A DNA stretch of 64,000 nucleotides. Origin: Thunnus maccoyii. Lineage: Eukaryota > Chordata > Actinopteri > Scombriformes > Scombridae. The notes under the pieces were generated by a model, which worked only from the letters and a program-made list of their open reading frames with translations, did no database searches and was not told where the DNA came from. Positions 1-64,000 of this stretch are shown one piece after another. The DNA is taken from contig NC_056543.1 of assembly GCF_910596095.1 (NCBI RefSeq), positions 26,918,542-26,982,541 on the forward strand. Direction: 5' to 3'. Positions within the stretch are counted from its first letter, which is position 1. Every line of letters starts with the position of its first letter. The position numbers and the translations under genes are program-made.

Positions 1-599
1 TGTAATATTATATATATATATATAGGGAGAGAGGCAGCTGCTGACAAAAGTTACTTTTGGTCCCACTTTGGTATAATTGGCTTTCTTGCATTGCATATTC
101 CACAATCCACCACAATGCAAGATTGCATGAGACAGATTTTACACATGTACTATGGCAGGAGTCCTGGCTACACATGAAAATTTATAGTCAAATTTAAAAA
201 CTAAAGTTAAACTTGGCAGTAGTCAAAGGAAAGGAACCATTTAGTATATTTGATTTTTTTTCTCAGGGAAAAGAGGGAAGATCATTCCTAGTTAACTATT
301 GTAAAGAAAATCTGTTGCTATTTGGGGAAAACAAAACAATGAAACAATGGTTAGGCATATACTTCATTTCTAATTTTGCTGACTCTCCTCTCAGCCAGTC
401 TGTGTTTTCAAAGCATTTCATTTGTCTTCACTTGGTCAGATTGACTGCTAAGCTTGGACTGCAAAGAAAACTTCTAGGGACCAAAGTGCCCAAAAAGTGC
501 CTTCTTTCTCCAGACCAGAGAGGCATGTACATCACAAATGTCATCACTAGAGGGCTCAGTGGAGGGAAGACTATGAGACAACATCTATCTTCCTCCCGC

Positions 600-1265
600 C
601 TTTGCTCCTGACCTTTCTCTCCTCCCTCCTTGCTCCTCTTGTTTTCCTCTTTCCTATCCTTTTGTCCCATTTATTCCTCTCCTTCTCTCAGTACTTCCTT
701 TCCTCCCTTTTTATTCTCATTATTTTTTATTTTTTCATTCTTTCTCATCTCCTTCTTATCTCATCTCCTCTTTTTCATCCTTCCCTTGTTTTTCCACTCC
801 TCCTTCAGTCTTCTCTTCCCTTCCTTTCCCTTACTTCCACACAGTTTCCTATCCTTTCCTCTCTCTCCTTTCTTTTTCTTTATTTCTCTCATCTTCTTTT
901 CCTCTCCTTCTTTCCCTCTTTCTTTCTCCTGTCTCTACTGTTTCCTCACTCCTTCTTCCAGACCCCCCCCCCCATTTTCCTCTCCTGCTTTCCTCCTCTT
1001 CTCTCCTTCTCTCTGTCCTCCTCTCTTCCTCACTTCCCTCCTACATCCCTTCTGTTCTTCCTTGTCACCCTCTCTCATTTTTCACTCTTCCGTCACTCAT
1101 GTCCAGTCTCTCATTGACTCTGGCCTTTCCCTTTCCCTTCTCCTTTTTCCTCCTCTAACCTTTCCTCATACCCTTTCTCTCCTCCTTCCCACTCTTTACT
1201 TATCCCTTATTCCTCTCCTCTTTTTCTTACTCATCTCTCATCATCTTCTCCCCCTTTTCCCTCTG
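600..1265 (+). repeat. Polypyrimidine block
   Basis: Almost uninterrupted C/T sequence in which all frames translate to Ser/Phe/Leu. The open frames here are composition artefacts, not genes. Confidence 0.85.
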
Positions 1266-1328
1266 GCATGTCAGAGCTTGAAGAAAGAGGAAGAGGGAGA
1301 GAGAAAAAATGTATGTGTTTGTTTGTGT

Positions 1329-1342
1329 GTGAGTGAGTGAGT

Positions 1343-1404
<62 letters not shown>

Positions 1405-1405
1405 C
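1329..1405 (+). repeat. (GAGT)n and (GA)n microsatellite
   Basis: GTGT, then GAGT units, then an almost pure GA run. It marks the switch from a C/T-rich to an A/G-rich plus strand. Confidence 0.9.
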
Positions 1406-2680
1406 GGATAAAGAGACCAGGAGAGAGCGAGCAAACTGAAGCTGAGCAGTGAGCAGGGTGAGCAGCAGGAGTGCTTCTATCCTCTGAGCTGTGGATGACG
1501 GGTTGGGACGATCCAGTCTCAAGTGTCACTGAGAGCAAAGAGTCTGCAGGACAAACTGGTCGTCCCAAAAGAAAGAAGAACAAGAAACAGGATCTGTCTT
1601 CTGAGAACTGAGTCTCGTTTATCAGGACAACATTTTCTTACTCCAGGATGATCTATCACCTTCCAAACCAACACAGAGCGTGAAGCTGCTCCGGCTCGGT
1701 TGAATAAATCATTCCCCTGAAAGAGGAATAAAGAAGAAGAGGAGGAGGGGGAGGACAAGTCAGTCTATCAACAAAAGACAAAAACAACCAAAAACTCTAA
1801 ATTTGCTTCCACAGGGACTATTGGATATATTTTTTCTTCTGAAACCCAGAAGAAAAGAGGAATAATAAGAATTTTGAAAAGTAAAGTGAGAAAAGAAGGA
1901 AAAAGTCTTTAATTGTAAAAACAACCAAAAGAAAATGTTAGAGTCAGTTTTCTTCTCTCAGATGCAAAGAAAAGATAATGAAGATGGAGTAATAGAAGAA
2001 AACTAGTCCTTTAATGTGAAAAAAACAAACGTGTTTGGTTTAGCCAATATTTCATTTTACTTTTTCCAAATACAGAAAAAGAGGGAATAAGGAAGAAAAC
2101 AAATAGAAGAAAAACAAACATAGATGTTGTAGACCAACATTTGTTCAATCTCTCACATGAAAAGCAGGAACTAAAGGAGCAACAAGGAAGAGGGAATATC
2201 AGCTCATCAGCTGAAAAAATCAAGAAAAGCATCTGTTGGAGATTTTAATACATCATTTGAACAGAGAGGAAAGGAAATAACTGAAAGAGACTGAATTTGC
2301 TGTTTATAGAGGAAGACTGAGAAGCTAGAAAAGTTTTTGTCACCTTAATGACTGACCAAAAAAGGCAAAGGAGAAGAGTCAAGGATGAATGAATAAAAAG
2401 GATACAGAGGAATAAAAGGAAAAAGAGGAAAGAGGAAAATAGAAATACAGGAAAAGGAGGAGGAAAAAAAGAGGACAAGGGGGTTTAAAGTGGATAAAGA
2501 GAATAAAAGGGGGAAAAGGAGGATCAAGAGGATAAAGACAGCTAAAGAACAAAAATAGAGACAAAACAAAAAAGGGTGAATAAATAGAATAAAATAAATC
2601 CAGAAAAAGAGGAAAAAAATTAAAAGGTGAAATCAAGAGGAAAAAAATAACTAAAAAACCAGAAGAACCCCAGTGTCACA

Positions 2681-2933
2681 ATGAGGCTCCTGATACTTCT
2701 TGCAGCACCTCTCTCCATCCTCGTCCTCCACATTGCACTGGTGGCCCCAGCAGGCAGCATGGCCCCGGGCCGGCTGGAGCGCTGGGTCCGCTCAGGCCTC
2801 CAGTCGCTGCAGTGGAACCAGCTGGACCGGTGCCTCCGCATGTCCTCGCTCTCTGAGGCAGAGTGCAGGAGGCTTGCCCACCTGCCACTGTCCGCTGTGG
2901 CCGTTTACGTGTCGGAGCCACGCACTGCTGCAG
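2681..2933 (+). CDS. Gene 1 exon 1: signal peptide
   Basis: The ATG at 2681 has A at -3 and opens a hydrophobic leader of about 20-25 residues. The exon ends after the first base of codon 85, at donor GTAGGG. Cysteines in DRCLRM and AECRRL start the mature Cys-containing region. Confidence 0.85.
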
Positions 2934-5900
2934 GTAGGGAGGGCAAAGGTCAAACATCACTGGGGTGCTTTAAATCATTTTATCCTGAAGGAGGGTTTGG
3001 AGGAGTTCATAGTATACTATGACAAACTGGCAGGAATCTACCAAAATGTAAAGAAAATGGGGGAAATAGAGTGCACAACCACTTTGATGAATAGTTTTTA
3101 TTGTCAGACAATACAAAAATATGATGAATATGATAGGGTTCAAAAAATGTTTGTGATATGATTAAGAAGAGAAAAATCCACTTTATGGATCATACTGATT
3201 AAGGGGTGCAAATGTCCACTCTCTCACAACTGAAAAAGTCTGAATTTGCAATTTGAAAAATATACTTTCCTTAAATATACTTATCATTTTTTCATCTTCA
3301 ATCCAGAAAAAGATGAATCCATTAATGTTGAAATTTCCCACAAAAAATATAAAATCTTAAAATGTTTTAATAATGTAAAATGTTTAAATGACGGGATGGT
3401 TTAAAACAAAAAAACTTCCATAATGAATTGCTTGATTGTGTAGTAACCAATCAAAATTTTAATGATCTGAGTGGGTAAAAACAAAATGGAAGTGGAATAA
3501 TACTTGTCCCCAAATGTTTTTACAGATTTGACTCAACTTGATTGTGTTTAATGGAATTTTTTGTCTCTTATATGGTATTGTATGGTATGGTTATATTGTC
3601 ACTGTATTACTCAATACAGTCATATCAACAGGAAGTTATTGTTTGAATGGATTATTATACCTCCAATAGTATCAGTATATATGTAGCCAACATATTGGGT
3701 ATAATAGTGTGTATAACAGCAATGAATGTGTAGCGACTTGGTATTTATTACTACTATACTACCACAATATGAGTCTTCTAATATCAAGTCTTTGGTACTT
3801 GTGTGGTATTTCCTTATCAGGATTACCACAGAATCATGGAAATGTAGTGACCCACCAATGCCACACATTGTTTTTCCTATTTTTGTAACCCTTTCAAATG
3901 GACCATTAACCTTGTATAGTTTATTTTCCTCTCTCTTGTTCCTCTCTTGTTCCCCTTGCACCCTCCAGGTAACTCAGACAAAGTGCTGGCCATCCTCCCA
4001 GACTCCTACCACTCCTCAAGTGGGATGTTGGGCTCCAAGCCGCGGGGGGGTTTCAGTGTCAACCCTATGCTGAATGGAGGGGAGAGTCCCCACAGAAACC
4101 AGCAGTCTTTCCCTGGCTCCACAGCCCATGATGCTGTGCTGGTGCTAGACCCAAGCCCTGGGGAGAACTTTGGACACCCAGTGGTCCTCTTTTATGTGGA
4201 TGTGAACGTGACAAAGAAGAGATGCTCCCATCTGGATGGAATTTATCTGGGTGAGTCAGCAGACAATCTGTACATGCACTGTTAAGTCACTATTAACTTG
4301 GTTTCAATTACTCATTACTTGCATGTATATTTAACTGTTTGATGCTGAATCATGCATTTCAGTCATGCTGTTTTTTCAATCATGTTTAATTTTTTGAACA
4401 TCTGAATTAAATGAAGAAAGAAAACATTAAAAACTTGTATTTTGCTGTAGTTAATTTTTGTATTAAAAGACAAGTCAGCCTTCATTAGGCATTTCACACA
4501 CAGCTTCCCATAGATCTTATAGCAATCATAACTGTAGTAGTGGTGTAATAGTCTAGTAGTAGTAGCAATAGTAGTGGTACTGCAGTAGTTGTAAAAGGGA
4601 AACCATAGTGATAATGGCAGATAACAGATAGCAGTGGCAAAAATCAACCCTGTGGCCCAGAAATTATGTTTACACAGCCTAATACTAATTTGCAACAGCA
4701 ACTACTTTTTCAGAGACACATAATGATGTCTAATGTTCTCAGACAACATATTTCATTTGTTTTCCAATATCTGCTGTTGCAATACAATATCCATCCGTAG
4801 CTACTACAGCAGGATTAACAGTGTTTATGGTTCCGTATAGGCACTCGCAGCACTTGGTTAATGTTACAGAAAGATTGTTGTAGTAAAAATAGGTAAAAAG
4901 GGGTTTTCCGCCCATCTTCCAACAATGTGCAGATGAATCAGGTGCTTCTCAGATCAGGGACAGCAAACCTTAGAGAGAAACAAGAAAAGTGTCTGATGAA
5001 GACTCAATAGTGTCAAAACGTTAGCCTGTTTGCACTATTAAAGGCTTTAAATCAATCAGTGTGCTCCAGTCTTTTCTATTTGTTGAAAGATTGTTGTATT
5101 GGATAAATACTGAAAAAGTCAACAGTGACTTGAAAAATCTCCTCCAGACATGTTTTAAGACATATATACAACTCTGCTTGGAATAATCATATCACAAAAT
5201 AAGTTCAAGTTATTTGTTAAAAAAGTACTATGACTCACTGTCCTTATTTGAAAATGCAGTATGTATGAATATGCAAATATTTTTCAAGTTGAACTGCTGG
5301 ACACAAGAAGTCTCCTATAACTGTAAAGTCCAGTCTCAGTGTATGTATGCAAGTTTCATATTGGGCCATGATTGGCTCCAAACTTGTTATGTCCCAAATC
5401 ACAATTAGGAACACACTTGAAATTGAGATTTAAGGTGAGCATGGAAAGACTTTCCCCCGTCAGCAGATCAACGTGAAAACAGCTTTCTAGTGTCAAACTC
5501 TGCACATACAGTATATCATTCTACACAGTGAAGCTCAAACATCCAGGCACCGAGTTTCCAAGTACAAGCACTGTAACAATATGCAAAACAGATTTGCAAA
5601 AGTAGTATCAATAGTGATAATATCACCAGCATTCATGGTAATATCATAGTGTATAAATTGCAGGTAGTAATAAAAAAAAAAAAGTAGTAAGCCAACAGTA
5701 ATATCAGTAGTATTAGGCCTGATGGTTACAGAGGTACAGTGGTAGTAGCTATTAAAATTAGCAATGTTCACTGTAGCATCAAAAGTTGTATTATAAATAA
5801 TAGTAAGAGTAGTTATAGAAGTAGAAATAGTAGCAATAACGTCAGTAGCTAATATTCCAGCAGTAGTGGTGTCATGGGTGGTGTGTATTAGGCAGCAGGG

Positions 5901-8900
5901 GAAGGACCCAAATGCAGACTATAGAGGCAAGCATGGACAGTTTAGTGAGTTTATTGTCAAAAGAGAAGATACAAAAGCTCACCGGCATGGGTGGCAAGTC
6001 CAAACAGTCCAAACAGCAGTATTAAATCCACAGAGTTGCAGGGATGAAGCAGGGAAACATCCAGACAGGCAGGCAAGCAGGTACAGATATGGTACAGGTC
6101 CAGGTAACAGGATACAGAAAACAGAAGCTCAAAAGCACTGACAAAAAGCAACATGACAACTTCAACAATCTGACAAGGGAACAAAGAATCTGGGCCGGTA
6201 TATGAAGTAAGTGGCTGACAGGAGAATGAGGTGCAGGTGGGGAGATGGGCGGGGAAGCTCAGGTGAGGGGAATGATGCGAGTGCAGTGATGCAGGGCAGA
6301 TGGGAGTGGCAGGATCTGGAAAGCAAGGAGAAAAGTCTGAGTGCATCTGGTGGACTGGTGAAGAATGGCAACCAAAGAACCTGGAAGTGGGAATGCAGCT
6401 GAAGGAAGGGACATAGAGCTAGACTGACAGGAACCCCCCCCCCAAGGGACGGATTCCAGATGTCCTTCCAGGCCAGCTAGGAACACCGAGCAGGGTGGGT
6501 GCAGGGGGTCTGGAGGAGGGATTCAGGGGCAAGTGGCCTGGGAGCTGCTAGGGAAGCCACTGGGGATCTCAGGCGGAGGGCCTCGGGGCTGGACAGGGGT
6601 GGAGCAGGAGACCTAAGGCAGACAGCCTGGGGGCTGGGCTGATGGGTGTAACAGATCTGGAGGGCGACCAGGATGGAGGACCAAAGGGCAGAGCAGGTCT
6701 GGATGAAGACAAGGAGGCAGGGCCGAAGGGACAAGTTCTGGACAACGGTCTTGATGCTGGCAAAGCAGCTCTGGAGGACGGGCAAGAGGACAACCAGATG
6801 TGCAGAGCTGGCAAAATCGGTGGGACCACTTGGAGGCCAGCGACATAGGCAGGAACGCTCTGGAGGATGGCGACAAAGGCTGGGCCATTCAGAAGGTTGG
6901 TGACAAGGCTGGAGGTCAGGAAAAGCCGGTGGCACCAGAAGATTTGGCTGCAGGTCAGGGCAGGCTGCTGGATAAGCATCTGGTATCTGGAGTGCAGCAC
7001 CGGAGGCCGGCAGCTGGAGTGCAGGACTGGTGTCAGTGGTAATCGACAGCTGAGGGTCAGGGCAGGGTGCAGGACAGGCAGACCACCGGAGTGCAGGGCA
7101 GGAAGCAGGCAGCTGGAGGTCTGATAAGGTGTCACGAAGACAGCTGAGTGATGATCAGGGAGGTCTGGCTGTTGGTCAGCAGAAATGGCCAACTGGAGTT
7201 CTAGCTGTGGGTCAGCAGAGTCAGCTGACTGGAGGTCTGGCTGGGTGTCAGCAGGGGCTGCTGACTACAGGTCTGGCTGGACGTCGTCAAGGGCAGCTGA
7301 CTGGGATTCAGGCAGGGTGTTGGCAAGGACAGCCAAAGGGGGTTCAGGCAGGTGTCAGTAGGGGTGGCAGACTGCTGAAGATTGGGCAGGACATCAGCGG
7401 TGATGGCCAACTGCTGGGGGTCTGGCAGGATGCCTGCAGAGGCGGCCGACTGCTGGGGGTCAAGTTGGACGTCAGCAGGGGTGGCCAACGGCTCGGGAAC
7501 AGGCTGGACGTTGGCAGGCTCAGAAACAGGCCGGGCATTGGCCAAGACAGCTGATGGTTCGGGAACTGGAACAGGCTGAGTGTTGGCAGGAGCAGCCAAC
7601 AGCTCAGGAACTGGAACAGGCTGAGCATCGGCAGGGGTGGCCAATGCTCAGCCTGGTGGTGCTGTGGCAGTGGAGAGGTGCTGGGCAATGGAGACTCTGT
7701 GGTGCTGGGCTGCTGAGAGAGCCAGTGGTGTTGGGCTGCTGAAAGAGCCAGTGGTGTTGGGAGCCATGGGGACCAACCTCCTTTTGGGGACTCCACAGTA
7801 CACTGTGATAATGGCAAGGCAAGTCCCTTCAAAGGGTGACCACTGGATGTCAGAGTGGCTCCTCAGGTGTTCCATATAAGGCTCCTAGGGTTCAGGAAAT
7901 ACAGGATCAGGACAGGTGAGTAGCAGGCTAGCCGGCTCAGGACAGGCAGGCTGCAGGCTCATGAACCCGAGCCTAATCAACAAGAGTGCAGGCTGGTTGC
8001 TAGCAGTCCAGGGTGCAGGCTGAAGGCTAGCAGGCTGGAGTGCAGGCTGAGATGCAAGCTGAAGGCTATCATGCTGGTGGCTATGATGCTGGTGGCTAGC
8101 ATGCGGCAGGTTAGCTGGCTAGGAAACAGGCTGAAGGTTTAGGAGGCCGGACGCTAGCAGACAAGAAGGCTAGAGCAGTCGTCAAGTCCACTGCAGTTCC
8201 ATCTAGTACTTCTGCTGGGCAAGGCCTGGAAGAAACCTCCCAGAATGCCTTTATCCCGGTGGTGTTGCTGTAGTAGTTCAAGAAAGGACTGAATGGTGTG
8301 AATTACCTCACGGAGTGCATTTGCTGGGTCCATGTTTGGTCAGATCGTTCTGTCATGGGTGTATTAGGCAGCAGGGGACCCAAATGCAGACTATAGAGGC
8401 AGGCAGGGACAGTTCAGTGAGTTTATTGTCAAAAGAGAAGATACAAAAGCTAACAGGCATGGGTGGCAAGTTCAAACAGTCCAAACAGCAGTTGTATTAA
8501 ATCCACAGAGCTGCAGGGATGAGACAGGGAAAAGTCCAGACAGGCAGGCAAGCAGGTACAGATATGATGCAGGTCCAGGTAACAGGATACAGAAAAGAGA
8601 AGCTTGAAAGCACTTACAAAAAGAAACATGACAACTACAACGATCTGACAAGGGAACAAAAGATCTGGGCCAGTATATGAAGTAAGTGGCTGATGAGGTG
8701 CAGGTGGGGAGATGGGTGGGGAGGCTCAAGTGAGGGGAATTAGATGATTGCAGTGACAGCAGGGTGGATGGGAGTGGCAGGATCTGGAAAGCACGGAGAA
8801 AAGACTGAGGGCATCTGGTGGACTGGTGGAGAATGGCAACTATGGGAAGTGGGAATGCAGCTGGAGGAAGGGACATAGTGCCAGACTGTGACAAGTGGCT

Positions 8901-11900
8901 GCAGTTGTAGTTGTGATAGTAGTCAAAAGTAGTAGCAGTGACAGCAATAGCAGCAGTAATATTAAGCTACCTCTAAGGTTGGCATGCCTGTATGTGTTTT
9001 ATTTAGTGTGAGTATAAAGTTCTGACTTTAACTGAAGCAGAAGAGAAAGTGAAAGTTGAATGTATGTGGTCTCACTCTTTGAAAGCTCCATTTATAGCTC
9101 ATTGTTTTATGTAGGACATATTCCTGCTCAGAGGGGGTTCATCCCTGCAAGCTCCTCAACACTTTTTGCCATCAGCAACACCTGAAATCTGTGTGTGTGC
9201 GTGTTTTCTTGCATTTCTATCTTTTTGAGAACCAATTTGAGTTTTAGACCTTTAGAGTGAAGACATATTTGCAAAGTGAAGACAACAGAAACTGTTTTAA
9301 GACTTAATTTCAGCATTAAGTATAATTTTGGCCAAAGCTACAAAAGCTATGAGAAGACCCAAGTTTTAATAAACCGGAACTTTCTTTCAAGTGTAGAGTA
9401 AAGGTTAAGGTAAAGCATGCAGGTCTGAATGTCCTCACTTATATGTGTAATACGTTTCATCTTCAATGTTTTCCATCCACACTTTTTTTTCTAAAAGTTT
9501 TCCATCTACAACAATTTTTTCTGTTGTCTCAATACAGATTCTGAGGAATCACTATGGAAGGTCAGAGGGGACAGTTGTTTCATAACACTTAAGGCAAAGT
9601 GAGAGTATTTTGGTCGTATTTGTAAAAGGTTTGACAATCTTACATCCGTGTTTCTGAAAAGCTCCACTTTTGGTGGTGGCAAACAACAACCTTACTGTGC
9701 ATAAAAGGCCAAAAGGGAGAGTAAAAGAAGTGTTTCAAAGTGCTTTATTAATGAAGAATTTGGTCTAAGGGGACAGGAAGTGAATGTACTCTGGCATGGT
9801 CCTCATAAGTTCTGTAAAAGAAGCATGTGTAAAGTGCAAGTTGCTGACCTCCCGCTGTGAGAGAGGTTAGGGCCAGATGTTGAGGTGAATTTGGCCCTGT
9901 GCTACACAAACACATACCTGTCAATTATTTATACTCACACACACAGCACTGTGCCCCCTGCTGGGTCCTGTAGATGGATTTGGACCAGTGTCTTTTAAAG
10001 CCAGACTGTCTTTGAACCTTATTTAACCTGAAGAGGAGAGAGGAGAAGGTAGATGGCAGAAAAGAAGAGAGGTTCAGTAAGCAGGGAGGAAAGATGGAAA
10101 GAAAGGGGAGGAGGAAATGGGAGAAGTAGAGAAGTCACTAAAGGCAAAGCTCAGAAAAGAAAGAGGATAAATGGAGAAACAGAATGAGGGACAAGGAGGA
10201 GAAAGAGAAGAAGGGAGGACGAGGAGGAGAGCAAGTGCATATGAGAATACCAATTAAAGTAAATCAGAGGTTCCATAAATGTTAATTCCAGAATGGTTGA
10301 GCTGCATTTTGTTCAATTGTAAAATGATGAAAGGGTGTAAATTTCCCCCAAAAAAGCTCTTTGAAGGCACACACACAACCAAACACAACAACAACAAAAG
10401 TTTTATTTGGCCAAGATTTGACTTGATTTGTAGGTGTCATTTTTACTATGTTTTATTCATATTTTTAACCATGTGTTCACCATCTTAAAGCACTTATTTG
10501 TGTTTTTCTGTTTTCTGTTACAAAATATCATGGATTTATTAAGAGAGCTGGATATGGTGTCGCCACTCAGCTTTGCTGCCAATTTGTCCCAGTGGCCAGT
10601 CACAGTACTGCAATGAAAAAAATCTGCAGCCCAAAAAGCATTTTCCCCATAGACCACCATTCATTTTAAGACACATCTGTAAAACTTTTGACAGGACAAC
10701 TGCAAACAAGGTTAATTATCACACTATGTATTATGCTTTTTTGCATTCATAAAGGTTTCATATTTGAAAAACTTTCCTAGAACCTAGAAAAGCATAGTGC
10801 ATGACGTCATACCAATGTAAAGTTTATGGACTGAGCAGGAACGTGTCAGCAGGAGATACACTAATGTGTATTTGCAGTAGGCCACACAATGCAGAAGCAA
10901 ACCCAAATATCTGTTTGAATACCAGATTTTAAAAATATCTGTTATAAATATCACTTTGAAATCAATGCAAATTCAGTTGGCACTGCTTCAACATCAGCCA
11001 ATCAGAGACAAGAAAATGGTCAGGTGACAAAAATATTTTGTGCAAGGTGGTGAGAGTGAAGCAATGGCTCCCTCTTTGTTGCCAGAATAATAGAAGTTGA
11101 TATTTTTTTAAGAAGACTCACATAAGCCTGCTGTAACAAACATTAATGAATCAGATAACAACATGCCATTTTTACCTTTTCAGCTGAGAAGAGAGGCCAA
11201 GCAGTGATGGAAAAAGTGTTTGTTATTTAATCCATTTTTAAATCTTCAGACACATATCTCCAACATCAGGAAATTGTGACTCTAAACCTATTCTAAAGCT
11301 CTGGATCATCACCTTCTCACACTGACTTCTGACTCTCTGTGTCCTCAGGTGAGGAGTGTTTGACTCTGGCGTTGAAGAGTCGTTGTCAGAACCAGCTGAA
11401 GCGTCGGCAGGCCGGGCCTGAGAGGCTGATTGGTAATGGCCATGGCCGCCTTGCAGGTGCATCTCTACGCAGTGGTACCATTAGTGGTCCGGTCAGCGGT
11501 GCTAGTCGTCTGGTTGAACGTGCCGTGGGAGGGCTCTGTGAGGTCCATTTCCTCCCACTGGTGGTCGGAGTGGGAGACAGCAACCGAACACAGAGACTCA
11601 GATGTGTTGGTAAGTCTCAACTCACTGCCTTTAATAGGGTTCAACAGGTCTGAACAAATCCCAGCTGATTCCTTTAGACTAACTTGATCGGAGCAGTTGG
11701 AATGCTATTTTTCCTCTATTGTTGGAGCAGTTTCCCGCTTTTTTCTTTGTCTTTGTGCTAAGCTAGGATAAACATGCCTGTGTCTCTACCGAACGCTCAG
11801 ATCAAATTAATATCAGTCTTTTCATTTAACCAAAGGTAAAACAATAAATATTGATTTATTTCTGAGAGATGGAATATCCTCGAACATAACACAGAAGAAA

Positions 11901-14880
11901 GTTGTATCAAGAGTCTGCAGCCATTCTAAAATTTGCTATAGCACTAAACACAAAGTATATCTGAGGCTGATGGAAATAACATTAATTTTATGTACTTTAG
12001 GTATTTGGTCTAATAAACTAAAGTACTGAATAATCAGACATTTCACTCAAAACCACAAATGTCGACCTTGCGGAGATGCTAGAGGATAGGTCAGGGGATC
12101 ACTTAAATCAGAAGGATTCATCCTCTGGGGACCTTGAATATCTGTATCAAATTTAATGTGAATCAATCTAATAATTTGATATATTTTCCTCAAAAGCAAA
12201 ATTGTAATAGACTATCTATCCCAAGCAAGTTTTGCTGGTTGATTTTCTAACATAGTTTTAGCTTTGAAAAGAGGATACTAATATAATGTTACATAGTTTT
12301 GGTGAAATTGGGGTTGTTACACTTCACCTGAGTTTTATAAGTTGAGTGGCATTCTGTTTCAGTTTTCCTGGTAGGAGGCTTTCTGAGTCAAATGCAGAAT
12401 TATTCTCATGTTATGCCAAGACCACCCACACCTGCAGCCTCTGCCAGCAACCTGGGCCTCGTGAGAAAAACTGCTGGGAAGAGTTTATATTGCTGTTCTG
12501 GCAAACATAGAGAATCCTCAGGATAAAATCACAAACCCACCTTTGGCATGCTACAAATATGAGGAGATAAAGTATTCCTTAATTGTTGATCATGACCCAT
12601 TCAAATCCACTGTGTGCTGAGTATACGGTAAGTTTGACTCGCCCTAATGTGAGGAAATGTGTTTAATGTTTCAACACTGGGGGTCTGCTTTATTTAGAGA
12701 TTGTTTTCAAGATAAACACATGTGCATTTTCTGTGAGGCTGATAACTTTTTAATTTCTGAAAAATTCCATGCCCCTGCCTCCTGCAGACCAGGCAGAGTT
12801 TGCAAGGTGCCCTCAGCCGCTGCCCATGGGCTCTCCCAGTTTGCCCGTCTCCAGCTGCGAGCTGAATAAAAACACCAGACGCTGCCACCAGCAGCCGCTG
12901 GCTACTCACCTCTCCTGCCGACTCTACCAGACCTGTGACCACGCTGTGCTCATCTCAGGTAGGACTTGTGTGGTATTTTTTCACATTTGGATTATTCTCA
13001 CCTGTACAATATTTCCAAAACACTAAAATGTACTTAATTTAAGTGTGGACCATGAACAGCAACATCCTCGGTCCAACTAGAGACATTCCCCATCTCTCTC
13101 TCTCTCCTCATTTCCTGTCATCCCTCTACTGTCAACTCTCTAATAAAGGCATGAAAGGGACTGCAGGGTTTGTGACATCACCCAGAGCTTTATAAAGGGA
13201 TTAATGTCTGGAACACACCACATACCTCCAACTTGTGCATATACTGTATATATACACAATGCATACTGTGTTTCAAGAGAGAAATTGTTTTTTATCCTCA
13301 ATACCTCAATACAGTAAGTTTACTTAGAGCCAGTACACTGTGCTAAATCAAGCTAATGTACGCTTGTACTGTGTGCTATGTAAGCAGAGAGCTTTATTCT
13401 CCACCCTTGCATTAGTGTAGGAGCATCTTGCATGGAGTTCAATGCTGTGAACTCCACACCTTTAAAATCCAACAAAAAGTCTAATCTCAGTAACTAGGAC
13501 TGAGCAAAGTTGGGACTATGTTCCTCCTGAGAAGCTCCCAAGATCTCCTGTTTTTCAAAAATTCTCAAGCTGTAAAAAAGTTTAAAATGTTTTTGAAAAT
13601 ATTTTTATGGTGGAAAAAAATCTGTAATGTGTATGGTTATTGTAGAGTTCATAAAACAGTGTGTGTGTGTCCGCACTGCAGGTGGCTGGCAGCAGCAGAT
13701 AACATTCCACCGTCACGTGCAGAATCTTCAGAGGTTCTACAGAATGCTCCGGATCAACGGCTTCCATAAAGATCACATCAAGACCTTCTTCGCCAGCAGT
13801 GGACAGCTTCCCGGTATGCCTTAAAAGTATGACTGCATTCACACCAAATCCGGCAATGTGGTACCTTCCTTTAGGGTTGTGAGGAGGTGTGGGCGTGTTT
13901 ATTTGTGCTTTAGAACATAACCACTGTGAAACAATCAGAAAATAACATTTTATTTCTCCGAGTCCCTGCTTTGTTCTCACTACCACCGCTCCCTCTCTTC
14001 ATTCACTCTCTAACTCATTCGACCACTGCTGCTCTCTCTCTCACTAAGGCTCTCAGCTCTCTCACGCTCTCTTTCTCTTTTTCTCTCGTCTTTTTTGAAA
14101 TGAGTCGGGGAGCTGACAGCAAAGCCTAACTTTACTTTTAACATTATCAAACGAAGAGAAATGTCCTCCCCTCAGCCTAGTAATGTCTTTGTCTTCCCTC
14201 ATGGCAGGGTTGTACAGGGCGTCTTTGGTCTGATCGCTGGCTCACGTGATTGGCCACTGCAGTGTGACTTTGAGTTGCGTTTCAGCAAAATGTGATTCTG
14301 GTTCAACTGGTTCTTCCCGCACGGCCACTGTGGTTTTTTGCTGCAGCCCATGCAGTCACCACTCCCGCAGACTATACGCACTACCTCCATTCAAACAAAT
14401 GGGAGGACTGGTGGTTTTCCTACATTGCCAGATTTGGTGTGAATGCAGCCTATGTTTGTCTGTGTTTTGGTGGGAGGTATCCGTAAAGGGTGATGTAAAC
14501 GCTGTCATTCACTTCTCAAGTGGAGAGAAAAACATCCACAGAGCACAAATGTAGAATATAATTCAAAGAAAGCAGTTGCCTTTTTTAATCATCTAAATAT
14601 CTGACAAAGTTCTCTTTACACAGTGTGATCTGGATTATTCAACCACAAATTAGGCTTTGACCTCTTTCAAGTGTTCTGACCCCTGATTTATAACATAACA
14701 TTTTAAACACAGCAACGCTGCTTCTGAAGAGTTAATACAACATGGGTCCAATTTCTGTGCCTCCCAGTTTTGCCTATGAATGACTGAATTAATGAATGAA
14801 CTTTATATATTTATATATATATGTATATATATATACATATATACATATATACATATATATATATATACATATATACATAT

Positions 14881-14959
<79 letters not shown>

Positions 14960-17496
14960 TTCCATACACAGAATGCAACTCAAAGTGCTTTACAATTCAG
15001 CAGCAAGTTTAACAAACACAAGTTAAAAACCATGCATGTACACAAGGAGGAAGGGAGAAAATAAGAACGAGTGTTATTATTAATAAAATAGCATCTACAC
15101 AGTTTCTTTGGAAAATAAAGAGAAAACAATGCAAAGATTTGAATTCTCTTTTTTCTCCTCTTGTGCTAATTTATCTCAGGAGCAAAGAAAAGCAAAGATG
15201 GAGATTGATTTAAGAGAGTTTAGAGGAAACAGCACAGAATTTAGATACCTCTAAATGAAGAAATATTATTTATTTTGCAGTAAACAAAGGAACACTGGTT
15301 GTGAGCAGGTTTTTTTTGCCATTTGAATGCGAAGAACTCCACCAAAGCTTGAACTGACCATTTCTATAACATGTATGACTCCTCTTCCTCATCTCTTTCC
15401 CACACAGAGGAGGTAGAGGGTGTCTACTCGGCAACGGAGAAAGCAGTGATCCGTAACCACGTGTCGTACGTCTGCAGGAAGCAGCACTGCGCCGACTCAC
15501 TGGTTCTCTACCTGAACTCGCCCACACGCAACGACGGCACCATGCTGCTGTGGGACGCCAACCTCAACGGCATCGTAAGATAGAAGAAGACACACACATT
15601 TATAGTGGTCAGGTGCTGAGAACAAATGGGTTATTAAAAGTGTGTGTGTGTGACAGAACAGGCTGCTGTGTTCGAAGCAAATCACCAACACAAAACAGTG
15701 AAATGATTTATCTGACACACATGGGAGCCATTATCAGCCCGATAAGGAGATAATTCTTCTGACCACACACATGCACACACAAGGACCTCCCAGACTACAA
15801 TATTTCTGTCATCACATTCAAGTTTCTAAAAAAAGAGGAAATGAGCTCACATAGTTGAAGGCAGCTATTACAGAGACATGTTTAACACAAATCAACAGGT
15901 CAGACTGGGTGCAGTAGGCTGGGGTCATGACTGTGAACAGGTCCTGGTAAACAGGATTTACAGTTTTATCTGCACTGTGTCTTTATCATCTGTTATAATA
16001 TCAGACAACACACAACGTCCAGTGATTTTGCTGTCAGAAAAATGTCAGTGGAAGTCAATGGATACAGAAGATTAGCACATTAGCTGGTGTGCTAATCAGA
16101 TATGCTAACAGCCAGACAGTGCTGGTTACATGAGAAGATAATAAGCTAGACTGCCAATATCTGAGCACAAAATCAGTCAAAGGTATCAGAGATGAAAAGG
16201 TTCCAGATCAGAAACAGACATGTCTGTTCGATAGTACAAAAACTTAACCAGCTGGTTCTATTTCTGAGGACCTCAAATTTGGCTGCTAAAGGGGCTGTTG
16301 GTGTGTCACCTGCAAATGCTGCAAGAGTGATTTAGTTTGATGGGGAACACGTGAAAAATAGATAAACACCAGATAATGCTCCCATGAACATTTATTGGTA
16401 TACCACCATGTGACATTTTGAGCGTTAAGCTTGAAATGTTATGAAACTCGCTCCCATGAAATAAATGTTCATGGGAGCGTTATCTAGTGTGTGGACTCTA
16501 TTTTTCCAACTCACATGACTTTCACAATATGTCTGCTCTTAAGGGCAACGCACACTGGTGGTGTGCCATTTTCTGTGTAAGCTCACACTCTGGCACTGTA
16601 ATGTCAGGATATGCTACTTTCCTATTTTTTCAGAGTCAATGCTCCAGAAAAGCATCAGATTTGACCCTCAAATTGGCTCATCCTGGCTACTGTACATTGC
16701 ACATTAAAAATAGTGCTACAGGTGTGAAATGATGCAGCTCTATGTGATGTGGGTGGTGTATGTTCCCCCTTACTTTGTCTTATTTAACACTTCTCTGTGT
16801 GCCCTCACCATCTTTCTCACTTAAATTCATCTTGGTTTATTGTTATGACACTTTATCAGAAACACTGCCAAAGTTTGCCTCTTCATAAAATCTAAATTTA
16901 AAACACTATTTCGCTCTGACATGTCTCCTCTTTCTCTCTCTCTCTCTGTTTCCAGGCTGATCTAAAAGAACGATACTCAGTCAACGAGCTGCTGGCCGAC
17001 CTGGCCGGCTGCAGGGCGACTCGTGTTTTGCTGTTTGTGGATCAGAGCTATAGTGGCGTTCTGTCCAAAAGGCTGCGAGGGTCACAGAAACACCTCAACG
17101 TGGTTTTGATCCAGAGCCAGACACGACAGACCCACAACCACCAGAACCAGAAGCTGAACCCAGGCTGGGAGGACAGCAGCTGGTCATACATCAGCCCTGC
17201 AACCTGCCTGCTGGACCACCTGGAAAAGGTATTTTATCACATTTAAGACTTTTTCTTCTTTTCATTTTTTTAAACAGTCCTCTAATCCCCTCTTCTTCTT
17301 CTACCAACAATTTTATCAGGGTGCTGGGATGTCTCGCCTCTTGGAGCCGTGGGCCGGCCTTTTAAACGTGACGCTGGCAGGTGCCCCCTGCAATGCCACA
17401 CCGCCACTGACGGATGGCGAGATGCGACGGGAGTACCATGGCTGCCAGAACCTGCCAACTGCACTCTGGCACCAGAAACACAGGAGGACCAACTGA
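2681..17496 (+). CDS. Secreted legumain/caspase-fold-like pseudoenzyme, 8 coding exons (571 aa)
   Basis: Join 2681-2933, 3969-4250, 11349-11609, 12788-12958, 13682-13813, 15408-15574, 16956-17228, 17320-17496. All junctions are GT/AG and the 1716-nt sum stays in frame to TGA. I do not recognise the gene by name. The N-terminus is a clear signal peptide ([20 protein letters not shown]), so the product should enter the secretory pathway. Residues about 25-310 are Cys-containing with no fold I know. Residues about 315-510 follow the legumain (peptidase C13) pattern: strand AVLISGGW, helix plus [10 protein letters not shown] (346-355), strand SLVLYL (397-402), DGTMLLWD (409-416) and strand [12 protein letters not shown] (445-456). 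Legumain has a catalytic His after the YF(T/S)DHG strand and a Cys in EACESG. Here the first reads [10 protein letters not shown], without His, and the second DQSYSG, with Ser453 in place of Cys. Four N-glycosylation sequons (NVT, NRT, NVT, NAT) fit a secreted protein. Function is unknown; loss of protease activity is inferred. Confidence 0.85.
3969..4250 (+). CDS. Gene 1 exon 2
   Basis: Acceptor CCCTCCAG, donor GTGAGTCA, 282 nt, phase 1 to phase 1. It encodes a low-complexity stretch rich in Ser, Gly and Pro, then a strand-like [10 protein letters not shown] with an N-V-T sequon and the Cys of KRCSH. Confidence 0.88.
5870..6429 (-). repeat. Left LTR (3' LTR of the element)
   Basis: 560 bp, closely similar to 8351-8893 with small indels and scattered substitutions. 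Its inner edge touches the candidate polypurine tract. Confidence 0.85.
7150..7650. repeat. 36-bp minisatellite inside the LTR element
   Basis: Imperfect units such as GGTCTGGCTG...CAGCTGACTGGA repeat at 36 bp, most clearly at 7163-7306. More degenerate units extend over about 6480-8150. The period is twelve codons, so minus-strand frames stay open and read as Pro/Gln/Ala-rich repeats (for example 7201-7644). Coding status is doubtful. Confidence 0.75.
8154..8333 (-). CDS. Possible gag-start remnant in the LTR element
   Basis: A 59-residue frame starts [12 protein letters not shown] just inside the 5' LTR and ends at TAG. The position, soon after the expected primer-binding site, fits a gag leader, but it is too short and too divergent to assign. 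It may be only a relic. Confidence 0.3.
   Translation of the reverse strand: MDPANALREVIHTIQSFLELLQQHHRDKGILGGFFQALPSRSTRWNCSGLDDCSSLLVC
8351..8893 (-). repeat. Right LTR (5' LTR of the element)
   Basis: 543 bp partner of 5870-6429. The target duplication AGTGG follows directly at 8894-8898. Confidence 0.85.
11349..11609 (+). CDS. Gene 1 exon 3
   Basis: Acceptor TGTCCTCAG, donor GTAAGTC, 261 nt, phase 1 to phase 1. It follows a 7.1 kb intron that holds the LTR element. It encodes [16 protein letters not shown], a Gly/Ser-rich linker, and [19 protein letters not shown] with one sequon. Confidence 0.88.
12788..12958 (+). CDS. Gene 1 exon 4: Cys-rich segment
   Basis: Acceptor CTCCTGCAG, donor GTAGGACT, 171 nt, phase 1 to phase 1. 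Five cysteines in 57 residues ([27 protein letters not shown]) suggest disulfides in an extracellular protein. The end, DHAVLISG, resembles the first core strand of legumain-like folds. Confidence 0.88.
13682..13813 (+). CDS. Gene 1 exon 5: first helix of the legumain-like fold
   Basis: Acceptor CACTGCAG, donor GTATGCC, 132 nt, phase 1 to phase 1. [19 protein letters not shown] matches in pattern the legumain helix-turn-strand in which an alpha helix leads to an R-N-G-I motif. A terminal-inverted-repeat element begins about 20 bp after the donor. Confidence 0.9.
13833..14448. mobile_element. MITE with inverted ends CTGCATTCACACCA
   Basis: The left end CTGCATTCACACCAAATC (13833 onward) is mirrored by GATTTGGTGTGAATGCAG ending at 14448, and the complementarity extends inward with a few mismatches. 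No coding capacity. It lies in intron 5 of gene 1, about 20 bp after the exon 5 donor. Confidence 0.75.
14806..14954. repeat. (TA)n / (TATAC)n microsatellite
   Basis: About 150 bp of TA with interspersed ATAC units, ending in a long pure TA run. Frames translating to alternating Tyr/Ile are artefacts. Confidence 0.95.
15408..15574 (+). CDS. Gene 1 exon 6: strand where a catalytic His would lie
   Basis: Acceptor CCACACAG, donor GTAAGA, 167 nt, phase 1 to phase 0. It encodes [17 protein letters not shown] and then [20 protein letters not shown]. In peptidase C13 the equivalent strand is followed by D-H-G with the catalytic His. Here that position reads N-S-P. Confidence 0.9.
16371..16485. repeat. 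26-bp inverted repeat in intron 6 of gene 1
   Basis: The arm 16371-16396 (AGATAATGCTCCCATGAACA...) pairs with 16460-16485 with one mismatch, around a 63-bp spacer. It may be a small MITE or a hairpin. Confidence 0.75.
16956..17228 (+). CDS. Gene 1 exon 7: strand where a catalytic Cys would lie
   Basis: Acceptor TGTTTCCAG after a CT-rich tract, donor GTATTTT, 273 nt, phase 0 to phase 0. [12 protein letters not shown] sits where legumain has the E-A-C-E-S-G nucleophile loop, with Ser in place of Cys. LNVVLIQSQ follows, like the next core strand. Confidence 0.92.
17320..17496 (+). CDS. Gene 1 exon 8: C-terminus and stop
   Basis: Acceptor TTTTATCAG after a 91-bp intron; 58 codons and TGA at 17494-17496. 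It holds two sequons (NVT, NAT) and two cysteines. No membrane anchor is visible, so a soluble secreted or luminal product is likely. Confidence 0.9.
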   Translation, partial: GAGMSRLLEPWAGLLNVTLAGAPCNATPPLTDGEMRREYHGCQNLPTALWHQKHRRTN

Positions 17497-18137
17497 GAGA
17501 GAGAGACAGAGACTGACCGGGAGAGAGGGAGAGAGAGAGAATAGAGAATGATTTACCTAGACACACAAACACACACATACACGCACAGAAAATACACACA
17601 CGTTTGCATTACATACATGCATACTTGCAGCGCTGGTGTTTGTTGGACACTTGTGTGTGTGTGTGTGTGTGTGTGTATTTTCTGTCCTAACTCTGAACTC
17701 AGACTGTATCCATGGTGATGACAGCTCATCCCAAGGGGAGTGTCCTGAACACCGTGTAAACAGTGTGTGTCTGTGTGCATGTGTGTGTATGTGTGTGTGT
17801 GCGTGTGAGTTCAGCAAGAGGACAGCCACTCTCTCTGAGACTATTGCTAGTTTACACTCGGGTCAGTGTGTATATGTGCGTGTGTGAAAGACACATCTCC
17901 TGGGCACTTTAACATTTCAGAGCCAATCATTTATCTTTATTATTGTCTGTTTGACAGTTTTTTCTTCCTTTCCTCTTTTCTCCATTCTGTCCTTTTATTC
18001 ACCATTAGTCAGCTCCGTTCTTCCTACCTTTCCTCTCTTGATGTCCTTTTCTAACCTCCTCTCTACTTTCTTTCCTTCTTGATTCCTTCCTTCCTCTCTC
18101 TACTTGCATACATCCTTTCCATCCACTTCTGCCATCT

Positions 18138-18161
18138 CCCCCCCCCCCCCCCCCCCCCCCC
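18138..18161 (+). repeat. Poly-C run of 24
   Basis: A pure homopolymer in the probable 3'UTR of gene 1. Runs of this length are prone to sequencing and replication slippage. Confidence 0.95.
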
Positions 18162-19999
18162 TTCTTCTGACTCTCGTTTCCTCCTGTATTTCTTTTGGCT
18201 GGCAACTGACTCCTTTCTCTGTCCATCATTTTACCTTTTCCTCTTTTAGCTTGTTGTTGTCCTTCCTCTCGTTCCACTTCTCTTTCCTTGCTTTGACAGT
18301 GTTAGAAAAAGTTGAATACTGGAATGATTTTTAACTCACAAAACACTGAAACATAAACATCCACTTTTTATGCACATTTGAATTTGTGCATAGGAAAACT
18401 GGAATGAAAACCTGCGAAAAACAGTTTACACTGTTTGAATCAAAATCAAATTTGAACTCTATGTACACTTACTAGCTTTATCTGTAGCTTTCAACTGTAT
18501 CTCACAGTAGAAGGCTTTAGAAAGAAGACCACATAAGTCCACAAATATAGCTAGTAGGTGAACCTTGAGTTAAGAATATTTTTCACACTACTGATCAGTC
18601 ATTCGCAGTATTCACAGTGTTTTTGGAGAGGGGGTGAAATATGAGCCTCTGCCTCTTGAACCAAACTGCTGCTCGCTCCTCTCAAATTAATTTGTGTAGA
18701 GGTTTGTTCAGTACATCATATTCAAGCAGAACCATTACTTATTAAAACATTCCCACAGTCAACATTCGGGTCATCCAAACTATGTCCCACTACTCAAGGC
18801 CTCTCTTACAAGACTTCCTCTTTCAGGCTTTGAGTCTGACATTTGACTCTTACTAAGCCAACACATCCCTCACACCTAAATGACAAAATAGGTTGTTTGT
18901 CAGAGCCCTCAAAAATGACCCATTTTCTGATCTGATGCTACCACCACGACCACCACACCCTCACGTGTCACTGTGATTATAGTTGCAAAGTGGGATAGAT
19001 TTAAAGTCCCATTAGTTTTTTCCTTTAGGTATCTCATAGTTGGAGCTCTTCCAAGACTTAAATTGACATTAACTAGGACTCCCAAGGTACATTTTGGCAG
19101 TGGTGAGACTTGTACATTTAACTCCAGATTTTCATAAAATCCAGAGGTTAAACTCAACAATCTAAACAGCTTATTTGGTGCTTAACATAAAAGTGAGCAC
19201 ACAAAATTGTTCATGGCTGCCCCTGTGGTCTTCTAGGAATAACGGCCAAAACTACAAAAATAAGACTCAGCTTAAAAAAAATGAATTTTGCATTCAAGCA
19301 GAGTGATATCTGATGTCAGGGAGTTTATAAGATTTAGAGGTGGAGGACTTTTTATGCAGCTTAAGCTGTGGAAGAAGGAAAGAGAGAGACACTGAGACAG
19401 ACAGGAAATAAGAGATTGGTCGGCAGTGATCATGATTAAGATATGAAGCACTGAGACTGCCCTCACTGCTACACAGACTGGCTATGGCATTTTAATAAGG
19501 GCACATTTTCTGAGGGAGTGTGTGTATGTGTGTGTGCATGTGTGTGTGTGTGTGTGTGTGCTGAAACACATAGACAAAGGCTGTTGGTATAAAGTGCATC
19601 ACATGAAACATGCACATCCACGCACACGTTCTAATATAAACTCATCCCTACACTAACAACTTACATGTTGTCCTGTACCTTTGGTGGTACTCTGTGATTT
19701 TTTTTCTGTACATTACCTTCTGTCTTTTCTTCATCCCAGTAACCATATACACCCTCCCTACCTGCTGTGTTTTGTATTGATGTTCAATGTTGTCTGTTTT
19801 ACATTAGAGATTTGTTTATTCAAGAGATGGAAGTTGATCAGAAGAAAAACTTTCCAAATGCGTGGGACATTTTGGACCAGAACTGTCCAACAAGTTGACA
19901 TGTGCATATTCACAGTTTGTGTAATGATCTGTACAGAGTGTGAGATGTAATTAAACAGAAATGTTTCTAGTTGCATGCAGCAAATCACAAAATATAGTC

Positions 20000-20005
20000 A
20001 ATAAA
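20000..20005 (+). other. Candidate polyadenylation signal of gene 1
   Basis: AATAAA lies 2.5 kb after the stop codon. It is a good candidate among signals before the convergent gene. The implied 3'UTR would hold several GT repeats and a poly-C run. There is no transcript evidence. Confidence 0.35.
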
Positions 20006-23000
20006 GTACTTTTAGAAACCATCCAAGTATATGAGATTTATTTTTCTGGTTTCCAACTCTAAAGTACTGATGAGATGACAATAACTTGAACTGCATCAAC
20101 AAGATATAAGACAGGCCAAAATAGCATTAAAGGTGCCCTGTAGAGGTGTGACGTGATACATATTCCAACAGTTTCACACTATTTCGCTGACTGACACAAA
20201 GAAGCGATAAAAGCAGCGAAGAAGAAAATTGCAAGCTTGTTAACATAAATTAAACAATGAAGAATTTAAAATATTTAAAATCGACTTTGCACAGATAAGA
20301 CTGTGCACATTAAAAAACATAAAAGTCAACTACAACTCTCAAGAGCATGGCAGTAACAAACATAAATTCAGCAAGCTTAAAGCCATGAAGACCAGAGTGT
20401 ACTTCATTCATGGTGTTGCCATGAATGCCTTTGAGTTGCACACACTTTTGTACAAGTATGAAAAATGAAAAATAGAGAACTTGAGAGAGGTTTAAATAGT
20501 TCATACTTTGTCACCTCTTAGTAGTTAGTTAGAGTTAGAGCCGAGCTAACCGGCCATGAGCAGCTACTGTTAGACTCTCCATGTCCTCGCTGGACAGAGT
20601 CTGCTGGAGCTTTGTCAGTCACTAGAAGCACATTCATGGCCCTTTCTAAAAGTTTCTGTGTGGTACCCATGTAGTAGCTGGACTAGAGACTCTACTATGA
20701 AAGGCTTAACATTACTGTTCGTCAGCCCTGAATATCTTGTTAAGCTATCTTGTTCTACTATTTAGTAGATAAGCGAAATAGACCACTGAGTCTTGCCTAA
20801 TACATCACAGTTAGGGAGGGACAGAGAATTCTGATGAACTGAATTTTCAAATCCAAGCAGACACAAATAGGCTAATTTTGAGCAAAAAAAAACAACAAAA
20901 AAACAAAAAACCAACAGTTTTAAACACACAATATGTGTATTATTGGAAAAATCACCTATATTAACATCATGTGCCAACATAAGCCTATATGATTGTCTAT
21001 ACAATGTAAACAATGATTTGGTGTGTAGTTACCCTTTAAAAGTTGTGACAGCAGTGTACAGCTGCCTTACAATTAAAAATCCTACATTCATAAATATTAT
21101 AATGTTCTGGTTTAGTTAAAACTGTTTTAGAAAGATGTTGATTGTGGTCATTTGGAGGCTGTGGTTCACTAAGCCCTGCCCCCCTCAGTAACTATTGCTA
21201 TGCCTGTCAAGCTTTCCAATTCTCACATAGTACATATGGGCTGTGTATGAAATCACTCCCAATTCACTATATAGTGCATTATAATTATTTTTGAGTGTCT
21301 GAGTGTTGAGTGTGCGTACTATAGATAAAATAAATGCACACAATGAATTTGGACATTCAAATAAAGTGCCAGACAGTAAATATAGTGCACTATATAGTAA
21401 TAAACAGGGAGTGATCTCAGGCACAGCCTCTGTGTTAGTTTCAGCTGAACATTCAGTTGCTAGTAGCAACTGTTACTGACACAGGTCTGTATCAGTTTAA
21501 CCGACATTGTCACATTTTTGTCAGATTTGTGACCAAACAAGTATTGACAGGCTTTTTTTACTCTCCAAATGCCCTTTTTGGATCATTATCTGTTGGTACT
21601 CCATTCCTTATAGCTACTTTGTGACTATTAAATTACTGTTGGGCTAAGAGTTATGTATTTAATACTATATCATACAGTACGTACTATATATTTTATGTAC
21701 TTATGCTTTATACTTTATATGTTTACAAGTTAAGTAGTTTAATTTCTGTGTTGTACAAATATTAATCTTAACTGGCGACCCACAATAGACAGTACTGAAA
21801 GTGTGTTTAACTCGCTGCACAGCTGTGCACCTATGAGGATAGTGATGGCAGAGGACTCGCTACTGTGGCCGTTATGTTAGCATTGAATTTTAATTTGAAC
21901 TGTGTTAGAAGTGTTACAGAAATGATAGTAGGTTCTTATCACATTGCTGTCACAACTTAAGCAGAAAAGTAACTCGGGCTTATTCAAAGGTAAAACTGAC
22001 ACAAAATTTCCAACACATTTACACAATGAGGTGCATGTCTGAAAGGGGCTTATGATTCATGTAAGTCCTCACGTAGTGCCATTAAAAGTCAGATGTGTTT
22101 GGATCATCACCATGTGTTTTACATAGAAAAGCCATGACACAGTAGTTGTTTCAAAGGTTTTTATTGCTGACGAGACACAGTTCTCGCTGAAACACTCTCC
22201 ATCTGTCTTTGTCTGAGAAGCCCTCAGGCTGCTGATATAGTTTTACTCCAAAGAGTAACCTCTGACACCAGCACTTTCAGCCCATCCAGGATGTTTTTAC
22301 CAAAACAATCCCAGTAACACAATCACCTCAGCTTTTAATGACGCAGATTGAATCTTCTCAACCGTGTTAATTTTGTCAAGAATATTCGCTGACGACCTTG
22401 TACTTTAACGACGAAATCAAGACTAAAACTAGACAAAATTAACCTTTGAAAATGAGAACTAAGACATACATTTTTAGTCAACAAATAAAAGTAAATGCTG
22501 AAGTTGAGAAGTTGATTTACATGTTGCATTACCGGTTCTTGAAAGTAACAGATTTATGGTCTAAATTAATTTACAATCCACTGAGAATAAGACAAGAAGT
22601 GGCAACAAAACAACTGAGGGAAAAACATGCAGGCAGCACGGCCACATTTCTAAAAAGGTATGCTAATGTAACATTATCAAGTGCTGTAGATGTCAATGTA
22701 ACATTAACATTACTTTCAGTCAACTATCTTTCCTGTTGGTATGAAAGGAACAAGTAAATTCCAGGATTAATGTCAGCAGTCTAAATCTTCCCGTAGATGC
22801 TAGCTACTGAAATATTGCTGGTAATTCAGTGTTTTAACTCCTCCTATCAAGCTGAACTCTGACAGTAAACAGTATTTATGTGAACAAGTGAGTGAATCCA
22901 GAGCAGGAACAGCAGAGAGAAAGAACAGTTCAGCCAGAGTTTGGAAATGACAGTGAAGAGAGTCAGTATGTTGTATTACTGCAGAGAAGAGTGACATGGA

Positions 23001-24173
23001 CACTGTGTGCGAACAAGTAAACAAGTGCCTTTTCCACTAACCTCACTGATAGACTCATAAAACATTAAAAATGCATGACAAAAGTTAGACTAAAATTTCA
23101 CTGACATGCGTAATATAAAACTTGACAAGTATCTGATCACTGCCAGCTTCGTCTGCGACAAAGGAGCTTTCATGGTGTCATGGTGTCACATCAATTACAC
23201 TGTGAGCATTTGCTCTTTATCCCATCAAACGATGTTTGTATTGAACAATTCTGCCTAATTCCATTTTTACTCAATTGTGTATGTGTGGTCAAGGTTTAGC
23301 AACTAAAGCCATTTGGTTTTGTAAAGATGATGGTCATGGTAAATGCCGACTACTAAACACACTGTATTTCTTAGGAGACAGTTGGCGGTTTAAGGTTGCA
23401 TCAATAACTTTAATGGAAAATCCTGATTTTGGAGGTGCAATAACAGAGTTTGAAGATGAAGTGATAATATTGTGAGTTTGACTGAGTCCCTGACATTACT
23501 TTTAAACCTGCAGTTTAACTTAACTTTTACATATAAATGGCTTTGCCAAACGAGTTCACACAATGCTGGTTAAGTCTATCACTGCCAGATAAATCTCTCT
23601 GTATTTCACAGTATACAGAATTTTTAAATCTCATGTCAGGAGGGACATTCCCACTCTGGCTGTTTGAATGCGCACCTTGAGACTTCTGTTGGCTGAGCAG
23701 CTAACTTCCAGTTAGCCCTCTGCTAACTCTCTTCTAGACTTTCTAAATGTTATCGGACTGAATGGATCAAAGTCTGATAGTGAAACGAGTTATTTCGTGA
23801 CAGTTGTGTGACGCTCAAGACAATTTATCCACCGTTTAACAGTCGCAACAGTAGCAGAGTGCTACGGCGGAGCCTATGACGTAAGCACATGTCAACAGCG
23901 TTTAATTACTCTCAATTACTCTCACTGCCAGAAGGGGGAGACAAAAGTCCAGCTTTAATTAAGTAAATCGTTTACTATTATCACATTTTTCTCAAAATCT
24001 TGTCAAAAATTACTTTTTCTCTTGATTTTCTTTCCATAACCACGGCTCTATTACTCTGTTGTAGACTTTCAAGTCAAACTCATTTGTAGATCGCAATCTC
24101 ATACAAAAGCAATTCAAAGTTCATTACAGAGTGACAAAACAGTACAAAATTACGTTAAAACATGAGAAAAAGT

Positions 24174-24179
24174 TTTATT
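24174..24179 (-). other. abcb6: Candidate polyadenylation signal of abcb6
   Basis: AATAAA on the minus strand, about 110 bp after the stop codon; it implies a short 3'UTR. Confidence 0.5.
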
Positions 24180-24285
24180 ATTGCTGCTAAATGTTTCTAC
24201 TGTGACAACTCGGTTCACAGCCTCAGTGAAATCTGACAGGTTTGGATGGTGACAACAGCTCAGTTTCAATGTCGTATGTATGTTT

Positions 24286-24412
24286 TCAGTTCAGTTCAGT
24301 GTCTTGAATATGATTATTGATCTGTGTTTCTGTGTTTTGTGTGTCGAGACTTTTCTGCTGTTTCATCCACATGGCTGCATACAGACCTCCCTGGACCAGC
24401 AGCTCATCATGC
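24286..24412 (-). CDS. abcb6: abcb6 last exon and stop
   Basis: Acceptor [28 protein letters not shown] then a polar tail ending at TGA (24288-24286). The first part matches RHEALLSRGGVYADMW; the tail is not conserved, as expected. Confidence 0.9.
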
Positions 24413-26844
24413 CTGAACAGAAGGGGAAATAAGAAGAAAGAAAGAGGAGAAAAGGTGACGACCCAAAACTACATCTTTAAAAACAAAAAAAGGCATCAGT
24501 ATGCTCCATCAGAACTGCTTATTGGATGGTTGAACAGCCCCCTCCCTCCACACCTTTCCCAAAAAATTGCGGGGCTGTGTCTGACAATTGTAACTTTCCG
24601 AAACGGATAATCCCACATTATGCCGCGTTCATTTCATATCGGAGTTACCGTTATTATAATATTTCCAACTTGTAAATAGTGTTCACATCAACTTCCAAGT
24701 TAAAATTATGACTAGTAAGCTGGGATTTTTCTGAAAGCTCTGATATATCTGACTTGGCACTTAATAATCTGGAAGTGTCTAAAAACAAAGCAAACATGGA
24801 CGCCTCACATCAGTCTGTCATTAAACCCCAATTTCATGGATACAATATAATTTTGTCAATGCACCATATTTTAAACCTTCATAAGATCAACTCAGTTATC
24901 ATATAACGTGGGAATCTTTCCAGGCCTTCCCATCCATCCATCATGGTGTCAATGCGACATGCGAAGGTGAGAAAGTAAGCCGGGTCTGAACTTCTCTTTC
25001 ATGCTCTCTTTTTTCATTTGTTGCACAACTATTTCTGTCACATTTGGATTTAGAACCAAATGCAAAAACTTGGAATTCCCTCTAGGAGAGAAAAATGTGT
25101 CACATTGTCCCCATATTTAGACAATTATCGTGTCTTGTCCCTCTATCACGGCCAGCCTGTCACTCCGCCTTCAAGTGTGGCCGTTCTTAACAGCTGTAAA
25201 CACTTTTGCCATTCAACGTGGTCACCATACGAACAAGATCTTTTTTTAGCATAACTCTGGCATAACTATTATGTGACTCTGATTCTGCTTCCCAGCTGAG
25301 GCATTCAGTAAACACGTCAATTCCCGAAATGATTCATTTATCTTTTCATTGACTTCGTATGAAATTGTGCTTTATTTGAACACACCTTAAGAAGATTTGT
25401 GTTTGTCAGCCATGCTCCAGACTTGCTTGTACAGACCCATATGGGTACTCAAAATGTTTTTGTCAAAATTTGATGAGCAGCTACCTTACGTACGGACAAC
25501 AGGACCTGTCCAATCACTGATGATATTGTCAGGGACAAAAAAAAAATCTTAACACTTAAAAAACAGAAACAGAAAATCAGAGCAGTCAGAGGAGAAGGTG
25601 GGTCCAGTGTCACTCATAATGTCTTGTGACATGAGAGCTGCTTTAAAAACAAAGTTGAGCTATTTAAAATCCTCCTGCAGACTTCAACCAACTTTACTAT
25701 GAATTAATAAAACCACAAGTCTGTTACTGTCTGGACTGCCAGACGGAAAGAGAGAGAGAGGGTCAGAAATAGAGGTTACAGACAAACGAAGAGCAAAGAG
25801 AGAGAAAACTGATGGAAGAAACAGATGGAGACTAACAGGATGGCAGAGAGAGGATGACGGACAGAGAAAAGGAAGGGACATGAGAAACACAGGTGGAGGG
25901 AGCGAGAGGGGAGGTCAAAAGGTCGATCTGAGGAAAGAAAATTCGAAAAATTGGAAGATGAGAAGGCTGAGGCTTATGCGTGACCCCAGTGGCTCTATAC
26001 ATCCGCACTAAGCCAGCTGAATTTGAAAAAGTATCTTTTTTATGGCTCTGTCCCTCCATAGTAAGCTGGTGGTTTTTCTCAAAACTGAGCTTTTTGAAAA
26101 CAGTTTCCAGAGTCAATAAATCTGAAAATGCTAGCCTCATGTGTTAGTGCGCTTAGTGTTTACGAGGTAAACAGAGTTTGCGGAGAACAATGATGTAAAC
26201 TAGTCATTAAAGTGTGTAACATTAGAGTTAAGATGTTTCTGTCCCCTCGTTCTCTGTACAGCTGATCACAGTTTGTGTTTATTTCGTTGGGAGTATGGGG
26301 CTGTGTCTGTTCCACTCCTTCAAACAGATGCTGACTGAAAGAGGATGAGGAAGAAGAGGTCTTTACAAAAACTACCTCAAAAAGTATTTTGTTTTCACAT
26401 GTAAACAGCATTTTCATAATTATCTGGCTTGGTGTGGATAGTCCTTGTAAAGCACAGGGACAGCCTGAGGATGGGATGCAGCCTCTTCCTGTGTGATGAT
26501 ACCCTCCCACACTATGAGGCAGTGTGTATTCTGACACCGGAGGTTAAATGGACCTGTCTTATGTTTACATCACAGTGTCAATCAAAAGATGAATGGTTTT
26601 TAGATGGTGTTCCCCCCACTCATGCCTGCAGGGACAAACAGAGTCACTGCAGAGACAGGTGGGTAAACGCCTGCATCCACTGTGACCAACTCATCAGTCA
26701 GGTGTGTTTTTATCAGTACCTTAGTGTTGTTATGAATAGTGCTGGATGATATGTTTATCAGAATAGAAGTGTTTGTTTGAAGGACATACATATGATAAGA
26801 AATATCACTCCCTTTGCCTTGCTTGCCACTGCCTGTGTGTGGAT

Positions 26845-26876
<32 letters not shown>

Positions 26877-26954
26877 CCTCAGTGTGTGAGAAAGGAAGTC
26901 CTACTCATCTCCTATATCAAAGGATTGTACGCATCGGCAGTTAAGTGGCAGCTC

Positions 26955-26992
<38 letters not shown>

Positions 26993-29900
26993 GTATGGTC
27001 CATCAGCCTCTGGGGCTGAGACAGATACCAGGGGGTTTAAGGGTCACACACAAACACACACAGAGAAGTTTTGATCTACAGATAACAAATTTGCAAGCAC
27101 TTAGGACACACACAATCGTTCAGGTGTGTCACACGAGCACACACACACAAAAAAAACATACACACCTGTGGTCGGAGGATGAGATGAAAATGTTTGTCTC
27201 TTTTCTTGATAACGTCCCAGCTCACTGGCTTACTCAAACTTTAAGATATTTTTGTGCAAAAAAATTAGCCTTACCTTCCTCTCTCTGCGATCTGTCCGTT
27301 GTGAACTACCAGGATTTGGTCCGCTTCTACAACAGTGGACAACCTGCAAACATACCAGCATTACACCTCTTCATTTCTCTCATGTTATTGCCTGTTGTTT
27401 TATATTACTATCTATCAGACATGGAATAAAAGCCAGACTGATAAATATATTATAATTTTAATATTGTGTGGGGAACAGACTTTCGTTGCTCAATAACTGT
27501 CTTGTTTTGTGGGGGGAAAAAAACCTTAAATACACTATAAATAACATGTTGTTTTTGAAACGGTGTCACCTGTAACTGTCTATGCAGCACAACCAGTTTA
27601 AGGCTTGGCAGCATGGGGTATTAAGAGCATGCAACAGCAGGATGAAGATTTGTATTTCATTTTCTGTCTGTTTGTTTATTCTTTCACAATTGTCATGGAA
27701 GCCCTGTTTAGCTAAGCTCTGGCTTTATCGCTCCCTTGAGTGTTTTACTTCCACATGAGCATGAAGACACAGGCTGTGCCATGCCTTTGGTGTGTGTTAG
27801 CCAAGAGTTTTTAGAGTTTGGTCTTTACAAAGCAGCTTTTGTTGTCATTTCGGTATCTTACTTTTCTATGTTTGTATTTCTTAACCTGTCACTTCATTGG
27901 TTTTAAAACATCTTGCCAAAGGACTACAGCTGAAAATACGCCAGCTGGCTAATTAACAACACCAACACTGGTACATTTACAGAAATGTTGATTAATCTGT
28001 GTTGTCCTTACAAATCAATGAAGATTAGTTTAAGGAAGCAAGTCCAAATAAAATATTACTTAAACATGTGTGAATGAGGTGTCTGACAAACGACTGGATG
28101 GAAAACCAACACATACAAGATGTACAGCAAGAGTTTGACCAGTCAATGTCTTCTCAAAGCTTTGGAAAAACAGAGAGAAGTAGAGGGTTAGAGTAGCGTA
28201 GAGATGGTAAGAGGTGTCACAGGTTGGGAAGAGGGGGATAAGATGAGGAAATGGGTAAAGAGAGAGAGAAACGCATAGAAAGAGAAAGCGGGAGGGAGTC
28301 AGAGTGTGCGGTTGGATGTTGCATATGTTCACCCGTCCTATAAAACTGGAACACACACACTCATTCCTCAGTAATCACTAACAGAAACACTCGAACACAC
28401 ACATACTTCAGTTATGTCATTTATGTCACATATGTGCAACAAAATGATGCTCACACATACACACGAGTGCGCACACAGCTGAGTGGGTTTGTCTAAGGAG
28501 AACTCTGCATGAACTTGTCTGTAAATTATTAAAGTTAATATTTATGAGCGGCCTCTGATGAGAGTCTGATTAAAGCCACACTCAACGATCTAAATGGCTC
28601 TCAGCTCCGGACTCTGACCTCGCGATCTGACCCAGTGGGGGATCGGAAAATGATTTCAGAGGTGTTGTAAAGTGCACAGATGAAAGTTTTCAGCAGATGT
28701 GTTTTTTTTCTTTATTTTTGAGATAAATGTAGGAATCTGACATGAATCGAAAAATAAGATTTTGTACAAAAGCGGTTCTCCAAACCAATAGAGCTCATGT
28801 TCATGCTTCTCCAAACTGCTGGATGTCACTTTAAGCTTCACTTGAGCCACGTGCCACTCTACTTTAATGTCATCATGGCTATCTTTGGATGCCCACCTTC
28901 AATATTTGATAGAAAACCTCGGTCACAGGTAGAAATATCTCTCCCCAGAGACTGCACATGTCAAAAGGTTTTTTTCTCCGCTCATTTAGGCTTTTCAGCA
29001 AGAGGAAAAAACTGAGCATGTTTATAAGCAGGCAGTATACTCAGGATATGTAGTTCATGTCCTGTTTTTAAGGTGAGGTTCAGGATAAATCTTACACAGT
29101 CCTTTTTTATCTTATCTGGGAAGCAGTGAAGGATAAAATAATTCAAACATCTTTCCCAGACAGACATAAATCTTTATGACACAAATTCATAATTTGGTAA
29201 AATACTATAATACTTAAGAAATAATGTTCAGGTTATGTTTCTGTCCCAACACACAGGAAGTGAACAACATATTTTTTGTTAGTTCCCATTATATCAAGTT
29301 AATTTTTTTCCTCAATGACTCATTTTTTGTGGTTTTAGTCCTGATTGAATAAATGAAAACATAGTTGATAACTTGTTGACTTTTTCATAGCAGACATTGA
29401 CTGGTAATAGCAGGAAAATCACAGGCGTTACTAATAACATTAACAATGTTCCATTTAGGTGCCCTGCACACGTTAAATGGAATGCAGCCATGATTCATGT
29501 TATTAATTACACCTGTGCTTTATTTGTTGTACATGTTAAAATGTCTGTTGTGAAAAATGACAACTTAATACAGTAGAGCATGTTGTTAGTGTGAATAGTG
29601 TATATACTCAAAATACTCACTGACTGTACAGTTTAGATCAAGCCTCTATTCAAGCCTTTGGTCCTAATTGGACATTAGTCATGTTACTATTATAATGGCG
29701 ACTGGTCAGAATTTGTGGTATTTGTGTTTCATTTATGTGTATATAATGACATGATATCATCATCAGAAGTTCAGAGGTTGTCTAGTTAATACTGAACAAA
29801 ACTATCTGCTGTAGATCGTGTTTTTAATCTGATATGTGGTGGTGTCAGACCATATGATGTCCTCAAAGATTTGGATGTGTGTTTTTAACTTGTTTTAACT

Positions 29901-32900
29901 TGTTTTTAAATGTACAGTATATACAAGGCTGTGTGTACTGATCAGGACCACAATTTCTTATTTGTATTTACTACGGCCAGCGATAGCAACCAAAGTTAAG
30001 AGACAAAAACCAGAAATGGAAGAAAGTAAGAAATGGGCAGTCCACATAAGGTCAATAGAGTCTTGATGTGAAATACCGCGCAAAATAAATAACACATCAA
30101 CTTTATTTTTAGACATGTAAAAGAATTGTGGATATAATATTTAATTTATGTCATAGCCAATGACAATTCTTGATGCTGACTGGCTGGCAGTTAATTTCTA
30201 GTAACCAGACAGTATAACCAGACACCTATGACCCAGGTGTTTGTTTGCAGTTATGAATTTCATTCATGAATGAAATATGTTTATTCACTTTTCTCACAGA
30301 GAGGTACAGCTTATCTACTCAGGAAGTGTTTCAGCCGTGTCCATCTCAGGTGTATCTGATGGAAGAGATGCAATTCTGTTTTTAATCAATACAATCATTG
30401 CAACAACACAGTAACTATCCTGCTATAATATTATGTTACGAAGTAGTGCTGGTTCGGTTTGTTTGTATAAAGCCAATGTGACCACGAGCCTAACCCGGGG
30501 GATACATGTTGGACTATTTCTTGGCCAGACGCAACAACTTCCTGAAGTCTCAGCTGGTTGGCTGGCAACATCACATTGAAAACAAGACTCCTGGAAGTAA
30601 CTACACCTGGTCCCATACATAACTTCCCATAAAACCACACTGCACTACCACCCAGACTGTGAGTAACAAGGTGAAGTGTTCATATGGCTGGATTATATTA
30701 ACAGATAGCTACCAAAATAAAAATCCCTCCATCCAATAACTGAACCTGATGAAAAGGAGATTTCAGCTCACCCTTTAAAGTTCAAACCGTGACCTGTCTC
30801 TAGTGATTGTGTGTGTGTTTTATTTTAATTGAAGGCAGACGGATTGAGTCAATAAACAGTCCTGATCCTACAACCAGACTCCATCTGGTGTTGCTACTGA
30901 AAGATTAAGAAGCCGGTGGATCAACTTATTCAAAGACTGCCAGTCAATATAAGGTCTTATCTAGAAAGTAGAGACAGAGAGTACACAAGACAAAACATCT
31001 GCTAGAATACTGATCAAAGAGCTTGCCTGCTTGGTTCATTTCCAAGGAGAAACAGATGAAGATAAATTGCAACCTGAGACAAATTGACATAATTACTTTC
31101 ATAGGTTGTTTCTTGGTTATATAGCTGCCATTAGTGGTTGACTATCTTATTAGCTACACTTCTGGTTCAAACCACAGAAGAACTGAGAAAATTAAACTCA
31201 ACATGCAAAACATCCTGGAGTCTTGCCCTGAGACCAGAGGAAGTCATTGTGACCTTCCAAGAAATAGTCCCACGGGTGACACAACTAATTGTTACTTTTA
31301 ACACTTCAGTTTTGTATGGATTAATCAAGTGAGATGAAATATGTTAATTAGTGAGCTTTAGAGATGCTGCTAGGGCAGATTTAGTTTGGACAGAGCCAGG
31401 CTAGCTGTTTCCCCGTTTCCAGTCTTTATGCTAAGCTAAGCTAACGAGGTGCTGGCTGCAGCATCATATTTACTTTGCACACATGATCTTTTCATTAAAG
31501 TTGTGGCAATAATTTCTTTTTTGAGTTTTTTGAGTTGATTTTTGAGTTTACATAGAATTTTAAGGAACCTTCAGTCTGTATTTTGGCTTATTATAACTTT
31601 TTGCTGAATTGTCATTGTGTTTTTGTTGATTTGGAGTCAACTACAAGGTTTTGATGTTTAGTTTCAAATGCCACTAGGTCCAATAATATGAAAAAGACAA
31701 TACAGCTTAACTTAGAGGACTATGACTTGAGAAAAACAACAACTCAGTTGATAGTAACAATCTCAGTGAAGCAGAAGGTATACATTGCCTCTTGTATCAC
31801 ACAGAATATCACCAACTTTTTCTAGAGAGCACAAAACATAACGTACACTTTGCATGGAAAGAAACATATGATCTAATAATGTTGTAATAAACCATGGTTT
31901 ACTAATGTTAGACATGAAACAAGATAAAATAATTCTTTGGACTATTTTTCTCTATGAAATGTGGACCACAGAGGAAGTGATGCAAAATGGGCTCATGTAG
32001 TGTGGCAGGAATCAACACCACAAGCTGCTTCGCTCCTGATGTATTTTAATGTCAGCGAGTGCCAGAGCCTTTCAAGTCTTTTCCAATATCACTCCAACTG
32101 CCGAATAACCAGACATCTGTTTCTTTTACTTTTGTTGACCTGTCATCTCACGTCATCTCATGTCCTCCAATCAGCTTTTCATTTAATCTCTCCATCCCTC
32201 TCTTTGTGTCTGCTGTAATCCTGTTTTCCTTTCACCACAACCCTCCTTCCTTTCATCTCTTTTACTCACGTTCGGCTTTTCTTTTTAGTTTAGTCCTGTA
32301 TTACCATCGCTACTGTAATCACATTGTAACAGACCACTGTCGGTCCTAGAAGAGAAAGTGTGTTTATACACTCGTGTCCAAAAAAGCAGACTCATATCCA
32401 ACACCGTGTTGGACCGTGTTTTTGCTTTGAACTGGCACACATACAGATAGAGGCAGTGAAAATAGGACATCTAGCATCAGTGTTAGAGCTGACAGAGATA
32501 TTCATGCTTCACCTGACTGTCCAGGAATGACTGGTAGTGGATGTTCCTGTATATTGATGCTGAATCCCTACCAAACCACTTTGCAGACGATACGTTATTT
32601 TATTCCATCGTGGATGAAGCTGATGTCCTGCAAAGTTAAGTTCTGATCGTTAAATTAATGTAATTTTGGTTGCATTGATTTAAATGTTGTTGCTTTTTAA
32701 ACCCTAATTGCTCAACCTTGTTCCAGTGCGTTTTCTTTCATTGCATTTAAAGCCCAAATTGTAACTTTTGTCACACTGTTTGCACTTAATGTTAAGGTTT
32801 TGGTCTAAACCCTCAGAAACAGTACTGTATGAGTAAAACAAGGGATCTTATTAAGATGCTTAAAGAAAGGATGCAGAGAGCTTCCTTCCCAGCGAGACAC

Positions 32901-35900
32901 AACTTGGTAGTAATGTCACCTGTGTGCGACCACTATAGTCGTCCTGTTGGTGCAGACCTTGGCCAGTGAAGCCTGGATGTTCCTCTCAGTCTGTGTGTCC
33001 AGTGAAGAAGTGGCCTGGTGGACCAAACAACATGTTAGTGGTGTTTAATCAAATGAAATACTGTTTGTTTCAATGTAAACAGAGCAACTATAATGACACA
33101 GAACAGTGAGGGGCATCAATCAATCTGACATAGACTCAGTGAGCTGGAGCAGGCATCCTCATCCAGGGATCAAGAAGATCTAAGACCCAAACTAGCTACT
33201 ACAATCAAAATCAAATCAATGTGTTACATGTTACGCCATGTCTACATAGAAAGCATTTCAGCTGTGTTTTTCAGTCGTTCGTCTCACAGAACACATATGC
33301 TTCTATTTTAATTTGGTTTGTGTTTCATCCATGTTACACATGCATAACCGCAATCCAAAGCAAGTTTTTATGTTTTAAGTCTAATTTTTTCTGTTTTATG
33401 CACGGAACTACAGTGATCTTGTGTTCAGCTTTGAGCATTGACCTACACTTGACACTGTTCCTGCTACTCTGCTAACATGCTGCTCACGCTACAGGGTTTC
33501 AGTTACTCTATGCATGTTGCATTGTTGTGAAAAACTGTACTCCAATATTTAATTGAGTTTCTTTTAATTTATGAAACAGAGCCTCATTGGATTGTAACTT
33601 CTGATAAACAGCAGCCAGTCTGTCTCTCTTCTTGTTTTCTGTGTTGAACTGAATAAGAGTAAAAAGAAAAAGCCTGTCCACAAATACCCGCATCTATATG
33701 GTACCTCTACAGTAGCTTTTTATGATATGACCTAAACATTAAAATCCTCCTCCTCTAAAATGTGTTTTACTTCTTGTTCCTTCACTTTGATGTTTGACTT
33801 TCACTGTTCAGAATGATGTATGTGCAGAGTTTGATGCTAGAAAGCTCTTTCTCTCTGTGGTCAGTTTAAATCTGACTTTGTTATGTGTACCTGTGAGTAG
33901 GATTTGTGACATCACAACTAGATCGGAGCCAATCGTGGTCCCGTATGAAACTTAGAATGGACTTTTCAGTAAAGTAGGAGATATCTGGTGTCCAGCAGGA
34001 AAACATTTGAAATGAAAGATATTTGCATATTCATAGATTCTGGATTTTTCAACAACAGCGGCACGTAGATGAAATTTTAGCAACTGTCAGACACAAATTA
34101 TTATTCCAAGAAGAGAATAAAAGAATTTTATGTCTTAACACATGTCTGGAAGGAATCTTTAACAATATAGTAACTGTGTTGCCATGTTTACATTGTGAAA
34201 AATCACAGTTCTAAAGAAATATGAGGTGACGTAAAGGGATGATTCTGCTCTAATCCTCCAAGTACACACAAAATATGCAGAAAAGTGTGTGAACAATGCC
34301 ACTCACATTGCAGCCACTTGTCTGGTCTGCTTGAACGAGTTGTTAGTCTGCAGGTTTATCAGTGCTGTAACTCTGTGTGTAAGTGTTCATATATTCTAAC
34401 CTCATCCAGCAGAATGATCCGAGGCTCTTTCAGGATGGTTCGAGCGATGGCCACTCTCTGCTTCTCCCCACCGCTGAGCTTCAGACCACGCTCCCCCACA
34501 TCCGTTTCATAACCTGGTCAGACACAAAGCCATCTTCATCATCATTATCATCATCATCATCATCATCATCACAGGATTCAAATTGGCAAAATGTCCTGTT
34601 ATAGGATGCTTTATCACCACCATCATCATTCCTGAAACACACACACCCCAGCCTGACCCTGAGGTAGCTCCATTATCCTGGTGTGTATGTCAGCAGCCAT
34701 GGCAGCTTTCTCCACCTCCTGGCGGCTCGCTGTAACTCTGCTGTAGCGGATGTTGTTGCCAATGGTGTCGTTGAAAAGAACGGTATCCTGGGGAACCACG
34801 CCGATGTGTGACCTCAGAGAAGACTGACGCACCTTAAACAGAGAAAGGGGAAAAGAAGGAGAGATTTATTACAGTTTTTAAACTAATTCACTGGTTATTC
34901 TTATCTCTTGCAGGTCAGGTCACATAGGTGGTTTGTACATCGCTCTTCACTAACAATATACAGTATGTGATCTACAGATCTGCAGGTCACTATGCAAACT
35001 TGAATAGGGGGAATTTCTATCTCTACTTGCTCTTTTTCTCTCACACACAGTATATGTCTACATAAATGTTGTATGGCTTAAGTCATCTTATACTATATAA
35101 TGCATGCTGCCCGAGGTCACAGACAGGCACACATGTCCTACACTGATTTCTGCCCCTGTCTCCCTGTCACCCTGTCTCTCTCTCCCAAGCTTTTACATAT
35201 CTGATTTTACCCACTTACCCTCTTTTCGCTTCTGTACATCTCCGTTTTAACTGAAACTTAATATGTTCGTTACTTAGCTATTGTTTCATCAAGCACACTC
35301 TAGGAAACACAACTCCCATCATATTTTGTAAAAAAAAAAAAATTTTTTAATCTTTTTTGTGTGTTACAGACAGTGTTTTCCTGGACTGAACCAACATTTA
35401 AATCAAATATTTAGGTCAAGAGTCAAGAGAAAACAACAAGCCTTCTCCATAGTGTGTGTGTTCCAATCGGGGAAATATGAGTCAAGAACCAAGAGGTTAA
35501 AAGTAGAGCTGCAACGATTAGTCTATTAATCGATTAGTTGATCGACAGAAAATTAACTGTCAACTATTTTAATAATTGAATAATTGTCTTAGTAATTTTT
35601 TAAAGCAAAAATGCTAAAAATGTCCTAGTTGCCGCTTCTCTGATGGGAGGATTTGAAGCTTTTCTGTGTCATACATGACAGTAAACTGAATATTTTTAGA
35701 TTTTGGATTGACATTTGAAGACATCACCATGTGCTCTAAGAAATGATTACAGATATTTTGCATTCATTTTTTTCTAACATTTTATGGACAAAATGATGAA
35801 TTGAGAAAATAATAAACAAATTCATCAATAATAAAAATAATCGTTAGTTGCAGCTCTAGTTAAAAGTGTGGCTTAATTTTACTAACACTGATGTAATAAA

Positions 35901-38900
35901 GGTATTGTGTCAAAGGGTGGCAACACCACAAATTTTATGAAACATTTAAGCAGTCATGGCATGAATTTAACAGTGGAGAGTTGCTCCATGTTCCATAATA
36001 ACCACCACAGCCCGCTGACCTCTGCCTAGCATGGCTGTTTAACATCATGACAAGAATACTAAGTAGTGATGTAAAGCTGTGCTGATTCATATTTTTATAT
36101 TAACAATGAATCAAATGAGTAAGTGTAATGTGAAAGGGACTGCTTGTAGTTATGAACAGAGCATTTTAGCATCTTTCAGCTCACTGTTTTGATTTTTCTT
36201 GCTCAGAAACTCCTCACTCTGATAAACCCGCTGCACGCTACTGTACCTGCCCAGCGCCACAACTGACATACAGTTGGTGACACTGGTGTAATATCAAGTT
36301 CAGCCCTACTCCCTAATATTATTAAAATAATGTAATATTACTTTTGTCCAGAGAAAGTTGGAAGTAAGTGAACGTTGTAACAATGAGGTGAAACTGTCGA
36401 CTGGATAGCAAAACTACTCACGACACCGTGCTGTTTTTCTTTAGCTTACTATTTTCAGACAGATTTTTAAAAATAAATTCTCCTATACACACTTGTCACT
36501 TCAGTTGTGAAGATCTAACATGTTTTAAATTATCTTCACCAGAAAGCAAGAGATCAAAATCCCTAACTGTTACACACTGTGTGATTTATAAGCAGACGGA
36601 GCCGACCAGAAGGGACTCCATCCAACTTGGTCTGATTGTTTTAATGTCCAAACCATGTATCGATGAAATAGTCGTAATGTGTTCCACTTTTTCAGAAGAG
36701 ACTTCGTAGAATTTCGGGAATCTAGCCCTTGATCTCTCCTGAAATAATTTCCGGTTTTAAATGACTCTCTGGTCAGTGCGCAGTACTTACAGCCTTTCCT
36801 GTGGAAAGCTTTCCTCCTCAGCCACAACAATACAAATTCCATTTCCTGCACCAGCTTGGTTTGGCTAATAATCAAACACTTTCCTTTAATTTGATCTTTG
36901 ACGTTTACTTTTGGTATTTATTCCACTCAAGAACAACACGGCATCTGTTTCTGATCGAGGCGGGCTGACAGAGCTCTAACAACAAATGTTAGAAAAAGAG
37001 AAAGAGACAGATGGAGAGGGAAAAGAAAACAAAGAGGGATAAAAACAAAAAGAGCCTTTTATTGTTTTGCATTGAAAAGGGAACAAAAGGAGGAAGAATT
37101 AGTGTAAAACAGCTGTTCTCACACAAAAGAAATAAAGACTACCATTAACGACTAAGTCAATCTGTAAGATGATGTATTTAAGATACGACCTCACCAACCC
37201 TTTCTTCTACAAAATATGTTTATATATGATTTGCCTTTGCCCAAAACATTTATTGCTGCCTGGATCACGTTAAGTGGCAATTATTTTTCCAATCCATGCA
37301 GTTATATCGCACAAAACTCAAAGAGAGCAGGTGGAGGTTGGTGGTTGGATGTTCAAAGCACTGGACTCCACCACTACTAAAACACTTTAGGTTAGGGAGA
37401 GATTATGTTTTTGTTACATATTGAAGAAGCCAAAACATCCTGTCTCATGCTTTAAGTCAGTGATAACTTCATCAATTCAATTCACATTTATATAACTGAT
37501 GAATGACAGGTTCTTGGTTCTTTTTCCTACACATAAACCTCTGTTCCTCTTCATCAGCCTGCTTTAAACCCAGCAGTGATTCAACATGACGCACAGGAAG
37601 GTGTGTCACAGCAGAACAAGAACAAACAGGTAGTTATGAGCCGTGATTGGCAGCATCACTGAGCAGGAACTAAACTAAATTGAAACGGCTGTTTGTGTCG
37701 TTTAAAGTCTAAAAAAAGCAAATCTGACTGACACCTTACACAACAAAAGCGATGACTCACACCTGCAGTTTGTAACCAGCCGTCGGCCTGCAGAGTCGGA
37801 CTTATCAGAGCTTCACCACATGTGGCTGCCATATGCAGGGACACACAGAATGATACAGGACAAATGGTCCGGAAACAAACACAGAGGTCCAGCAGACTGA
37901 GATGTGTCCACAAAAAGCAAAAAAACTGCACACACTTTAGTGCAGCAAAACTCACATGAACTATGAAAAAGAACCAATCGAGAAGCTTACTGGCAGTAGA
38001 AATTCTCCCTCCTTTAAGCTGTTGAAGCCACTAATTCACCAATTTACTTTACTACGGTTTACAATCTTAGTGAAGATAATCAGTGTGCTCTAGTGTGCGC
38101 CTTTTTCCGAGAAGCACCTGATTCAGCTGCACATTGCTGGGAGGTGAGCCGAGAGACACTTTTCATCTAGGAATAAAAGACTTGATTTGGCTAACATAGA
38201 CTGCCTCATTTTAGCTTCAGCTGAATTTAAGAACGTATTTTTGCACAGAAGGAGGACTTTGGTTTTTGTCCCCAATTTCTTAGCGTTGTAGCATTAGGAC
38301 CACTTCATGGCCTGTATAAAGAGGAGAAAGGATTACAGCAATAACTATCACAATGCAAATATGGCCATTTGAATATCATATTAAAAGGTGCAGTGTGTAG
38401 AACTTAGTGGCATCTAGCAGAAATGGAATATAATATTCATAAGTATGTTTTAATTAGTGTATAATCACCTGAAAGTAAGAATCATTGTGTTTTTGTTACC
38501 TTAGAGTGAACGCTTTATATCTACATAGGGAGAGAATCCTCTTCCACAGAGCCCGCCATGCTGCATCGCCATGTTTCTACAGTAGCCCAAAACAGACAAA
38601 CCAAACACTGGCTCTAGAGAGGGCCTTTCATGTTTTTTGCAAGTTTCATGGCCACTATAGGTTCTCCTACATGCTTGGAAGGGGGTGAGGGTGTGTATTC
38701 AGTTGGTTGCAATCTGTGCAATCTGCAATCTCACCAATAGATGGCACTAAATCCTACACACTGCACCTTTAAGACAGAAATCTGAACCTGTCCATGCACC
38801 TGCGGTCATCAGATTACGTTTGGTAGACAGAGCCAGGCTAGCTGTGTCTCCCTGCTTGCAGTCTTTATGCTAAGCTAAACTAATTACCTGCTGGCTCCAG

Positions 38901-41304
38901 CTTTACACTTAGCATACAAAAATAACAATCTTCTCATCTCAAAATGTTGAAACATTCCTTGCATTGGACTTAACATATCTCGTCATACTGACCAATTTTT
39001 ACAAGAATAATTAAAACGGAAGATGAGATAAAATGACTTGTTAAGATGGACGATGTTTTACTGTGTTAAACAGGCCAATGAATCCTTTGATGGTGACACA
39101 TTAAACAAAGTATTTATAGAGTGCAACATGAAAAGAATGGTGGATTTTAATAGAGTGACAACAGGCAACATGTGAAACAGATGGTGTGTAAAAACTGTTG
39201 GCATTAAACCCAGAGCTCCACATTCTCCTCACTCCGTAAGGAAGGTGAGACTTTATGACCACCTTGTGATCCAAAATCTTTCGTTTTTTTTTTATTCATC
39301 TTGAATATCTCCCACCTATTCTCAGACGTGATTGAGCTGTTAAAACTGAATTATCGTGCAGTTTAATAGTTTATTTTATTATGGCTGTTCTCTTTTTCAC
39401 CTCCATTATTCTTCTCTATAACAAATAACTCAGATGACGACATAATGTAGCTATTAAAGGGGATGTATCATGCACATTTACAGGTTTATGTTTATATTCT
39501 GGGACTCTACTGGGATATCTTTGCATGATGTACAGTTTGAAAAAAACTCCTTATTTATCTTAATCTTTATGCTTCTGTCTGAAACAGGCTGGTCTAGCTC
39601 CTCTTTCTTTAACGCCCCCCTCCTGATGAGCCCACTCTGTTCTGATTGGTTAGCATCCAGAAGCTGCATCTCAGCAGACATCCTGAGGCTGGGGTGGTTA
39701 TACCTAAAGAAACAATAGTTGTAGGATTTCGCTTCTTTTTCTGGTTCTCTTCTTGAAATGGAAACTTCTCAAATACATCAGTACATGTTTGAGCTACAAT
39801 CTGATCCGAAATACGCAGGTGGGCAATGTCAACAACCTTAGCAACAAAGGCTATGGAAGGGACAGCCATTGTGGGCATGTGCAAACAATCTGACATCACA
39901 AGTAGAGGTAACTTTGCAAATGAAGCATTCAGAGCGGGCTGAAGCCTGGGCTATTGACTTGTAAGGAGCATTTTTACATATGTTTTGGGACTTTGACCAT
40001 GTTACACAACCAACAGTTCAGTTACAATCTTTGTCAGCTACTAGACCCATATCATATAATCATAATTTACAATCATAATTTGGGATAAAAAAGGGTAGCA
40101 TGGGTTATGCTGAGGTTTGATAAGCAAGCAGTAACCATTGCAGCTGAGTGTGACACACTGAGACAAGCACAGCCCCAAAACATACCATACATCTCTCTTA
40201 TCGTGACTCTTAATATATGTCATTGCTGCAATACACACAGAAAATCCAGCAAGGTGTGACATCACCCATCGGTTTGCATTGCAGCCAGTTTGAAGCCAAG
40301 AGTTGTAGCTTACGGTTGGCGCCATCTATTCGTTCAGAGCCAGAACCTTCCAGATAAGGAACTGGGAACTGGGAACACTGAGCACTGCACACTTTGGCTA
40401 ACGTTAGCTACTATAGTCCGACTGAGTACGAGTCCCGGAGCCGAGGAGAGCAGCAGGTGAGCCAAATATCAATCACAGCTGTCAATCAACGCCCACACGG
40501 CAGACATCAAAGCTACTATATGTCTTCAATTCTTATTAACAGAGCAATTGTTTGAATTAGCAGTGGTGAATTAGTAGTGTATAAAAGGAATTTCTGAGAG
40601 ACACGGTTGGTCAAAACATGACAAAACCAACCTTTAGAATTTGCTGCTGAACACTGAACTATCTACAAGTCTGTTTTTATAATAAATGTTTTCTGTTCTT
40701 CCTGGCATAAAAAAATGCATATAAATAGAAAAATGCACGACTACAGATGATAGTCAATGGATGAAGAGAGAATTGGCGGAAAAATGTTTTGTGAATTTTA
40801 ATTGTGGCCTCCAGAAAAAGCAGAGGACGTTAAGGAGTTTCACCACTTCCTGCTCCTCCTCCTGCTGGAGAAGGTTAAAAACTAGAATGACAAACAGTCT
40901 GACTCTAATTAAAGAGAATACCACATGTTTGTGTGTGTGTGTTGATTAAATGGTCCTCCTGCTGTGTAATTATAGTATAAACGAGGGTCCTCATAATCAT
41001 CACCAGCCTCTTCATCTGAACAGCATGTTTGAAGTACTAAAACAGGTGTGCATGTGTATGAGTGTTGTGAACTGCTTGTGTTGTTCGGTTTTTATTGAGA
41101 CTTTTGGCAAATCATAAACAGAGTTACTTCATCTACAATAAATGGGCTATCTTTATACATACACACACACACACACACACACACATACACACACACACAC
41201 ACACATACACACACATCTGGCGTCTGGACTCGTTGTTACATTATTCACAAACCTTTTACTATGATTTATTCACAGTGTGACTGGAGCTCACACACTCAGC
41301 CCAG

Positions 41305-41366
<62 letters not shown>

Positions 41367-42428
41367 CTGTACGAGAGAGAGAGAGAGAGAGAGAGAGGAA
41401 AAGTGGAAGACAAGGTGCGTGAGGCAAAAGCAGGAAACAGCAATGAAGAGTGAGAGACAGAAATACAGAGAAAGAAGGAGAAACAGACATGAATCATAGA
41501 GATATAAATTCAAACAAAAGAGAGAGAGAAATGTAGTTTCAGAAACATTTTGGGAGTTAGATGAGATTGACAACATTCTCATATCTGTCGATTAAGTATG
41601 AATGATAGCTTAGCATAAAGACTGGAAACGGAAAATATCCACCTACAAGCACCTCTAAACAGTTGCCTGGGAGGAGGCAAATTAATCTGAAAGTCTGGAA
41701 GAATTGTTGGCAGTAATAATTTGTACTTAAGGAGTTAAAACAAGCAAAAGTAAAAAAAAAGCTGCTTGATTTGTGGTGAATTAAGGTGTGTGTGTGTGTG
41801 TTTGTGTGTGTTTACCTTGGAGATGTCCTGACCGTCAATGCGGATGCAGCCACTCTGAGGGTCGTAGAATCTGAACAACAGACGCAGGATGGAGCTTTTA
41901 CCTGATCCAGATGGACCAACCTGTGCTCACACACACACACACACACATGCACGCACACACACAAAGGTAAAACTGTCAGGAAAAACACACAATATACCTG
42001 ATTTCTATCAGTGCCACAGTTACATCCTCAGTGACAAGCTTGTACACTGGCTCTGATTGGTTGACAGACGCTACAGACATATTATTGAAAAGCTCAGTCT
42101 CAACTTTCATTATGTGTTCTCAACACAAAATCAACAACAAAAATCTCTTTCCAGAAACAGTGACTTCCACTGTCTCACTAAACACACTGTCAACAGTTTG
42201 AATGGGGACTTTTTCTTTGGTAGAAAGTAGTTCCAATGAATAAATCTCAGAGACAGATATCTCCAAACTTGAGCAAATAAAACCAAAACGATCTACATGA
42301 CTGGATACCACTAGACATTAGACTTTACAGACAATAGAAACATAGATGTTGTAAACAGGTGGAAACTTACCAGAGCAACTGTCTGCCCCGCCTCCACCTT
42401 AAAGCTCACATCTCTGAGAACCTCAGCG

Positions 42429-42500
<72 letters not shown>

Positions 42501-45500
42501 CAGATAACAGTAAGGCTCAACAGGATCCATTAACTCTGGTTGTAATGTCTGAAATTTGTTAGTTCACTTCATAGACGTACAGTATGAAATGGTTATTTTG
42601 TCCTCATCCAATGCATTGGTAATACTATAAATATAAAATAATGGCAAAGGAGCCAGCCAAGTATTCCAGTTAATTTAACATGGCTGGAAGACACTCATCA
42701 TTTTTTATGTGAGGTCCATAGAATAAGTCATAGTTTCTTGACCTTTCCTGTAACATTTTTATTTCACTTTATTGTTTTTATGTGGATTTGTTTGTGTGCT
42801 TGAATTGAATTGAATCAAAAAACAGAAAAGTGGGTTTCAGCTGTAAACAGATTTGTTGTTGGCTACACACCCCGACACGTAGCTGAAAGAGACTCTGTCA
42901 AATTCCACCTGACCTGCTGTGAGCTGCAAGTCCTGCGCATCCTCAACGTCCTCCACCTGGGGGGGGGGGGGGGAGGTTTTAAGAAGTGATTTAAAAGATG
43001 TACCTGATTCTGCAAGCCTTGACATTATTCTAAGCACTTTTGGATCCTTTCGTCCCGGTTGAGCTTGACTTTGGACGCAGCAAAAGAGCTCAGAATGATG
43101 GAAAGTTTGGATTTGGTCAAGAATAATCTGTCATGCTCAACAGAAAAAACATTCTTTGTAAGTAGTAGTAGTAAAAAATACAAAAAATATCTTCATTAAA
43201 TTGAAAAGTGGAGAGGACATTACAAGAAGAAGAGGCAGTTGGAAGGCATGACAGGAGAGGAGGAAGAAGAAAACATAGCGAGAAGGAAGAGAGAGAGTAT
43301 TGAGACAGTTTTTTCAAAGAATAAATATTTTTCTTTGTCTTCTGCCCCTTCATCCTCTTCTTCTTCCTCCCATCATTTCTCCATTTTTCACCCTCTCTGC
43401 GTTCCCTCCTCTATTCTGAAACGGCAATCCAAACATTTTCAAAACAGAAAAGCTTGTTTGCAGTTTGACAATTTATCACCATCAGTTCTTACAAACCCTC
43501 TCTATTTCCTGACCTTCCTCCTCCTCCTCCTCCTTGCTGACTCCCCTCGCCTGCAGCTTCCCAAGCCTAAGAAAAGGGCCGCTGTATTTTTAAGGTGCTC
43601 TAATGCTTTTGTCTACATTCATGTGCCTGTTTACCATATCAAGGGCCTGTGAATGTAGGAGCCTTTAGTGAGGCAGCCGGAGGACGCCTTTTCCCACCGA
43701 AGCACACACACGCACAAAGACAGACGTACACACACAGACATACACGCAGACTCTGTGTTTTAGTATGTGTATGCGCACAAAGACACACAAACACACAAAG
43801 TCACACACAAACACTTGTTGACCTCCTAATCCGCTGACCTCTGACTGCGTGAGTTTCTGTTTTCAAGCAGGACTGAAGCAGACTGATCACAAATCAACAC
43901 CATCAAACAATTTTTGTTTTATTTATACATATTTAATTATTATATTTTGATTGACATTTTTATTCACCAAAGGCCTCTTTATATAATTTATTTCTAAGTA
44001 TTGAAATATGTAATTATTTTCTTATTTTGTATCATATTTAATAAAAGAGAAGACATTGATTGTATTATAGCTAAATACTATTATCTAAATAATGCTTTAA
44101 TCATAGTAATATTTTACTTTCCAATAATATAACAAATTGATTGAAAAATAATAAACATATCAAACATTTGATTACATTAGCTGCATTATCTTCAACTCAG
44201 CTTCATTCTCAACTTCATTATTATTATCTCAAAGGGAATTTAGTGTGAAGTCAGGCAAATGTTAAATACATTCAATGTTGGGGGCCACTTAAGAGATAAA
44301 AAGTCGAAGGTTGAGAACTCTTTTTACATTTTCTCATATCACAACGTAATCAGCCTGTTTTGAGTGTGATTATCAGTTTCTAAGGAAGCTTTTCAAATAC
44401 AACAACTGGATTCTGTCATCCTGCTGAAGTGTCCTTGACACTGAATCCAGGTCCTGACCTGATGTGAAGGAGGGAGGCAGTTTTGGCAAAAGAGAGCTCA
44501 CTGCTTCCTTCACATCTGTTGTATTTGTTGACAAGGTGTAGAAAATATTTTGTTTACTAAATCTGCCTGGATTGTGATTAAATCAGCGACCATAAAGTTT
44601 TTTTTTTTACTATTCAGCATCCAAATAATTATTATCATAATGTGGCATTTAAGCATATAAACATCAAAGTAAAGTACATCAGTTGTTGAGTTCATTAACA
44701 CTGATAGCAGACTGATGTTAGCACTAACTTGGTCCAATATGAATTACATTACAATCATGCACCTGATATGATTCTTTTTCATGACTCACCTCTTTCTGCA
44801 CTGTCAACAGAGCCAGCATGTTCTCCATGTCAACAAATGAACTCTGAATCAGCCTGCAGAGATACATGGCCTATAGTTATTTGTATTATTAGTAGCCGTA
44901 ACAGCGGTAGCTACGGTAGTGTGAAAATACAATCACCAGCATTTAATATGCACTGTTGCTACTGTAAAACACCCCTCAAACACACATCCTGTACTTTATA
45001 TTAATCTCACCTGTAGTAGGTACCAAACCAGTTGAGAGGAGTGTACAGCTGGATGATGTAGGTTCCAAACAGAACATAATCTCCAACCTGAGGGGAAAGG
45101 AAACACATACAGCTCCTAAACATTAAACACCACCACAGAACATTACTAATCCTATAATCATCAATAAGTAAAGCAGCAACTAGACAGCCATTAAAGTTAA
45201 AGAATGAGTCAAGTCTCATGTCCATTTTATGTGCATCATTATCAGTGGGGTCAGGTATTAAAACAAGGTCATATCCTAATCACCAAGGATGCTTACTGGT
45301 CATTAAGATTGAGTCTGAGCCATGAGATCATGTCTGATTCACTGAATTAATTCACAATACACCAAAGTCCTGTCTAACTAATTAACATGTCTCATGTCTG
45401 AGTCATCATCATTAAGTCTGAGTCTCTAAAACCATATTTGAGTTACTGAGACCTATTTCCATTCTGTTAATTCTGCTTCCTCACGTCCTCTCCGGCCCGT

Positions 45501-48500
45501 GACCTCTGTTGATAGAGTTCCCTCATCATATAAGATGTTCCAATCCCTTAAATGCATTTTGGAGAAGAAGAGAGAGGAAGAGCGAGGAACCACAGGTGTA
45601 TCCTATGTGGTCGTTTTTTATCAGACTGCAACACCCCTTTGATCAGATTGTCTTTATTGATCCATCACCTGATCCGATGGAGCTGCCGGGCTGCTGGGAA
45701 AACAACTTAAAGAGGACCTATTCTGCTCATTTCAGCTCTAAATTTTTATTTTTGGATTCCACTAGAGTAGCTCTGCATGATTCAAAGTTCTAAAACTCCT
45801 TCTTTATCTTATGCTGGCCCTTTATGTAGCCCCTCAACATACACCATTTGTCTTACACTCCGTTTTAGCTCCTGTCCCTTTAAGGCCCTCCTCCCGATGG
45901 GCCCACTCTATTCTGATTGGCCAGCTTTACGTATCAGAGTTGTGTAACTTTACCGTCATTGCAAACCAAACATGTCCTGCTTTACTGCTTCAAATAAAGC
46001 TTTTAATTGACTAACTAATGGAAGACTTTTATTGTGAAGAATTTACAGGAAGTAAAAGCGTGTTCCTCACTGACTTAGCAGAGCTTCATTAGCAGCGCTA
46101 AAAACCAGTCGAAACAACAGCATATGGAGCTATTTGGAGCTATTTGTTCAGCGGATCAGTTAGAAATGATGCACGGAGGAAGAGTACAAGCAGAAACAGT
46201 CACAGTGAGATGTTTTATTAAGAGCTGCAGACAACCAGCACACCTCCAATAGGTAAACTACTTATTTTACTTTGCTGTGCTGTGTAATGGCGTCATGGCT
46301 TGGTGTAACTACTCCCAGAGTGGAACAGCGAATTCGCGCACTGTGCACGTAGCAGATGTCCATATAAAGAAATCCGTCACGAGCTGACATCAGCTTGGGC
46401 CAAAAGTAGAAAAAACCATTGGAAACGGAGTGCTCAGAGCAGTCTGAGGCCAGGGCTTTCTGCTTACAGGGATTACTCCTACATATGTTTACCTCGTTAT
46501 TTGACCCGTAAGCCACTTTTAACATGAATATCCGACATTGTGACATTATATATATATGTCTGAAAATAAGGAAAAGCATAATACGTCCCCTTTAACTGTA
46601 ATAATAATAAAATTGCATGATTTGCAATACTGTAGATTAAGAAAACTACCTTTGGAAACAGGAAAGACAGACAGCACCAAGGTGGCTCTAATGTTATTCA
46701 TTTTTATATCTTAAATAGAAAAATATGACATATGTGTAGAATCTGAATAATGAAAGCATTCACTTTCTTCATGACTCATAAGGCTTTTCTCTTCTTCTTT
46801 TCTTATTTTTAATTCCAAGATTATCTTAATAAGTTCAGGGAAAATATACAGCTACAGTCCTACAAAGCTGTGGTTATTATTACTAATCCTTCATCCTCTT
46901 GTCTCTCCTTTGCATCTTTCTCTCCCATCCCCGCTGAGAGGAGCCAAAGCGTGAGGAAGAAAGGTGAGTGAGGGTAGCGAGGAGCAATATTAGCCAAACG
47001 GAAAGTACCCGAAGTTACCGAGGTCATGTCCTTATCACTAACATATTGTTTGATTCACGGAGATCATCTCCAAGTTTCATATCCAGATCTCGTCATGTCC
47101 AGGTCACCACGGTCAAGTCCATGTTTCTTAGTCATGTCTGAGTCACTGAGGTCATGGCATCAAAGAAGTTTCTTGGTCTCGTTCACTCTTCACTGATACC
47201 TGGAATTGTCCCTTGGAGACCAGGTAGGCGCAGAGCAGAGATCCAGCCAGCAGTCCTGATCCTATGATGATGTTCTGTGTTTGGTTCAGCAGAGCGAGGG
47301 ACGCTGAGCTCTTCCATTCACAGTACTACACAACCAGCACACAATTTATTGAGCTTAATTTAAAATAAGGAACATTGAAAACAATCATTGCAAGATTTGA
47401 AAATTGATCAGAATTCTTTAAACTAAAACAAGACACACTGCTTTATATTTACATGTGAAATAAGCAGCAACTGAACTGTCTGTCTGCTATTAGCTGCCAG
47501 GTGATGTCACTCATACAGTAACCTGATAGAAACAAAAGCTTACTTGATATTTCAGAATGGCTTCCTCAAAGCAGCGGACTTCATAATCCTCAGCGTTGTA
47601 ATATTTTACCTGCAAAAAATATCAAATTAAAATTAAACAAACCCAATGTGTGAAGACTGGAAAACAAAGGAATATCTGTCAGTCAGCCTTGTGTGTGTGA
47701 TATGTGTGATGGTGTTATCTACCGTCTCAAAATTCAGCAGCGAGTCTACGGCTCTGGACTTTGCGTTGTTGTCCTGATTGTTCATCTCTCTCCTGTATTT
47801 CGTCCTCCACTCTGTGATCAGGACGGTACATGCTGCAGACAGAGTTAATATCAGTTTGAAACTGCATTTAACAAAGATTGTTACAAAAACAAGAGGCTGG
47901 ATCTTGGATCTGGGTTTAAAAAGTATGAGCACAAAATCTATACATCCATCATACATTCACATTTATTAAGTGCTTATATTTTTGGAAGTCTTTAAACTTG
48001 ACCAAACTGGATTGAATCAAGATTTCATGATGCTCAGAATTTTGCTGAAATTAGATATATGAGTCCTGATGACCAGAAAGCAATGGGAAAAAAATTGTGA
48101 AGGAAAGCATACACTTACACTCAAACAGCACGCACACACTGACTCACTGAGGTAAAGCACCATGCAGGCAAGAACGATGAGTCCAAACCAGATACTGAAG
48201 TAGGAGACAAAGTAAATGATGGCGATGATGATGTCGCAGATGGTGGGGAGGATGCTGAACAGGATGTAGCTAAAGACAAATACAAACACGGGTTATTACT
48301 TGCCCCCTACATGTGTTCTGAGTCGCATGCCTGTCATGTTTTGGTAAATGAAACCGGGTTAAGTGAGTTGAGGATTAGTGTCTCCACTTTTCAGCCTCCT
48401 CCTGTCCTACCTCAGCAGGTTATTGATAGATGAGGTGCCTCGGTCGACGCTCCTCAGAACATCCCCAGTGTGTCTCTCCAGGTGCCAGCGCAGAGATAAT

Positions 48501-51500
48501 CCATGGAGGTGGGAAAACAAACGCACCTCAAGTGTGGAGGGAGAGGGGCAGAGAGGGGCTTCTGGTTACCAAATTAGACTACACACAGCCTACAACACAT
48601 TACACACTTGGACCATGTCCAATGTAAGCCTGATGAATTTGAAATCTGTATTAATGAGCCTTAAAGGAGTAGTTCAACACTATCATGTTTTTACAAGCTG
48701 CGTGCAGAGAAAGCAGCAATGGTAGAAAGACTGATGGAGCTTTAAATAAGGCGCCCTGTATGAAATTTTCCAATTGAATTTATTGACGGTAATCAGCTGA
48801 GCCATCGACTGACGTGGGCCAGCTTTAAGATCAGCTGCTGTCAGCTGATGTAGCTGGGTTTGTGAGCTGAGCTTCACTTTGTGGCCTGCCTGAACTAACT
48901 CTATGCTCAATGTCTTCAAATCTTCAAATCAAAAAATTATTGACTTCATATTTCTAGAGAGAAGTTGACGCTTTTTGAATGGGAGTCTATTGGAGCCAGG
49001 GATTCTCTGGAGCCAGCATCTAGTGGCCGTCAGTGGCATTGCACTTTAAGGTGCTTCATCCTCAAGCCGTGGTAGTTGCTGCTTGGTCAGTATGAGTTAA
49101 ATAAGGAGTTTTTTTAACTGAAAATAGATATTCCAATAGAGCCCCAGATTAAAAATATAGACCCGGAAATGTGCATGATATGTCCCCTTTAAGTACAAGC
49201 GAGCTAACACTGTGGAAAATTCAGAAATTAAAGTCAGCAGGAAGGAAAGGCAAGGAAACATACAGAAGAAGAAGAGTCTGAGTGGTACCTGAACGCCTCT
49301 GCTGGTGAACTGCTGAACTTTGATCCACAGAAACTGACGAAGATTGCTGATGAAACCAGAGGTACCTACAAGGAGCAAAGAGAGGAAGAGGAGGGTGAGT
49401 GATGGAAGGAGGGAGGAAAAAGCAATAGATAAAGGAAGGAAGAAATCAAAGACGCATTTTATTATTTACATATATTCCTGTACTGTAAATATAGAAACAC
49501 CTCATGCGTACCTGCCCCTCCTCCTTGTAGGAACTTGAGCAGTGTGTAGATGCAGACAGTGATGATCAGTGAAGTCCAGCTGCTTCCTGCAGACAATTCA
49601 TTCACTGCGCGCACACACACACGTACACACACACACACACACACACACACATATGCACATATAGGTGTTACAAAGTACAACACAAAGGTTAAATCCTCCA
49701 CATTTTCTTATTACTGAGGCCTGTGATCTAGATAAACATCCTCCCAGTGAAAACCAACTAAACACACACATACACACACAGTCATGAACATATTCACACA
49801 CTCCCCTCTCTGCCACACAGACACATTCTCATTCACATTCATTACCATTTTGTACAAGTGCTGGGAATCAGGATGAAATGAATAAACAGACAGAGATGAG
49901 GGGAGAAGGAGGAGGAGAGGAAGAAAAACCAAAGATCCACACAGAAAGAGAGGCACAGTAAAAAAAAAGAAAGGAGAAAGATAAAAAGATTGATAGAAAG
50001 AAATAAAGAGATGTGTGTATTTTACATTCTTAAACTATCTAGTGTGTGTTTTCTGCGGGGGGCATTTTCAACTCTGGCATCGGGTCCCAGAGTCGGAGGG
50101 GGTCGGACTTAGAGACAAAACGTCCGTTGTACCGGTGTGTTAACTCCACGAAAAAGGCCGCTAATGCCGGCTAAGCATGACTGGCAGGAGGGGTGACCTC
50201 CCAGAAAACCCTCTGCACACACACACACACACCAATAACAAACCCCCCTCTGAAACCCCCTCCACCCCTTCCTCATCACACAAAGCAGCGCTCGGCCTCA
50301 TTCTTGCTGCGCTGGCTTATACTTTCATGTTGCTCCAAAAGCCAAATGGCCAGTTTTCCAAAAGGAGAAGTAACTGAAGACAAACTGGATGCTGACTTCC
50401 TCTGAAGTGGAGGCTTCTGGGTTGTTGCCTTGTGGTAGATGCAGCCCTGCGTACAAAACAGCGTACAAAAGACCCTGGCAAATGATGACACCCCCTCGTT
50501 GTGTGCCAAATTGCATCCTTCATATGTGAAAGTGAAGCTTCAAACCCATACGTTTTCATTCAGTAGCTGATCTGGTTTATAAGAAATGACCAAACCAGCC
50601 TACACAATTGTTTACAGTTTATAGTGATGTATGTTACTGGATTCCCTCAGTACCTACATGAAATGATGTGAAATGAACATTTTTAAACCTGTGAATGAAT
50701 TGTATTTTATGGACCTAGCTACAGTAATGTGTGTATATGCAGAAAATAAGCCACTATCAGAAAACATCAGATTTTGATGTCAGTCCCTCATAATAAAATT
50801 CACTCGCAGTTGGTTTTGGTTGAATATTCAGTTGCCAGTAGCAACCGCTACGTTCCAAATGCCCTTAATGGAACATTTGTCTGCAGGTACTCAGACTGTT
50901 GTAGGTCTTTTGTGACCGTTGTAATTTGAGACATTAAATTTGATTTTCTGTGATCAGTTTAGTATTAACCAAGCTAGCCATTAACCTACATTAGCTGAGG
51001 CTAATGTGTTGCTAATACAATATTCTAGGGTAACTGTTACTTAGGCTTAAGGTAATTTCAGTGAGCAGCTACCAGGGCTAAAGTTACATTCAAACCTGAC
51101 CTGTACGCTTCAGGTTGATGCTATCGTAGCCATATATAACAAGCTTAGCTAACTAATATTATAAACTGTTTTTGGTCCAGATAATCCAAATTTGTATTCT
51201 GATGTTCGACCATCATCTACTCAGACACTGGCTTGGCTTTTCTTGCTGCTGACACCGATCTTGTCATGGTTACATTCAAAACAATGGTGGTGGCAGCAGC
51301 AACTGCTCACTGTCTGAAAATACCTTAATCTTTTTTTTATAAACCAACAGAAAATATCAGATTTGTATGTCAGCACCTAGGAATCAAAGTAATCAGCAGT
51401 TAGTTTCAGTATAACATTATGTTGCTAGCAGTTGCAGTCTGCTCTTGTCAGACCATTCATCTGTAGGTATCTCCTTTCTTAGATATTTTTCTACACAACT

Positions 51501-54500
51501 GTTAGTTAACTGTTGGGCTAACTGTTCTGTATTTCACTCTATTCATTTTAATCTTGTGGACTCTTATGTTTATTAGATGAATTACTGTGTTGTACTTGGG
51601 ATTTCATGTTGTTCACTGGTGATACTTTGTGTCTTCCTTGCATTAGGGGTGATAGGCCTTTTTCACAGCAGACATTTTGACTTTCACAGTAGAAAAAGCA
51701 CATGTTACTATAATAACATTAGCAACATCCGAGTTCTATTCAAGAGTCCCAGTAAACCATGACAGTGTGACAGTGTTACAGTATGCATGATACCAGGACC
51801 CTGAAACCAAAGCAGCTAAATGGATCATTACCTTTTATTATGGACATCTGTGCTTTTCCTACAGTGACATGTCACAATGTCCTAAGTGAAAGAAGCCTGT
51901 AACTAAGTGGAGTGGAACACATTTGTGAATGAATGTTACTGCACTAATTATTTTTACAATACCTTTGGTCTGATGCTTGTTTATGGTATCTCATTGTTTT
52001 CTGATTTGTAATCACTATGACTGAATATGTTAGGTTTCATCCAATACAGTTTTCACAGTTTCACTATTGCTTCCGGTAAAAAAATTAAAACTCTGGACTT
52101 GTGTCTTCTACCCGAAACATATGTGTAGCTTGCTGTGTACCTGCACCACAGTGAGGGTAGATGACAAAAAGAGAGAGGTCCTTTTTGGCTTTTCACTTAC
52201 ATTCATGAGTTACACAGGGAGAAATCCACCAAAGAAACATATGATTAATTTTTACACCCAAGGGGAAGGCCATGTAGCTGCAGGAGAAGGTTCCATACGT
52301 GTTTAGTTTGTGTAATGTATGTCACATACAGAAAGTGTTTCACTCATTTTCTACAAATAATTGTGAGCTTTCCCCTTGGTGACAATAAATGTGTAATGTA
52401 AGAGAATTTGCATTGACTACCACTGTGGTCAGGCACCTACTTCTAATACAGTGCATACTGTCATTGATCTTAACAACCCTGAGGACTGTGAACACACTAA
52501 GAAGACACTAGGTATGAGGAAGAAAAACATAATCAATCAAAGACATAGAAACAAGGTAGACCACCATACTAAAAAAATGTGAGCACACTGCCATCTAGAG
52601 TTTGAACAGCGAAATGCAGTTAATGGGTCTGACAAAGCAACTGAATTGGCTCAGCTGCAGTTCTGTTGGTTGTTTCCAGACAGCTTAAAGGTAAAATTTG
52701 AGTACAAAAATGTATGAGTACAGTAGTACACAATTTAACACATTCATGTCAACAAAGAAAGCTCAGATTATCTTGTTCATTTATAGAGGCTTCATGGTTT
52801 TCAGTGCTTACCGATGTTCTTGGAGTAAACAGGTACCAACACGTTAACCAGCCGCTCTGCTGCCAGCAGGCCCACACACAGCAGCACCAGTCCCTGTAAG
52901 GCAGAGGATCCTTTGGGCCAGACGTATGGCTGCAGTAGTCTCACCTTCCTCCCAAATCCTTTCCAGACAGTCGGCAAGGAAGTAGAGGAGGGGGGAGATG
53001 AAGGCTGCTGGATCTGAGGATGAACAGAGTGCAGTGATGCTCGATGTCCTCCACAAAATCTGATCCTACTGATCAGATTCAACAAAACTTGAATGAGGAA
53101 TGCTGGACAGCGATGTGTGGTCACATTATGGGATTTTATTATGAATATTATCTTGTGTATTATTTTATGTGTATTTGAGATAAAGGCCCTGATTCTGTTG
53201 TGGAAATCTGCATTTGGAGTTTATTTTTACAGCACTGAAGCTAATTTTTGCCTCGCTTTATTTGAACAATTCGACTATGTTAGCTGTTTGCTGACATTAG
53301 CGATGAAGCACCAGTGAGTTCTCATCATATACCCTAACGCTAGCATCTAGCTTAATTAGCACGGTGCATTTACAGTCTATGGTTAACTGTGATGATGCTA
53401 ATGCTAGTGCTAATTTTCACTATCGAAAATCAGGCTTAAATCCATTAAAACAAAATGTACCTACTGGAAAAAAATGAACATCCAACTCCTTGGAGGGTCT
53501 TTTAGTACAAGCAAACGCTGTACAGGACTTTTTTAAGTCAACCAATATGCTACAATTAACTTTCATGAACTGAAAACACACTGAAACAGCGACGGCTACA
53601 ACTACACCCGCACCTACACTCTGTGAATCTCAGGTTATGCCATGGTTATGTTACCTAACCAAAGTTGTCACCGTCGTAGCACCTGTCACTCAAAGCGGCC
53701 ATGCCAGTAATTATGCATAATTTTAAGTCTTAATAAAATTGAAACGGGTGAGTTATATGAAAATTCATCCCTCATACAGTTGTCATGAATGGGTACCAGG
53801 TTCTGTACCAGGCTGTCAACTTGTTTATTTCTGCTGTAAAGTTGGGCATTTTAACACGGGGGTCTATGGGGCCAAAAATTGCAGTTCCTTGAATGGCCAC
53901 TTGAGGCTGGCTCAAAAAGCGAGTCAATCCCCATAGACCCCCATGTTAAAATGTCCAACTTTACAGCAGATATAAACATGTTTACAGCCTGGTACAAAAA
54001 ACAGTTTAGGTCTCCATAGCTAATTTCCCCTTTCATGATAACTGTACGGGGGGTGAATTTTTTTATAACTCACCTGTTTAAATTTTATTAAGCCGTAAAG
54101 TTATGCATAATGAAGGACATGGCTGCTTTGAGTGACAGGTCCGCCAGCCGCTAGGTGGCTTGTTTCAGCCATTCGGCCCGCCTCTCTCGAGCTTCAAAAC
54201 CACTCTTCAGAAACCAACGGGTGACGTCACGGTAACTACATCCATGTTTTTATACAGGCTATGGTTCTCATCCATCCAAGCTGTAATGGGCTCAATACTG
54301 CCCCTTGTGGCCAGAGAACAGAAAACACTCATTGCATTTACAGTGCTCATTGCAGCCATAAGGGGCAGTAATGAGTCCTTTCCACACTCGACAACAGATT
54401 TCGGCTAGCCACACAAAGGTGAGAGTTAAGCTTTATTGAAAGAGTTTTTTTTAACACTGTGTTTATTAAATTAAAGGATAAGCACTAACTGGTTCAGCAA

Positions 54501-55283
54501 ATGCACTACCCCCGATGAAGAGCTGCAGGCAACTTTACTACGGGAAGCATCCAGGTCTGTTTCACTTCGGGACTATCTCTCGGTAGGTACATAGACAGAA
54601 CTAACTTAATCTCCTAGCTCTGAGTTTGACATTCTCCTGTCAAGTTTGTTTTATCAACTAAGGCAGTCAGTGCTCAAAAGTGCTGTTGACTCTTAACTAG
54701 AGCTGCAACGAATAGTCGATTAATCGATTGACAAGAAATTGCCAAATATCTTGAGAATCAATTAATTGTTTTGAGTCTTTTTCCTTTTTTTCTGAGAAAA
54801 AATGTCCAAATTATCTGGTTCCAGTTTCTTACATATGAATATTTTCATTTGTAGTATAGCTATGATAGTAAACTGAATATCTTTTGGTTTTGGACTATTG
54901 GACTGGACAAAACAAGACATTTTATGTTGCATCTCGGGCTTTGGGAAACGGTGATCAACATTTTTTTTTTATTGAGTTTTAATTGATAATAAAAAGAAAC
55001 ATTAGTTGTAGTCCTAGTCTTAACGCTATCAAACTGTGTGAACATGAACGTTCTCTCATATTTTAACCCAGTGAAAGACAAAGACAAGTTTCATTTTTTG
55101 TGTTTAAACTTAGAAAGTTCAGCTTGGAAAAAAATGAATCTAAGCAGCTGTTGTGTGTCTGAAATATAAAATAAACTTACAGTAAAATCTGTACAGAAAT
55201 TCCATAAATCAACAACTTACCTCAACATTTATGCATCCTGCTTTCCCCTCTCCTCTTCTTGTCTTTACATCTTCATCCGCCAT
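24286..55283 (-). CDS. abcb6: ABCB6-like half ABC transporter, 19 coding exons (647 aa)
   Basis: Complement join of 55283-55221, 53013-52812, 49604-49512, 49365-49289, 48526-48411, 48269-48148, 47832-47723, 47609-47544, 47325-47200, 45087-45011, 44853-44790, 42956-42871, 42428-42371, 41920-41816, 34832-34658, 34513-34401, 33014-32920, 27343-27275, 24412-24286. The sum is 1944 nt, in frame, with all introns GT/AG. ABCB6 is an ATP-driven half transporter that dimerises, linked to porphyrin transport. Matches include [40 protein letters not shown] and [19 protein letters not shown]. Walker A is GPSGSGKS (422-429), Q-loop Gln470, signature LSGGE (526-530), Walker B IILLDE with Glu551, H-loop His582. 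All are intact, so the ATPase should work. Human ABCB6 is 842 aa; the missing part is the N-terminal TMD0. Confidence 0.93.
26958..26990 (+). repeat. (GT)n microsatellite
   Basis: Pure GT run in the last abcb6 intron. A second one lies at about 26840-26868. Confidence 0.95.
27275..27343 (-). CDS. abcb6: abcb6 exon: end of the nucleotide-binding domain
   Basis: 69 nt, phase 2 to phase 2, acceptor TTTGCAG, donor [26 protein letters not shown] then RG matches LSTVVNADQILVIKDG of ABCB6. Confidence 0.93.
27344..32919 (-). other. abcb6: abcb6 intron between the H-loop exon and the next exon
   Basis: 5.6 kb with no recognised exon. A dispersed fish repeat with the core GCCAGGCTAGCTGT...AGTCTTTATGCTAAGCTAA lies at about 31390-31480. 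Confidence 0.6.
32920..33014 (-). CDS. abcb6: abcb6 exon: D-loop and H-loop
   Basis: 95 nt, phase 0 to phase 2, acceptor CCACCAG, donor [26 protein letters not shown], then TIVVAHR with the switch His582. Confidence 0.94.
34401..34513 (-). CDS. abcb6: abcb6 exon: ABC signature and Walker B
   Basis: 113 nt, phase 1 to phase 0. [20 protein letters not shown] and IILLDE give the signature and Walker B motifs with the catalytic Glu. The 144-bp intron before it carries a (TGA)n repeat. Confidence 0.96.
34538..34572 (+). repeat. (ATC)n microsatellite in a 144-bp intron
   Basis: ATCATC-type trinucleotide run in the short intron between the Q-loop and signature exons of abcb6. Confidence 0.9.
34658..34832 (-). 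CDS. abcb6: abcb6 exon: Q-loop
   Basis: 175 nt, phase 0 to phase 1. [18 protein letters not shown] contains the Q-loop Gln470; NIRYSRVTA follows. A 7 kb intron separates it from the Walker A exon. Confidence 0.95.
35504..35858. mobile_element. hAT-type MITE with perfect 8-bp target duplication
   Basis: The ends TAGAGCTGCAACGATTA... and ...TAGTTGCAGCTCTA are inverted repeats. GTTAAAAG lies directly outside both ends (35496-35503 and 35859-35866). Eight-bp duplications and TAG-type ends fit hAT elements. No coding capacity. Confidence 0.9.
38381..38772. mobile_element. MITE with ends AAAGGTGCAGTGTGTAG and TTAA duplication
   Basis: TTAAAAGGTGCAGTGTGTAG at the left is mirrored by CTACACACTGCACCTTTAA at the right, with TTAA at both ends. 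A TTAA target is typical of piggyBac-type elements, so that assignment is an inference. 392 bp, non-coding. Confidence 0.85.
39454..40005. mobile_element. TTAA-family MITE, copy 1 (right end lost)
   Basis: Starts TTAAAGGGGATGTATCATGC like 56279 and shares internal segments (ATCTTTGCATG, GAGCCCACTCTGTTCTGATT). It stops after CTTTGACCATGTTA without the mirrored end. Confidence 0.75.
41307..41363 (+). repeat. (TG)n microsatellite
   Basis: Long TG run followed by a GA run (41375-41397). A CA run lies at 41159-41215. Confidence 0.95.
41816..41920 (-). CDS. abcb6: abcb6 exon: Walker A
   Basis: 105 nt, 35 codons. [20 protein letters not shown] then [13 protein letters not shown]. It holds the P-loop Lys428. 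CA-type repeats flank both splice sites. Confidence 0.96.
42371..42428 (-). CDS. abcb6: abcb6 exon with a (TG)n acceptor
   Basis: 58 nt, phase 2 to phase 0: [19 protein letters not shown], the strand before Walker A. About 33 TG units run straight into the acceptor AG. Skipping this exon alone would break the frame. Confidence 0.93.
42431..42497 (+). repeat. (AC)33 touching an abcb6 3' splice site
   Basis: 67 bp of pure AC. Read on the gene strand it is (TG)n running directly into the acceptor AG at 42430-42429. Confidence 0.95.
42871..42956 (-). CDS. abcb6: abcb6 exon with a poly-C acceptor
   Basis: 86 nt, phase 0 to phase 2. [13 protein letters not shown] is the A-loop region with the ATP-stacking aromatic Tyr. 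The 3' splice site is fifteen C followed by AG, so the whole pyrimidine tract is a homopolymer. Confidence 0.92.
42959..42973 (+). repeat. Poly-G run of 15, acceptor pyrimidine tract of abcb6
   Basis: On the gene strand this is fifteen C, the last being the C of the acceptor CAG. Confidence 0.95.
44790..44853 (-). CDS. abcb6: abcb6 exon: linker to the nucleotide-binding domain
   Basis: 64 nt, phase 2 to phase 0. [20 protein letters not shown] matches R(M)IQ..F(I/V)DMENM. Acceptor TCTGCAG, donor GTGAGTC. Confidence 0.95.
45011..45087 (-). CDS. abcb6: abcb6 exon: last core membrane helix
   Basis: 77 nt, phase 0 to phase 2, acceptor CCCCTCAG, donor [26 protein letters not shown] differs from my recollection of human ABCB6 by one residue. 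Confidence 0.96.
45707..46595. mobile_element. TTAA-family MITE, copy 2 (complete, 889 bp)
   Basis: TTAAAGAGGACCTATTCTGC at the left and GCATAATACGTCCCCTTTAA at the right are inverted repeats with TTAA at both ends. Internal sequence is shared with the other copies. No transposase frame was seen. Confidence 0.85.
47200..47325 (-). CDS. abcb6: abcb6 exon: membrane helix
   Basis: 126 nt, 42 codons. [19 protein letters not shown] then [15 protein letters not shown] matches the [16 protein letters not shown] region. Donor GTATCA. Confidence 0.94.
47544..47609 (-). CDS. abcb6: abcb6 exon: VKYYNAE segment
   Basis: 66 nt, exactly 22 codons. It encodes [20 protein letters not shown] plus YQ, matching the VKYYNAESYE region of ABCB6. 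Acceptor TTTGCAG, donor GTAAGC. Confidence 0.94.
47723..47832 (-). CDS. abcb6: abcb6 exon: TEWRTKYRR coupling segment
   Basis: 110 nt, phase 1 to phase 0, acceptor GTCTGCAG, donor [25 protein letters not shown] then [11 protein letters not shown] is a family hallmark. Confidence 0.95.
48148..48269 (-). CDS. abcb6: abcb6 exon: two membrane helices
   Basis: 122 nt, phase 2 to phase 1, acceptor GTCTTTAG, donor GTGAGTC. It encodes two adjacent hydrophobic helices around [14 protein letters not shown] and [15 protein letters not shown]. Confidence 0.94.
48411..48526 (-). CDS. abcb6: abcb6 exon: cytosolic loop of the transmembrane domain
   Basis: 116 nt, phase 0 to phase 2. [20 protein letters not shown] then [18 protein letters not shown] matches the [20 protein letters not shown] region of ABCB6. 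Confidence 0.95.
49092..49192. mobile_element. TTAA-family MITE, fragment in reverse orientation
   Basis: Shares AATAAGGAGTTTTTT, GAGCCCCAGA and GAAATGTGCATGATATGTCC with the right end of 60013-60377, ending CCCCTTTAA. Confidence 0.75.
49289..49365 (-). CDS. abcb6: abcb6 exon: QQFTSR motif
   Basis: 77 nt, phase 1 to phase 0, acceptor CTTGTAG, donor [26 protein letters not shown] is nearly the family consensus. Confidence 0.95.
49512..49604 (-). CDS. abcb6: abcb6 exon: membrane helix and FLQGGGAG motif
   Basis: 93 nt, phase 1 to phase 1. The intron upstream of this exon ends in a long GT-rich repeat and then GCGCAG. The exon encodes [22 protein letters not shown], matching the ABCB6 family. 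Confidence 0.93.
49609..49650 (+). repeat. (AC)n microsatellite at an abcb6 acceptor
   Basis: AC-rich run starting five bases outside the exon at 49604. On the gene strand it supplies the GT-rich tract before GCGCAG. Confidence 0.9.
50810..51530. repeat. Two copies of a dispersed repeat also found at 21418-21640
   Basis: Shared cores include TTAGTTTCAG, TTCAGTTGC(T/C)AGTAGCAAC and CTGTTGGGCTAA. Copies lie at about 50810-50960, 51390-51530 and 21418-21640. Type unknown. Confidence 0.6.
52812..53013 (-). CDS. abcb6: abcb6 exon: first core membrane helix
   Basis: Acceptor CATCCTCAG, donor GTAAGCAC, 202 nt, phase 0 to phase 1. [20 protein letters not shown] leads into a hydrophobic helix and [11 protein letters not shown]. 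This is the characteristic entry to the ABCB6 core transmembrane domain. Confidence 0.93.
53681..54140. repeat. 460-bp long inverted repeat (MITE-like)
   Basis: The left arm starting ACCTGTCACTCAAAGC is mirrored by GCTTTGAGTGACAGGT ending at 54140. The arms are each about 190 bp with mismatches and meet at about 53880-53930, where GGGGTCTATGGGG faces CCCCATAGACCCCC. It lies in the first recognised abcb6 intron. Confidence 0.85.
54698..55016. mobile_element. Second copy of the hAT-type MITE
   Basis: Starts TAGAGCTGCAACGAATAGTC and ends AGTTGTAGTCCTA, the same family as 35504-35858. Flanks CTCTTAAC (54690-54697) and GTCTTAAC (55017-55024) match at 7 of 8 positions. It is more diverged, so probably older. 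Confidence 0.85.
55221..55283 (-). CDS. abcb6: abcb6 first recognised exon
   Basis: Starts at ATG (55283-55281) and ends at donor GTAAGTTG; 21 codons, acidic/basic and hydrophilic. An in-frame TGA lies 12 codons upstream (55319-55317). A weak acceptor (TTTTACAG, ending at 55308) could instead make this an internal exon reading NKLEENQ before the Met. The start is therefore uncertain. Confidence 0.6.
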
Positions 55284-56278
55284 CTGATTCTCCTCCAGTT
55301 TATTTTGCTGTAAAACTCATTTCTTCAGCAGTAGCAGAGCAACTAAAAACCACACACACACACAAACTGTGAATTTTGTCGCCGGTTGCAGGATTACAGT
55401 CAATATTTCATCTACCGAAGCTGTGTTATTGCCTGAGAGTTTATTTAACCTGCTGTGATGTTTTTTCTTTAAAGCAGTCAGGGTGAGTTCAGTCACACAC
55501 ACACACACAGACACACATATTTCTGGTTGGCTCAGCTTTGAGTTTAAAGTAGCTGTGGTCAGCAATTGGCTTTGACCTGCTGAGAGCGAGAGAGTGTGTG
55601 TGTGTGTTTGTGTGCGTGTGTCTGTGTCTGTGTGTGAAAGAGATTTTACATGTGTTAACCTTGTTTATACGAGGATTTGTATGTGAGCTCTGTTGTTAGT
55701 GAGTGTGTTTGTGTGTGTGTGTGTTTGTGACAGGATTATTATGATAAAATAAAACTGATGAACGCAAGGTGTTTGAACTGTTGTCAACTGAAATATAACT
55801 ATGGCATTGAAAAACAGAACTAAAACTTGAATACAAAATGTGAAATACTGTATTTCTAGTAGCTATAGAGTAAAATGTATTGCTAACATTTTGTGGCTGT
55901 TTATAGTGTTTAACTTGAATTAAATGATTTGAAGAGAGAAAAGAGACGAATGAAACCATTTCTGGTGGAGAATTTTCTGAAAAAGACAGAGTGAAGTTGT
56001 TCTTGTTCCTTCACTTTTAATTAAGCCAACAAAAAAACAAACGCAGATGACTCATCGTTTAAAGCAAAGATATCACACATTATGAATTAGAAATCATACA
56101 TTTTTTAGATGTCGCAGCTGTAAATGTAACAGTTGACATTTACATTATAGTCCATGGTCTACCCTGCAATGAATTCAGTTCATTGTACTGCGTTGTTCCA
56201 AGTTAATGAGATTAGCGCTTTTAATCTCATGTTCAAACGGAACAAAATCAGTCAATCATATCTTTTTTTGATCAGTAG

Positions 56279-56654
56279 TTAAAGGGGACATGTTATGCAC
56301 ATTTCCATGTCCATTCCATGTATATTTTTATTCTGAGACTAATGGAATATCTTTGCATGGTTTACAATTCAAAAAACTCTTTATTTATCTTATACTGGCT
56401 CTTTACACAGCCCCTCAATTCAGCTTCTGGAAGCTGCCCCTCAGCAGACTTTTGTTTGTGGACATGCATTCTGCCAACAGAGCATTGAGAGCAGGATTAA
56501 ACCCTGGCGTTTGACTTGCAGGCAGCATTTTTTTTTTACATATGTTCACCTCAAGTTTTGGAACTTTGACCATGTTTAACACAGACATCCAGCATCTATA
56601 TTTAACAGTATAAAAATAAAATAAAATCAGAAAAAGCATGTTACGTTCCTTTAA
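56279..56654. mobile_element. TTAA-family MITE, copy 4 (376 bp)
   Basis: TTAAAGGGGACATGTTATGC at the left, GCATGTTACGTTCCTTTAA at the right. The minus-strand frame here is element sequence, not an exon of abcb6 or kalirin. Confidence 0.85.
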
Positions 56655-57483
56655 GGACTGTTGAACACATGACTGTCTTCTGATCCTTTTAGCTTCTTTT
56701 CTCTCTTTCTTGCTGTTATAACTGTAACCAGTGGCACACCTGAAAGAAAACACACTCATTTCTTTCCAGTTTTACACAAGTGTTGACTCTAGCTTCTTAA
56801 AACCATTTTTGAGCTGAGACCTAATTCCAGCTTTAAAATGTTCAGGACATGTGAATGTATTTAAGTTTTCTATAATCTCAATGTATTCTGTAGGCTTACT
56901 AACAGTTAATAACACCAATAATTTCTATGTGTTTTCTCACTGTCTAAAACTGTTTAATCAATCAGTAATTTATCTGTAAATATACGGAATCGTAACCCTG
57001 CTTTCACCCAGTGTTATCTCTTATCAGTGAGCCGCAGTCTTATGACATTCAGCCAAATAATCTCAGATGTGTCTAAAACATGTGGGTGGTAACATACTGT
57101 AGAAGTATTGTGCTTAAAATCCTTCACACAGTGATTTCAGAGAGAAGACAGAAAGAGGGAGAAATATAAACAAGCAGGTTCTTTATTAGTAAAGAGTAAC
57201 AAACCAGCAGGTTTTATGGATTAAGAAGAGGCAGCCTATACACAAGTGTGCTGCTTCACACAGCAACAGGAAGCCATCAGCATAATGTTTCTCTATGGAC
57301 GAAGCTCAGCATGAACACCATCAGGATACAGCACGGACGAGCATTCAACTGGGTGAAGCCACCACGGCGCTATGTGGCTCATTAAGCCATGACAGATGCA
57401 TTGTGGGATTGGGACAGAACTGACACTGGCACAGTCGGATGAAGAGAAGAAGAGAAGTTTCTGCAATTTCAACCCAGTCTCTT

Positions 57484-58076
57484 CAATCTGTGTACAAATA
57501 ACACGACTTCACACTTTCAAATAACGTGCAGTGCATACGCCAAAGTCCAATTTTGCATGCAGATGACACACCAATCTGCGTGTCATGTCTATGCATTTTA
57601 AGCTTAACGCCATTGGTTGAGTTTAGGCACAAAAACCACTTGGTTAGGGTTAGGGAAAGATCATGGTTTGGGTCAAAATACTAAAATGTGGTAAAAATGT
57701 CACAACGTGGGTGACAGTAAAAATGCCCGCTTTAACAGCAGTAAAATGCCTGACATGATGGTAAAAATGTCTGCTAAGAATGTGCCGACATAACACAAAA
57801 AACATCCGGTTAGTGGTCTCGAACAATGCTCTCCTGCTGCTGCTTGTGCAGCTTTTTGCCAATCACATCCACCCAACCCACCTCCTCCAAATAAGCCAAA
57901 ATCACTTCATAAGGTAAAACAAAGTGACATTATATTGACGTCATCTGAAATCGTCACTTCCAAGGTGACTCAAATGTAACGCTGTGAAATGACACGCGAA
58001 AAGCTTAAAATGCGTAGTAATAACACGCAAAATGACAAGAAATTGTCGTGTTGTTCATACGCCATTTGGTAAGATC
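57484..58076. mobile_element. Terminal-inverted-repeat element with a GGTTAGGGTTAGGG segment
   Basis: The arm around 57575-57612 (GCGTGTCAT...ATGCATTTTAAGCTT) is mirrored near 57990-58040, and outer AACACGAC / GTCGTGTT blocks also pair. The interior holds GGTTAGGGTTAGGG (57642-57655). Exact ends are uncertain. Confidence 0.6.
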
Positions 58077-60012
58077 AGGCTGGCAGTTTCAATGCTGCAC
58101 ATGTCTTCGTCACTGACAACTCTGTGATTGATTATGTACGGCAACATGAACAACCTTGTGGCTTTAAGAGTTGTATGCATTTATGAATGACAACCTGCAG
58201 TTGTCAATGTATCTTGGGTGGGTTTTTACATTTGCATTTTCGCAGTAATAAAACCTAGAGTATTTGGATATTATCTACATGCTCAAAAAGCAGCTGAGAG
58301 TGGGTCCTTAGTTCAGCCTGACATCGTTAGAAAATGTCTAGAAAGTGACTGAGAGGCATTTTAATGATCTTTCTCTAGACTAGACTTGGGACTTAAGACA
58401 TTTTAACATCTGATTATCTCTTTAGCCTTACACCTCAAGACAAAGAGTGAGTGAATGTCTTACTGACATCACTAAAGTTACCTGTAGAACTTCCTAAAAG
58501 AGAAGTAGAGTCAATATTAACATTAAGTGTAGGTTACAGGTATACATCTGAATAGGAGAAATGTTGGCCAATCTAATTGTAATCCAAATATCTGATGGCA
58601 AAGAGTTAAAAATTAGGATGCTGTAGGTTTTCTAGGGCCAATTGGATCACTGGTTGATTGGACTGGACATGAGGATATAATCTGAGTCCTGTTTGTTCAT
58701 TTGCCTCACTTTCAGTACCTGATTGATTGGAGCGTTCCTCGTCACAAATGAGATTTCGTGCAATTTAGACGACCAAAACATCTCTCTTCCTTGGAGAGTT
58801 AAAACCGAGGCTCAGCCTCTGTGCAGGTCAAACCAGGGTTGAGGAGCAACTGGAGCAAACTGGCAGGTGAAGCTGTACTGGCTTTAGAGAGAACTGGTAC
58901 TTTACATACACTACTATGGTATTATCATCATTTAATGTTTCCATTGTCAGTTTACGGGCTATGAGGGGCACCGAGGGAAACATTTGGACAACGATCATCA
59001 AATAAAAAAAAGTATTAAAAAAAAATCTCAATCCAGAAGTTGCACTCCAGTGTAACAGGAAACTATTAACAGCTTTAATGACACAGAAAGACAGACCTCA
59101 ATGAATACATTAAATATTCTGGTGAATTGCAGAAGATTGTGTTTTTAAGGCTGGGTTATACCTTACACCTCATGAAGACCCTGAGTGCTAGGCTGAAATA
59201 CTATAACGCAGAGCACAGACTCAACTATTTCAGTTAAAATGTAAACTAAGCTTAAATGAAGGACTCAGGCTCCTTAAGAGATAAAGTACTCATGCCATAT
59301 GGGGACCAAAGCTGTGAAATCTTACTTGAAATGTTAGTGACAGTTGACGAGCTTCCTTACATTCCTCTTTATTGTTGTTATCATCATAATCATCATAAAA
59401 ATTTTATTGCAAGCATTTATTTTTATTTTTAGTTTAGTAGTTGTAGTTTTTCTGTGGCAGCCATGTTGGCTCCACAGTTCTGCATGATCATGGTCGCCGT
59501 AGTAACTGGCCAATTTTAGGTCACTGGGCTGCCCTTCAAAAGACACAGCTTGGAATTTCCCAGCTGATAAATGCATTTCAGTGCAATTTATGGAGGCCAA
59601 AAGTGTTTAATATTAAATTAATTAATAAGGAATAATGTAATAATTAATCATATGAATAAATACAGACAAAATATGTAATATAACCGTTCAAATGTGAAAT
59701 AATCCAATACATTTTTTTTAAAATGCAGCTCAATATTATGAATTGTGATTTCATTTTTTATTTGATTTCAGCAGGGTTTGTTCACACCTGACTTTTTCAC
59801 AATGCCACTTTTAATTTCTAACAAACTTTATCTGTAAATCAAGTCAAACAGAGACAGCTCCATGATTGGCTGTCTGCTCATTTAGACCAAAGCAGCATTT
59901 CATAATACTGAGCTGAGTTTTTGTGCTGATTTCACAAATTCATGGTTAAATTACATAATTTGTCTGTATTTATTTATATGATTATTTATTTCATAATATC
60001 TGATTTATTCAA

Positions 60013-60377
60013 TTGAAGGGGATATATCATGGCTTTTGTCATTTTTATAATGTTATGATGTAGTTCCACAACTTGTGAAGTGAAATCCTACTATTTTACA
60101 AAGCCTCTGGAACTGCTGGAACTCTACCGAGGAGCAGCTTCCGGGATGGCCAACAGACAGACAATATTCAGAACAGAGTGGGCTCATCAGGAGGGGGGCC
60201 TAAAGAGACAGGAGCTAAAACACCCTATTTCAGAGAGAAGCTGAACTTGGGGGCTGCATGAAGGGCCAATATAAGATAAATAAGGACTTTTTTTGACCTG
60301 TAAATTATGCAGATATTCCAGTAGAGCCCCAGACCAGAGTTATGGAACTAGAAATGTGCATGGTGTGTCCCCTCTAA
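60013..60377. mobile_element. TTAA-family MITE, copy 5, reverse orientation
   Basis: Starts TTGAAGGGGATATATCATGG and ends CATGGTGTGTCCCCTCTAA. Internal matches include CTCATCAGGAGGGGGGCC and AAGATAAATAAGGAC. The TTAA ends have decayed to TTGA and CTAA. Confidence 0.8.
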
Positions 60378-61086
60378 TATTGAACATTTTGGGCATCCAT
60401 AGAAAGGCCAAGATGAAATACAAATACTGACAGTATGTTGTGCTGCAACAAATGCTCATTTTCATTATGACAATGAATGAATCATTTATAGATCATATTT
60501 TAACTAACAGCCTGATTGTTTTTAGCACCAGTGTTGTCAACAACTTTTAGCAACATCTAGTTTGATGATACATAATGTCCGTAGGTTGAAGTGCTATTCA
60601 TATTTATTTTTAACAGTTTAGCGCAAAGCTGCTCTTTGTATTACAAGGATCAAAACCATGTTAAAAGCAAAGCCGTGTGATATATGTACAGAGTATGCTG
60701 CTAAGTTCATTGGATAACTGTATTTAGGAAGCCTCAGTTTCCTGTTTCTTACCTAAAACTACAAACTGAAGGGTGAATGATATTTTCCCTTTAGGAGTTT
60801 GAAATTTCAAACATCTCAAATGTCTTTAGACAGCTGTAGTTTAGTCTAATCACAGCCAGCTTTGTTAGTTTAGAAGATGAGGCAGACACATTATGTCCCA
60901 TATGTCTTGACCAAATTTCTCTGTGGTTAGCATTAATCCAAAGTCCCTGATGAGAGGATAAAAGTAGCACTCAGTGGTACCTGACGTCATTACAGTTGCA
61001 CCAAAAATTCTATTACACTTGTAGTTTTGCATGGATGTTTTACTTGACAGCAAAGGTGAACGTTTATTCAAATCGAGGGTCTAAGG

Positions 61087-61199
61087 ACAGGGGATGTTGT
61101 ATTGCTGTACAGACTGTAAAGCCCCCTGAGGCAAATTTGTGATTTGTGATATTGGGCAATACAAATAAAATTGACTTGACTTGACTTGACTTGACTTGA
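61087..61199 (+). mobile_element. 3' tail of a LINE-type element with (GACTT)n end
   Basis: CTGTAAAGCCCCCTGAGGC...GGGCAATACAAATAAAATT then repeated GACTT units. This resembles 3' ends of fish LINEs that finish in short tandem repeats. The family is not certain. Confidence 0.6.
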
Positions 61200-62062
61200 T
61201 GTTGCGTCGACAGTAGGGGTGCTTACATTTGCTCCATTCTGCATCCCAGGCTGCATGGAAGTAAATGCTTACCATTAACACTAAATGCTTACTGGAAGGG
61301 ATGCAAAATGGCCAGAGGGAGCGTCGTGAAAGCGAAAGCATTTGGTGAAAAGCAGAGGACAGCACTTGTGACGGCAGAACACATTCGACAAGAAATTACA
61401 TTCATCAATAGAAACACTAAGCTGGGCAGGAAACTGACTCCTCTGTCTGCCAGCCGCTAAACCCAAGACCAACTAAGCAGCCACATGAGCTATTTTACAC
61501 GCCAAATGAATGCAAGCCAAACACTACGGCTGGTTACTTGCCACAGGGGCTGGTAGACAAATGCACTAACGGAAACATTTCAGTGTGGAGTTCATTTCCT
61601 ACCTTAACACCAAATGTCACAGGTTTTTGTTCTAGAAACAGACAGATTTCTAACCTGATTTCTAAACCATCCCTGGTGATTTTACATGCAGGTTTTCCCT
61701 GATTATTCTACTTTTTTTTTGTAAACTAGCTAAGCAATATTTTTTGGACAAAGTATTTGTAAACATTGATACAAACAAACGATAAGTTGTGTCCTTCAGA
61801 AAGGATTTCAGTCTCCATGGTGCCTTTTCTGTGTTGACGAATCCTGCATAAGGTCCAGCAGTCCTTTGTTTGCTCCAGAAGGTTACTCTGTGACTTTTTC
61901 ACCCTCACAGTAGTGATGCCACCGGCTCCACCTGTCCAGCTAACTGTTCATGACAGTTCAGTCCAACACAGTTCAGTTCAGATCAGTCGAGAGATGTAAA
62001 CACTGTGCTGCTCACGTCTGTCCATCTTCATGAGCTACCAGGAGTTCACCACAACACTATTC

Positions 62063-62107
62063 AGACAGTAACAGTTCAGAAACTGAGATTCTGAACTGTT
62101 ACTGTCT
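62063..62107. repeat. Perfect 19-bp stem, 7-nt loop hairpin
   Basis: AGACAGTAACAGTTCAGAA (62063-62081) pairs exactly with 62089-62107. It lies in the spacer or kalirin 3'UTR. Confidence 0.9.
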
Positions 62108-63673
62108 AGTTCAGCTTCTGTGAAAACAGTTTAGTTCATTTTGGGTTAGTCATTTAAGTCAACGCCATGTAGCTCCTCCTAGCTCATCATTCATTCTCAG
62201 CCTAAGTCCTAAAATAAATTAACATTCAATAAATTAAAAACAAGGTTCAGTGCTGCTGCATCTGGTCCACTATGTGTTCTTCACTGATGGTTTAAAGTCA
62301 AAGGTGGAAACTTTCTATGTTGGTGGTGTTTGAAAACTTATTGACATTATGTGAAATAACCCATTTATCCTCTGTGGTGACATAAGCGGCCTGTTACGCT
62401 CCATAAACAATCATTTCTAGTTCAGTTAATTTGGACACACATGGAGAAATGATAGTATATCAGTTAGGATTTGTTTTGCTTCCCCTCCTCAACAAATTAC
62501 TGCATGGTCAACATCATGATAAGCAGAATATCCTTGTTATCAAGTGACATTACAACTTTTTCATGAATGATGTTATATAGAACATTCTTGGTGGCTCTAT
62601 TTAAATCCTCTATCACACTGTTCCTCTACATTACTATTCCTAATGAAAGGCCTCCTGTGTCACTGAAGCTACAGTACAGTGAGTGGCAGGCAGTCTAGTA
62701 GCACACAGTGACAGTCCCAGGTTGAAGACATATCTCATTAAGCACCCCAGGATGAGAACATTAACTAAACTAAGCTTAAGAAGGTGCACTTTCTCTAAAT
62801 ATCCATCTGACACTGATCACACTCCACTAGAGCTCCTCACAATATTAATTCAGATGAAATCAGATGACTGCACACATTATTAGTACATTTTTCACAGTGT
62901 ATTACCATTTTTGCTACTGACCCACCCTATGATATCTCTCACTGGTCAGGCAAAATGTCACTGTTTGGCAAAACAAAACCAATTTTGTGTTATTCTGTTT
63001 CTGGATAACTGAGCACCTTTGAATATGTTGAGTTATGTTAGCCAAACCCACTGGCTGAGCATAGGTAGCTATCTGTTGGGGATTTATTCTGCTGGCCAGT
63101 TGGCTACTGAGGCCACCTAAAGGCCAATCCAAGAACTGCTCAAGTGTCCTCAGGTGAACATGAAACAGCCTTCAGCACAAGAGACTAGCTAAAATAAGAT
63201 CAATGCTGGGATTAACATAACAGGCAGTCACCTCCAATATATCATCTGTCACTGTAAAAATAAACATTACAAATATACACAGATGTGTCGCAATCAGGCC
63301 TGCTCACAGTGTGTTTTCTACATGATCTTTTTTTTTTTTTTTTACTTGGAGCTCATTTCTTTGGGTTCTCCTTTAGGCAATTTACTAGGCAATTTACGGG
63401 AACAAAGACCAGATGAAATGTTAGTCGACAATTAAATATTGTACAGCTATGAATTTCAGATATTTCTGCTTATGGGTTTGGACTAGAGGTGACAGAAAGG
63501 CCGAGTGGTTCAATCTCTCACCGCAGCCAGGATTCAGGCGCTGAATCCTTTGTCCCACTCACACATTAATAAATAAGATAATGAAATGCTTAAAATACAT
63601 AATGTTATAGTGGGTGCCATGTGGTCACAGTTGGATTGTTGTTGAGTGCTCAAACACTCAGTGTTCCTCTCCG

Positions 63674-64000
63674 TCACAGTGTGTTTCCCATACTGCTGCT
63701 CACCAGCCCCTTGATATTGGTGATAGGCCGAACATCGTGCAGCTGTCTTCTTCGGTCAATGAACGTGGCCAACCGAGTCGTGTCCAGAGGCGTCTTGGAG
63801 TACTCCCCGCCATGAGCGCCCCCGCGACCCACCCATGGGTGCTGCAGACAGGACGTAGCACTTGGCCTCTTCCTGGGATCCTGCTGGAGCACCGAAGACA
63901 CAAAATCCCTCGCTGCCTGGCTCACGTCGCGGAAGTATTCATCCGGGAAACAGAAGTCCAGGCGGCAGATGTTGACGCAGGTTTCCTCTGGTGATTCATC
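63674..64000 (-). CDS. kalrn: Kalirin-type RhoGEF kinase, C-terminal end (partial)
   Basis: An open frame runs from the window edge to TGA at 63676-63674 (108 residues). Kalirin and TRIO are large Rho guanine-nucleotide exchange factors with a C-terminal Ser/Thr kinase domain. Visible are ETCVNICRLDFCFPDEYF, VSQAARDFVSSVLQQDPRKR then PSA with the conserved subdomain XI Arg, CLQHPWV, and the tail LDTTRLATFIDRRRQLHDVR then PI. The tail fits the kalirin/TRIO family. CLQHPW, YSKTPLDT and the end after DVRPI fit kalirin better than TRIO. Fish have two kalirin copies and I cannot say which this is. The rest of the gene lies beyond the right edge. Confidence 0.85.
   Translation of the reverse strand, partial: DESPEETCVNICRLDFCFPDEYFRDVSQAARDFVSSVLQQDPRKRPSATSCLQHPWVGRGGAHGGEYSKTPLDTTRLATFIDRRRQLHDVRPITNIKGLVSSSMGNTL

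Follow-up and report, generated by a model that had tools for sequence, protein, structure and literature searches.

Our results suggest, with a probability that we put at roughly 0.7, that a gene of eight exons in the window (the whole stretch of 64,000 nucleotides that was analyzed) codes for a secreted, N-glycosylated pseudo-protease, whose C-terminal clan CD domain is closest to bacterial proteins resembling peptidase family C13 and would serve in extracellular binding or as a scaffold. The exons, all with GT-AG borders, lie at window positions 2681 to 17496 on the + strand and splice to one open frame of 571 amino acids, in agreement with the clean splice sites described in an earlier sequence-only reading of the same DNA. 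That reading had taken 12935 to 17228 as the feature; this span codes for residues 315 to 513, the C-terminal domain, and the whole gene is the longer interval. An in-frame TAA lies 11 codons 5' of the ATG, with no ATG in between, and the stop codon is TGA (17494 to 17496). Contig C11, on which the window is located, belongs to a genome of 782 Mb in 54 contigs, whose size, intron-rich genes, and gene neighbors would fit a teleost. The exons are as follows.

2681 to 2933, + strand: exon 1, residues 1 to 84, with the start codon and a signal-peptide-like leader (splicing, upstream TAA, hydrophobicity).
3969 to 4250, + strand: exon 2, residues 85 to 178, in the N-terminal half, of no recognized family (GT-AG borders, open frame).
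11349 to 11609, + strand: exon 3, residues 179 to 265 (splicing, open frame).
12788 to 12958, + strand: exon 4, residues 266 to 322, with the domain starting at about Cys315 (12934 to 12936) and the strand HAVLIS (hhalign and hmmsearch).
13682 to 13813, + strand: exon 5, residues 323 to 366, opening with GGW; Arg333-His334 align with Arg44-His45 of legumain.
15408 to 15574, + strand: exon 6, residues 367 to 422; Pro405 (15521 to 15523) in the position of the relatives' catalytic His.
16956 to 17228, + strand: exon 7, residues 423 to 513; Ser453 (17046 to 17048) in the position of the relatives' catalytic Cys.
17320 to 17496, + strand: exon 8, residues 514 to 571 and the TGA; the tail has two sequons and leaves no room for a C-domain of the legumain type.

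Intron 2 (7.1 kb) holds two direct repeats of about 480 bases each (5904 to 6389 and 8376 to 8857), pieces of which are 86 to 95% alike, about 2.47 kb apart and with a G-rich part in the middle. This arrangement (5904 to 8857) resembles a mobile element with terminal direct repeats.

The protein has 18 cysteines and four intact N-X-S/T sequons, at 164, 257, 529, and 538, as had been read before. Residues 4 to 22 are hydrophobic, with a mean Kyte-Doolittle value of 2.64, far above the best 19-residue stretch past residue 30 (only 1.38), so that the signal peptide proposed earlier stands as a signal-peptide-like leader, judged by sequence alone. The protein is thus predicted to be secreted and N-glycosylated. 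No Pfam family matched the N-terminal half of about 290 residues, and its best PDB match (E = 0.039) was not significant and was disbelieved.

For the 571-residue protein as a whole, neither Pfam nor NCBIfam yielded a family at E values up to 10, the curated models PF01650 (peptidase family C13) and PF00656 (C14) gave no match, and a single-sequence phmmer search of PDB gave nothing significant (best E = 0.36). We therefore built profiles of our own. The C13 profile had 83 rows, consisting of 80 of 320 confirmed prokaryotic legumain-type loci, the legumain of this fish, and two plant enzymes; the C14 profile had 26 bacterial domains (27 were parsed from 36 loci, and L103, translated out of frame, was left out). 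The fish domain scored 10.6 bits with the C13 profile and 11.1 bits with the C14 profile, and in neither case did any of 2,000 shuffles of the domain reach the score (best, 7.4 and 6.9, respectively), hmmsearch having returned a score for 1,370 to 1,607 of the 2,000 shuffles in such controls and none for the rest. With the C13 profile the whole protein scored 7.2 bits, and 186 open frames that were scored from the same bacterial loci reached 4.3 at best. A widened C13 profile gave 10.8 bits, again reached by 0 of 2,000 domain shuffles (best, 7.1), but one of its rows was cut far too long, and we place no weight on it. With hhalign, the C13 alignment was local, with 37 columns at a probability of 54 (a global run aligned nothing useful), and the C14 alignment had a probability of 46. 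The C13 match lies mainly in strand 1 and helix 1 (GGW...), and the C14 match runs from DGTMLLWD through the nucleophile-loop motif, where the profile has DxCxSG and the fish has Ser for Cys; the two matches fall at opposite ends of a single fold, in the correct order. In an unguided tblastn search, 2 of 72,556 plasmid records matched, but their E value of 5 is by itself not significant. The one that was examined (L015) has a Pfam caspase match of 19.4 bits, under the cut-off of 21.4, and aligns with the fish nucleophile loop at its DSCFSG site: VDSCFSGVLRKDL.

The elements of a clan CD (caspase/legumain-type) peptidase domain occur in their proper order in residues 315 to 513, with VLISGGW at 319 to 325, DSLVLYL at 396 to 402, DGTMLLWD at 409 to 416, and the nucleophile-loop motif at 445 to 456; all the legumain-core motifs quoted in the sequence-only reading are in the protein in the order stated. 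Three agreeing alignments with related domains place Ser453 in the catalytic Cys column and Pro405 in the catalytic His column, in accordance with the earlier observation that the His is absent and that Ser453 replaces Cys. Pro405 is followed by Thr406, where relatives have glycine after the catalytic His. Arg333-His334 align with Arg44-His45 of legumain, whose S1 residues are Arg44, His45, Ser216, and Asp231 and whose C-terminal prodomain (LSAM) has about 110 residues (PMC4357240). The loop after strand 5, which carries Ser216 and Asp231 in legumain, is not recognizable in the fish domain and gave no confident alignment, so that the S1 pocket is kept in part; just 58 residues follow the domain, and a legumain-type prodomain is absent. 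With Pro405 for His, Ser453 for Cys, and an unrecognizable substrate loop, the domain should not cut peptide bonds and is predicted to be without catalytic activity. Both substitutions may vary among orthologs.

The nearest relatives were bacterial. A search of one bacterial phylum with the Pfam C13 model matched 9 of 111 genomes, and two proteins seemed by eye to be closer to the fish protein. Pairwise BLASTP with one of these gave 33 bits (E = 1e-6), a single comparison that is biased by the prior choice. When the eye-picked protein was searched against 282 genomes, 46 matched at E values up to 0.001, and 30 loci were used; we label these 30 bacterial C13-like proteins (L144 to L173), and also their profile, M13. 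The fish domain scored 28.4 bits with this profile (best of 2,000 domain shuffles, 8.6) and the whole protein 27.7 bits (best of 2,000 full-length shuffles, 7.3); reversed sequences scored below zero. An hhalign comparison with M13 covered residues 315 to 460 at a probability of 86. When the profile was run on the 2,390 open frames of at least 100 residues found in the loci and in the window, three among the first 60 frames (8 to 60 bits) stood above the fish protein, all from clan CD loci (L131, 36.4 bits; L115, 32.3; L136, 31.3), and legumain-type loci among these frames scored 12 to 23 bits. When the fish domain was combined with seven M13 domains, the resulting profile, dominated by its bacterial rows, matched GSU0716 (2.5e-6), legumain (8.4e-5, profile positions 2 to 217 of 226), and metacaspase-4 (0.0038) in PDB.

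The fish domain is 21 to 25% identical to seven aligned M13 proteins and shares with M13, in the same order, GG, SH..HL (RHVQNL in the fish), PAT (SAT), DTLLxY (DSLVLY), ISLW (MLLW), SVxEL, and QC[FY]SG (QSYSG). Of the M13 proteins, 29 of 30 keep the catalytic His and all 30 the catalytic Cys, whereas the fish domain has neither; since hmmalign failed to place it on the M13 model, the fish columns rest on the three other alignments. Where legumain has the loop with Ser216 and Asp231, the seven aligned proteins also have a CGxxS/A..(D/E)R..(Y/T)GC-like loop, with CGxxS..DR..YGC in most of the M13 rows aligned, that the fish lacks, and the N-terminal half of the fish protein differs from theirs. 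L163 has Gln in the catalytic His column with the Cys kept, possibly a second, bacterial loss of activity to judge from this substitution. L146 (838 amino acids, with an open 3' end) scores above the Pfam PF01650 cut-off and adds PDZ and AhpC/TSA (thioredoxin-like) domains; L157 (707 amino acids) is under the cut-off. The literature search found no paper on the combination of PDZ, AhpC/TSA, and C13-like domains.

In sequence, the fish domain resembles these bacterial C13-like proteins more closely than it does vertebrate legumain. The legumain fold proposed earlier holds as clan CD homology, by profiles with shuffles, but the nearest group is the bacterial C13-like one (28.4 versus 10.6 bits). 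Legumain (C13) and the fish domain are alike in strand 1, in helix 1 with the S1 Arg-His, and in the overall order of the core; unlike legumain, the fish protein lacks the catalytic His and Cys and LSAM, its substrate loop is unrecognizable, and the score is 10.6 bits. The bacterial caspase-like C14 proteins share the DxCxSG loop and the preceding helix and strand (11.1 bits), but the catalytic residues are lost in the fish and the M13 match is better. A maximum-likelihood tree of 57 rows (13 of the 26 C14, 13 of the 83 C13, all 30 M13, and the fish domain) grouped the fish domain with M13 against C13 plus C14 (support, 97/86), a placement that is unsure because the fish branch is very long, at 2.13 changes per column. 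The legumain of this genome lies on contig C16, and a genome search with the 571-residue query, in which the best candidates were considered, returned the gene's own exons (8 rows), so that the gene was found once. One further row (L013, E = 0.145) has an internal stop, was judged by eye to be a chance match, and was rejected as a paralog. A search of the fish genome with an M13 protein gave no match at E values up to 10; it missed the present gene as well and so excludes nothing about paralogs.

Because the tree separates the two, legumain is on C16, and the gene was found once among the best candidates, the present gene did not arise by recent copying of legumain. That it is a diverged vertebrate legumain copy acting as a decoy, for example by keeping cystatins or substrates from legumain, is unlikely. 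The score with the legumain-type profile, higher than that of any shuffle, and the kept S1 Arg-His would fit such a decoy, but the M13 profile scores far above the legumain-type profile, the tree sets the domain apart from legumain (97/86, with a long branch), the genome's legumain is on another contig, and only 58 residues follow a domain in which the Ser216/Asp231 loop is not recognizable.

It is quite unlikely that the gene is degenerating into a pseudogene, or that the exon model is partly wrong, with exons 1 to 3, for instance, belonging to another transcript. A 7.1-kb intron 2 with repeats would be in keeping with this, as would the failure to find an ortholog in the collections searched, but all eight exons are open in the coding frame, with consistent phases and canonical splice sites, and GC3 is high (0.52 to 0.84 in exons versus a GC content of 0.29 to 0.45 in introns).

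We consider it very improbable that the protein retains enzyme activity, with Ser453 acting as nucleophile and another base standing in for the lost His. Ser453 does occupy the nucleophile position of a well-kept loop, VDQSYSG, but Pro405 stands in the catalytic His column with Thr406 for the next glycine, and the substrate loop is not recognizable. We know of no clan CD enzyme with a Ser nucleophile.

The structure prediction that had been proposed as a check was made for exon 7 alone. AlphaFold2 (AF2) gave a pLDDT of 54.9 and, over the first 53 residues, the helix-strand-helix-strand order that was expected; Foldseek was uninformative on this low-confidence model (best E = 0.59). Another alpha/beta fold with a coincidental order of motifs is the least probable explanation. 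It would accord with the lack of a curated family match and of any clan CD chain among the best 50 of 213 Foldseek matches of the exon 7 model, but 0 of 2,000 domain shuffles reached the score with the C13, C14, or M13 profile and the M13 alignment spans the domain.

The earlier proposal of a pseudo-protease with a legumain/caspase-type domain is upheld by the profile searches against C13 and C14 that had been suggested for it, with their shuffle controls, and by the loss of both catalytic residues. Residues 315 to 513 would be a clan CD peptidase domain related to family C13, with Pro405 in place of the catalytic His, Ser453 in place of the catalytic Cys, and no recognizable substrate-binding loop after strand 5, so that cutting of peptide bonds is not expected. 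Joined to the N-terminal half of about 290 residues, it may act as an extracellular binding or scaffold module. Because both cutting residues are lost, binding rather than cutting would most likely be its role, and this is the simplest reading since the core is kept, the nucleophile and base are gone, the substrate loop is not recognizable, and the protein looks secreted. We conjecture that the remnant of the cleft at Arg333-His334, or the surface of the domain, binds a protein partner. c-FLIP is an inactive caspase-fold protein, intracellular and a member of C14; like it, the fish protein would keep a peptidase fold without catalysis, but the fish protein is predicted to be secreted and is C13-like.

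No name for the gene was obtained from its neighbors. On the - strand, 34362 to 53220 holds exons of an ABC transporter, which we take to be ABCB6-like, with ABC_tran matches at 34362 to 34517 and 41738 to 41926 and a weak MTABC_N match, under cut-off, in 52804 to 53220. The end of a protein kinase domain, presumably SPEG-like, lies on the - strand at 63677 to 63997 (Pkinase, 29.7 bits, slightly short of the cut-off, 31.7). No paper was recognized, by its title or the start of its abstract, as describing the protein itself, and among the papers listed by a narrow literature search, which does not prove absence, none described a secreted pseudo-protease with a clan CD domain in vertebrates. In the collections searched, mainly prokaryotic and viral records, no ortholog was found; none of 27 matches of exon 7 peptide patterns in viral contigs, or of 24 matches of domain peptide patterns in genome contigs, was confirmed.

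Besides legumain, the GPI transamidase subunit is a C13-related line. Our results raise the possibility, to which we give somewhat less than an even chance, that fish carry a third such line, descended separately from a lineage that is otherwise only bacterial here, in which catalysis was lost and which now serves in extracellular binding. Should orthologs retain the core and in every case lack the catalytic pair, the caspase/legumain fold would have a conserved, non-enzymatic use outside the cell. That use would have escaped the curated models tried and would have an origin distinct from that of legumain.
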